DNA from: Bacteroidota bacterium
GTDB lineage: Bacteria > Bacteroidota > Rhodothermia > Rhodothermales > Bin80
Assembly (NCBI GenBank): GCA_028873925.1
Contig: JAPPNA010000077.1
Span: forward strand, 1-46,287
Direction: 5' to 3'
Length of the DNA: 46,287 nt
Of the stretch, positions 1 to 46,287 are shown piece by piece. The notes under the pieces were generated by a model that worked only from the letters and a program-made list of their open reading frames with translations, did not search any database and was not told the origin of the DNA. Within the stretch, counting starts at the first letter, position 1. Every line of letters starts with the position of its first letter. A program made the position numbers and the translations under genes.

Positions 1-79
1 ATGCTGGTGCCTCCCCAGGCCCCTCACCTTAACCAACTGAATCTGGGACACCGCCACCCTTGGACAGTAACAAGCCCCA

Positions 80-526
80 ATGAGTATAAGCCACGATCCG
101 TACCCATCCGCCCGTCCCGGGTTCTGGCCGCCGATCTTAGGACTGCTGGCGGCATCGCTTGTGATATCGGGATGTGAGCGGATATCAGCAACATTTCCCT
201 GTTATCCCAATTGGGCCTGGTTGGCTGAAGGCCTCTTTTGCGCCATGCTGGGCTGGCTCGCCGTGAGGTATTGGGCCATAAAGTACTTCAAGAATGTGAA
301 TAAGTGGAATCCACGGGACGATGTGCCTCCACAGCCACCGTGGTCCGCAGTTATCATCACAATTGTAGTGGTGGCCATTGTAATCTTCTTGGTCTGGCTG
401 CTCGCAGCATCTGCTGCAGAGTGCCGAGAGCTACATAATGGACTTCGGCTAGTCTCTTGGATGGTCGGATTAACCCTGGGTGCGCTGTTCAGGTACATGT
501 GGCAGGACCGAAGGAAGTCAGTGTAA
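80..526 (+). CDS. Small four-helix membrane protein, first gene of the tubulin/motor operon
   Basis: A 148-residue integral membrane protein that I do not recognise as a family. Four hydrophobic segments are visible at about residues 18-33, 45-67, 88-110 and 122-141, joined by short polar loops, and the protein ends in the basic tail DRRKSV. It lies 21 bases upstream of the giant tubulin/Hsp70-like gene on the same strand, so it is probably the first visible gene of that operon, although genes before the window edge cannot be excluded. Its position suggests a membrane partner of the motor complex encoded downstream. That role is inferred from location only. The start at 80 has no convincing ribosome binding site. 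Confidence 0.6.
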   Translation: MSISHDPYPSARPGFWPPILGLLAASLVISGCERISATFPCYPNWAWLAEGLFCAMLGWLAVRYWAIKYFKNVNKWNPRDDVPPQPPWSAVIITIVVVAIVIFLVWLLAASAAECRELHNGLRLVSWMVGLTLGALFRYMWQDRRKSV

Positions 527-547
527 CTCATTCAGCATATTTCTCAG

Positions 548-3500
548 ATGGCAAAAAAAGTACTTGTGGCTTGCGGCGGCACCGGCGCGCATGTAACGCT
601 GGCCTATCTGCGCCTGCATATTCTCGGCTACGCATTGGGGTATTTCGCCGCGAAGGACGGTTCCACTCTGCTACCATCGCTGTTCCTGATAGATCAGGAT
701 GATGGCGATGCCGAGGGAGAAGCGACAGCCTGGCAGGCCGCAAAGGCGCTGCTGCGGCGACATCCCGGCGACTATGGGTGGGACAAGAGCAAGAACAGGA
801 TTGGCACCAGCATCACGACCAGATCTGTGACTCCGCTCCCTGTTGGCGCTAAAGGGGACTGGTGTCACAGGCCAAATGACCACCTCAGTACCCGATACGA
901 GGATTCGGAAGTGGCCACAATGTTCTTCAGCCAGGAACAGCGACAGGTGAATTATTCCCTGGGAATGATGGGGGCACCGGCATTGGGTTCACTGCTATTT
1001 GAACTGAAGAAATACGACAAAGATGGTCGCCATGAGCTGCATGACAACGAGTACAGCAATTTGGAAAGGAAATGCGACAAGAACAGCCGCGTCGTGGTTA
1101 CGGGTTCGGGAGTAGGAGGGACGGGTGCCTCTGTTGCCCCCACCTTTGCGCGTAAGTGCAGTCGGGAAGGGGCCGAGGTCATGGCGGTCATGATCCAGAG
1201 ATGGTTTCGCTTTGAAACGGACGTACCGAATCTGGAGGTCAGAGCTAAGGCACGGTATCGCAACAAGCGGATGGAGGAAAACGAAGTGACCGGGCTTGCG
1301 CAGTACGGCCAGGACCTGGTCAAGGGGTTGCCCACCGTCCTTGCCGGGGTAAGGGATGGCAGTACAGAGGTCCGGCATTATACGACGGACAATCAGCAGC
1401 CCAAGTCTGAAACCCACCTTCATGCAGTGGCCGCACTGGCCTGCTTCCTCCAATTTGTGGCTGATGAGCCCTATTCCGAAGGGCTCTATTGTATGTCAGC
1501 GGAGGATCCGTTAAGGCTTACACCGGGCCTGACGATCCCCGGCGGTACGTTGGGCGAACTGGTCACGCGCGCTTGGGCGTTGGAGAGAATTCTGCGTTCC
1601 ATTGTACGGATTCTAAGGGTAACCTACCGAAAGGGACGCTGGGCGTTTGAAGCTCGGCTGTACACGGAAATAAAGGGCACATCCGGGCATCCCAAAGAGG
1701 TGGCTGATAGGCTAAGCAGCTTAGCTGACACGTTTGCTGAACAGATGAACTGGGTGATGGATCTGGTGGGTGGAAAACAGGAACAGATTGAAAGGGAGCT
1801 GCGCAAGGCCGTAGTGTATAAGTATGAGCTGTTTAGCAGCCTGCAGGCTCGTATCGGGGATAAACCATTGCGGGGCCTTTCCCGCAAAAGCACGCCAAAG
1901 CATGCGGCGCAAGCCCTTTTTGAATGGGCGGCTGAATGGGTACGGAACCATCCGCCACCCTTCGTCGGCAGCCAGACTGCTGCCGCCCGTGAGGCGCGCG
2001 GGAATTTTTACTGGCCTCAGGAAGACGGGCAGGGATTATCTTTTTCGTCCACTGAACCTGGGCAGCTGGCGGAGTTACCCGTTGAAAAGGCAAAACCTGC
2101 CTTGGACGCGTTGATAGATGGGCGTGCGAGCCGCGTTCAACAAAATGGTTGGCCGCATCCCTTTGCCGCAGTTAGGCACTTTGAGTACCTGCTGACACAG
2201 AGAGACTTTGTGGCTACTCGTAAGCTGGAATTAATGATTCTCGGCCTGATTGCGGGAGAACTCAAACTGAAGGATGTTGCAGTTGAGGATGATGGCCAGA
2301 CTCCGTCGCTGACGGGGCTCCTGCTGAATCTTAGAAAACAGGGTTGGCCGGGTGTAGCGGAGAAGAAAATTGTTACACTTAGCGGACAAACGGTGGGATT
2401 CAACTCCCCCTTTACCCTTCTATGCCCCTGTCCGGATTCAGGTGAGGCTGTTTGGGAGCAGCTGTGGGAAAAGCTGAATGATTCCGGCGATCCAGAGAAG
2501 TGGAAGAGCGGCAGAGCCGAATGGAGTCTGCGCGCGCGGCGGTTAAGAGGTCTCCTGCAGCGGTGGTTAAATCTGCTCCGAAAGCGCCATCAGTCCGAGT
2601 CGCCATCCTGGGTAAAAGCACTGCGGGACGATTCCATAAGTATGCGCTCGGTAGGGCCTGGATCGCAGCTGCAGGTGTTCTGGGGTGAGGATGTCTTCAC
2701 GGTCTCGTTACCGCAACGACACGATTCCGCCAGCGATGTTGCCGTAGCTCAATACTGGAAGAGGCTCAAGCAGGAAGAAGACAATAAGGTGGAAGAGGAG
2801 GAATTTGCGGATGTGGTGCCGGAGTTCTTTGATGGCCTAAACAGGGAAGGCGTGAAGTATCATGTTGAAAAATACGTTGTCCCCGATGGGACCAGGATGC
2901 GATTCATTTGGCATGACCATCTCAGTCATCTCCAGGAAGAGGGTAAGGTTATCTACTGGCTATATGACCCTGAAAACCGGGACCTATGGCTGGAGTTGCC
3001 GGGACGGAAACATGCACGACTGGGGAATTTCCGGGAGATCCGGCTTGACGACATTCAAATACGGAGCTGCGTGCCGCTGGATCAGCGCCAAATTCCCGGC
3101 GAAGAGGGAAATACAGAGGAGGTTCGGTATCCTGATTTTCCTGTAAAGGCGGAGTACATCGGACTGGTGCAATCCGATTCGGGGAAGAATATCCTGGAGG
3201 ATTATGTGATGGAGGGAAAGACCGTGCCACCTGAAGTTTACCAGAGCGATGCACCGGGCAAGGGCAGGCGGACTTGGAAATTGTATCTGAAGGGGAGGTC
3301 TATGTTTGTACGCGTGAGTGCGGTTGCCAGCCGGGTTAGCACTGGGGCGCACTGGATGATCTGGCCACGATTCAGGTCAGTCAGGCGGGAGAATCCGTGG
3401 AGTGCCTATTACCTGTACCAGCATGCTACCGATAAGTCCCTGCAGGTAAAGGCCATGGTGCACCATGGCGACACGGTTACGATCAGTGAGCGCCCTGATG

Positions 3501-5395
3501 GACACCAAGGAGAAGTACATGCGATCAATTACGATCTCAATAAGCGCACCCACGATGGTGGTGCTCCTGTTGCGTTGGTTGCTTGCCGGAAAGACGAGGA
3601 GGTTGGCATTTACCTGACGCGCCTGGCAACGGTGAGTGATGGTGCCACCGGTTGGAAGATGGCCGTGGATTTCGGTACATCTCACTCAGTGGCTGCCGTA
3701 CACCCCCAGGGCAGGGATAAGCCGGAGGTCGTTGAGCTGCTGCCTGAATTGGGTTTCAGGCGGCGCAGAAGCCCGACCAATCTGACCAGGCATATCAGCC
3801 AGTACTGGGGTGATGATGGGGTGCCCAACGCGGATGTCTGGATGCCGACATACTGGGAACAGACATCAAATGATATATCCGGGCGCGGTTTCCAAGGGCT
3901 CCTGCCGACGGAGTTGTTTTCCAAGGTGCCACTGAATGAGTTTGACAGCGCAGCTGTATTGAAGTGGATTCCGGGGCAGGATTATTCAATCCCGGTGCTG
4001 CGCCTCAGAAGAATAGACATCTCCGAACACATCCTTTCGGGATTCAAGTGGGATGTGGATCAGGAGAAGTTCAGGGCACATACGAAACTCCTCCGAAAGC
4101 TCTACCTGGCCATGATGCTGGAAGTCGTGGTGGCGGAGAAGGTGATGGCTGGAGGCGAGATCCCATCCAAGATTGAAATGACGTTTACGTATCCGCTGCG
4201 GACCTCGGCCAGTGATTACAAGGACTTTGAGGGAATGCTTGCAGGAGAAGTGCTACCCGGAGCCGGAGACTCGCTTGGCACGGAACTGACCATGTTCAAT
4301 GAAGGGCTGCTCAATGAATCCGAAGCGGCCAGGGGCGGCACGAGTCAGTTTGCGGAGATTGTGCTGGTCGGTGACTTGGGGGGCGGAACACTGGATTTGT
4401 TCATTTCGGCCAACGATGGCTCCGACGTAAGATTCAGGACACTGGCCAACAGCGTGAAGATTGGCGGATCCCTGTTTCTGAAACACCTTGCCAATAATCC
4501 GGACGATTTCCTGCCCCCTGACGGAGGCTGGGGTCCTACGCCTGACATCTGTCTGTCCCAGCTGCACGCATGGATGCGGTCACAGGGTGCAGTCAGCCTT
4601 TTTGGGCCGAAGGCGTACGGAAGAATGGACCCAAAGCTGGGACTACGCGGATTTGAAAGGCCGGAGGAGGGAAATAATGTCCGCCAGGCTATCGATTGGT
4701 ATTTCGGGCTGATCGTGGAATACATGGCGCGCAACCTGGTGGGGTTTGTCATCAACGAATGGGATAAGAAGCGTATGAATAAGAACGGATCATTCCGCGA
4801 GGACTTTCCAGCCCTCAGCGTGAAGGTTCAGCTTCGGGGCAATGGGTGGAAACTGTGGTATGGCACCGAGATTTACAGGGAGATTGAAAGACTGATCAAG
4901 AACTGGCTCTGCTGGTCTGCCGAGAATGCGTTGTGGGACTATCGCGATGCGGGCGTACCCGAGAAGGAATCCTGGGGGGTGCCTAAGGGCAGAAACATGC
5001 GGCCCAAGCACGATCCAACGGTCAGGGCGGTGGGAAGAAGTTTACCGCATCATGAGGCGCACGAAAACGGCTTTACGCTTCCGCTGTCTGATCTGGACCT
5101 CTTGGTTGCAAAAAGAAGGGAGGGATTGTCGTGGTTGACCGAATTGCCCATGGAGTACAGTGATGCTGAGATGGAATTCATCCAGGTGCGTCCGAGCATG
5201 CTCGTGGGTTTTCCTTGGGGCAGAAGATTCAGGGTGGACCTGCTGGATGACCAGACGACCAAGAGTATAAATGAAAAAATCAGGGGCGAAATCACCATCT
5301 CCCAAGGGGAAATTGACGCGCCGATCGCGGCATTCATTTGGGAGGATTGCTTCAATTCCAAAATGCAATCTCGGGACTGGGGGGAACAGGATTGA
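548..5395 (+). CDS. Giant fusion protein: tubulin/FtsZ-like N-terminus plus actin/Hsp70-like C-terminus
   Basis: A 1615-residue protein. The N-terminus starts with a glycine-rich Rossmann-type loop (VLVACGGTGAHVT, residues 5-17). A tubulin/FtsZ-signature-like GVGGTGAS lies at residues 189-195, which fits the bacterial 'tubulin-like' family (Tubulin_2 type). The C-terminal third opens with an actin/Hsp70 phosphate-1 motif, AVDFGTSHS (DFGTS at 1041-1045), and has a phosphate-2 motif DLGGGTLDL at 1276-1284, so an intact ASKHA-type ATPase fold is likely. The roughly 800 residues between carry no motif I recognise. Two cytoskeletal nucleotide-binding folds on one chain are unusual. The protein lacks obvious membrane helices, so it should be cytoplasmic. 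It is followed by a small gene, a surface protein and MotA/MotB-like subunits, suggesting it senses or drives an envelope motor. Both fold calls come from motifs only and need structure prediction. Confidence 0.75.
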   Translation: MAKKVLVACGGTGAHVTLAYLRLHILGYALGYFAAKDGSTLLPSLFLIDQDDGDAEGEATAWQAAKALLRRHPGDYGWDKSKNRIGTSITTRSVTPLPVGAKGDWCHRPNDHLSTRYEDSEVATMFFSQEQRQVNYSLGMMGAPALGSLLFELKKYDKDGRHELHDNEYSNLERKCDKNSRVVVTGSGVGGTGASVAPTFARKCSREGAEVMAVMIQRWFRFETDVPNLEVRAKARYRNKRMEENEVTGLAQYGQDLVKGLPTVLAGVRDGSTEVRHYTTDNQQPKSETHLHAVAALACFLQFVADEPYSEGLYCMSAEDPLRLTPGLTIPGGTLGELVTRAWALERILRSIVRILRVTYRKGRWAFEARLYTEIKGTSGHPKEVADRLSSLADTFAEQMNWVMDLVGGKQEQIERELRKAVVYKYELFSSLQARIGDKPLRGLSRKSTPKHAAQALFEWAAEWVRNHPPPFVGSQTAAAREARGNFYWPQEDGQGLSFSSTEPGQLAELPVEKAKPALDALIDGRASRVQQNGWPHPFAAVRHFEYLLTQRDFVATRKLELMILGLIAGELKLKDVAVEDDGQTPSLTGLLLNLRKQGWPGVAEKKIVTLSGQTVGFNSPFTLLCPCPDSGEAVWEQLWEKLNDSGDPEKWKSGRAEWSLRARRLRGLLQRWLNLLRKRHQSESPSWVKALRDDSISMRSVGPGSQLQVFWGEDVFTVSLPQRHDSASDVAVAQYWKRLKQEEDNKVEEEEFADVVPEFFDGLNREGVKYHVEKYVVPDGTRMRFIWHDHLSHLQEEGKVIYWLYDPENRDLWLELPGRKHARLGNFREIRLDDIQIRSCVPLDQRQIPGEEGNTEEVRYPDFPVKAEYIGLVQSDSGKNILEDYVMEGKTVPPEVYQSDAPGKGRRTWKLYLKGRSMFVRVSAVASRVSTGAHWMIWPRFRSVRRENPWSAYYLYQHATDKSLQVKAMVHHGDTVTISERPDGHQGEVHAINYDLNKRTHDGGAPVALVACRKDEEVGIYLTRLATVSDGATGWKMAVDFGTSHSVAAVHPQGRDKPEVVELLPELGFRRRRSPTNLTRHISQYWGDDGVPNADVWMPTYWEQTSNDISGRGFQGLLPTELFSKVPLNEFDSAAVLKWIPGQDYSIPVLRLRRIDISEHILSGFKWDVDQEKFRAHTKLLRKLYLAMMLEVVVAEKVMAGGEIPSKIEMTFTYPLRTSASDYKDFEGMLAGEVLPGAGDSLGTELTMFNEGLLNESEAARGGTSQFAEIVLVGDLGGGTLDLFISANDGSDVRFRTLANSVKIGGSLFLKHLANNPDDFLPPDGGWGPTPDICLSQLHAWMRSQGAVSLFGPKAYGRMDPKLGLRGFERPEEGNNVRQAIDWYFGLIVEYMARNLVGFVINEWDKKRMNKNGSFREDFPALSVKVQLRGNGWKLWYGTEIYREIERLIKNWLCWSAENALWDYRDAGVPEKESWGVPKGRNMRPKHDPTVRAVGRSLPHHEAHENGFTLPLSDLDLLVAKRREGLSWLTELPMEYSDAEMEFIQVRPSMLVGFPWGRRFRVDLLDDQTTKSINEKIRGEITISQGEIDAPIAAFIWEDCFNSKMQSRDWGEQD

Positions 5396-5396
5396 T

Positions 5397-5789
5397 TTGC
5401 TCAAGGGCCTTTTCCCTCTGAAATACGCGGACCATCAGACTGGCAGGATGGCGGACCAGTGCAACGCTCTCAATTCCGGGATTCACACCGCGTTTTCAGC
5501 ACAACTGGCCCCGTGGCCTCCGGTGCATGTCAAGAGGAGCGTCTCCGTGCAGGATCGCGTCGGAATGGTTCAAACGGGAGTGCTCCCTGTGAAACGGCTG
5601 GGAAGGAGCCTCTCAAAGATGGCTGATGCGGGCATCTGGGCGCTATGGCAGCTGAAGTATTTTGCGAAGCGCCTGGAGGGCAGGAGTCTTGTTCGGATGG
5701 ATATGAGGAAGATCATCCTGTCCGAAATGCTGGCATTGGCCAAAGAGATACAAGAGAGCAATCTGGCAGACCAAGGTGAAAAATCATGA
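5397..5789 (+). CDS. Small uncharacterised protein of the tubulin/motor operon
   Basis: A protein of about 130 residues that I do not recognise. The frame is open from before the upstream stop and ends in an ATGA overlap with the next gene, which argues that it is translated. The start is uncertain: TTG at 5397, directly after the stop of the giant gene and behind a GGGGGGAACAGG stretch, is my choice. ATG at 5448, or ATG at 5271 inside the upstream gene, are alternatives. The C-terminal half is rich in Lys, Arg and Leu and looks helical (KRLGRSLSKMADAGIW, then ILSEMLALAKEIQE). No signal peptide or membrane helix is seen, so it is probably a cytoplasmic adaptor between the ATPase/GTPase protein and the membrane parts. 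Confidence 0.5.
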   Translation: MLKGLFPLKYADHQTGRMADQCNALNSGIHTAFSAQLAPWPPVHVKRSVSVQDRVGMVQTGVLPVKRLGRSLSKMADAGIWALWQLKYFAKRLEGRSLVRMDMRKIILSEMLALAKEIQESNLADQGEKS

Positions 5790-7270
5790 ATACTTCACGC
5801 CGCTCAATTGGGGCTAAAAAGGACCATCTGCGAAGATTTCCCCGGCCGCTGGCAATACTTGGCGGGCTGATTGTGTTGGCCGGTGTCGTACTGGTAGTGT
5901 TAAATGGGTGCGGTTCTTCTAATGGTCCTGACGACTCGCCAGGCCCACCGATAACGGAGTCGGAGGAAGACTCAACGATAATGTCGCTGGAGGGAGACAC
6001 GTTGATGTTGCCGGTGGAGGATGGCGAATTCAAGCGGTTTGAGTCTGATACCAAGTATTTGGGCACCATGGCAATTCGGAGATCGGGCTCGGTCAGTGCG
6101 GACCGGCAGCCGGAAAGTGACCGAGAGCAGTCCGCCACTGAAATCCAATTATACTTGGATCGGTCCCGTCCGATAGGAGGATTCGTATCGCCCCGAGGTC
6201 CAGACGAATCCCGCTTTCCGGCTATGATTGACGTGGCGGGACGGGAAATGCTGGCTGTATATGGTGCTGGAGGCATTCCTGTTCGCTGGTACGGATTTGC
6301 TGAACAGGTGCGTCTGCTGCCACAAAGGCCACGCATAACTCGGTCCTTTTTTAACGGTAGTCAGTCTGAATTGACCTTAGCCTTAGCAAGGGCTCAACGA
6401 GATCTTGAGAGTGGCGCGACAGATGCGGCGGTATTCCTGACCGATCTCATGGTGACTCGCGATGGCTTTACGAGCCCCATTCATTTACCCAACTTCCTGG
6501 CTCCCTGGATCGAGTCAGCTGGGGTAGACGATGGGCATTTTGATATCGCAATGGTGGGTGCGAAACTGGAGTACTGGGGTGTGCAGTCTCAAACCTGTTC
6601 GGCTTCGGGTGAATTGGGGTGCTGGTTCCATGAACGGAGCCTTAGTTGGGTTCCGCTGGAATCTGTGGTTCAGAGCCCCATTTATTTCTTGATCTTATCC
6701 AGGCGAACCGGCGGCGACAGGGCGCGCGAATTAGCTTCAAGGATCGGGAATGCTCTTGAATGGCATATGGAATCGGATCGTGTCCATTCTGAGCTTCTGA
6801 CTGAGCTGATGGCGGTCAGGTCCGACTCACTGGTCATTGAGGCGCAAAATCGTCCGACGCTCCAACTTGACACAAGGGCTACCAATCTCACGCTTTGGTG
6901 CGTTGACCGGAGTTCGGCCAACCTGCTGGCTACATCCAAATTGCCATTCGCGGGAGAGCCATCGATCGTGAGTGATACAGAATTGCTCAGCGGAAGCTGG
7001 GACCGCGGCAAGCTTTCCGTAACCATTAATTGCCGTGAAGTGCGTGATGTTGACAGACCCGTTACGACAGGTGTGCGGATTGAGGGTCTATTGGATGAGG
7101 AAGAGTGGGACCGTTCGCAGAATAAGGGCTGGAAGTCATGGCAAACGCCAGACTATTCCTCAGATGGTACGGTGCAGTTGCTGGAGGCGCTAAACGGGCT
7201 GAGAGTGGCTTCGAATCAGGTCACCTTGGACCTCACGCGATTGTTCACATTTCCAGACAGCAAGGACTGA
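5786..7270 (+). CDS. Membrane-anchored or lipoprotein-type surface protein with a vWA-like segment
   Basis: A 494-residue protein with a basic N-terminus, a hydrophobic stretch at about residues 21-40 and VLNGC with Cys42, an atypical lipobox. It is either a lipoprotein or a protein held by one helix with an exported body. The centre has a pattern reminiscent of von Willebrand A-type folds: a strand near VRWYGF, a Thr-containing helix start after SQSE, and the strand VFLTDLMVT. A later strand, PIYFLILSRR, is also typical. The metal-site signature DxSxS is missing, so this is a weak fold guess. The start overlaps the previous stop (ATGA) and has AAGGTGA about 8 bases upstream. Its place just before the MotA-like gene suggests an extracytoplasmic partner of the motor. 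Confidence 0.6.
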   Translation: MNTSRRSIGAKKDHLRRFPRPLAILGGLIVLAGVVLVVLNGCGSSNGPDDSPGPPITESEEDSTIMSLEGDTLMLPVEDGEFKRFESDTKYLGTMAIRRSGSVSADRQPESDREQSATEIQLYLDRSRPIGGFVSPRGPDESRFPAMIDVAGREMLAVYGAGGIPVRWYGFAEQVRLLPQRPRITRSFFNGSQSELTLALARAQRDLESGATDAAVFLTDLMVTRDGFTSPIHLPNFLAPWIESAGVDDGHFDIAMVGAKLEYWGVQSQTCSASGELGCWFHERSLSWVPLESVVQSPIYFLILSRRTGGDRARELASRIGNALEWHMESDRVHSELLTELMAVRSDSLVIEAQNRPTLQLDTRATNLTLWCVDRSSANLLATSKLPFAGEPSIVSDTELLSGSWDRGKLSVTINCREVRDVDRPVTTGVRIEGLLDEEEWDRSQNKGWKSWQTPDYSSDGTVQLLEALNGLRVASNQVTLDLTRLFTFPDSKD

Positions 7271-7273
7271 TTG

Positions 7274-8827
7274 ATGGAAAACGGACTATTGGTGGGAGTC
7301 GCCATTATCTTTGTCATCATAGTTTTATGCCAGGTAAGGTTCTGGAGGCGGGCTCATTCAGCGAGGGATCGAATCCGCGCAGAAGCGCAGTCATGGATCC
7401 ATGCTCCTCCCACAGACGAGCCAAATGAGCCAGACCAGTCAACTGGGGCGGCCGATCCCGAATTGTTTAGCAGGATAAAGTCGGACATCCGGACACGCGT
7501 ACTCGCGGGCGCACAGCCCGATTGGCAGACGTATGCGCAGTGGCTGGAGAGATTCGTCAGGGCGCAGCTCGAAATCATCCGTCAGCAGGCCAATTCCGCT
7601 TTGGTGCTGGGCATTCTGGGGACCATTGGGATTGCTGTTTTTGAGATTTTGATGGTTACGGTGGATAGCGATGTGCAGTGGAATAACCAGCTTAGGGCAG
7701 GAATATTGTTGACCCTGGGTTCCAGTGCGCTTGGAATGCTGAATAATCTGACTATCTCACAGTTCAGCCTCCGTTTGGGAGAACAGGAGTCAGACGACTT
7801 CTTGGACGAAGCCGAGGACATTCTTCGCTCCTTCGCCAACACTATGCTGGGGCCGAGCCTTCCTGATGATGCCGTATTGGCAGAGCCGATCAATCGGTTG
7901 AGCGCTCAGGTTCAGGTCTTAGGCACCGGTCTGGAGGGTCAGACCAAGGCGATTGCGGATTTGTTGATTGATCAGCGGTCCCTGGTCGAACAATCCCAGG
8001 AATCTTACGGGAAACACACGGACAAAATAGCCGGTGCTCTGCAGCAGCATTCAGTACAGCTATCCAGCTTATTTGAGGAACTGAAGGAACTGCCGGGCAT
8101 GATCCGAGGAGCCATTGAAACCGTACCGTCATTGTTGGCCGAGGAGGTCAGAAAGGGGCACAGGCATACGGAGGAAATAAGGGATGTTCTCGTTGCCGGA
8201 AGCGATGGCATTCACCAGGAAATACGGGCCGGACACGAACAGTTGGCGCAGTCGGCAAAGGCAAACCAGGACGCGTTGGTGGGCCATCTGCAAAATCATG
8301 TGGATACACTTGACCGGGCAGTCCGGGAGGCCCGCCTTGAAGTGGGGGAGATAGGGGACCTGTTGGAGAGTCACACCGGCAGGTTGGCCGAAGTACTCAA
8401 AGTTGGCTTGGACGAAATGCGCCGCAACTTTGTCAGCAATTCTGATGCTATCGTCAAGGATATTTTCAGCGAGCACGAACAGCGTAGCCGGGAGCTGGTG
8501 TGGAATCCGCTTGAAAAACTGGGGAAAGAGCTCGGCATTGTTTCCAGCGAGGTGCCAAGCGCTGCTGATCGATTTCGTGAGAGTGTTGCGGGTGCGGCGG
8601 AAAAACTGGCTGAGCTGCCGGATGATTTTGGGGCGATTCATGACAGGCTGCACGAGATTGAACACAAGTTGACCCGCCATCAGGATGAATTCGTAGAGAC
8701 TCTGGCATCCGTTGAGCAATCCACGGACCGGATCAGCCAGAATGCCGCCCGATTGCACAGGCAGATCGGCGATTCGGTCAAAGGCCTGATCACGCTAATC
8801 CGGCATCTGGTGAATGAAATCAATTGA
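7274..8827 (+). CDS. MotA/TolQ/ExbB-like channel subunit with long cytoplasmic helical tail (ZorA-like layout)
   Basis: A 517-residue protein with three predicted membrane helices (about 3-20, 107-130 and 141-163). A cytoplasmic segment separates the first two, as in TolQ/ExbB. The second helix has LVLGILGTIG and the third LLTLGSSALGML, matching the small-residue-rich packing helices of MotA/TolQ/ExbB channels. Residues from about 165 to 517 form a long, heptad-like, charged helical region. A long tail of this sort is the hallmark of ZorA in the Zorya defence system and is absent from TolQ and ExbB. The start is ATG 7274, with AAGGA at 7262-7266, 3 bases after the upstream stop. It should pair with the MotB-like proteins downstream as an ion-driven rotary complex. 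Family membership is inferred from topology and local motifs. Confidence 0.7.
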   Translation: MENGLLVGVAIIFVIIVLCQVRFWRRAHSARDRIRAEAQSWIHAPPTDEPNEPDQSTGAADPELFSRIKSDIRTRVLAGAQPDWQTYAQWLERFVRAQLEIIRQQANSALVLGILGTIGIAVFEILMVTVDSDVQWNNQLRAGILLTLGSSALGMLNNLTISQFSLRLGEQESDDFLDEAEDILRSFANTMLGPSLPDDAVLAEPINRLSAQVQVLGTGLEGQTKAIADLLIDQRSLVEQSQESYGKHTDKIAGALQQHSVQLSSLFEELKELPGMIRGAIETVPSLLAEEVRKGHRHTEEIRDVLVAGSDGIHQEIRAGHEQLAQSAKANQDALVGHLQNHVDTLDRAVREARLEVGEIGDLLESHTGRLAEVLKVGLDEMRRNFVSNSDAIVKDIFSEHEQRSRELVWNPLEKLGKELGIVSSEVPSAADRFRESVAGAAEKLAELPDDFGAIHDRLHEIEHKLTRHQDEFVETLASVEQSTDRISQNAARLHRQIGDSVKGLITLIRHLVNEIN

Positions 8828-9065
8828 TCCAATTGAAGGTGCGGGACCTCCGTCCGCGAGAATGGAATTACGGTGTCGGCCGCCGGCGCGTTATTCTACC
8901 GTTAAGATGAGCTTTACCCGCAAATTGCTGCTCGGGGGCGCAGTGGATCCGGTTTTGGGGATGGAAGGGGGATGGGTTGGAGCCCGACGGGCGGGCAATT
9001 TCGCCCTAACAGTAATTCGCATGCGGCAGGCCGAAATCAAATAGCGACCAAGACTCCGGCAAGTC
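8828..9065. other. Spacer between MotA-like gene and first MotB-like gene
   Basis: This 238-base gap is unusual in an otherwise tight operon. It is open in one frame (8814-9044, 76 residues), starting inside the MotA-like gene, but the product is rich in Arg, Pro and Gly and resembles nothing I know. The second MotB-like gene overlaps the stop of its MotA-like remnant instead, so this spacer may be an insertion into an ancestral 4-base junction. No terminator or promoter is obvious. Confidence 0.35.
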
Positions 9066-9638
9066 ATGCACCGTACCAATACGAGAACCACTGCGTGGCC
9101 CGCAATCGCGGACCTGATGACCATTATAGTTGTCCTGGGTTTAACGGTGGGGCTGGTAGCGTTTGGCGGTCGCACACCCCCGCCGGATTGCGAGCAATAC
9201 GAGGATTCTCTAACCACTGCTAATAACACCATTGATTCTCTTCGAGAGAGGATCAGGCACCTCAATCCACGCCCCAAGTGCTGGGAGGATGGCCCAAATG
9301 GCGTACGGTGGTTGTTCACGGCAGAGATCGACAGCAGTGATCGGTATAGACTGATAAGCCACCCTGAATCCGAGCACGAGCTTGAGCGCGATGACAGGAT
9401 GTGCTCCTTTGTTGAGCAAGTTAACGAAGACTTGATGTACACCGAGGAGCAGGTTAAGGCCCTCTTGAGGCCGATCAATGAGGAAGGCAGGAGCAGACTC
9501 CAGCAGGTTTCTGCGAAGGGATGCGTGTTTTACGCTCTAGCAGAGAGAATTGAGTCTCCTGACGGGATCCCTTATGACGCTGGCCTATATGAGGCACAGA
9601 TCAAAGTGCTCCAACAGTTTTTGTGGATCGGAATCTGA
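9066..9638 (+). CDS. MotB/ZorB-like single-pass motor subunit, copy 1
   Basis: A 190-residue protein with a short basic N-terminus and one membrane helix at about residues 16-34. The helix begins WPAIADLMTIIVVLG. Asp16, just inside the helix, matches the place of the proton-accepting Asp of MotB/ZorB (MotB has YADFMT). After the helix comes a short predicted coiled coil (DSLTTANNTIDSLRERI) and then an unknown periplasmic domain with three Cys. No OmpA-type peptidoglycan-binding motif is visible, so wall anchoring, if any, must be by other means. It shares the first 34 residues almost exactly with the second copy, while the distal domain has diverged. It presumably forms the plug and ion path with the MotA-like protein. 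Confidence 0.65.
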   Translation: MHRTNTRTTAWPAIADLMTIIVVLGLTVGLVAFGGRTPPPDCEQYEDSLTTANNTIDSLRERIRHLNPRPKCWEDGPNGVRWLFTAEIDSSDRYRLISHPESEHELERDDRMCSFVEQVNEDLMYTEEQVKALLRPINEEGRSRLQQVSAKGCVFYALAERIESPDGIPYDAGLYEAQIKVLQQFLWIGI

Positions 9639-9648
9639 AGGGTGGATT

Positions 9649-9765
9649 ATGGCAGGCCACGATCAGGAATTACCGGATAAGTTGCACAGACAGATCGGCG
9701 ATTCAGTCAACGGCCTCATCACGTTATTCCGGCATCTGGTGAACCCAACTCATGAAGCGTACTAG
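9649..9765 (+). pseudogene. Duplicated 3' remnant of the MotA-like gene
   Basis: A 38-codon open frame (ATG 9649 to TAG 9765) whose second half, KLHRQIGDSVNGLITLFRHL, repeats the C-terminus of the MotA-like protein (LHRQIGDSVKGLITLIRHLVN). At the DNA level 9680-9743 aligns with 8752-8815 with only a few mismatches. It overlaps the start of the second MotB-like gene (ATGA at 9752). It is best read as what remains of a tandem duplication of the MotA-tail/MotB-like junction. It may still be translated and serve to couple translation of the following gene. Confidence 0.7.
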
Positions 9766-10381
9766 CACGAGGATTACGGCATGGCCTGCCATCGCGGACC
9801 TGATGACCATCATTGTGGTCCTGGGGGCCACGGTAGGGCTGGTGGCGTTTGGCGGCCGTGGCGGTGTACTGGAGAAAGAACTTAGGCAATGCCGTGACTC
9901 AACCAAGCAGCTCCTAGTTACACTTGAGCATCTCCGTGACTCGACCAAGCAGCTCCACGAGATTTTGGCAACAAAGGAATCCACGATAGATTCGTTGGAA
10001 GTGTTGGTGAGCGGTCCAGGACCACCCAGGTGCTGGCACGACGAAGATGGTCAAGTGCAGCGACTCTTCAGAATTGAGATCTATCGGCAGCATTTTCGGA
10101 TCAAAATCATCGCTCGTCGGAGGCAGCTTGCGGAGGATAAAGAGATTCAAGAATTGGTTAGTGAAGTGCAGCCGGAACGGGATTACTCACAGAATGAATT
10201 GGTAGGCATTTTGAGGCGAGTTTATGATATAGGCGTAAGTAGGACTGAGGGGAATCAGAATGGGTGCCGGTTTTGGGGCAGATTAGTGTTAAAGGAGGAA
10301 ATAAGTGCAAGTCAGCTTATCAAGCTCACAAATCTTGTTAACCGTTTCATCCTGACCAATACGGCAGAGCCCATGTACTGA
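9752..10381 (+). CDS. MotB/ZorB-like single-pass motor subunit, copy 2
   Basis: A 209-residue paralogue of the preceding MotB-like protein. The N-terminus and helix are nearly identical (WPAIADLMTIIVVLGATVGL, with Asp16 kept). The stalk is longer and contains a perfect-looking 14-residue tandem repeat (RDSTKQL twice, DNA period 42 bases at 9892 and 9934). The distal domain keeps the same layout as copy 1: a Pro-Arg-Cys-Trp motif (PRCWHDEDG, compare PKCWEDGPN), then RLFRIEIY and a Cys near GCRFW. No OmpA motif is seen. The gene starts in a 4-base-type overlap with the MotA-tail remnant. Two unequal MotB-like subunits could build a heteromeric plug, or one may be a diverging spare. It is the last gene of the operon. 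Confidence 0.65.
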   Translation: MKRTSTRITAWPAIADLMTIIVVLGATVGLVAFGGRGGVLEKELRQCRDSTKQLLVTLEHLRDSTKQLHEILATKESTIDSLEVLVSGPGPPRCWHDEDGQVQRLFRIEIYRQHFRIKIIARRRQLAEDKEIQELVSEVQPERDYSQNELVGILRRVYDIGVSRTEGNQNGCRFWGRLVLKEEISASQLIKLTNLVNRFILTNTAEPMY

Positions 10382-10597
10382 GCCTGGAAGGTATTCAGGT
10401 GTCCGCCCCACTCCCACGCTGAGCAGCTGAACTTGGGGTGCCCGAGTCCAGGTTATGCCCATGCTGCTACTGGGAGAATCCATTGGGGAGTCACTATCTC
10501 TCTGCGCACAGCCGGAGCCGGCGGGACATACTGATGGCCGCGCAATCCTGCTGACGACGAGCTCCCTATAGCGGTAGGGTCGTCCGGGCCAGCCCAG

Positions 10598-11755
10598 TCA
10601 CCCTGCACCGTGCAACGTCTCGCTTAGCGGGGGGAGCGTGGTGGATTCGGGCGCGCGGGCGCGGATCATGTACGCCTCCAAAAAGCCGCGGTGATGGGCG
10701 GGGTCCTCCGCGGCCTCAATTATTCGGGCGTGATCCAGATTGTTGATGCGGTCACACGCAGCTCGCAGCGCATCCATGGAAATCTTCAGCGCGACATCCA
10801 CCGGCATGCGCTCCGGGTTGATGTCCAGACCGAAATAACCTGTATACCCGTGCATCTTCAGAACATACAAGGCGGCCTCCATCTGCTCCGGCGAAACCAG
10901 TCCCACATTCAGGTCCTGGTCGTAATTGCCGAGAGGCTGGCTGTTCCAGTGCGTGTGCGCCAGCCGCCCTTCCGACAACGGCCAGCTCAGGGCGTACGCG
11001 GTGTCCTCAAAGCCCATCAGCAAGTGGCCCACTTCGGGATTCATGCACAACAGATGGTGGCCCGCCTTGAGCAGCTCTCGATTCCGGTCCGCCTCCAGCA
11101 TAGCCTCCACCTGCTGCCCAAGAAGCACACCCTCCGGGGTCAGGCTGTACAGAATACGGCCGCGCGGCTCGTACGGCTTGGGCTCAAATGCAATCCGCAT
11201 CCCCGGTGCCCGATCCATGGCCTCGGCAAGCCCGGAGGCGAACCGGTGACGGACCTGGGCCATGTTCAGGCCGAACGGATTCTCATAGCCATCAATGCCC
11301 GGCCAGACCACGGAAAAATCACAGTCCAGCTCCTGCGCCAGCTCAAGGGAGCGCGCGGTGCGCGCAATAGCTCTGTTGCGGACTGCAGGATCCGGGTTGG
11401 AAAGCGAGCCGAACTCAAAGTCGGCATCGTAAAAGAGCAGGGGGATCACAGTGACAAGCCGAATGCCGGTGTCCCGCATGAACTGCTGCCAGAGGTTAAG
11501 ATTGTCCTCGTTGATCTCGTTGGGGTAGTGGGCCTCCAACCCTTCCAGCCCGTAACCCTCCAGCGATGCGGCAATCTCCAGCCGTTCCTCAATGGGCAGG
11601 TCCGGCCCGTACTTAGCATGAAACCGCGATGCGGCGGGTGAGAAAAACCAGATGCCTGCCGTAAAGCGGGGCAGCAGCGCAAACGAATTCAGATGGTCTA
11701 CCAAGGAATCGCCCGTCCGCATTACGGACTGGGAGCGCAGATCGGCCAGCGGCAT
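10598..11755 (-). CDS. Xylose-isomerase-like TIM-barrel sugar isomerase/epimerase
   Basis: A 385-residue cytoplasmic protein of the xylose isomerase-like TIM-barrel superfamily. Family-typical segments are visible: a metal-ligand strand AFEPKPYEPRG (XylA has EPKPNEPRG), MNPEVGHLLM, HTHWNSQPLGNYDQDLNVG, and GLDINPER near the C-terminus. The length is close to XylA. It probably isomerises an aldose, but the substrate cannot be told from sequence. It is the last gene of a minus-strand run whose other three members are exported proteins, with a 49-base gap to the DUF3500 gene. The start at 11755 is uncertain, and an ATG twelve codons in (11722) is possible. Confidence 0.75.
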   Translation of the reverse strand: MPLADLRSQSVMRTGDSLVDHLNSFALLPRFTAGIWFFSPAASRFHAKYGPDLPIEERLEIAASLEGYGLEGLEAHYPNEINEDNLNLWQQFMRDTGIRLVTVIPLLFYDADFEFGSLSNPDPAVRNRAIARTARSLELAQELDCDFSVVWPGIDGYENPFGLNMAQVRHRFASGLAEAMDRAPGMRIAFEPKPYEPRGRILYSLTPEGVLLGQQVEAMLEADRNRELLKAGHHLLCMNPEVGHLLMGFEDTAYALSWPLSEGRLAHTHWNSQPLGNYDQDLNVGLVSPEQMEAALYVLKMHGYTGYFGLDINPERMPVDVALKISMDALRAACDRINNLDHARIIEAAEDPAHHRGFLEAYMIRARAPESTTLPPLSETLHGAG

Positions 11756-11804
11756 GAGGTGTCAGTAAATTTTCGCCCCAAAGTTACGGTAAGTGACGAT
11801 GCGA

Positions 11805-12992
11805 TTAGCGCTCGTGGTGCTCCTGATAGTGGAGCCCCAGCCAGTCTTCGCCATAATCGTTGCTCGGATCTCGGACAATCGTGTGGATATGGTTGGCTGG
11901 CGCATGCGCGCCGACCCCGTGCTCGCGCACGTATTCAATCAGAATGGACGGTCCATGTACCCGGTAGTAGTAGCGCGCATCAAAGTCGTCCGTGGGGCCC
12001 ATCCAAGCGAAATACAATGAGTCCGGTCCGTCAGCTTCAATCTTCCTAAGCTGCGCGACGGCGGCAGCATGGTCCGCATTGCGCACATATTCCCGGATCA
12101 GGTAGTCAAGGTGCTGCCGCTGCGCTGCATTCAGTGCGCTGGCCTGGATGCCCTCAAGTTGGGCAAGACTTCCCTTGCGGCCCGGTCCGGACAGGATGTC
12201 ACGCGGCACGTCCTCACTCAGGACAGCTTGTGACTGCTGGGCGGCAGTCAGTGACTGCAACAGCGCAAATCCCCGCTCCACTTCGTGCGAAAGAATGCGC
12301 CAGCCCGCATACGGGCCGCCCTCGATCGTGTAGGGCTCAGCTCCCAAGAACATGGGCGTGAATGCGACATTTTCACCGGATACCGTGAAGCTCGCGGCCA
12401 TGTGGTGCCCCGTGATCAGCCATGCCCAGTCTTCGTCTGTCGCCGGGTCGCCGAAAATGGACACATAATAATTCTCAGTGCGCCAGCTTTCGATCAGGCG
12501 GCCGCGGAATCCTTCGCCGGGATCCCCCTGGGCCAGGGCCTCTTCACGCAAAATGTCGTCCAGCCACATGATGCCCGCAAGTTTAAGGTAGCCCTGGCTG
12601 CTGCTTGAGGCTCTCAACAGATCATGCAGTTGAAGGCGCTGCTCCGCTGACATATCACCAGTGCGCAGGCCGCCCCGGTCAAACAGGACATCCGGCAGGT
12701 TACTCCAGTTGGTGCGTGCACTGGTATCGGCAAGGGCGAACATAATGAGCTCGCGCTGGCCTTCGTCCAAAGATTCAATAAGCGCTGCGCCGGTCCGCCG
12801 CATGGCCTCCGGCCCGGTGACCGAATGCTCTGCAATCTGCGGAGCGGGTGCTGTGGCATCTCCAGTACTGCACGACGACAGAATCAGGCCCGCCAGCCCG
12901 AGGCCTGCGGTGCACAGCATACGCGCGTGGGTCCATACTCGTCGGGCCCTGCGTGGGTGGCGGAGAGCATTGAGGGTTGGAATACCGTGCAT
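11805..12992 (-). CDS. DUF3500-family lipoprotein
   Basis: A 395-residue exported protein. A basic stretch, a hydrophobic segment and LILSSC form a lipoprotein signal (Cys near residue 41). The start may be an internal Met about 24 codons later, which would give a more usual signal length. The body matches the DUF3500 pattern: ENYYVSIFG, DWAWLITGHHMAASFTV and PMFLGAEP, followed by a C-terminal YFAWMGP/YYYRVHGPSILIEY segment. The biochemical role of DUF3500 is not established. It is 17 bases downstream of the T9SS-sorted sulfotransferase-like gene and probably co-transcribed with it, which points to surface or periplasmic catabolism of an organic, perhaps aromatic or sulfated, substrate. Confidence 0.8.
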   Translation of the reverse strand: MHGIPTLNALRHPRRARRVWTHARMLCTAGLGLAGLILSSCSTGDATAPAPQIAEHSVTGPEAMRRTGAALIESLDEGQRELIMFALADTSARTNWSNLPDVLFDRGGLRTGDMSAEQRLQLHDLLRASSSSQGYLKLAGIMWLDDILREEALAQGDPGEGFRGRLIESWRTENYYVSIFGDPATDEDWAWLITGHHMAASFTVSGENVAFTPMFLGAEPYTIEGGPYAGWRILSHEVERGFALLQSLTAAQQSQAVLSEDVPRDILSGPGRKGSLAQLEGIQASALNAAQRQHLDYLIREYVRNADHAAAVAQLRKIEADGPDSLYFAWMGPTDDFDARYYYRVHGPSILIEYVREHGVGAHAPANHIHTIVRDPSNDYGEDWLGLHYQEHHER

Positions 12993-13009
12993 GATACTTC
13001 AATCTTCAG

Positions 13010-14743
13010 TTAGAGGCGCAGCATGGGGCGCGTGATCCGGTGGCCACCAGCATCCAATCGGCAGTAATAGATGCCGGGCGGGAGGTGCACACCGGAATAC
13101 TCCAACGTGTGGGTACCGGCGGCCATTGGGCCATCAGCGAGCACGGCGAGTTCCTGTCCCAAGGCATTGTACACCGTAAGCCGGACATGCGAAGACTCTC
13201 TGAGCTCCAGCATGATACGCGTAGAGGCTGTAAATGGATTGGGGTAGTTCTGGTGCAGAAATCCCGGGCCCGTTGGAATCGGCTCTTCAGCGATGGCTGT
13301 CGGCATGCGCTCAATAAAGCCCTTGGGGGTCAGGTCGCGGCCGGCGAGCCCCGGAAAATCTTGAGCGTATCGCCAGGCCCTGAATACCATATTCTGCAGA
13401 CGCAGGCTGCCTGGAGGCCCAAAGCCCGGAATCATCGCCCCCTGCGCAAGTGGGCCGGCACCCGTGACGGGATTGATGTATTCCCAGACTACGTTGCCGG
13501 AGTTCGCCTCAATTTCAAACAGGCGGCCGGTCATGCCCTCGGCAATCAGCGTGTTACCATTGGCCAGACGCTGCTGGCCGGACATGATGTCGGAATAGAA
13601 CCGGCCCGGACTGGCGTAGCTCCAGACGACTTCTGGATCGCCAAAAACATTGTCGGCCGCAATGTGGAAATAAGGCCGGCCATCATACAGGTCCTCATAG
13701 TAGGGCAACTGCAGCTCCAGTACCCTGGAATGGGGCGGGTCCGCACTGATTCCGTTGTCAAAAACCGTCAGATTACCGCCTCCGGGCAGTTCCTCCGGTA
13801 TCCACAGCGTGGAATGAAGAAAGCTGAGCGTTTGCGTGGAATCGCCGCCATAGCGGTAATTCTGGGGATTGCCCCACCGGTAAACGATATCTCCGCCGAG
13901 CCCGAGTCGCCCACCGGTCCGACCTCGGGCCTCCTCCAGGGTGGTGCTGTGATCAATTACCCAGAATTCATTCAGGTAGGAGGCGCTGACGACAATCAGG
14001 TCCAATTCATGATTGTAATCCACCGCATTGAAATGCAGCCAGTCTCCACCCCGCGCCGTGTTGATATCCACGCGGAAGAATTCGTCGCGCACATTGCCGC
14101 TGTTGGGGCCGAGCGGGTCCGCATCCTGGACCAAGTGATCCCACACGTCCCACTGCCAGACGATTGCGGCGGAGTCCGGCGGGATTGGCTTGAACTCAAC
14201 GATGCGCTCGCTCCACACATTCTCACCGGTCAGATTGGCCAAATCATAACCCGCCTGGACGAGCTCATCCCGATCACGTATATCCCAGACCAGGCCCAGC
14301 ACATTACCGTTCGGCATCATCTGTACGTCATGGTGGACCATGTAGTCCTCACTCACATAATCGTACCGCCACAGCGGCGATCCGTCCCAGTTCAGGATTT
14401 CCATCCGGCCAGCCCCGAATCCTCCCACATCCCAGGCCTTGGGAGCAGCGGACGTGCGCAGCAGCGTTCCATCGTGCAGCAGTCGGGTGGAAGCCCCGAA
14501 GGGTGATGCGTGCACCCATGTATGCACCAATTGCCCATCCGTATCTATCAGGTATGTGCTGGGATACAGGGCCGGTGTGATCAGCGTGTAGCCATCAAAG
14601 GCACCGGGCTCATTAAGAAAAAGGCCCACAGTCTGCTGAGACCGCGCGGAATCGGCGGACAGCACAGCCACCAGAAGGGCCATCAGCGACCATATCGGCC
14701 CCGAGCTTGAAGTATTCGTAGGCCATTGATCTGTTAGGCGCAT
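13010..14743 (-). CDS. Aryl-sulfotransferase-like beta-propeller protein with type IX secretion sorting domain
   Basis: A 577-residue secreted protein. A signal peptide ends near ADSARSQQ. The body has repeated propeller-type strands of the arylsulfotransferase family (LIDTDGQLVHTW, HHDVQMMPNGNVLGL, WLHFNAVDYNHELDLIVV, VFDNGI). The last 85 or so residues are a T9SS type A sorting domain: FLHQNYPNPFTASTRI, VRLTVYNALGQELAVL and LPPGIYYCRL. It would be exported through the Sec and type IX systems and attached to the surface or released. Assignment as a sulfotransferase rests on the propeller pattern; the active-site His cannot be confirmed here. It lies 2 bases after the sulfotransferase lipoprotein gene, so the two are translated together. 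Confidence 0.8.
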   Translation of the reverse strand: MRLTDQWPTNTSSSGPIWSLMALLVAVLSADSARSQQTVGLFLNEPGAFDGYTLITPALYPSTYLIDTDGQLVHTWVHASPFGASTRLLHDGTLLRTSAAPKAWDVGGFGAGRMEILNWDGSPLWRYDYVSEDYMVHHDVQMMPNGNVLGLVWDIRDRDELVQAGYDLANLTGENVWSERIVEFKPIPPDSAAIVWQWDVWDHLVQDADPLGPNSGNVRDEFFRVDINTARGGDWLHFNAVDYNHELDLIVVSASYLNEFWVIDHSTTLEEARGRTGGRLGLGGDIVYRWGNPQNYRYGGDSTQTLSFLHSTLWIPEELPGGGNLTVFDNGISADPPHSRVLELQLPYYEDLYDGRPYFHIAADNVFGDPEVVWSYASPGRFYSDIMSGQQRLANGNTLIAEGMTGRLFEIEANSGNVVWEYINPVTGAGPLAQGAMIPGFGPPGSLRLQNMVFRAWRYAQDFPGLAGRDLTPKGFIERMPTAIAEEPIPTGPGFLHQNYPNPFTASTRIMLELRESSHVRLTVYNALGQELAVLADGPMAAGTHTLEYSGVHLPPGIYYCRLDAGGHRITRPMLRL

Positions 14744-14745
14744 GA

Positions 14746-16311
14746 TCAGAGGTTATGGGTCGGATACAAGGGCAGCCGCTCAATGCGATGGAAAGTAATT
14801 CCTGAATGCGGGCTGGGTTTGAAAATGCGTGCTTCGTAGACGATCTCGCGAGAGTCTACGTCAACTTCCACGGTCCGGCCGTGCGGCTCGCCACCGCTCC
14901 AGATCGCGCCGGGCATGAACGCAATCGTACCCTGCTCCTCGTGGTAGTCCACATCAGACACGATGGGAGCCAGGGTTTCGTCGCCCCGCTCCTTGCCGTA
15001 CTGCCAGACCTGCTGCACGGTCATGTTCTGCTCATCAATCCGGTAAATGACTGCGCGGCTGTACCGCTCCCGGAAGGTATAATTGCGCCGATCTCCATTG
15101 TCAAACAGCAGCAGATGGCCATCCGGCACGAGCTTGGGCGCGTGCTGATACCAGTTCCATTCAAAATCGGGATGGTTAGTAGTACCCTCCAGCACAGCCC
15201 GATCGGTGATGGGCTGCCCCTGCGCATCCAACGGCTGCAGCAGTTTGGTCGCAAGCACGGACCGATCCCCGGCTGTCCTCCACCCCCGGTGTGGGGCCAG
15301 CAGCCAGATCACTTCATTGCTGCGTGTCAGCTTGACGACCCCCTGATGTCGCCCCGAAACAATGATTGCATCTGATGACTCATCATAGGCCAGCCCGTTG
15401 GCGTGGAACCAGTCGCCAAAATTGGCGCTCCAGGTGCGGCGCCTGCTGTCCAGCGATTGGCGCAGGTCCCATTCTGTGACCAGCGCACCCGTATTGCGGT
15501 CGATTTCCACAATGTGGTCCTCAATGGTCTGCAGGCCGTGCTTGTTGACGGTGGCCAGAAGATTCCCGTTAGGAAGCTCAAGTACGTTATGGTGGTAGCC
15601 GTAACCGACCAAGGGCCAGAGATTGACGACATTGCCCATCATGTCCATTTCGACGAGATTGCCGCTTGAACCATCCCCGAAATACAGATTGCCGTTCCGC
15701 AGCCGTTCAACGCCCGCATCATAGAAGAGATAGGCCAGGACCGGGTGCGGGTCCGTATTGATAAACCATCGAATGTCCCCATCACTGTCAAAGATAAACG
15801 GAATCTGAGGCAGATCCTGATTTTGATGTCCGAAGTAGCTGACCAGATTCATGCCGGGTTTGCGCCGACCGGTGTTGACCTCTACGGAAACCTGCGGCAG
15901 TTCGGTGATCAGCGGGCTGGTGGTCACGGTTCTTGAGGTCTCGCCCAGCCTTGTTCCGTCGCCATCGTAGAGCCGGATGTAAATCAAGTTCTCCACACCG
16001 CCATAAAGCCCCAATACCGGGACCAGGTGCTGCGTGTCCGTGTCAGGATGGCGGTACTGGACATCACCCGCCTGACTGATTCGGCCCCTGATGAGGATTT
16101 CCACCTGTACCGGTTCGCGGGTCGTAATGAACAGGCTGGCGGTCAGCGGTGCGTATCCGGACGGATTGAGGGAAATCCGAGTGGTATCAATGATGTCCTC
16201 AACATTAAAGGACTCACTGCCGGTGTCCGTCGAATCACACCCGGCTGCGAACCACGCAATGGGAACAGCCACCAGAATGGCCCATCGGATGCGGGTCCTA
16301 CACCAGCTCAT
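14746..16311 (-). CDS. Aryl-sulfate sulfotransferase-family lipoprotein
   Basis: A lipoprotein of about 521 residues in the arylsulfotransferase (ASST) family, which moves sulfate between phenolic compounds without PAPS. I chose ATG 16311 because it places AWFAAGC as a lipobox (Cys about residue 24) directly after a hydrophobic signal; the frame is open to 16386. An N-terminal beta domain (residues about 40-130) precedes a propeller with GYGYHHNVLELPNGNLL, DWFHANGLAYDESSDAIIVS, SRHQGVVKL-like and NHPDFEWNWYQHAPKL stretches, where conserved His residues lie. It is the first gene of a four-gene minus-strand unit, with a 2-base gap to the next gene. A periplasmic or outer-membrane location is expected. 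Confidence 0.82.
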   Translation of the reverse strand: MSWCRTRIRWAILVAVPIAWFAAGCDSTDTGSESFNVEDIIDTTRISLNPSGYAPLTASLFITTREPVQVEILIRGRISQAGDVQYRHPDTDTQHLVPVLGLYGGVENLIYIRLYDGDGTRLGETSRTVTTSPLITELPQVSVEVNTGRRKPGMNLVSYFGHQNQDLPQIPFIFDSDGDIRWFINTDPHPVLAYLFYDAGVERLRNGNLYFGDGSSGNLVEMDMMGNVVNLWPLVGYGYHHNVLELPNGNLLATVNKHGLQTIEDHIVEIDRNTGALVTEWDLRQSLDSRRRTWSANFGDWFHANGLAYDESSDAIIVSGRHQGVVKLTRSNEVIWLLAPHRGWRTAGDRSVLATKLLQPLDAQGQPITDRAVLEGTTNHPDFEWNWYQHAPKLVPDGHLLLFDNGDRRNYTFRERYSRAVIYRIDEQNMTVQQVWQYGKERGDETLAPIVSDVDYHEEQGTIAFMPGAIWSGGEPHGRTVEVDVDSREIVYEARIFKPSPHSGITFHRIERLPLYPTHNL

Positions 16312-16701
16312 GGGTCTGCGACGGATAGGGCAAATGTTGCGGTGCCAAAATAAAACCCTTCGGGATAGGCAACTTGGGCTGCCCATCTGATTGGAGAGGA
16401 CACCAGGGAGAATCGGCGCATCCGGTCAACGGGATTACGAATTCGGCCCCCGCTGACATCGGAGGTGGTCCGGTGAGGTTGCCATAGTCAAGCTAGGCAG
16501 CCCCAGGCAGACAGATTCAGGAGGCACCGCAGCGGACATAGTTGAGCTTTCGGATTTGTAGGGGAAGTCTGCTTTCGCCGGGGTTGGGGAATCCTGTGAT
16601 CAAAGCGGCCTGTGCATTCGGTGGGGGAGTGCGGTAGTACCGGGGCTGATTGTGCGGCATCAGACCCTCCAGCTGCCGCAGCAGCGGAGGCATCAGCCTT
16701 G
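16312..16701. other. Gap between sulfotransferase operon and tRNA-Ala
   Basis: Holds the promoter region of the minus-strand sulfotransferase operon (no clear boxes seen). One short Pro- and Arg-rich minus-strand frame (16517-16693, 58 codons) lies just downstream of the tRNA. It has no recognisable family and I do not call it a gene. Confidence 0.4.
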
Positions 16702-16774
<73 letters not shown>

Positions 16775-16904
16775 GCGTGCCCACTGTAACCTGCAGGCAG
16801 GCTGTTGGATCCAAGCACGGTCCATGGAAATCAGGAAGAATTTACGCGAGTACGCGTATTTTGGACAGATTTATCCAACCAGATGGCAAGGTCGCTTGCG
16901 CAGT

Positions 16905-19436
16905 ATGGATAACCCATCAATGGATCAGGAACTGAAACCGGTCTACTCCGGGTTCTGGGTCAACAAGGCACCGGGGTACATCCCCGGTCAGGTGGTCAAA
17001 TTCGGCGGAACATCCATAAAGACACCCGAGCGTATCCGTCAGGCGATCAATCTTGTTCAGCAGATTGAAGGGGAAGTCCGGCGGGTCGTCGTGGTGTCGG
17101 CACTGGGGGGCGCAACAGATCAGCTTCTGGAGGCCATTGATCTGGCCCTGACCCCGCATGTAACGCCCGACAACACGGTGGCGGCAATCCAGCGCCGGCA
17201 TGAACAGGTGGTTAACGAACTAACGCTGGCTGATGAAAAGGCAGCCCTGTTTGAGCATCTCAGAGATCTGTGGGGTGAACTGGATCGGCTGCTCCGCGGC
17301 ATAGACTACCTGAGTGAGTGCACGCCGCGTACCCGGGATGCCGTGCTGAGTTTGGGAGAACGCGCCTCCGCACCGATCATCGCCTCCGCTTTCCGGGCAG
17401 CCGGGGAGCATGCCTTCGCAGTGGATGCACGGACCCTGATACGCACCGATGATACGTACGGGGAAGCAAATGTGGATTTTGAGACCTCTACGCATTTGAT
17501 CCAGCGGTCCCTTCAGGACATGCCCCAGCATAAGATCGCAGTGGTCACCGGCTTTATCTCTACAGCAGCGGATGGCTCTACCACCACACTGGGTCGGTCG
17601 GGCAGCGATTTTACCGCTACCATCCTCGGAAGAGCATTGCGCACGGAGCGCGTCGTTATCTGGACTGATGTGGATGGAGTATTGTCCGCGGATCCAAGGG
17701 ATGTGCCGGAAGCATTCCCGCTCGCCCGACTGAGCTACACCGAGGCCGCGGAAATGGCCTACTTCGGGGCGCGGGTGCTGCATCCCCGGACCATGCGCCC
17801 GGTTCAGGAGCTGGGTATTCCGTTACTGATCAAGAACACGCTCAATCCGGATGCCCCCGGCACGCTGATTTCTGCGGAATCCCGCGCGGTGGATCTGCGG
17901 GTCAAGGCCATTTCCACCGTAAGGGATGTGGCGGTCGTGATGCTGGAAGGCAACGGGATGCTGGGGGTGCCGGGCATCGCGGCCCGCCTGTTTGTGGCGC
18001 TGGCTGAAGCGAATGTGAACGTCCTGATGATTGCCCAGGCTTCCAGCGAGCACAGCATCTGCCTGGTGGTCCGGCAGACTGATATGGATCTGGCTGTGGA
18101 GACGTTGCGGCTTTCCTTCCAGCCTCACCTGGCCCGCGGGGACATCAGCCGGATTTATGCCATCCCGCGGTGCGCCGTCGTGTCGTCCGTCGGTGACCGG
18201 ATGCGCCATCATCCCGGCCTAGCAGGCCGGATGTTTGCGACCCTGGGACGCAGCCGCGTGAATGTGCTTTCCATCGCGCAGGGAGCCGCCGAGACCAACA
18301 TTTCCGCGGTAGTCCGCGATGACGAAGTAAAGCGTGCCGTGCGGGCCCTGCACGAAGCCTTCCCGCTGGCCCGCCTGCGTGCCCATATCTGCCTGTTCGG
18401 CCCCGGCCGTGTTGGCGCTAAACTCTTGGAAATGATCGCACGCCAGCATGATAACCTCCTGGATCGCGTAAAGCTGAATCTGCGACTGGTCGGTCTGGCC
18501 AATTCGCAGTATATGCTTTGGAATGCGGATGGCCTTCCTTTTGAAACCGCCGTGTCAGAACTGAAAAATGGTCGGGAGGCCAACCTTGACTGGCTGCTGG
18601 AGCAGCTGGGGGCCAGCCGGTTGGAGCGCGTGATTGTAGTAGACACCACGGCCAGTGCCGCGGTCGCACAGCGGTACCCGGAATTTCTGGAGCTGGGGCT
18701 GGGGGTGGTCACCGCCAACAAACTCGCCAATACGCGCGATATGCAGTTCTACCGCCGACTGCAGCGCGCGGCCCGGCGGCGCGAAGTAGCCTACAGGTAC
18801 GAAACAACAGCCGGGGCCGGGCTGCCAGTCATATCTACGCTTAAGGATCTGGTGCGTACCGGTGACACGATTCACCGCATTGAGGGGATTTTTTCCGGGA
18901 CGCTGGCGTACGTGTTCAACAGTTTGGATCACGGAGGAAAATTCTCCGAAATCGTGCGCAATGCGCATAATCTGGGTTATACCGAGCCGGATCCGTCAGA
19001 TGACCTCAGCGGTGAGGATGTGGCGCGCAAGCTGCTAATTCTTGCGCGTGAACTGGGGCTGGATGTTGAACGCAGTGATATCAAGGTGGAGTCACTTCTG
19101 CCGGAGGGATTTGCGTCCGGCTCGCCATCAGATCTCTTTTCGGCCTTGGAGCGTGTGGATGCCGACTGGCAGGCACGGGTGGAAGAGGCCACCGCCAACA
19201 ACCAACGGCTGCGGTATATAGGACGGGTGGAGAAGGAGCAGCTTAGTGTTGGTGTGCAGGCGGTCCGAGTCACCTCTCCGTTTGCCCGACCGGAGGGCCG
19301 CGAAAACGTGATCACCTTCCAGACAGACCGGTACATGGACACCCCCATGGTCATTCAGGGGCCGGGAGCAGGACTGGGGGTGACTTCGGCCGGATTGCTG
19401 TCGGACCTCATTCTGGCCGCGGAGCTGATGCCCTGA
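16905..19436 (+). CDS. thrA: Bifunctional aspartokinase/homoserine dehydrogenase
   Basis: A two-domain enzyme of about 843 residues for the first and third steps of the threonine/methionine branch: phosphorylation of aspartate and NAD(P)H reduction of aspartate semialdehyde. The kinase begins with VVKFGGTS (residues 30-37) and has GFISTAADGSTTTLGRSGSD and WTDVDGVLSADPR. Two ACT-type regulatory segments follow (VAVVMLEGNGMLGVPG, CAVVSSVGDRMRHHPG). The dehydrogenase starts with the nucleotide fold ICLFGPGRVGAKLLE and contains TAGAGLPVISTLKDL and YTEPDPSDDLSGEDVARKL. The frame is open upstream into the tRNA gene. I chose ATG 16905 with AAGG 13 bases before it; 16824 and 16920 are alternatives. 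Feedback by threonine is expected from the family. Confidence 0.9.
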   Translation: MDNPSMDQELKPVYSGFWVNKAPGYIPGQVVKFGGTSIKTPERIRQAINLVQQIEGEVRRVVVVSALGGATDQLLEAIDLALTPHVTPDNTVAAIQRRHEQVVNELTLADEKAALFEHLRDLWGELDRLLRGIDYLSECTPRTRDAVLSLGERASAPIIASAFRAAGEHAFAVDARTLIRTDDTYGEANVDFETSTHLIQRSLQDMPQHKIAVVTGFISTAADGSTTTLGRSGSDFTATILGRALRTERVVIWTDVDGVLSADPRDVPEAFPLARLSYTEAAEMAYFGARVLHPRTMRPVQELGIPLLIKNTLNPDAPGTLISAESRAVDLRVKAISTVRDVAVVMLEGNGMLGVPGIAARLFVALAEANVNVLMIAQASSEHSICLVVRQTDMDLAVETLRLSFQPHLARGDISRIYAIPRCAVVSSVGDRMRHHPGLAGRMFATLGRSRVNVLSIAQGAAETNISAVVRDDEVKRAVRALHEAFPLARLRAHICLFGPGRVGAKLLEMIARQHDNLLDRVKLNLRLVGLANSQYMLWNADGLPFETAVSELKNGREANLDWLLEQLGASRLERVIVVDTTASAAVAQRYPEFLELGLGVVTANKLANTRDMQFYRRLQRAARRREVAYRYETTAGAGLPVISTLKDLVRTGDTIHRIEGIFSGTLAYVFNSLDHGGKFSEIVRNAHNLGYTEPDPSDDLSGEDVARKLLILARELGLDVERSDIKVESLLPEGFASGSPSDLFSALERVDADWQARVEEATANNQRLRYIGRVEKEQLSVGVQAVRVTSPFARPEGRENVITFQTDRYMDTPMVIQGPGAGLGVTSAGLLSDLILAAELMP

Positions 19437-19870
19437 CCCCCAGTATGAAAATTGTGCCTGCCCTGCTGGTCCCGCCGATTGGGGTCGCGTACGTTGACCT
19501 GCGTTCCACTGCGGCACCTGCGAACAGCGCGTACTCCGGCGATCACGAGTTTACGCGGATTGGATTATTTCTGCGGTGAGCAATGTGTTTCCGGCGCATA
19601 TGAGCACGCTAGGGCTGGATGTTCTGCTTCGGTTGAGCGATGGTCGTGCCCCTGATAGGTGTGCACGGTACAGTGCCGGGAATCCCGGGTTTTCCCGCAG
19701 TGCGAATTCCGTTTCGGGCTGCAGCCTCCATCACATCTTGAGGCAGGCAGCTTAAGTGTATCACCGCGAAACCCCTCCCGCCGGAGCGGGCGTATGCGGA
19801 TCCCCACGGATTCCAATAAGAGCTTGAATTAGTCAGTGCGTGGGATGATTCGTTAGGCGGCGGGAATCCA
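19437..19870. other. Convergent intergenic region
   Basis: A 434-base gap between two convergent genes. It contains only short frames of low plausibility on both strands. I see no RNA gene, repeat or clear terminator. Confidence 0.4.
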
Positions 19871-22291
19871 TCATCCATCCTCTGCGGCCAGCTGTTCCAG
19901 CCGTTCCATGGCTGTCCTGAATCGGGCCTCCAGGCGCGGGATGCTGGCATCGCCGTAACCAAATCGGAGGAGCGTGTAGGAATCTGTGAGAAGATCCTGC
20001 AGCAGTAGCGCTGATGAGCGTTGCGCCGCCGGGTGCGTGCTGCCTTTTTCTGCGATCCAGACCGGTGCGGTATGCGCATACGGTGCGGCATCCATGGAAG
20101 GCCATCGGGTAGCTCCACCCCGGGCCCGGGCTGCAATCCAGCCGCCATCGGGCAGATCTATCGTGCCGGAATAGCTGCGCCAGCCGGGCGAGCGCAATCC
20201 GGCATGCGTGGCCACCACCTGGCCGTTGACGAAAATCTCCACGGTGTCAACCTCCGAAGCCGTGTACAGATCTAGCGTCCATTCGGAACGGCCCGGGGCC
20301 ACCACGTCACTAGGACGCATTCCTGCAACGGCAAATTCCAGGAATGGGCCGTTTGTGACCATAGAGCGACCCTCACGCAATCCACTGATGTAGGAAGGCC
20401 AGTCAAGATGGTCTCCGGTCCGGACGTAGACGCGCGTGGTGCCCAATGCCATCGTTCGATGAAGATTGAGCATGACATCGGTGCCGGCTGTAGGTGCAAT
20501 CGGCAGACCCAGATTCAGCAGCTGGTGCCACAGTGCCGTGATGCCGTAGGAATTGCTCCAGAGGCATATGATTTCCAAGGCATCTACCACCCCCAGCACA
20601 GCGTCAGCAATCAGCTCAATCGGAACAGTGACACCGCCGCCTTCAGCAAATGGATCAGCGCTTGATACCGGATGCACATAGAATCCAATGCCTCCTAGGG
20701 CATGTGCCCACTCAAGTACGTCAGCGTTGGGTCTGTCATCGGTGCCGTAAATCTCGTACCCGGGTCCCCACATCCACGGCCAGTACGGTCGGGGGGGGGG
20801 GGTCCCAATCAGTCCGACATGGCCGAGGAAATGCGATCGGACTTCCTGCCCAACACGGATGAACGGAGCTTCCTGCGATTCCGGCCATCCCCAATAGTGC
20901 TGATCTTCAATCCGATTATGGAGATTTGCCAACAGGGGTGTCGCCATATCGAGCGCTTCGCCGCGCATCATGGGGACAAGGTCTGACGGATCAAGATGTG
21001 TGTGTCCCCCATAGTTCAGATGGAAATGATGGTCCCCGGAAGCCCATCCTATCGCACGCGCGTCCCATAGGGGCTCCAACAATAAACGGACATCCACAGT
21101 CGTACCGGGAGGCGCGTTGATCGTGGCAGTCACCTCCGGCGTTGCCAGCCCCTGCGTGGCTGAAACGGTAACTGCGCCCGCCGGTACGGTAATCTCCACC
21201 GTATCGGGACTATAGAAGAAGTACCTGCCATTGGTGCCATCAAAGTAAACCCAGCCACTATCGGGTACGGCGGGATGCCCGCTGGCATCCACGAAACTGA
21301 GCCGTGCCGGTAAGGGGTGGCTCGGCTGCTCCCCTTCAGGTCCTGACGTTGTAATACGTATACGTGCGGTTTCCGCCTGCCAGGACCACTCATTAACGGT
21401 TACTTTTTCCCATTCGCCGCCGGATGCGGCGGCTCGATGCAGGTGCATCGTCTCGTTGTCGTCGGCCTCCGAGAAGTATATCCACTGGCCATCATCACCC
21501 CAGGCGGGTGTCAGCGGCAAGCGCCCACTCAGCAGCACGATCGGTGCCTGCGGTGCCTGAAGATTGTAAAGCCTTAGATCCCAACCATTCTGCGTGGGCC
21601 AGTTTACCGCAAGGGTCTGTTCGTCCGGGGACAGGGCAGGGCGCGCCATGGACGCGATATTCCCGGCCAGAATGGTTTGCCGTGAATCGGCCCCGCGGCG
21701 CAGCTCAATCTGATCGCCGCCCCCTTTTGCCAAAGTGATGAACGCGCCATCTGAGCGAGGCTGGGGTTTCATTTCAATTCCGGGATCTCCGGTAAGCGCG
21801 TAGGCTGAGTCTGCATGGAGATCCAACGCCCACACATCAAGTGTTCCTGCGACACCGGATATATAGTACAGTATTCGTCCGTCCGGCGTGAACGTCGGGT
21901 CCAGATCAATGGCGGAGGTATTGATGGTGTGCAGTAATTCCCCGGATTCCACATCCACGATCACAATTCGCGTGTCACGGCCATTGTCTCTTACCAGTGT
22001 CAGTCGGACACCATCCGGATGCCATGCGGGTCGGGAGTCCACATTAGCCCCATGGGTAACCTGTCGCGCAGTTCTGGAGGTGATATCCATGATCCATATC
22101 CATCCTCGCGCCGCGAAGGCCACATATCGGCCATCCGGTGATGGTGCCGGATCCATGGGTCCGTTGGTGAGAATCGGAAGTTCGTATCCCTCCAGATATA
22201 CGTGATGGCTGTACCCTTGCACCTTGGGATACCGGTGCGTCCATTGCGCGCTAGCGTCCAGGATGGGCATCAGCAGTATCAATGCCGCCAT
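19871..22291 (-). CDS. Secreted TolB-like beta-propeller / PHP-type (CehA/McbA-like) metallohydrolase
   Basis: An 806-residue exported protein with a short signal peptide (ALILLMPILDASAQ). The first 300 residues form a PD40/TolB-like propeller (PSPDGRYVAFAARG, WHPDGVRLTLV, FTPDGRILYYI). A beta-sandwich linker follows. The C-terminal half resembles CehA/McbA-family metallohydrolases: GWASGDHHFHLNYGGH supplies a His cluster, GIGFYVHPVS and PTAGTDVMLN give later metal-ligand positions, and FVNGQVV closes a beta domain. The likely activity is metal-dependent hydrolysis of a phosphoester, ester or amide; the substrate is unknown. A 12-G run at 20791-20802 encodes PPP near residue 497, so a slippage event would cut the hydrolase domain. 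The gene is convergent with thrA and divergent from gyrA. Confidence 0.78.
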   Translation of the reverse strand: MAALILLMPILDASAQWTHRYPKVQGYSHHVYLEGYELPILTNGPMDPAPSPDGRYVAFAARGWIWIMDITSRTARQVTHGANVDSRPAWHPDGVRLTLVRDNGRDTRIVIVDVESGELLHTINTSAIDLDPTFTPDGRILYYISGVAGTLDVWALDLHADSAYALTGDPGIEMKPQPRSDGAFITLAKGGGDQIELRRGADSRQTILAGNIASMARPALSPDEQTLAVNWPTQNGWDLRLYNLQAPQAPIVLLSGRLPLTPAWGDDGQWIYFSEADDNETMHLHRAAASGGEWEKVTVNEWSWQAETARIRITTSGPEGEQPSHPLPARLSFVDASGHPAVPDSGWVYFDGTNGRYFFYSPDTVEITVPAGAVTVSATQGLATPEVTATINAPPGTTVDVRLLLEPLWDARAIGWASGDHHFHLNYGGHTHLDPSDLVPMMRGEALDMATPLLANLHNRIEDQHYWGWPESQEAPFIRVGQEVRSHFLGHVGLIGTPPPRPYWPWMWGPGYEIYGTDDRPNADVLEWAHALGGIGFYVHPVSSADPFAEGGGVTVPIELIADAVLGVVDALEIICLWSNSYGITALWHQLLNLGLPIAPTAGTDVMLNLHRTMALGTTRVYVRTGDHLDWPSYISGLREGRSMVTNGPFLEFAVAGMRPSDVVAPGRSEWTLDLYTASEVDTVEIFVNGQVVATHAGLRSPGWRSYSGTIDLPDGGWIAARARGGATRWPSMDAAPYAHTAPVWIAEKGSTHPAAQRSSALLLQDLLTDSYTLLRFGYGDASIPRLEARFRTAMERLEQLAAEDG
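20791..20802. repeat. Homopolymer tract G12 inside the metallohydrolase gene
   Basis: Twelve consecutive G on the + strand (C12 in the coding sense) in the middle of the propeller/metallohydrolase gene. The reading frame is intact at this length. Tracts of this length are prone to slipped-strand mispairing and also to sequencing error. Confidence 0.9.
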
Positions 22292-22500
22292 CGCGCCGGT
22301 GTAAACGTGGCCATCCCGGATAACATTGCGGGTAATCTAACAGATGAGCGCGAATAATGGGGTGCCTCACCCGCAGGAATGCCGCAAGACCGGGGCTCGG
22401 AGTGCTGGAATTCCTAGCCGAATCGTTATAACAGATGGTGCGCTGAGGCGTTAAACAGCACAAATGCAAGAGTCCCGCAAATCCACCCGTGAAGCCCGCA

Positions 22501-25056
22501 ATGGAGTCCGCGATTGAAGCCAGCAAGATCAGCATCACCGAGGAGATGAAGTCCTCGTACATCGACTACTCCATGTCGGTGATCGTCGGACGAGCACTCC
22601 CGGATGTGCGAGATGGCCTGAAGCCCGCTCACCGTCGCGTGCTCTACGGCATGAGTGAGCTGAATCTGGGGCCGGGAGCATCCTACAAGAAGAGTGCACG
22701 CATCGTGGGAGAGGTGCTGGGCAAGTATCACCCGCACGGGGAAGGCTCGGTTTATGACACCATCGTGCGCATGGCGCAGGATTTTTCTCTGCGTTATCCC
22801 CTCATAGACGGGCAGGGAAACTTCGGATCCGTTGACGGGGACTCAGCCGCTGCGATGCGCTACACTGAGGCCCGCATGACGCGCGTCGCCGCAGAAATGC
22901 TCCGCGACATCAAGGAAAACACGACAGATTTCCAGGAAAACTTTGATGGCTCGCTGGAAGAGCCCACGGTGTTGCCTGCCGCTATGCCGAACCTGCTGGT
23001 AAACGGAGGCGATGGGATCGCGGTGGGTATGGCCACCAAGATCCCGCCCCACAATCTGGGTGAGGTCGTGGGCGCGGTGATCGCCTATATAGACGATCCT
23101 GACATCGATACAGCCGGGCTGATGGAGCATGTCCCGGGGCCGGATTTTCCGACCGGAGGCATCATCCACGGCCAGGCGGGAATTCTGGCGGCCTACCATA
23201 CCGGTCGCGGTCGGGTCGTGATGCGCGCACGCATCAGCGAAGAAGAACTCCCCGGCGGCCGCTTGGCGCTGATTATCTCGGAAATCCCGTATCAGGTCAA
23301 CAAGAGTACGCTGGTGGAAAAAATCGCACACCTGGTTCGTGATAAGCGGATTGATGAAATCAGCGATCTGCGGGACGAGAGTGATCGCGATGGTATGCGC
23401 ATTGTGATTGAACTCAAGCGGGGTGCTATCGCCCAGGTCGTTGAGAATAAACTGTACAAGTATTCAAAGTGCCAGCACACGTTCGGTGTCAATCTGGTGG
23501 CGCTTGTGGACGGGCGACCCGAGGTACTGACGTTGAAGCAGGCAATCGGGCACTATGTGGACCATCGCCACGAAGTGGTTACCCGGCGAACGCAGAGTAA
23601 GCTCAGGAAAGCGGAAAAAAAGAGCCACATCCTGCAGGGACTCACCATTGCCCTGGATCATTTGGATGCGGTAATTACGATGATCCGCCACTCGGACACC
23701 ACTGAGCAGGCGCAGGAATGCCTTATGGCGGGCGTGTACCCGTCCCAACTGACCGCGGCGCAGCTGGGTCGCCTGGGTCTGCCTGCACTTGCCCCAGGAT
23801 TGTCCGACCATGGACGGGAATCGTGGCTGACCCAGGAGCAGGCGGATGCCATCCTGGCGCTGCGCCTGAGCAGACTCACCGGGCTTGAGCGGAAAAAGAT
23901 AGAAGCTGACTATCAGGAAACCCAGCGTGAGATCGGCCGCCTCAAAGACATCCTGGGCAACGAGGCGCTGCGGATGGAGATCATAAAGAAGGAACTGCAG
24001 ACGCTCAGTGACAAGTACTCAGATCGGCGCCGATCGGAAATCAACGCCGCCGGCGAAGAGATCATTTACGAGGATCTGATCAGGAATGAGCGGGTCGTGG
24101 TAACAATTTCGCACCAGGGAGTGATCAAGCGCACCCCGTCCGCCCTCTTCCGGACTCAAGGCAGAGGCGGCAGGGGTTCAAGAAGCGGTTCCTTGCGGAC
24201 AGATGACTATCTGGAGCATCTGTTTGTAGCGCACAATCTGGACTATCTGCTGATTTTCACTGATCACGGCAAGTGCTATTGGCTACGGGTGTTTCGAATC
24301 CCGGAAGGCAGCCGTACGGCCCGTGGACGCAGCATCCGCAATCTGATTGCCATTGAATCAGATGATAGAATTCGGGCAGTGCTGAGTGTTTCCAAGGAGG
24401 ATTTCACGAATGAATCGTTTCTGAATGAACATTTTATTCTTATGGCCACGCGTCAGGGGCGCGTCAAGAAAACCGCGCTGAAGCATTTTAGAAGACCTTT
24501 TCGGCAAGGGGTCTGGGCAATTAAGATGCTTGAGGACGACGAAGTCATTGACGCTCTGCTTACAAATGGACAGAAGCATGTGATCTTAGCCTCTTCGGCC
24601 GGATATGCCATCTATTTCAGTGAAGAAGATGCCCGTTCCATGGGGCGTTGGACCACAGGTGCCAAGGGTATGAGTCTCGGCGAAGGAGAGCGCGTGGTGG
24701 GAATGGTCGTGACAGAAGCCGACAGTACTCGCGAACTTCTGACCATAAGCGCCCGCGGATTCGGCAAAAGGTCCGTTCTGGGTGATTACCGGGTTACACG
24801 GCGGGGCGCTAAAGGAGTTAAGACGATCAATATTACCGATCGTACGGGGCCGCTGGTGGCTATCAAGGGAGTAGAGGATTCTGATGAGCTTATGATTGTT
24901 ACGGAAAACGGAGTACTAATCCGGTGTGCGGCATCCGCCATCAGTACTATGGGACGTTGGACTCAAGGCGTGACGCTGATCAGGCTCGGCAAAGATGACG
25001 CTATCGCGGACGTGACCCGCGTGGTCATGGCAGACGATCAGGAAGACGAAGAGTGA
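22501..25056 (+). CDS. gyrA: DNA gyrase subunit A
   Basis: The 851-residue breakage-reunion subunit of a type IIA topoisomerase. The N-terminus has [20 protein letters not shown] and the catalytic Tyr in [12 protein letters not shown]. The quinolone-determining loop reads [10 protein letters not shown], where E. coli GyrA has HPHGDSAVYD, so the Ser83 position is Gly and Asp87 is kept. A coiled coil follows, and the C-terminal beta-pinwheel carries a GyrA-box-like QGRGGRG (canonical QRRGGRG), which supports GyrA over ParC. The acidic tail DDQEDEE is typical. I chose ATG 22501; GTG 22489 is also open. GyrA pairs with GyrB to introduce negative supercoils, but gyrB is not in this window. Confidence 0.92.
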
Positions 25057-25062
25057 CTGGCA

Positions 25063-25428
25063 CTAATCACGCCCGGCACCCGCTATGCTGAACGCCGGGC
25101 TGCAGATGGCCCAGTACTCGGACTCCTCATCAAAGGGGTTACTGTACCGCACGCGGGCACCGGGTTGGGCCAATGCGATTTCTCCCGGACCCAGCACAAT
25201 TACGTTATGGTCGCTCTCTATGGACAGCTGCCCGCGCAAGACGATGGTCACTTCGTGAAACTCCGGCTGCTGCCAGGGCTCTCCCCAGCCTGGCGGAGCC
25301 ACCATGTGGGCCACACTCAGGCTTCGCAGGCCATTGGAGGTCTGCCCGACATATTCTTCAATGATTTTGCCCTGACCTGCCGGAATCGCCCGCGGCTGAT
25401 TCAGTTTGCTGACTTTCGGATGGGTCAT
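25063..25428 (-). CDS. Cupin-domain protein
   Basis: A small 121-residue single-domain cupin. Motif 1-like residues are seen in PPGWGEPWQQPEFHEVTIVLRG and motif 2-like in LGPGEIALAQPGARVRYSNP. One His is seen in motif 1 (FHE) while motif 2 lacks the usual His, so a metal site may be incomplete. The length suits a simple cupin such as those acting on sugars or small acids. It ends 6 bases from the gyrA stop, in the opposite direction. Function is unknown beyond the fold. Confidence 0.75.
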   Translation of the reverse strand: MTHPKVSKLNQPRAIPAGQGKIIEEYVGQTSNGLRSLSVAHMVAPPGWGEPWQQPEFHEVTIVLRGQLSIESDHNVIVLGPGEIALAQPGARVRYSNPFDEESEYWAICSPAFSIAGAGRD

Positions 25429-25995
25429 CGTATTTGAGCGCTTGGATCAGTGAGGAAGGCGGCAGTGACAATAGTCTTCAGTTAACCGGATTTTACGGAA
25501 TGGACCTTTTGCGCGAAGGTCCGCCGGACCCATGGGCCCTGGAACGGATAAGAGCGGGAAGTTCTAAGGCATCGGAGGATTGCGGCCGTTTAGCTTCATC
25601 CCAGCCGGTATGCCGCATCATGCGGAAGGAATCAACCTAATGGAACGCCACCGGGACCAATCGGGTGTGTCGTTGACCCGGGGAACTGTTCGCTGAATCA
25701 CAGCCCTCAGGTGGGGATCATCAATCTGAATACACACCTGCTGCGCAATGGCGGTCTGCCTAGGTCCGTTGAGCATATAAAGTCGTCCAGATGGCTGCGA
25801 AGCTGACCGCCGAATCAGCCATGTGTGCGCCGGGAATATAAATCGGTCATGGTTATCGATGAACTTTGAAAAACGGCCGCATGTCCGGTTGACTTAGGAG
25901 CATCCCGCCCGCCCGGGAAGGCAGGATTCGGGTACTTTGCGGGCAGATGCCGACAAGACTTGTAGCGTGTCCCGATCGGTTGGGGCAGATTCCAG
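25429..25995. other. Intergenic region between cupin and lysine aminotransferase genes
   Basis: The largest non-coding stretch in the window, 567 bases. Short frames (for example 25434-25640) have no recognisable product. I see no tRNA, repeat array or IS end. The cupin promoter must lie at its left end. Confidence 0.4.
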
Positions 25996-27399
25996 TCAAG
26001 CGCCGTCTGCCCCCGCCAATTGAAGTTCGCCGGTGGGCATACTGAATGCCGCGCTGCGGCGGGATTCCAGGTGAATCGCACGCTCAAGCACCTCCAGGCC
26101 AGCATCAAGTTCACGCGTTGAGATGACCAGCGGCGGACGGAAGCGGATCGATGACTGTCCGCAGCCGAGCATGATCAGGCCGTTTTCCCGGCAGGTTTTC
26201 AAAATGGCATTGCGCAGCTGCCGCGTTGAGATATCCATGGCACACATCAGACCCTGACCGCGCGGATTGCTGACGCAGTCAAAATCGTGTGCCATCCCGC
26301 GCAGCCTGCGCAGCAGGTGTGCTCCCGCATCATGCGTATGACTCAGCAGATTGTCCTCCTCCATGATTTCCATGATGCGGTCAAATCGAACCATATCAAC
26401 CAGATTGCCGCCCCAGGTGGAGTTGATGCGGCCCGGTTTGCGGAATACATGGTCATCAACCTCATCCAGCCTGCGGCCGGCCGACACCCCGCAAACCTGC
26501 GTTTTCTTGCCGAACGCAATCAGGTCCGGCTCCACTCCAAACCGCTGGAAGGCCCAGAATGCACCCGTGATACCAGCACCGCACTGGACTTCATCAAAGA
26601 TCAGGAGGGAATCGTTTTCCAGGCACAGATCTTTCAGCGAGCGAAGGAATTCGGGCCGGAAGTGGTTGTCGCCCCCCTCGCCCTGGATGGTTTCCAGAAT
26701 AATGCAGGCGATATCGTCCTTTCGCTTGTGAAAGTGCGCCTTAGCCTGTGCCAGAGCTTCGGTTTCCAGCGATTCGACCAGCTCCAGGTGTTCCTCCAGC
26801 GGGAATGTGACCTTAGGGTTGAGCAGGCGCGGCCAGTCGAATTTGGGAAAGTGCATGGTCTTGCCCGGATCCGACGTGTTGGTCATTGACATTGTGTAGC
26901 CGGAACGGCCATGGAAAGCTTCCCGAAAATGCATGGCCTGATGGCCGAGTTCGCGCCGGTACCCCTTCGCGTAGTTCTTGCGGACCTTCCAGTCAAACGC
27001 CGCCTTGAGCGCATTCTCCACCGCGAGCGCGCCGCCTGAAATAAAGAACGCGTACGGCATGGATTCCGGCTGCGCCACACGTCCGAACGTCCGCAGGAAC
27101 CGGGCCATCAGATCGGTCTGCACATCGGAGTTGGTGATCTTGTTGAGTGCGGCGAAGTGCAACCGGCGCAGAAAATCATTATCCGACGACATCTTGGGAT
27201 GATTCATACCCAGCGTGCTGGTGGCGTAGAATCCGAAGAAATCCCAGTAATTCCGGCCGGTTCGCAAATCGCGCAGGCGCACCCCCTGACTGCCCGGCAC
27301 GTCCAGAACGATAGGCATCATGCCCGCGGCATTTATGTGGCTGCTGAAAATTCTCCGCACATCCTGTGGATCGACCGACTTCCGGGATTTCAAAGGCAT
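25996..27399 (-). CDS. lat: L-lysine 6-aminotransferase (lysine epsilon-aminotransferase)
   Basis: A class III PLP-dependent aminotransferase of about 467 residues. It moves the epsilon-amino group of lysine to 2-oxoglutarate, giving aminoadipate semialdehyde, which cyclises to piperideine-6-carboxylate. Family segments are FISGGALAVENALKAAFDW, AFHGRSGYTMSMTNT, LIFDEVQCGAG (Asp that holds the PLP ring nitrogen) and AFGKKTQVCGVSAGRR, with the Schiff-base Lys in FGKKTQ. The last is a signature of Lat rather than ornithine or GABA aminotransferases. The start at 27399 (MPLKSRK) is preferred over the open upstream codons because it leaves room for a promoter shared with divergent lipA. It likely serves lysine degradation, or compatible-solute or piperidine chemistry. 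Confidence 0.88.
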   Translation of the reverse strand: MPLKSRKSVDPQDVRRIFSSHINAAGMMPIVLDVPGSQGVRLRDLRTGRNYWDFFGFYATSTLGMNHPKMSSDNDFLRRLHFAALNKITNSDVQTDLMARFLRTFGRVAQPESMPYAFFISGGALAVENALKAAFDWKVRKNYAKGYRRELGHQAMHFREAFHGRSGYTMSMTNTSDPGKTMHFPKFDWPRLLNPKVTFPLEEHLELVESLETEALAQAKAHFHKRKDDIACIILETIQGEGGDNHFRPEFLRSLKDLCLENDSLLIFDEVQCGAGITGAFWAFQRFGVEPDLIAFGKKTQVCGVSAGRRLDEVDDHVFRKPGRINSTWGGNLVDMVRFDRIMEIMEEDNLLSHTHDAGAHLLRRLRGMAHDFDCVSNPRGQGLMCAMDISTRQLRNAILKTCRENGLIMLGCGQSSIRFRPPLVISTRELDAGLEVLERAIHLESRRSAAFSMPTGELQLAGADGA

Positions 27400-27491
27400 G
27401 ATGAATAGTGATGGACCGTGTCCAGCAATATAGGCCTCAAGGATCAATGCGGCGTTTACCGGGTACGTCTGGCCTGAACGACTTATCCCTC

Positions 27492-28451
27492 ATGTCCGCA
27501 GCCGATAAGCGGCCCTTTTTGCCGGGGGAGATAACCCTAACGAAGCGCTCGCCTGATGCGGGTGACGGAAACGTGGGTTTCGTGTCGCTGCCCGTGGTTG
27601 AGGACCGGCCGCGTCAGCCCAGGCCCGACTGGCTGCGGGTCAAGCTGCCCTACGGACCGGTGTACCGCAATCTGGTCCGTCTGATTGAGGACAACAACCT
27701 GCACACGGTGTGTCAGAGTGCCCGCTGCCCGAACATGGGAGAATGCTGGACCGCCGGCACGGCCACCTTCATGATCCTCGGGGACATCTGCACCCGTTCA
27801 TGCGGCTTCTGTGCGGTGCAGACCGGACGCCCGGAGCCCGGATTGGATTACGATGAACCTCGCCGCGTCGCCGATGCGGCCAGAATCATGGGGCTCAAAC
27901 ATGTCGTGGTCACCTCCGTCAATCGGGACGAGCGGGAAGACGGGGGTGCCCCCATATTTGCGCAGACCATCCGAAAGATCCGCGAGGCCATACCCGAGTG
28001 TACGGTTGAAGTGCTGATCCCGGATTTCCGGGGGATTTGGGAGGCCCTGCAGGTGGTACTGGATGAGCGCCCCGAAATCCTCAATCACAATGTTGAAACG
28101 GTCCCCCGACTGTACCGGCAGGTCCGCCCCCAGGCGGTGTATGAACGGTCGTTGGAGGTACTTCGGATTTCCAAACGGCAGGGCCTTCGCACCAAGAGCG
28201 GAATAATGGTAGGGCTCGGTGAGACAGAAGAAGAGGTGCTGACGCTGATGGATGACTTTGTGGAGGTCGGCGTGGATGTTATGACCATCGGCCAGTACCT
28301 GCAGCCCACACGAATGCACCTGCCTGTTGAGGAATTCATCCATCCCGACATCTTCCGCCGCTACCAGGAGGCAGGGGAGGCCAAAGGGATTGAGCATGTG
28401 GAAAGCGGCCCGCTCGTTCGCAGCTCCTACCACGCCGAGCGGCACGTCTGA
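27492..28451 (+). CDS. lipA: Lipoyl synthase (radical SAM)
   Basis: An enzyme of about 319 residues that inserts two sulfurs at C6 and C8 of protein-bound octanoyl chains to make lipoamide. The auxiliary cluster triad [12 protein letters not shown] and the radical SAM triad CTRSCGFC are both present. [23 protein letters not shown] and TIGQYLQPT follow in order, and the C-terminal cluster-ligating Ser lies in [10 protein letters not shown]. The frame is open to 27408, and ATG 27447 (with AAGGA very close by) or 27411 could also be the start. I chose 27492 to fit the usual N-terminal length. The gene is divergent from lat with a short shared promoter region. The next gene downstream is the methyltransferase of the defence island. 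Confidence 0.93.
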
Positions 28452-28524
28452 GGTACCTGACATTCGGGCAGAAGTTTTGTAAATTTATCCAAAACCAATC
28501 GCTCCGCTGGCTTTGCTGCTGCTG

Positions 28525-30081
28525 ATGCACATACCGCCCTATCCTGTCATCGACCTGTTTGCGGGATGCGGCGGCTTGGGTGAAGGCTTTTCTGCCGTGA
28601 CTTGCGGTAGAAATGACAATACCCCCCCCCCATTTTGTGTCGGACTCTCAATAGATAAGGATCGCTGGGCCTGCAGGACCCTGCGATTGCGGCATTTTTT
28701 CAGGGAATTCCCGGCTGGTCAGGCTCCAGAGGCTTATTACGAGTATCTGCGGGGTCGCATTGATGAGGTCCAACTGTACGGCGGCTTTCCCGATGAAGCT
28801 GAAAGGTCTCAGCGAACAGTCCAGTGCATCACGCTTAGCCCTGAGCATCACGGCACGGTACGAAGGCTGATTGCGGATCAGTTGGGGACCGCCCGGAAAT
28901 GGGTCCTGATCGGCGGGCCGCCCTGCCAGGCCTATTCGGTGGCCGGACGTGCGCGCATGAAAAACATGCCGGGTTTTGCCTCGGATGTGCGCCATCTGCT
29001 CTATCGGGAGTACCTGCAGATTCTGGCCGACCACCGGCCGCCTGTATTTGTAATGGAGAACGTCAAGGGGCTCACTTCGGCAACGCTTGAGGGGCAATCC
29101 ATGATTGCCCGGATCATGAGTGATCTCATGGATCCGCAGGCGGCACTGAAGAGGCAGGCCGCCAGGTCGGCACCGGGGTACCGGTTACATGCGCTTGCAT
29201 CGGGTGAATCGCAGCTGTTCAACGAGATCCCCGAGGCCCATGATTTTGTCGTCCGGGCTGAACAGCACGGTGTTCCCCAGACCCGGCATCGCGTCTTCAT
29301 TCTCGGCATTCGCCGTGATCTCCAGGTCCGCCCGGGAACGCTGGCGCGCCGGAATCCGCCAACAGTGGGGGATGTCATTGGCGATCTTCCGCGAATCCGC
29401 AGCGGCTTAACGGGCAGTTCCGATACGCCGGCTTCCTGGCGGACAGCAATTGGTGCTCTGGCGGATCAGGACTTGTCGGATGCGGTCGGATCGCGGGAAA
29501 TAATGCAGCAGCTGGAAGCAGGTGCTGCCGGACGACGCTCGCTCAGCGAACGAAACGCGGATGCCTATGAGCATCGTGAGGTCAGCCACGATGCCTTGCG
29601 GTTCATCATGTCCGATTCGCGGCTCAAACACATCGATGGCCATGAGTCCCGCGCCCACATGGCCAGTGATCTGCGCCGATACGCCTATGTGGCCGGATTC
29701 GCAAAGGTACACGGAAAAAGTCCGAAACTCCGCGATCTTCCCAAGGCCCTGCTGCCGGCGCACGGCAACATACCTAAGGACGGAATTCCAAGTCAGTTTG
29801 AAGACCGCTTCAAGGTCCAGATTGCAGACAGACCCGCTTCCACTGTGACCGCCCACATTGCAAAGGACGGGCATTACTATATCCATTACGATCCTGTCCA
29901 GTGTCGCAGTCTCACTGTTCGGGAGGCAGCGCGGCTGCAGACGTTTCCAGACAACTTCAAGTTTGAAGGTCCGCGGACTGAACAGTACCGCCAGATTGGC
30001 AATGCCGTGCCTCCGTATCTGGCCAGCCAGATCGGCGAGATCGTCGGGGAGGTGTTGGATGCCATAGGCCGAAAAGGGTGA
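28525..30081 (+). CDS. C5 DNA cytosine methyltransferase (Dcm family), first gene of defence operon
   Basis: A 518-residue enzyme that methylates cytosine C5 with AdoMet. The motifs come in order: I DLFAGCGGLGEGF, IV GGPPCQAYS with the catalytic Cys, VI ENVKGL, VIII QTRHRVFILG, IX LTVREAARLQTFPD and X QIGNAVPPYLA. The long stretch between VIII and IX holds the target-recognition region. Ten consecutive C at 28622-28631 encode TPPP (about residues 33-36) just after motif I. A one-base change there would stop translation early. Start ATG 28525; TTG 28513 is open. The stop overlaps the next start (TGATG), so the downstream genes are translationally coupled. It probably protects host DNA from the rest of the system, or marks it for recognition. 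Confidence 0.92.
   Translation: MHIPPYPVIDLFAGCGGLGEGFSAVTCGRNDNTPPPFCVGLSIDKDRWACRTLRLRHFFREFPAGQAPEAYYEYLRGRIDEVQLYGGFPDEAERSQRTVQCITLSPEHHGTVRRLIADQLGTARKWVLIGGPPCQAYSVAGRARMKNMPGFASDVRHLLYREYLQILADHRPPVFVMENVKGLTSATLEGQSMIARIMSDLMDPQAALKRQAARSAPGYRLHALASGESQLFNEIPEAHDFVVRAEQHGVPQTRHRVFILGIRRDLQVRPGTLARRNPPTVGDVIGDLPRIRSGLTGSSDTPASWRTAIGALADQDLSDAVGSREIMQQLEAGAAGRRSLSERNADAYEHREVSHDALRFIMSDSRLKHIDGHESRAHMASDLRRYAYVAGFAKVHGKSPKLRDLPKALLPAHGNIPKDGIPSQFEDRFKVQIADRPASTVTAHIAKDGHYYIHYDPVQCRSLTVREAARLQTFPDNFKFEGPRTEQYRQIGNAVPPYLASQIGEIVGEVLDAIGRKG
28622..28631. repeat. Homopolymer tract C10 in the methyltransferase gene
   Basis: Ten C in a row on the coding strand, about 100 bases after the methyltransferase start codon. 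The frame is open at this length. Position and length are typical of contingency tracts that switch methyltransferase genes on and off. Confidence 0.92.
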
Positions 30082-30506
30082 TGGCGGACAGGATTACCAA
30101 AGAGCGGCGCAGCTGGAATATGTCGCGCATCAGGGGCCGCAACACCCGGTGCGAAATCAGACTGCGCTCAGGACTCCATCGGGCGGGATATCGGTTCGGG
30201 CTCCATAGTGCCAGGCTGCCCGGCAGACCGGATATCGTGCTGACCAGATTCCGTATGGCCGTTTTTGTACACGGGTGTTTCTGGCATCGGCATGAAGGCT
30301 GCCGCAAGGCGGCCCTGCCCAAAACCAATGTGGCCTTCTGGCAGGAGAAATTCCGTGGTACCGTTGAACGGGACCGGCGCAACAGGGAGCAGTTGTCCGC
30401 CATGGGCTGGCGGACCATTGTGGTCTGGGAATGCGAAATCAATCGCGATCTGTCGCAGGTAGTGGAACGCATCCGAGCGGAGTTGGAGGAGGGACAGGAT
30501 GCGTGA
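30081..30506 (+). CDS. vsr: Very short patch repair-type endonuclease (Vsr)
   Basis: A 141-residue Vsr-family nuclease. In Dcm systems Vsr nicks 5' of T in T:G mismatches that arise by deamination of 5-methylcytosine. Family motifs are MSRIRGRNTRCEIRLRS, GRPDIVL (catalytic Asp in PD), VFVHGCFWHRHEGC (His and Cys positions) and PKTNVAFWQEKF followed by RDRRNREQL. The usual VDG is VHG here, which is worth noting but leaves the GCFWH core. The start ATG 30081 overlaps the methyltransferase stop. In this operon it may repair damage caused by the methyltransferase or act as a nuclease of the defence complex. Confidence 0.92.
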   Translation: MADRITKERRSWNMSRIRGRNTRCEIRLRSGLHRAGYRFGLHSARLPGRPDIVLTRFRMAVFVHGCFWHRHEGCRKAALPKTNVAFWQEKFRGTVERDRRNREQLSAMGWRTIVVWECEINRDLSQVVERIRAELEEGQDA

Positions 30507-31971
30507 ACTGAATCTGCCACCCAGTGCGGCATCGCTGTCAGCTTCGCTCCGGGACATAGGGTACACGCTGGAAACGGCGATCGCTGATCTGGTGGACAAC
30601 AGCATTGCCGCCGGCGCACACACGATCGATGTCTACTGTGATCCAGGCTCAGTAAGCCCCGCACTGGCGGTCATTGACGATGGCTGCGGGATGTCTGGAA
30701 ATGAGATCGTCGATGCCATGAGGCTGGGCGGAAGCTCACGCGCTCAGGAGAGATCAGTTCATGATCTGGGTAAGTTCGGGCTGGGTTTGAAGACCGCCTC
30801 GTTCTCTCAGTGCAGGTGCCTGACCGTAGTCAGCCGCAAAGACGGGCGACTTAGCGGGATTGAGTGGGATCTTGATGTTGTCAAATCAAGCGACCGATGG
30901 ATTGTGCGGGAGCTTGACAGCAGTCAGCTCCGAGAGCTTCCCTATGCCGAAACACTTACGGCAACAGGCACACTTATTCTCTGGCGGAAGCTGGACCGAC
31001 TGTTTGGGGGCCTGCATGGGCGCAGCCGGCAGGAGGTGGCTGCGGAAAAACTTGTGGCGCTGGAAAAGCATCTGGGGCTGGTGTTTCACCGGTTTCTGGC
31101 CGGTACGGTCAGTTGGCATAAACCCTTCGGTATCAGTGTTAACGGACATCCTGTAGCGGACTTTGACCCGTTCTGCCGCGAGCATCCCGCGACGATCAAG
31201 GAGCCGGAAGAATCGGTGCAGGTGGGGCGGTCCAGAGTCACCCTGGCACCCTTTATCCTACCGCATCACAGTAAGCTCAAGGCGCATGTGCTGAAGCGGT
31301 ACAAGGATCGCAGCGACTTCGTGGCCAATCAGGGGGTCTACGTCTATCGCAACTGCCGACTGATCGCTTGGGGAGGCTGGTTTAGAATCATGGCTAGGAG
31401 CGAAGTTACAAAGCTGGCCCGGATTCAGGTGGATTTTTCAAGTGCATTGGATGGCAGTTGGACGATTGATATCAAGAAGTCCAGCGCCATTCCGCCCAAA
31501 GCGGTGCGTGATCAGCTTCGGCTGATCATTGATCGCATTGCGGATCGCAGCACGGCTGTGATCAAGGATAAGGGCCGGCGGGCCCTGCCCACTGTCAAAT
31601 ACACGGTCTGGGAGCGATTGCCCGGCAAAGCGGGGATCCGATACGCCATCAGCGCCACACATCCGCTGGTAAAAGCGCTAGAAGATGCGCTTGATGAGGG
31701 TGGCTTATCAAAGCTCCGCCTCCTTCTTGAAACGGCGGCGGCCGCACTTCCGGTGGAAACGATCTACGCAGACCACGCGGTTCAGCCGCGAAGAACGGGA
31801 GTTGCGCCCGAGCCGAATGGAGCTCCTCTGGAAAAGGTCAAGCAGTTGCGCGCCTGTCTGCCGGAGCAGAAACGATCAGACCAGAAGGCCGTGCTCGCGC
31901 TGGCAAAACAAACGCGTCTGTTTGACAGGGATTGGCCCGCCGTAAAGGAATTTGTCAGGGGGCTCCAATGA
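30499..31971 (+). CDS. MORC/MutL-type GHKL ATPase of defence operon
   Basis: A 490-residue GHKL ATPase. The N box is AIADLVDNSI (Asn34; the catalytic base position is Asp30 where many relatives have Glu). The G1 box is IDDGCGMSG and the G2 box is GKFGLGLKTASFSQ. A second S5-like domain follows, with the sensor region near SSAIPPKAVRD, and a C-terminal helical part. These are typical of the prokaryotic MORC-like proteins known from restriction-modification neighbourhoods, which clamp on DNA when they bind ATP. The gene overlaps vsr by 8 bases and its stop overlaps the next start (ATGA), so it is tightly coupled. It probably acts as a DNA clamp that recruits the nuclease. Confidence 0.88.
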   Translation: MRELNLPPSAASLSASLRDIGYTLETAIADLVDNSIAAGAHTIDVYCDPGSVSPALAVIDDGCGMSGNEIVDAMRLGGSSRAQERSVHDLGKFGLGLKTASFSQCRCLTVVSRKDGRLSGIEWDLDVVKSSDRWIVRELDSSQLRELPYAETLTATGTLILWRKLDRLFGGLHGRSRQEVAAEKLVALEKHLGLVFHRFLAGTVSWHKPFGISVNGHPVADFDPFCREHPATIKEPEESVQVGRSRVTLAPFILPHHSKLKAHVLKRYKDRSDFVANQGVYVYRNCRLIAWGGWFRIMARSEVTKLARIQVDFSSALDGSWTIDIKKSSAIPPKAVRDQLRLIIDRIADRSTAVIKDKGRRALPTVKYTVWERLPGKAGIRYAISATHPLVKALEDALDEGGLSKLRLLLETAAAALPVETIYADHAVQPRRTGVAPEPNGAPLEKVKQLRACLPEQKRSDQKAVLALAKQTRLFDRDWPAVKEFVRGLQ

Positions 31972-34658
31972 TCTACTCCATGTACCCTCATGGTGAAATC
32001 ATCAAGGCATTAATTGCAGCTTTCGATCCGGCCGGGCGGCAGGCACCCTCTAAGGAGGATGTTCGGAGCAAGGCGGAGGCCATGGCCAGGGTGTTTGAAT
32101 ACAAGGGTGGGCTGGACAACATCATCACGCAGGTCCTCGGTGCGGTGACCACGGTGATGGATGTCGGTATCTCCTTGATCCGCCGGAGTGACCGCCATAA
32201 ACAATCCTGGCCTGATGTACGGGACATTGACTGGGTCTATTCAGTTGCGTATGCGAACCACTTGCAGGAACGCCACTGGAGTCAGCATAGCCGGGACTCG
32301 TTGGGCAGGACCAGCCTGGAATTGCTGCGCCTGCTGCAGGACCCATTGTTGGGCGGAGCATGGGACCGGCGGGGACTCGTAATCGGGCAGGTCCAGTCCG
32401 GCAAGACCGCCAACTATCTGGGCCTGATTGCGCGTGCAGCCGATGCAGGCTATAAGCTGATCATTGTAATTGCCGGAATACACAACGTTCTGCGCAGCCA
32501 GACCCAGCAGCGGGTGGATGAGGCCTTTGTGGGGCTGGATTCAATCAGCAAGAAACCGATGGGTGTGGGGAAGCAATCCGGGTATCCCAATCCGGTCACA
32601 CTGACCACGACGGAGCGGGATTTTACCCGTCAGACCGCCGATGTGGTCACGATGAACTTGGAGCAATTGACGCAGCCGGTAGTGCTGGTTATCAAGAAGA
32701 ATGTCCAAACGCTGCAGGCGCTTCACGGTTGGCTGAGCCGAATGAACGCGCCATACGGAGGTCTTGTCATGTCAGTTCCGATGCTCATGATTGATGACGA
32801 GGCTGATCATGCGTCCATCAACACCAACCACCCCGACCTGGACCCGACGAAGACCAACAGCCTGATTCGAAGCATCCTGCGGCTTTTTGCCCAGTCTTGT
32901 TACGTGGGGTACACAGCAACGCCGTTCGCGAATATCTTCATCAACCCCGACATTTATGAGGATGGATTCAACGATACCTTATTTCCATCGGACTTCATCT
33001 ACTGCCTGAGCTCCCCCTCCAGTTATTTTGGGCCGGAGGAGATTTTTCTCAGTAATGGTAGCGATAGCAGCGTTACGGTTCCCATTGCGGACTGCGAGGA
33101 GGTGCTGCCTGTAACCCACAAGCTGGACCATGATCTCAGTCAACTGCCTCCCAGTCTTGAGCAGGCCATCTGTCAGTTTGTTGTGGCGCGAGCCATCCGG
33201 AATCTTCGGGGTCAGGCGGCTCACCACTGCACGATGATGGTGAATGTATCCCGCTTTGTACGAATCCAGAAGTGTGTACGCGAACTGGTCCAAGAGTATG
33301 TAAAGGCTATCCAAAATGCCATCCAGATCTACTACCGGATGCCGGATGAGTCAGCACAGGGGAACGCTTACATGCGGCAGCTTAAGGAGGTTCATGAAAC
33401 GGAGTATGCAGGGACCCCAGAGACTTGGGATCAAGTGAAGGCTGCGCTGCATGAGGCTGCTGACCTGATCCAGGTCGTGCTGATCAACAATCAGTCCCAG
33501 GAGCAACTTAACTTCAAAGAACACGCCCGCGGAGGCCAAGGACTGACTGCGATCGCCATTGGCGGGCTCAGCCTTTCGCGCGGTCTGACGCTTGAAGGCC
33601 TGGCTGTCAGCTATGTCTACCGCAACACGCGAATGTATGATACGCTTATGCAGATGGGGCGCTGGTTCGGTTATCGGGCAGGATACCAGGACTTATGCCG
33701 GGTATATCTCTCCCAGGATGCCATCGACTGGTATGAGCATATCGCGGAAATCAGCCGAGATCTGGTGGGGCAGGTGTACGCCATGCGTGCCCAGGGCAAG
33801 ACCCCCAGGGATATGGGGTTGTATGTGAAGGCCCATCCAGATCGCCTCATGATTACTGCCCCCGGCAAAATCCACAAGGGTGAGAAGGTGACTTTGAACA
33901 AATTGACCTTGAACGAATGTTATGCCGGACGTTTGCTTGAGTTTGCGATACTCGGTTGTGATTCCGCCCAGCATCAACGCAATGAGGATACCATCCGCCG
34001 GGTATGGGAGGGGGAGAAACTGGAACCCGCGGTTCGGTGGTCCATGCGTTCCGGATCTATGCGGGACATCTCAGCTAAGGGATGGATTGTGCGCGGTGTT
34101 GCCAATGAGATCGTCACGCAATTTCTAAAGAGCTTTGAGGTGCATGCGACAGAGGATTTCAGGAAAAACGGCGTGCTGAAGTATCTGCACGAAATTGCAG
34201 GGAAGTATCCGCATTGTGATGTGCTGCTCATCTCGCCTCACGGCAGGTCCGCTGTCAGGACTCCACTGCGTTTAGGCGTTCAGGTGCGCACATTTGTCAC
34301 AGGCGATACCGTACCGAGTGAAGCCAAAAGGGTCAACAAGTATCGCGTGGCCAGCCGAGGCGACGAAGGACTCGGGCTAACGCGCGAACAATGGCGTGAG
34401 GCAGATTCGTATCGACAGGAAAGCAATTCCCGCCGGGGCCTGATTGACTTTGACTTCAGAAAGGCACGCAAACGCCCGCTGCTCATGATCCATGTACTGG
34501 TTGACAAGCGGGAACCCGACATCAGGATGCCGACCATTGGCATGAGCTTTCCTGTGGACGATGTGGAAACGCAAGTGCAGGTTGTGGCCAATCCAACCTG
34601 GGTGAAGCTGCGAACGGAGGGGGCTTACGGTCTTACGGGAAACGAAGAGGATTTCTAG
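31968..34658 (+). CDS. Z1-domain helicase-like ATPase
   Basis: An 896-residue protein. Walker A is GQVQSGKT at residues 140-147 and Walker B MLMIDDEADHAS; a further helicase-like motif is GYTATPFANIFI. The Z1 domain core is seen in GGLSLSRGLTLEGLAVSY and DTLMQMGRWFGYR. Z1 proteins are superfamily II-type ATPases found next to MORC-like and methyltransferase genes, probably translocating on or remodelling DNA. The open frame begins upstream at 31932, but ATG 31968 gives an ATGA overlap with the MORC gene and is preferred. The C-terminal 250 residues have no motif that I know and could bind the nuclease subunits. Confidence 0.9.
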   Translation: MIYSMYPHGEIIKALIAAFDPAGRQAPSKEDVRSKAEAMARVFEYKGGLDNIITQVLGAVTTVMDVGISLIRRSDRHKQSWPDVRDIDWVYSVAYANHLQERHWSQHSRDSLGRTSLELLRLLQDPLLGGAWDRRGLVIGQVQSGKTANYLGLIARAADAGYKLIIVIAGIHNVLRSQTQQRVDEAFVGLDSISKKPMGVGKQSGYPNPVTLTTTERDFTRQTADVVTMNLEQLTQPVVLVIKKNVQTLQALHGWLSRMNAPYGGLVMSVPMLMIDDEADHASINTNHPDLDPTKTNSLIRSILRLFAQSCYVGYTATPFANIFINPDIYEDGFNDTLFPSDFIYCLSSPSSYFGPEEIFLSNGSDSSVTVPIADCEEVLPVTHKLDHDLSQLPPSLEQAICQFVVARAIRNLRGQAAHHCTMMVNVSRFVRIQKCVRELVQEYVKAIQNAIQIYYRMPDESAQGNAYMRQLKEVHETEYAGTPETWDQVKAALHEAADLIQVVLINNQSQEQLNFKEHARGGQGLTAIAIGGLSLSRGLTLEGLAVSYVYRNTRMYDTLMQMGRWFGYRAGYQDLCRVYLSQDAIDWYEHIAEISRDLVGQVYAMRAQGKTPRDMGLYVKAHPDRLMITAPGKIHKGEKVTLNKLTLNECYAGRLLEFAILGCDSAQHQRNEDTIRRVWEGEKLEPAVRWSMRSGSMRDISAKGWIVRGVANEIVTQFLKSFEVHATEDFRKNGVLKYLHEIAGKYPHCDVLLISPHGRSAVRTPLRLGVQVRTFVTGDTVPSEAKRVNKYRVASRGDEGLGLTREQWREADSYRQESNSRRGLIDFDFRKARKRPLLMIHVLVDKREPDIRMPTIGMSFPVDDVETQVQVVANPTWVKLRTEGAYGLTGNEEDF

Positions 34659-34667
34659 ACCCGGAAA

Positions 34668-35636
34668 ATGACCACACCTTGGGATAACATTCAGCGGCCC
34701 AGTGAGGCCTACAATGTCCGGCTTACCGAATGGCAGGGCATCATCACCACTTACTGGGGCAAGGATACAAATGGCAAATGTCTGTTTCTGGCGAAGTTGG
34801 AGGGCGACCATGTTCAGACGCTTCGGGAGGCAGCACTCAGCATTCACGGGATTGACATTGACCTGCGCGGGCGACCTCAGAGCTCGCATCAGAACCTCGT
34901 CCTAACATTGATCAGCCATCTGGATCGGGAACTGTTCCATGCGCTGTGCAAGACGATGGCGCGCAGAATGTGTCGCGCAGTGGATCCTGCGCATGCCTTG
35001 GAGATTGCCATTGGTCACTTGAAGAGATGGCAGAAGTTCCTGTCGGGGGGCAGGACCCAGCTGCTGAGTGCAGAAGAAATCCGGGGGCTGTACGCGGAAT
35101 TGGACCTATTTCACGCACTGCTAAGGCTGGGAGTCGGCAGTGTGGATTGCTGGCAGGGACCGGAGGGGGCGGATCAGGACTTCTTTATCGGTGATGTGGC
35201 CATAGAGGTCAAGTCCTTGCCTTCCCAGGCCACAAGCAAAGTACACATTGCATCGGATGCCCAATTGGATTCGGCGGCAGGTTCACTGTTTCTGGCTGTC
35301 AAGAATGTCGGCTCCGGGCCGGATGGGCAATCTCTGAACGACCGGGTGCGCGAGCTTTGCGCAATGCTGCCGGGCACGGCGGCAGTACAGACGTTTCAAG
35401 ACAGGCTCAGTCGGGTCGGTTATGAGGAGCTGGACCACTATGATGCTCCTCAACTTCAGGTCAGCGCTACGCGAATATTTGAGGTGAGGGAGGGGTTCCC
35501 GCGGCTGATTCGCTCGAAGCTGCCTGTCGGCGTTGTTAGTGTACGATACAGCCTGAACATCGGGGCACTCAAGCCATTTGAATGCCCAATCAATCAACTT
35601 TGGAACAGACTCGGCGAGAATGGACAACACACTTGA
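34668..35636 (+). CDS. PD-(D/E)XK-motif protein of defence operon
   Basis: A 322-residue protein matching the 'PD-(D/E)XK motif protein' family that sits between Z1 and AIPR genes. The nuclease-type core is readable: a helix Glu in RGLYAELDLFHALL, Asp169/Asp171 in GADQDFFIGD, and EVKS with Glu180 and Lys182 two residues apart. It therefore keeps the residues of an active nuclease. It lies 9 bases after the Z1 gene and overlaps the AIPR gene by 17 bases. It is the most likely DNA-cutting subunit of the operon, with Vsr as the other candidate. Confidence 0.85.
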   Translation: MTTPWDNIQRPSEAYNVRLTEWQGIITTYWGKDTNGKCLFLAKLEGDHVQTLREAALSIHGIDIDLRGRPQSSHQNLVLTLISHLDRELFHALCKTMARRMCRAVDPAHALEIAIGHLKRWQKFLSGGRTQLLSAEEIRGLYAELDLFHALLRLGVGSVDCWQGPEGADQDFFIGDVAIEVKSLPSQATSKVHIASDAQLDSAAGSLFLAVKNVGSGPDGQSLNDRVRELCAMLPGTAAVQTFQDRLSRVGYEELDHYDAPQLQVSATRIFEVREGFPRLIRSKLPVGVVSVRYSLNIGALKPFECPINQLWNRLGENGQHT

Positions 35637-37440
35637 AAACTATTTTCACGACTTCCGCCAAAATGTGCTGCTGAGAGCGGATATAGACAGCAATTACAAA
35701 CGCGCAGCTTTCCTGGATTATGCGGCCGACAAATTGGTTCAGGGCGACTTTATCGCGGGAATGGAGCACTGCTACTACAGGAAGTCGGGGTCGGGCAGCG
35801 TGGATGGGTTCTTTCTTGATCAGGACCACGGACAGCTGGATCTGGTCATAGTGGACCATAATGACAATGAGGGCCTGCAGCCGATTCACAAACAAAGCGT
35901 TGATGCAGCCTTTAAAAAACTGCGGAAATTCTATGTCAGTTGCCGGAATAAGGCTCTCTATCGGCAGCTTGAAGAGAGTTCGGACGCTTACAGGCTGGCA
36001 AAAGGGATCCATGACCTGCAGAATGAAGTCAGCAAGGTCCGCATGACCCTGATTTCGGAGCGAAAACTGAGCACGCGCAAACTGAGACTTGAGAAACACG
36101 ACCTGGAGGGTAACAGGGCCAGCTACGCGATCTGGGACATGTCGCGGTTCCATCGCCTGGACAGCTCCAGGGACGGACGTGAAGAGGTCGATGTGGATCT
36201 TCACCGGATGTTCAGGAAAGGCATTCCATGCCTCCAGGCGTATGTGGGTGCGAAGGCATTTCCCTCCTATCTGGGCGTGGTGTCCGGAGACATTCTGGCG
36301 GGCTTGTACGATGAGTACGGTGCACGACTGCTGGAGCAGAATGTGCGCTGCTTCCTGCAGGCCAGGGGCAACGTAAACAGAGGCATCCGCCGGACCATTA
36401 TGGAGGAGCCGGAAATGTTTTTTGCCTACAACAACGGCATTACGGCCACAGCCCGCAGAGTCAGCACGGAATCCGGCCGGTCCGGCAGCGAAATCACCCG
36501 GATGGTTGACTTTCAGATCGTAAACGGTGGGCAGACGACGGCATCGCTGTTCCACGCATCCCGGATTGGCGGTGCGCCGGACCTCAGTCGGATATTCGTC
36601 CAGATGAAGCTCTCTGTGCTGGAAGACAGAGATAGCGACGAGATTGTGTCCAACATCTCCGAGTACGCAAATACGCAGAACAAGGTCAATCTGGCTGATC
36701 TCAAGTCCAATCATCCGTTTCAGACCTGGATGGAGGGCTGTTCACGCGGCTATTGGGCTCCGGCCGCTGTGGATGCTCTGAGAGAAACCAAGTGGTTTTA
36801 TGAGCGCTCGCGCGGCCAGTACTTGGATGCGCAGTCTACAATGACCCAAGGTCAGAAGACGAAATTCACGGCAGAATATCCCCGTGCCCAGAAATTCACC
36901 AAGACCGACCTGGCCAAATTTGAAAACGTTTGGGATGAAGAGCCCTACTGGGTCAATATGGGTGCCCAAAAGAACTTCCTGCAATATGCCCAGCGGATAA
37001 ACCATGTCTGGGCCGAGGCCCGCGAGACATTTGACGAGTGCTACTACAGGCGCGTTGTTGCCCGCGCCATTGTATTCAGGGCAACAGAGAAACTGATTTC
37101 ACGGCAGCCCTGGTACGAGGGCGGTTACAGAGCCAATATCGTGGCCTACACTTTATCAGCCGCCAACGAAGTAAGTCGGACCCGCAATCTTGCGCTGGAT
37201 TTCGTCAGGATCTGGAAGGAGCAGTCGGTTAGCACGGAATTTCTTGCCGGTCTCGCGGTATTGGCAAAATGCGCATTTGATGTGCTGCATGCGGAGGACA
37301 GACCTGTCATGAATCCATCGGAATGGGCCAAGAAACCTGAATTCTGGACGCGCCTCGCGCCGCGGCTGCCGGCTGCCGCCGAGCGACTGCCGAGCGGTTT
37401 CTGGGATTACTTCGCGCAGGCGAATCAGGCCGCGGCATAG
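35620..37440 (+). CDS. AIPR-family abortive phage resistance-type protein
   Basis: A 606-residue protein of the AIPR family (named for abortive infection phage resistance proteins). The central signature is clear: LEQNVRCFLQARGNVNRGIRRTI, then EEPEMFFAYNNGITATAR and VNGGQTTASL, a set of polar residues reminiscent of a catalytic or nucleic-acid-binding site. The start ATG 35620 overlaps the upstream gene by 17 bases; the frame is also open to 35578. It ends the six-gene operon and is convergent with the STAND NTPase gene. Its biochemical role is not firmly established. It is commonly found with Z1 and MORC partners, consistent with an effector or restriction role. Confidence 0.9.
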   Translation: MDNTLENYFHDFRQNVLLRADIDSNYKRAAFLDYAADKLVQGDFIAGMEHCYYRKSGSGSVDGFFLDQDHGQLDLVIVDHNDNEGLQPIHKQSVDAAFKKLRKFYVSCRNKALYRQLEESSDAYRLAKGIHDLQNEVSKVRMTLISERKLSTRKLRLEKHDLEGNRASYAIWDMSRFHRLDSSRDGREEVDVDLHRMFRKGIPCLQAYVGAKAFPSYLGVVSGDILAGLYDEYGARLLEQNVRCFLQARGNVNRGIRRTIMEEPEMFFAYNNGITATARRVSTESGRSGSEITRMVDFQIVNGGQTTASLFHASRIGGAPDLSRIFVQMKLSVLEDRDSDEIVSNISEYANTQNKVNLADLKSNHPFQTWMEGCSRGYWAPAAVDALRETKWFYERSRGQYLDAQSTMTQGQKTKFTAEYPRAQKFTKTDLAKFENVWDEEPYWVNMGAQKNFLQYAQRINHVWAEARETFDECYYRRVVARAIVFRATEKLISRQPWYEGGYRANIVAYTLSAANEVSRTRNLALDFVRIWKEQSVSTEFLAGLAVLAKCAFDVLHAEDRPVMNPSEWAKKPEFWTRLAPRLPAAAERLPSGFWDYFAQANQAAA

Positions 37441-37608
37441 CTGCCGTACCACGGCTGCAGCAGCGGCCAAGCATGGCAAGTGCTACGGCCGAATCTGCTG
37501 TCGGTACGGTCGAATCCGGGATTGGAATAGGTTCCTTCGTCACCTCCAAGGCTGTGCGGATCGTTACGTTCAATGTACATGTGGACGGAGCCTATTGTGC
37601 GCGATTCA

Positions 37609-40600
37609 CTATGAAAATTTGCCCTCTGGCCTGGATGCCGGGTCGGAGGGGCCATCGCCGGGTTGACTGACATCAACGACCACCACAGCGATACGGGTGC
37701 GGTCAGCCCCATTCAATGATTCGATCAAGCGGGATTGTAGCTCGTCGGCTGTCTGCGGCCTAGTGCCATTGAAGGGGGTTGGAGGATATCGTTGAGTATC
37801 GCCGAACCACAAAACCATGTACAGGCCAAATCCGTGAGAATCCGGATCCAGGCAGTACTTGCCGATTAATTGATCGTGCAACGCGGACTTCACATTCGGG
37901 TGGCAGCTGCGCTTGATCTCAACAGGAATCCTGAAGTTCCCGTAGCCTATCAGGATGTCTGATCTTGTGTCATTTGCGTGGACTCCCTCAATTTGAACTG
38001 AGACGTTCCATTTGCGCAATTGAAGGCCAAGAATGCTTGCTAAGGCGTTGCGGCAGGAGTTTTCGGGTCTGGGGTTATCTGGACGCCCATATTGATCCAC
38101 ATTCCAGTACTGATGCCAGTCGGACGTACTGCCGCGACGGATTTCGTGAGCCAGTTGCCTGAGGGTATCCGTAGTCAGCGCCATCAGATCCTGTGCATTT
38201 GTCGGCTCCCGATTGGCCAGAGTTGCGGCTACACTGATGGTATCCGCAGGTTGAAAGAGCCATTTACTCAGGCGCGCACGTAACTGTGGCACCATATTGC
38301 GAATCAAATCGTGCCACCCAGGGAGGCCAGGGTCGTCTGCCAATTGCTCCAGCACACGCAACGCTGTCGAAGAAGGGGTCAGTAACAGCGTCTCCAGCAA
38401 TCTGGTGATGGTTGCTCCGCCGCCTCGTCCGGCTGAAGGGAAATGTCGGATTGAAACCGGGGGCTTGTGCCATGGAGCCATCAGCTGAACGAGCACCATT
38501 ATTGCCTCTGGAGGCGGGGGGCGCGATTCAATGCTTTGAAATAGCCGGATGGCTTGGGATAAGTACTCAACATGGCGTTGATTGCCTTGAACGAATGCAC
38601 TAAGGCGCTCGGCATAATGCGGGGGTTGCATCCAAAGCCCCGCAGTCAGCCACCAAACCCGCTGCACATTGGTCATACTTTTGGCGGATATTTTTTGATC
38701 TATCAGCTCCGACGTTGCATCCGCTGGACATAGTCGCAACGCACCATGCAGAAGGTGCATCAGACTGTATAATTGCGGGCTGCGGACCGGTAGCTTCCCG
38801 AGAAGTGGCAGAATAATCCGCTCCGCAATATGCTCAAACCTGCGGTCGTAGAGCAGCCGGGCAAGCTCAGGAGGGTTAAGCGAGCTGCCAGCCCACGAGG
38901 CAGTAACGAAGCGCCTGTAAACCTCTGCGACGAGAATGGGATGCTTTTGGACTACTTGAGCAAACCACGCAGGGAGGGCATCGCTCGGGCCTATCATGAA
39001 CCGGCGGGTTGCGAAATAGACCGCAACGGCCCGGCGTAATCGCGCATCATCACGCCATCTTACGTCAGCAATTTCTGACAAACCCGCCAAGCAGGGTAGC
39101 ATCGAATTATGCGGTAGGTTCCGGCTTGTCAGCTGAAGGATTTCCTGCTCAGTCGGGGTGTCGGAATTCAGCGCAGCGCGACGGAATTCATCCAAGATGG
39201 CTGCAATTACAGTCTGGTCTTCCCCCAAAAGACTTCGGAGTCTGCACTGCGGTGTCGGACCGTACGCATCGTGGTGTAAGTCAAAGTACGCAGCTGCGAT
39301 TTGGTGCAGTGTATTCTGCGGTATTCTCTGAAGTCCAGAGGGTTCGTCTGCGCTCGTCGCTCCCGTGGGATGCTCCAGATACTCCAATACCTCCTGACCC
39401 AAATCGGTAAGGGTGCTGGCGGGTGCTCTGTTCTGATCGCCAGGCGATGTTAAAACCCGATTTCCCAAGTCATCCGACCGATCGTCCGCGAATTCAGACC
39501 TTTTAGCTGCCGGGACGGATTCCTGGTCACATGACCGCCCGGCTGCGCGTTCCAGGTGATCAGAACTGGGGAACGGGTGGTCCAGAAAACGGAGCGGGGC
39601 AAGGACCGGTGATTCGGGGCTGTGGTCCTGCATCTCCTGAAACCTAGAGAGTTCCAGGCACACTTCCGGCTGTTCGGCCAGGAAAGCACGAATCACTTCT
39701 TCCTCCTGCGACGGGCCAAAGTCATAGGTACGTGCCTGAAGAGATAACCCAGCGATACCAATCCAATTGAAGAGTTGGCGGGAGGTAGCAATGGGTGCAC
39801 GATCGTCAAGAAATATTTCCAGGACTCTTAGGATCAGTTCACGCACGGTTTGTGCAGCCCGATTATCGTCGCCCCACAATTCAGCGTGCCGCTTAGCCAG
39901 TGCGTCCAGAAGGTCGGTGAGTTCCGCGTGGGATGAGTGCTGTATGACCGTAATTGCCCAGAATTCCAGGTAGGATATGGCCGAGAAAGGCGCATTCAGT
40001 CGGGGAGTATGTAAATGGCGCACAATTGCGCGGGGGCCAAGTGTTTGCGGGTACATCTGTGGCAGGATAGCCCCCAGAAGATCGTCAAACTCATCTGCGA
40101 TCTCTCCGCGTCCAATATCCTCAGATAATCGTTCCAAGGCATCCAATGCTTGCGAAGAGCCTCTGCCCAGTTGATGGATGGCAGCATGCAACGCGCTGAG
40201 TCGGATGTTCTGATCCCAACGCTCATCTCGGACTATAGCAAATAGCGGCTCGGCAGCATTGGGAAATCGCGCGGTTTGTCGGAGCGCCGCCGTAAGTAAG
40301 GTTAATCGCGCAGGATTTGTGTTGTCCGGCTTGGATGCAGAGAGAAGTTTGAATACGTCATTTGCCGTGCCTGCTTCAAGGAGGAGGCCCAACTTATCAC
40401 TGGTCCGCAGACTGTCCACAGCCCGGGGATCACAATCAGCCGAACTAAGCAGCTCATTCAGCAGCTGCCGTATTTCGTGCCGCTCAAAGCTGTCCAGATC
40501 AGCGTTGGATATAATGGTCAGTGGCGCAAGTGAAATGAGCCGCTGACGCACGGTCGGGCAGAGTTCGGCCAGCCAGGCCACGAGTCCGTGGAAGACCGGT

Positions 40601-41619
40601 TGCGGGGTTCCATCATCCCCCGCGACCAATGCAACCCACCGGTCGAACGGGAGTCCATCGGCGAGTCGGTCGGCTATATGTCGTGCCGCGAGGAATTCAG
40701 CCAGGTGCCTGTGTACAGGGGCAAATAAGCCTTCGGCAATCCCGCGGAACAGCCTCGATGTCACAACGCTCCGATCCGCCGCGGAGCTGTATTCGGGAAC
40801 GTCTTCAAGGGCCAGGTAGCCGGATGCCAACTGAAGGCCAAGCGAAAAGCCTTCTGTGTTCGTCAAGATCAGCAGCGCGCTTAGGTAGCCTGCACGCTTC
40901 ATCCGCAGCTCGGATGCCGGCAGATCCACTGACGCAATTCGATGCTCCTCGTTATGCTCCTTCAGCAGGAAATCACATGCCCACTCCATGAGTTTACGCT
41001 GGTTGTCTGGCACGCTCCCACCGCGCGCAGGTAAGGCCGTAAGCTTCAGATTCAGCGGGTTGGAGAGGAGAACGCCAGCTCCTGCAGAGCGGGCAGATGC
41101 CGAAATGCCGCGGTCACATCCATCCTCAGCTTCGTTTTCCAAGACCGTGGACACCTGCGAATCCGTCAATGGGGCGAGCATAAGTATCGGGAGCTCACCA
41201 TCTGGCGAAACCTGCCTCAGATGCTTGCAATCATTGGATCCATACCACGCGGACCAACGACACGAGAGGCGAAATCTCGGTCTCCCAAGTCTGTCCAACC
41301 GGGTTCGGATCTGGTCCAGAACGCTTCGGCCATCTTTACCACCCGCCCGAATTTCGTCCAGGCCATCGATAAAGAGGACTACGTCTCTCCATTCCTTCCT
41401 AGGCTCCAGGCAGATAAAATCACGCGCCGTAATGTACACTCCGTCGGCAATGGCCTTAGCCTCCTGAGCAAAAACGGTGGTCTTTCCCATTCCAGGATCC
41501 CCCAGCAGCACGAAGGTATCGAAATCCCGAAAGTCCTCAATGGAGCGATGACCTTCGAATTGACGTTCACCACGAGTCGGATATATCTCAACGCACCTGC
41601 GTGGAGCCAAGTACTTCAT
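37609..41619 (-). CDS. STAND/NACHT-like NTPase with C-terminal PD-(D/E)XK-like nuclease
   Basis: A 1336-residue protein. The N-terminal NTPase has Walker A LLGDPGMGKTT (Lys46) and Walker B VVLFIDGLDEIRAGG with the extended DGLDEI of NACHT/STAND ATPases, followed by SCRWSAW and LAPLTDSQV. Residues about 350-1150 look like a helical repeat sensor. The C-terminus has a restriction-type core: RSDILIGYGNF, then IPVEIKRS (Asp near 1219, Glu and Lys near 1231). This suggests a single-chain phage sensor with DNA-degrading effector, but with the nuclease at the C-terminus, unlike Avs proteins, which carry effectors at the N-terminus. The start ATG 41619 gives a TGATG overlap with the upstream ATPase gene and is preferred over the open frame to 41745. 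Confidence 0.78.
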   Translation of the reverse strand: MKYLAPRRCVEIYPTRGERQFEGHRSIEDFRDFDTFVLLGDPGMGKTTVFAQEAKAIADGVYITARDFICLEPRKEWRDVVLFIDGLDEIRAGGKDGRSVLDQIRTRLDRLGRPRFRLSCRWSAWYGSNDCKHLRQVSPDGELPILMLAPLTDSQVSTVLENEAEDGCDRGISASARSAGAGVLLSNPLNLKLTALPARGGSVPDNQRKLMEWACDFLLKEHNEEHRIASVDLPASELRMKRAGYLSALLILTNTEGFSLGLQLASGYLALEDVPEYSSAADRSVVTSRLFRGIAEGLFAPVHRHLAEFLAARHIADRLADGLPFDRWVALVAGDDGTPQPVFHGLVAWLAELCPTVRQRLISLAPLTIISNADLDSFERHEIRQLLNELLSSADCDPRAVDSLRTSDKLGLLLEAGTANDVFKLLSASKPDNTNPARLTLLTAALRQTARFPNAAEPLFAIVRDERWDQNIRLSALHAAIHQLGRGSSQALDALERLSEDIGRGEIADEFDDLLGAILPQMYPQTLGPRAIVRHLHTPRLNAPFSAISYLEFWAITVIQHSSHAELTDLLDALAKRHAELWGDDNRAAQTVRELILRVLEIFLDDRAPIATSRQLFNWIGIAGLSLQARTYDFGPSQEEEVIRAFLAEQPEVCLELSRFQEMQDHSPESPVLAPLRFLDHPFPSSDHLERAAGRSCDQESVPAAKRSEFADDRSDDLGNRVLTSPGDQNRAPASTLTDLGQEVLEYLEHPTGATSADEPSGLQRIPQNTLHQIAAAYFDLHHDAYGPTPQCRLRSLLGEDQTVIAAILDEFRRAALNSDTPTEQEILQLTSRNLPHNSMLPCLAGLSEIADVRWRDDARLRRAVAVYFATRRFMIGPSDALPAWFAQVVQKHPILVAEVYRRFVTASWAGSSLNPPELARLLYDRRFEHIAERIILPLLGKLPVRSPQLYSLMHLLHGALRLCPADATSELIDQKISAKSMTNVQRVWWLTAGLWMQPPHYAERLSAFVQGNQRHVEYLSQAIRLFQSIESRPPPPEAIMVLVQLMAPWHKPPVSIRHFPSAGRGGGATITRLLETLLLTPSSTALRVLEQLADDPGLPGWHDLIRNMVPQLRARLSKWLFQPADTISVAATLANREPTNAQDLMALTTDTLRQLAHEIRRGSTSDWHQYWNVDQYGRPDNPRPENSCRNALASILGLQLRKWNVSVQIEGVHANDTRSDILIGYGNFRIPVEIKRSCHPNVKSALHDQLIGKYCLDPDSHGFGLYMVLWFGDTQRYPPTPFNGTRPQTADELQSRLIESLNGADRTRIAVVVVDVSQPGDGPSDPASRPEGKFS

Positions 41620-42881
41620 CAGGACCTGCACAAGTCTGGCGCAGGAATTGCTAAGAAGTCCTTCAGCGGCATGCCGCCGCGTCCGATGGTCAACAAGCGA
41701 TCGGCCTTGAAGCGATGCCCAAATTCCTTTAATCCCTGAAGGCATCCAATCCTTTTGCCGGATTTAACTTCAATGCCCACCAGTCGCCGACCACAGCGGA
41801 CCACAAAGTCAACTTCAAGATTACCTTCCCGCCAATAGAAAACCTCCACGCCGGTGGTGGCCGTATTGCACAAGTGCGCCCCTACCGCGCTTTCCACAAG
41901 ATGCCCCCAGTAACTGCGATCCGTCTGTGCCTCGTCAAACGTGTATCCCGCACTCGCAGTCATGAGCGCCGTATTGAGGACCTGCAATTTGGGCGTAGAT
42001 GCGCGTTGCCGGATTATATTGCCCGCATATTTGGGCAGGCCCCGGAGCAATCCTACTCTTGAAAGTAAGTCAAGGTAACGTTTCAGCGTGGTGGCATTGC
42101 CAACATCCTGCAGCTGCCCCAGCATCTTGTTGTACGAAACGATTTGCCCGGAATAAGCGGTACCTATTTCGAACAGCTGGCGCAGCAATGCAGGCTTATC
42201 AACGCGTACCAAAGCCAGGACATCTTTCTCCACCGAGGGGTCAATAATGGCATCCCGGATTACGCTGTGCCAAGCGTTCTCATCGTTTTTGAGATCGTGC
42301 ATGCCCGGATACCCGCCAAAGTAGATGAATTCATCCAAGGTAGCATTGAAAGCTGAGGCCATTTCGTCCAGCGACCAATGAGCAAGGCGGATTTGTTCAA
42401 ATCTTCCCGTCAGTGCTTCCATTAATCCTTCACGCATCAACAGCGGAGCGGAGCCCAACAAGACTACATGGAGCTGAATACCATGGCGGCGATCCGCGTC
42501 CCAGAGTCCCTTTACTGCGGAGTGCCATTCGCCGATGGTGTGAATCTCGTCTAATACAAGGATGAATCCATTCTCGGAATGTTTGGCTAAAGTGCGCGCA
42601 CGCTCCCAAACCTGAATCAGCCACTGAACATCACGCGGCCGGCCGGTAGCTAATCCGAATTCCACTCCCGCCAATCCACTTGGCTCCGAGAATGAAGACG
42701 ATGGCTCGTCCACGGCGATGTACCTGTTTTGCCGGCTGGTAAGGCCGAGTCCCTGCAAGACAGCGGTGGTCTTGCCGCATTGACGCGGCCCAACTACGCA
42801 TATCAGGCGGCGTGGCTTAGCCTCCAAGCGAGCCACGAGTAATTCCACCTCTTTTCGCCTAAACTGGGGTAGCGGATGCAT
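41619..42881 (-). CDS. AAA ATPase with C-terminal DUF4143-type domain
   Basis: A 420-residue protein. Walker A is VVGPRQCGKTT (Lys37), Walker B FILVLDEIHTI, and a sensor 1-like strand is VVLLGSAPLL. The C-terminal DUF4143 region contains NLEVDFVVRCGRRLVGIEVKSGK, which has the D...ExK layout of restriction-like folds. The family (AAA_14 plus DUF4143) is widespread and mostly uncharacterised, and is often near toxin or defence genes. Its stop overlaps the start of the STAND NTPase (TGATG), so the two are made together. That tight coupling makes a partner role, for example regulator or loader, plausible. The palindrome right upstream of its start suggests autoregulation or control by an unseen repressor. 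Confidence 0.88.
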   Translation of the reverse strand: MHPLPQFRRKEVELLVARLEAKPRRLICVVGPRQCGKTTAVLQGLGLTSRQNRYIAVDEPSSSFSEPSGLAGVEFGLATGRPRDVQWLIQVWERARTLAKHSENGFILVLDEIHTIGEWHSAVKGLWDADRRHGIQLHVVLLGSAPLLMREGLMEALTGRFEQIRLAHWSLDEMASAFNATLDEFIYFGGYPGMHDLKNDENAWHSVIRDAIIDPSVEKDVLALVRVDKPALLRQLFEIGTAYSGQIVSYNKMLGQLQDVGNATTLKRYLDLLSRVGLLRGLPKYAGNIIRQRASTPKLQVLNTALMTASAGYTFDEAQTDRSYWGHLVESAVGAHLCNTATTGVEVFYWREGNLEVDFVVRCGRRLVGIEVKSGKRIGCLQGLKEFGHRFKADRLLTIGRGGMPLKDFLAIPAPDLCRS

Positions 42882-42885
42882 TTAT

Positions 42886-42917
42886 CATTGTGAACAAAAT
42901 TATTCACAACAGTAATT
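42886..42917. promoter_or_regulatory. Operator-like palindrome at the ATPase start, left copy
   Basis: TTGTGAA (42888-42894) and TTCACAA (42903-42909) form perfect 7-base arms around an 8-base AT-rich spacer, ending 7 bases from the ATPase start codon. This is the form of a dimeric repressor operator. CAGTAATT (42910-42917) follows and recurs inverted next to the right copy. Confidence 0.6.
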
Positions 42918-43140
42918 GGATTCGGATGTTCCCCAATGAGGGTGCAGTACGCGAGGCTTGCGCTGCCCCAATGTTAGCTGGACGGTCGCCGGGGAAAGGC
43001 AGTGGAGGAATGTAATCCGGCATTCCCGGAAGGAGGATTCAGATCTGTATGGATACTCAGGCGGATTGTGGCCGCCCAATGCAGTGGGTGCGGGAAAGCA
43101 GCGGGTAGTGATGCCATCGGATCGCGGCGGATCGCAAAGG

Positions 43141-43172
43141 AATTACTGTAATGAACAAAATTGGTCACAACG
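43141..43172. promoter_or_regulatory. Inverted second copy of the operator-like element
   Basis: Read against the reverse complement of 42886-42917, this block matches at 25 of 32 positions, including the edge AATTACTGT. TGAACAAAATT(N2)TCACAAC also matches the left copy directly (18 of 20). It may be a second operator, or the far end of a small inverted-repeat-bounded segment. Confidence 0.5.
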
Positions 43173-43357
43173 ATAAAGATCCCCACGGAACGCGGGATTC
43201 ATATCTGCTTTCCCGGGGAAGGGCCATGAAAAAGCGCCGGAAAAGCCGAAGATGGCCGAATTCTCGCGCCGGGAGTACACCAAATGAGCACTTGGATCGC
43301 CCCCTATTGGTGCGAGCGAGGCTCCAAAGCCCTGCTTTTAGGCAACTGTCTGGCCAT

Positions 43358-44803
43358 CTACAGGGCCCAGCTGCCGCGATAGTCACGGCGTACGAATGCG
43401 TTGGCCGGATCGTAGTTGGTCACGCGCATGGCATCGCCATCCCATTTGAGCTTCTTACGCCCGGTATACACCGGCCGGCTGCGACCGTTGGGCATCGTGC
43501 GCATTTCCGAATGCATGAAACTGCGCAGGGCGAGATTGCCAAGCAACACCATCTCGGTAAACGGACCCGCATAATCAAAATTGGAGCTGCACGCCGGGCC
43601 GCCCTTACAGGCCTCCACCCATACACGCTGGTGACCACCGGTGCCTCCCTCAACACGCGGCAATGTCTGCGAAGGAGCCTCAAAATCATCCATCCTGGAG
43701 GTGGGCAGCAGTGTCGGATTCGCTCCGTAGGTCTCACACAGAATCTTACCTTCGGACCCCATGAAAAGACATCCGCCTCCGGCGCTCAGAGACTCGCCAT
43801 CGGTCAGCTCGTCCGGTCGGGGCGGCATAAGCCCGCCATCATACCACGAAAGCCGGATCGGCGGCATCCCCTCACGCGCCGGGAACTCAAAATGGATGAT
43901 GGACGAAAGCGGCGCACTCTCGTGGTTGGGGATCGGGCGCCAGTTCTCCGTGATCACCGTGGCGCTGGCTTCCACACTGGAGGGATATCCCAGTTTGAGG
44001 GCTTTGTAGGCCGGGTCAACCACATGACAGGCCATGTCGCCCAAGGCACCCGTCCCGAAATCCCACCAACCGCGCCAACTGAACGGCAGGTAATTGGGAT
44101 GGTAGGGGCGCTCCGGCGCAGTGCCGAGCCACAAATCCCAGTCAAGGCTGGCAGGCACCGGCGGTGTCTCCGAAGGACGAATGAGTCCCTGCGGCCATAC
44201 CGGACGGTTGGTCCAGGTGTGCACCTCGGTGACATCCCCGATGGCACCGGACCATATCCACTCGCATACCTGGCGGATACCCTCACCGGAATTGCCCTGA
44301 TTGCCCATCTGCGTAACCACTCCGTACTGACGGGCGGCTTCGGTCAGCTTCCGGGCTTCGTAGACATCATGCGTTAGGGGTTTCTCCACATATACATGCT
44401 TGCCCAACTGCATCGCCGCCATCGCCGCGACCGCATGCATATGGTCAGGCGTGGAAATAGCCACCGCGTCAATGCTATGGTGCATCTCGTCAAGCATCAC
44501 GCGGAAATCGCGGTAGCGTTTGGCCCCGCTGTAGCGCTCAAACGAGTCCGCCGCACGCGCATCATCCACATCGGCCAGCGCCACCACATTGTCCAGGGTC
44601 GAACCGTCCTCTTCGTTGAAACCTGAAGCTCCCTCTAGGACATTCTGCCCTCGGCCACCGGCACCGACAGCCGCGATATTGAGCTGATCACTGGGAGCCC
44701 GGTAGCCGGGTCCGCCCAGCACATGCCTGGGAAGGATCATTACACCGCTGGCCACAGCCGCAGAGCGGGCCAGAAACGAGCGGCGGGATACGTCTTTGTT
44801 CAT
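43358..44803 (-). CDS. Tat-exported Gfo/Idh/MocA-family oxidoreductase
   Basis: A 481-residue NAD(P)-dependent oxidoreductase family protein. The N-terminus carries the twin-arginine signal SRRSFLARSAAVASG. The nucleotide fold begins IAAVGAGGRGQNVL, and the family motifs STPDHMHAVAA and GKHVYVEKPLTHD (with the EKP Lys) follow. The C-terminal sheet domain has MGNQGNSGEGIRQV and GTGALGDMACHVVDP. Such periplasmic members probably act on sugars, sugar acids or glycosides with a tightly bound cofactor; the substrate is unknown. The gene is alone on this strand and divergent from the DUF4338 remnant. Confidence 0.88.
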   Translation of the reverse strand: MNKDVSRRSFLARSAAVASGVMILPRHVLGGPGYRAPSDQLNIAAVGAGGRGQNVLEGASGFNEEDGSTLDNVVALADVDDARAADSFERYSGAKRYRDFRVMLDEMHHSIDAVAISTPDHMHAVAAMAAMQLGKHVYVEKPLTHDVYEARKLTEAARQYGVVTQMGNQGNSGEGIRQVCEWIWSGAIGDVTEVHTWTNRPVWPQGLIRPSETPPVPASLDWDLWLGTAPERPYHPNYLPFSWRGWWDFGTGALGDMACHVVDPAYKALKLGYPSSVEASATVITENWRPIPNHESAPLSSIIHFEFPAREGMPPIRLSWYDGGLMPPRPDELTDGESLSAGGGCLFMGSEGKILCETYGANPTLLPTSRMDDFEAPSQTLPRVEGGTGGHQRVWVEACKGGPACSSNFDYAGPFTEMVLLGNLALRSFMHSEMRTMPNGRSRPVYTGRKKLKWDGDAMRVTNYDPANAFVRRDYRGSWAL

Positions 44804-44904
44804 GGGGTCGGGAAAGGACGGTTCAACCTAGGTTAATTTCGGATTCTTCAAGCATTAAAGCAAGGTCTATCCGTCGCCACTTTATTGGCCTGACATTGTG
44901 AATT

Positions 44905-44926
44905 ATGCCACATAGATTGGTGGCAT
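44905..44926. repeat. Short inverted repeat at the DUF4338 start
   Basis: ATGCCAC (44905-44911) and GTGGCAT (44920-44926) are perfect inverted arms around an 8-base spacer, overlapping the ATG at 44925. It could be an autoregulatory site or a hairpin related to a transposable element. Confidence 0.5.
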
Positions 44927-45422
44927 GTTCACGCAGAATCAGGTATTGCGCACTCTGAGCGCGCCGGAATCACGGGACCGGCTTGAGGCCGTAGTGGCTG
45001 ATCCGCGGTTGGCCACACGCGGAGCGATGGCCCGTGAGGTGTGCATGGTCTTCAACTTTACGGATGCGCGCGGACGTTTGCAGATCGCCACCTGTGTCAA
45101 GGCGCTGACCAAGTTGGCGGACCGGGGGCGGATTGATCTGCCAGCACCCACGAACAACTACGCGGCGGGCGCGGGTCCGCGCCTGCTGCCGGACGCGGTA
45201 CCGATGCCGGACAATCTGCCGGACGCAGTCCGGGATGTGCAGGATCTGGCCATAGTGCGGGTTACCGACGATACGCAGCGCGCCGTGTGGAGCACCCTGT
45301 TGCATCATGAGCATCCGCGCGGCGTGACGAAGTTTTGCGGTGCTCAGATGCGGTATCTCATTGAAAGCGCCCACGGATATCTGGGTGCGGTCTGTTTTTC
45401 TGCGGCCCCTGTGTGCCCATAA
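44925..45422 (+). pseudogene. Truncated DUF4338 (DruA-type) protein gene
   Basis: A 165-residue frame. The N-terminal part has AMAREVCMVFNFTDARGR and KALTKLADRGRIDLPAP, the typical N-terminus of DUF4338 proteins, the family of DruA from Druantia and of related mobile elements. The DUF4338 core then starts (LLHHEHPRG, GAQMRYLIES, GYLGAVCFSAA) and is cut after about 40 residues, whereas the domain normally continues well over 100 more. The break at about 45405-45410 coincides with what looks like the left end of the following IS3-type element, so IS insertion is the likely cause. I do not see the missing half before the window ends. Confidence 0.65.
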
Positions 45423-45529
45423 AACGTGAGACACGGTTAGACACTAGTTTGTGTAGCAGGGGTGGGGAAGGATGGCGGCTTTGGCCATTGGAGAGAATCG
45501 GTCAATTTATTCACCAGACCCTGTGATAC

Positions 45530-45946
45530 ATGGACGACAAGAAATTTTCGTACACTGAAAGTGAGGGCGAGGCCCCGCCGACGGAAGTGATCCCGAGGGC
45601 AAAGCGTCGCCGGTTCAGTGCGAGCTACAAGCTGCGTATTCTGGAGGAGGCGGATGCGGCCACGGCATCAGGAGAGGTAGGAGCGTTGCTGCGGCGGGAG
45701 GGCTTGTATTCCTCGCATCTGACCCAGTGGTGCCGCCAGCGCGAGCAAGGCACCCTGTTGGGGTCAACCCAGATCGGTAAGGAGCTGCTGGCGAAGGTGG
45801 AGGAGAACAGAAAGCTGCGCCAGGAGATCAGCAAGACGCGTAGCGAGCTGAAAAAGGCCAAGGTCATTATTGAGGTTCAAAAACAAATCTCAATGCTTAT
45901 TGGGGAAAGCAGCGAGGTAGAGGACGAAAAGATCGGATCGAGATGA
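45530..45946 (+). CDS. IS3-family transposase OrfA (helix-turn-helix)
   Basis: A 138-residue protein with a basic N-terminus, a helix-turn-helix of the transposase 8/IS3 OrfA type (RRFSASYKLRILEEADA, then GLYSSHLTQWCRQRE) and a C-terminal leucine-zipper-like helix (VEENRKLRQEISKTRSELKK). It binds the ends of the element and normally makes OrfAB by programmed frameshifting. The stop overlaps the OrfB start. Confidence 0.82.
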   Translation: MDDKKFSYTESEGEAPPTEVIPRAKRRRFSASYKLRILEEADAATASGEVGALLRREGLYSSHLTQWCRQREQGTLLGSTQIGKELLAKVEENRKLRQEISKTRSELKKAKVIIEVQKQISMLIGESSEVEDEKIGSR

Positions 45947-46254
45947 TACGCGAGTTGGCTGCGACGATTGGCGTTACATTGGTCTGTGTGCTGGTGGGGA
46001 TCTCCCGAGCCACCTATTACCGGAGCCTGCGGGCACCGAAGCCATCCAAGCGGCGGCGGAATGTCCGCCGGCTATCCAAAGCGCTGCGGGCGGAGATTCT
46101 GGCGGTTCTGAATTCGGATCGGTTCATGGACCAGCCGCCCCGACAAATCTGGGCTGCGCTGCTGGATGAAGGCCGTTATCTGTGTCATTGGAGGACGATG
46201 TACCGGATTTTGCGGGAAAACAACCAGATTCAGTGTGCCATGAGCAGGAGGTGA
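45943..46254 (+). pseudogene. Truncated IS3-family transposase OrfB
   Basis: A 103-residue frame carrying only the N-terminal HTH_21-type region of OrfB (VLVGISRATYYR, DQPPRQIWAALLDEGRYLC, TMYRILRENNQI). The DDE catalytic core that should follow is missing: after NNQIQ the frame runs into unrelated sequence and stops. The final bases of the window (46272-46287, CAGACTGTGTAACTGC) resemble the start of an IS256-type end, so a second insertion may have interrupted it, but only 16 bases are available. Confidence 0.7.
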
Positions 46255-46287
46255 TATGATGTGAGATATTGCAGACTGTGTAACTGC

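What the first reader, a model, noticed from the sequence alone, without database searches (positions are those of the whole stretch)
80..10381. Candidate undescribed system: tubulin/Hsp70-like fusion coupled to a ZorAB-like ion-driven motor
Seen: one compact + strand operon joins a giant protein having tubulin-like GGTGAS and Hsp70-like DFGTS/GGGTLD motifs with a surface-anchored protein, a MotA/TolQ-type subunit with a roughly 350-residue cytoplasmic tail, and two MotB-type subunits with the ion-path Asp in ADLMT. Known: in Zorya, ZorA has the long tail and ZorAB forms a proton-driven sensor motor, but its effectors are ZorC/D/E, none of which is present. Inferred: the long tail signals to the cytoskeletal-type NTPase, which could polymerise, unfold or recruit targets. 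Defence against phage, envelope remodelling and macromolecule transport all fit. FtsZ-like families tied to membrane remodelling were proposed earlier (Makarova and Koonin, 2010, as I recall), but I do not know of this exact gene set being tested.
Basis: partly seen in the sequence, partly recalled or inferred. Interest (0 to 1): 0.9.

Follow-up and report, generated by a model that had tools for sequence, protein, structure and literature searches.

The report
Mobile tubulin–Hsp70 operon with ion motor
A transferable set of six genes, found patchily in unrelated uncultured bacteria, joins a giant tubulin-plus-Hsp70 protein to a periplasmic lipoprotein and to a membrane motor most like that of the Zorya phage-defence system; what it does is untested, and phage defence is the leading guess.

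Summary
The operon (window 80-10381) recurs as one unit, g1 – giant – g3 – vWA lipoprotein – MotA-like – MotB-like, in Rhodothermota/Bacteroidota, Acidobacteriota and Gemmatimonadota. All 11 loci whose contig reaches that far carry both motor genes. In one relative the whole operon is a discrete insertion whose empty site exists in a sister genome. The giant is an N-terminal tubulin-type domain (profile match 98% to Tubulin_2 proteins) fused to an Hsp70/ASKHA ATPase (Foldseek prob 1.00 to DnaK). Distant Bacteroidota carry both halves as separate neighbouring genes beside a vWA lipoprotein and a small membrane protein, i.e. a Makarova–Koonin FtsZl1-type operon. The "surface-anchored" protein is a lipoprotein with a likely vWA domain. 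The motor pair resembles ZorA/ZorB weakly but specifically: ZorA is the top PDB hit, and the MotB-like Asp16 aligns with ZorB Asp24. It is not Zorya: ZorC/D/E are absent and no OmpA peptidoglycan domain was found. The two MotB genes are a local duplication. Neighbouring defence genes, patchiness and mobility favour defence, but no function is shown. New variant combining two known kinds.

The parts
80..526 (+). g1: 148-aa membrane protein (3-4 hydrophobic segments in relatives, lipobox-like Cys near the N-terminus); first gene of the operon
   Evidence: positional equivalent (small membrane protein just before the tubulin gene) in split loci L045/L059/L060/L061
548..5395 (+). giant 1615-aa cytoplasmic protein (no TM): tubulin-type domain + middle region + Hsp70/ASKHA ATPase
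548..1867 (+). tubulin/FtsZ-type GTPase-like domain, about residues 1-440
   Evidence: hhalign prob 98.0, E 1.8e-13 to split Tubulin_2 proteins, reversed control nil; PF00091 in 7/7 relatives, best E 0.0014
569..592 (+). T1-like nucleotide loop ACGGTGAH (residues 8-15)
   Evidence: invariant
1103..1132 (+). T4-like phosphate loop GSGVGGTGAS (residues 186-195)
   Evidence: aligned to FtsZ T4 region
3647..5047 (+). Hsp70/actin-type (ASKHA) ATPase domain, about residues 1034-1500
   Evidence: AF2 model of residues 416-1615; Foldseek DnaK E 1.3e-7 prob 1.00; VIA Z 9.5 over 293 residues, rmsd 5.7
3668..3682 (+). phosphate-1 motif DFGTS (1041-1045)
   Evidence: invariant
4373..4396 (+). phosphate-2 motif DLGGGTLD (1276-1283)
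   Evidence: D1276, L1277, G1278, G1279, T1281 and D1283 invariant there and in the 11-row alignment
5451..5789 (+). g3: about 112-aa small protein, start uncertain; in the Acidobacteriota/Gemmatimonadota branch the gene at this position has 2 TM and a conserved C-terminal domain (DGHFNxxG...HFYVLPSFAKSP)
   Evidence: no Pfam family
5786..7270 (+). 494-aa lipoprotein with likely periplasmic vWA domain (about residues 115-325)
   Evidence: AF2; Foldseek/VIA rows mostly vWA domains, best Z 7.2
6158..6172 (+). MIDAS-like DxSxP (D125, S127, P129 invariant)
7274..8827 (+). 517-aa MotA/ZorA-like motor subunit: 3 TM segments plus about 350-residue helical cytoplasmic tail
9066..9638 (+). MotB/ZorB-like subunit, copy 1 (ion-path Asp16 at 9111-9113), Cys-containing periplasmic domain
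9682..9743 (+). duplicated remnant of the MotA-like gene 3' end (90% identical to 8753-8814)
9752..10381 (+). MotB/ZorB-like subunit, copy 2 (Asp16 at 9797-9799)

Best explanation
A horizontally transferred, envelope-anchored surveillance and response cassette, most likely anti-phage. Proposed working: (1) the vWA lipoprotein and the Cys-containing periplasmic domain of the MotB-like subunit detect an envelope event, such as a ligand or damage during phage entry; (2) this opens or engages an ion-driven MotA5:MotB2-type motor built like ZorAB, with the ion path at Asp16; (3) the motor's long helical tail transmits motion into the cytoplasm; (4) the tail acts on the giant tubulin-Hsp70 protein, which uses GTP and ATP to assemble at, hold or remodel the intruder or the membrane. 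Shown here: domains, gene set, conservation, mobility. Inferred: motor assembly, ion flow, signal direction, assembly by the giant, and defence itself.
For: Conserved six-gene order, motor genes in 11/11 loci long enough to show them. Tubulin half, ASKHA half, vWA lipoprotein. MotA-like profile: top hit among 177,635 PDB sequences is ZorA 8vvi; MotB-like profile independently hits ZorB 8vvn/8qyd, with Asp16 on ZorB Asp24, the residue essential for Zorya defence (PMC11890865). Patchy presence in 8 of 16 family genomes. Tree mixes phyla. Operon is an insertion in G015 with the empty site in G011. GC at or below that of the flanks in 10/10 loci. Defence neighbours: AIPR, C5 methylase with MTaX1-HNH, DprA and HTH-M78 genes in L025/L026; methylase in L023; HSDR_N in L042. 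The 5 family genomes with AIPR are all among the 8 with the operon.
Against: No nuclease or toxin effector was recognised in the operon. Defence neighbours are absent in most Acidobacteriota loci and in G015, and L025/L026 are near-identical, hence one event. ZorA and ZorB matches are individually insignificant (E 0.17, 0.41). Fragmented metagenome bins limit taxonomy. Not found in phage, plasmid or viral contig collections.
Confidence: 0.5

Rival explanations
1. Membrane remodelling, vesicle or envelope-stress machine, as Makarova and Koonin proposed for FtsZl1 operons: the giant forms a cytoskeletal scaffold that an ion-driven motor couples to the envelope, with no role against phage.
For: Split homologues sit in operons with vWA, TerD and OmpA-domain genes, features of FtsZl1 operons (vWA, OmpA; PMC2875224); vWA lipoprotein and motor are envelope parts; several loci lie among ordinary genes.
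Against: Patchy presence within a genus, cassette-like insertion with an empty site, cross-phylum spread and defence genes nearby are typical of accessory conflict systems rather than housekeeping machinery.
Confidence: 0.28
2. Macromolecule uptake/export or inter-bacterial interaction machine energised by the ion motor (ExbB/TolQ-like), with the vWA lipoprotein as outer partner and the giant as cytoplasmic chaperone.
For: ExbB/TolQ/MotA-type subunits energise transport in known systems (established knowledge); the Hsp70-type domain suggests substrate handling.
Against: No outer-membrane receptor, secretin or secreted substrate gene is conserved in the operon; the long helical tail is a ZorA, not an ExbB, feature.
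Confidence: 0.12
3. The MotA-like and MotB-like genes are not a motor at all but unrelated membrane and coiled-coil proteins that anchor the giant at the membrane.
For: Pfam MotA_ExbB matches only 1 of 9 relatives (E 0.018) and not the window protein; profile alignment to ExbB relatives failed (impure ExbB set); PADLOC ZorA hits lie in the coiled coil only.
Against: Two independent profiles pick ZorA and ZorB out of the whole PDB, in register with the ion-path Asp; invariant Thr117/Ser151 in TM2/TM3 and invariant Asp16; the MotA-like gene is always followed by the MotB-like gene.
Confidence: 0.1

Closest known systems
FtsZl1 (Tubulin_2, PF13809) / vWA / OmpA operons, Makarova & Koonin 2010 (PMC2875224)
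   Same: Tubulin-type protein with a GGTG loop, vWA protein, extra membrane proteins; predicted multi-component envelope system; split relatives here (L045, L059-L061) look like such operons and carry an ASKHA gene next to the tubulin gene
   Different: Here tubulin is fused to an Hsp70-type ATPase instead of a coiled coil; ZorAB-like motor pair instead of OmpA proteins; no protein kinase or P-loop GTPase; PF13809 does not match the window protein
Zorya (ZorAB motor with ZorCD or ZorE), PMC11890865
   Same: MotA-like subunit with long cytoplasmic helical tail plus single-TM subunit with ion-path Asp; accessory cassette
   Different: No ZorC/D/E; no OmpA peptidoglycan-binding domain detected on the MotB-like subunit; giant tubulin-Hsp70 protein and vWA lipoprotein instead
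GAP1-N2-type GTPase-centric conflict systems (Kaur et al. 2020, PMC7159879)
   Same: Use tubulin, Hsp70 and membrane vWA proteins; predicted conflict role near the membrane
   Different: There tubulin and Hsp70 are separate, non-overlapping themes in Firmicutes/Actinobacteria organised around TRAFAC GTPase and GAP1 genes, none seen here; no ZorAB-like pair described

Membership tests
Zorya | ZorA: MotA/TolQ/ExbB core with long cytoplasmic tail | tested here: inconclusive
   3 TM + helical tail; ZorA 8vvi top PDB profile hit but E 0.17; curated ZorA models match only the tail, far below cut-off
Zorya | ZorB: TM helix with ion-path Asp | tested here: inconclusive
   Asp16 invariant in 12/12 and aligned to ZorB D24, E 0.41
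Zorya | ZorB: OmpA-like peptidoglycan-binding domain | tested here: inconclusive
   OmpA PF00691 not among the 25 families listed for 12 relatives at E up to 10 (42 matched, 25 shown), nor for the window copies; a diverged domain is not excluded
Zorya | ZorC/ZorD or ZorE effector | tested here: not met
   no PADLOC ZorC/D/E match to any operon protein; none in the conserved gene set
FtsZl1 (Tubulin_2) | match to Tubulin_2 PF13809 over its cut-off | tested here: not met
   no match for the window protein; 2 of 7 relatives at E 0.077; relationship seen only by profile-profile comparison to split PF13809-matching proteins
FtsZl1 (Tubulin_2) | vWA protein encoded in the same operon | tested here: met
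   lipoprotein 5786-7270, likely vWA fold and MIDAS-like residues
FtsZl1 (Tubulin_2) | tubulin domain followed by coiled coil and helical C-terminal domain | tested here: not met
   followed by a mixed/beta-rich middle region and an ASKHA ATPase
GAP1-N2 GTPase-centric systems | TRAFAC DO-GTPase and GAP1 genes in the operon | tested here: not met
   no P-loop GTPase match among operon proteins; conserved gene set has no further member
Hsp70/ASKHA superfamily | duplicated RNase-H-fold ATPase with phosphate-1 and phosphate-2 motifs | tested here: met
   DFGTS, DLGGGTLD conserved; Foldseek DnaK E 1.3e-7, prob 1.00
tubulin/FtsZ superfamily | GTP-binding loops T1 and T4 | tested here: met
   T1/T4-like loops conserved; PF00091 7/7 relatives, below cut-off; hhalign prob 98 to Tubulin_2 proteins
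tubulin/FtsZ superfamily | T7 catalytic loop, polymerisation and GTPase activity | not testable with these tools
   no assay; T7 not confidently located in the alignment

The most novel reading that the evidence does not exclude
An undescribed class of anti-phage (or envelope-conflict) system in which an ion-driven motor directly controls a cytoskeletal GTPase fused to an Hsp70-type ATPase, with a periplasmic vWA lipoprotein as sensor: mechanical signalling across the membrane into filament or chaperone action, without any nuclease effector.
Probability: 0.3. Interest if true: 0.92.

Novelty: new variant of a known kind. Interest (0 to 1): 0.74.

Why it matters
Zorya showed that bacteria can use a flagellar-type motor against phage, but how motor motion is turned into a response is not settled. 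Here what looks like the same kind of motor is wired to a different cytoplasmic partner that plausibly acts by assembly or unfolding rather than nucleic-acid cutting. It also gives the FtsZl1-type tubulins, predicted in 2010 and without any demonstrated function in the papers I could search, a compact transferable operon with testable point mutations (MotB Asp16, tubulin T4 loop, ASKHA Asp1041/Asp1276, MIDAS Asp125). The two NTPases being fused here and separate neighbours elsewhere is evidence that they work together.

Tried and rejected
Direct Pfam/NCBIfam/PADLOC scans leave almost everything unnamed; the ZorA hits there are coiled-coil similarity and were not counted as evidence. hhalign of the MotA-like N-terminus against ExbB relatives gave nothing; the ExbB set included some wrong ORFs, so this is uninformative. 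hhalign of the lipoprotein against split vWA proteins was weak (prob 3%); the vWA call rests on the predicted fold and residues. The first genome scan with the window sequence alone found nothing; the family alignment worked. No hit in viral contigs, plasmids or phages. The giant profile against PDB gave only sub-threshold FtsZ hits to the T4 region plus a chance Rb match, and the single tubulin-half sequence gave nothing relevant. A simple 'Zorya member' reading was rejected for lack of ZorC/D/E. The two MotB genes as a conserved heterodimer were rejected: the duplication is local to the window. No paper describing this gene set was found in the searched open-access library, which is not exhaustive.
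Full report
What is there. The window is the left end of a 46-kb contig (G000:C35) of an uncultured bacterium whose same-family relatives are deposited as Rhodothermales/Bacteroidetes bins. From 80 to 10381 one + strand gene run encodes g1 (148 aa, membrane), a 1615-aa giant, a small protein g3, a 494-aa lipoprotein, a 517-aa protein with three hydrophobic segments and a helical tail, and two short single-TM proteins.

It is a conserved unit. Tblastn found the giant in 8 of 39 genomes searched, counting the window's own, all in the same family of 16. A scan of 84,980 species genomes with the family alignment added Acidobacteriota (Vicinamibacteria, Thermoanaerobaculia, Holophagales and others), Gemmatimonadota and a fragment in a gammaproteobacterial bin. 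ORF comparison shows the order g1–giant–g3–lipoprotein–MotA-like–MotB-like; all 11 loci whose contig reaches that far carry both motor genes after the lipoprotein (in L020 with a transposase gene inserted before them). The remaining loci are cut by contig ends. Giant identity is about 32-37% between the window and every relative, while the MotA-like protein is only about 20-25% alike.

The giant. Its N-terminal about 440 residues carry conserved tubulin-like loops (ACGGTGAH; GSGVGGTGAS). PF00091 matches all seven family members weakly (best E 0.0014). A distant Bacteroidota genome (G051) and three others carry split versions: a 491-548-aa protein related to Tubulin_2 (L045: 3.2e-9, over cut-off) followed by a separate long protein (1166-1301 aa where complete), which in L045 has its own DFGTS and DIGGGT motifs. 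Profile–profile comparison joins the giant's N-terminus to the split tubulins (prob 98.0, E 1.8e-13) and its C-terminus to the split ASKHA proteins (prob 90.8, E 1.2e-6), with reversed-sequence controls at background and no cross match. An AlphaFold2 model of residues 416-1615 (11 homologues, mean pLDDT 64) matches DnaK by Foldseek (E 1.3e-7, prob 1.00) and by VIA-align (Z 9.5, rmsd 5.7, 293 residues); the rows are Hsp70s, MreB, MamK and FtsA. So the tubulin/ASKHA fusion is established at domain level, although the fold of the tubulin half was not modelled here. About residues 440-1030 remain unassigned.

The lipoprotein. It has a lipobox Cys and invariant D125xS127xP129 and D220. Its model (mean pLDDT 70, core 80-90) is matched mainly by vWA domains over residues 115-325 (Rpn10, CMG2, integrin I domains; best Z 7.2, below the level at which a match is safe alone). 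Split relatives have a clearer MIDAS (ETSASMGG, ENSASMDG). Taken together a periplasmic vWA domain is likely. That ties the operon to the FtsZl1/vWA operons of Makarova and Koonin; one split locus (L059) also has three TerD genes and an OmpA-domain gene.

The motor pair. Topology (3 TM, helical tail of about 350 residues) and invariant Thr117/Ser151 fit a MotA/TolQ/ExbB core. Its profile, run against 177,635 PDB sequences, ranks ZorA of S. kujiense first (E 0.17, TM2-TM3 in register). The MotB-like profile, run independently, includes ZorB twice (E 0.41 and 0.57), with Asp16 on Asp24 of ZorB, the ion-path residue essential for Zorya defence (PMC11890865). Neither E-value is significant alone, and the MotB profile also collects unrelated coiled coils; the coincidence of two different, adjacent genes both pointing to the cognate Zorya subunits is the argument. 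PF01618 matches one of nine relatives (E 0.018) and not the window gene even at E 10. No OmpA domain was listed for the MotB-like proteins; instead there is a short domain with two invariant Cys.

Mobility and surroundings. Presence is patchy even inside one genus (g6: present in G010 and G012-G015, absent in G005, G007-G009 and G011). The tree places a Rhodothermales copy (L037) inside an Acidobacteriota group with full support, though binning error of short contigs cannot be excluded. In G015 the operon lies between 208-nt direct repeats of the start of a transporter gene; in G011 the two flanks are contiguous with a single copy, the empty site. Operon GC is at or below that of its flanks in 10 of 10 loci, in some only marginally. 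Flanks hold AIPR, an HTH–M78 gene, DprA and a C5 methylase with MTaX1-HNH in L025/L026, an N6/N4 methylase and an RNA ligase in L023, and HSDR_N in L042; other loci lie among ordinary genes. AIPR is single-copy in 5 of 16 family genomes and all 5 also have the operon (hypergeometric 56/4368 = 0.013, ignoring relatedness).

Interpretation. Best supported is a transferable envelope-spanning sensor–motor–cytoskeletal NTPase system, somewhat more likely than not for conflict with phage or other invaders. The steps ion flow, tail-to-giant signalling and assembly are inferred by analogy with Zorya and with tubulin/Hsp70 biology; nothing here tests them. It works like Zorya at the motor level but fails Zorya membership (no ZorC/D/E), and works like an FtsZl1/vWA operon at the core but does not meet the Tubulin_2 cut-off or the coiled-coil architecture. 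Kaur et al. 2020 predicted tubulin, Hsp70 and vWA components in GTPase-centred conflict systems; the fusion and the motor are not described in what I could read. I therefore call it a new variant that merges two known kinds.

Noticed in passing
window 28513-37440 (+): A near-complete Mza-type defence system by PADLOC: C5 methylase, MzaB, MzaC, MzaD and AIPR-like MzaE, 18 kb downstream of the operon.
   Followed up: partly
window 41619-42881 (-): Strong match to PADLOC candidate defence protein PDC-S01 (1e-150).
   Followed up: no
window 8753-8814, 9060-9172, 9682-9743, 9746-9858: Tandem duplication of the end of the MotA-like gene plus the MotB-like gene; the two MotB copies have diverged strongly after the TM segment.
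   Followed up: yes
L059 989-11523: Split tubulin + ASKHA operon followed on the same strand by three TerD genes and an OmpA-domain gene: a Ter-linked relative.
   Followed up: partly
L037 440-5147, L039 8447-13152, L043 2-4957: The giant gene is broken into 2-3 overlapping ORFs at different positions; assembly errors or decaying copies not distinguished.
   Followed up: no
L021 5407-5614 and 16100-16307: Direct repeats of a transporter gene start flank the operon; the empty site exists in G011 (L099).
   Followed up: yes
L037, L039, L040, L042 (g3 position): g3 exists in two unrelated-looking types; one has 2 TM and a conserved unnamed C-terminal domain.
   Followed up: no
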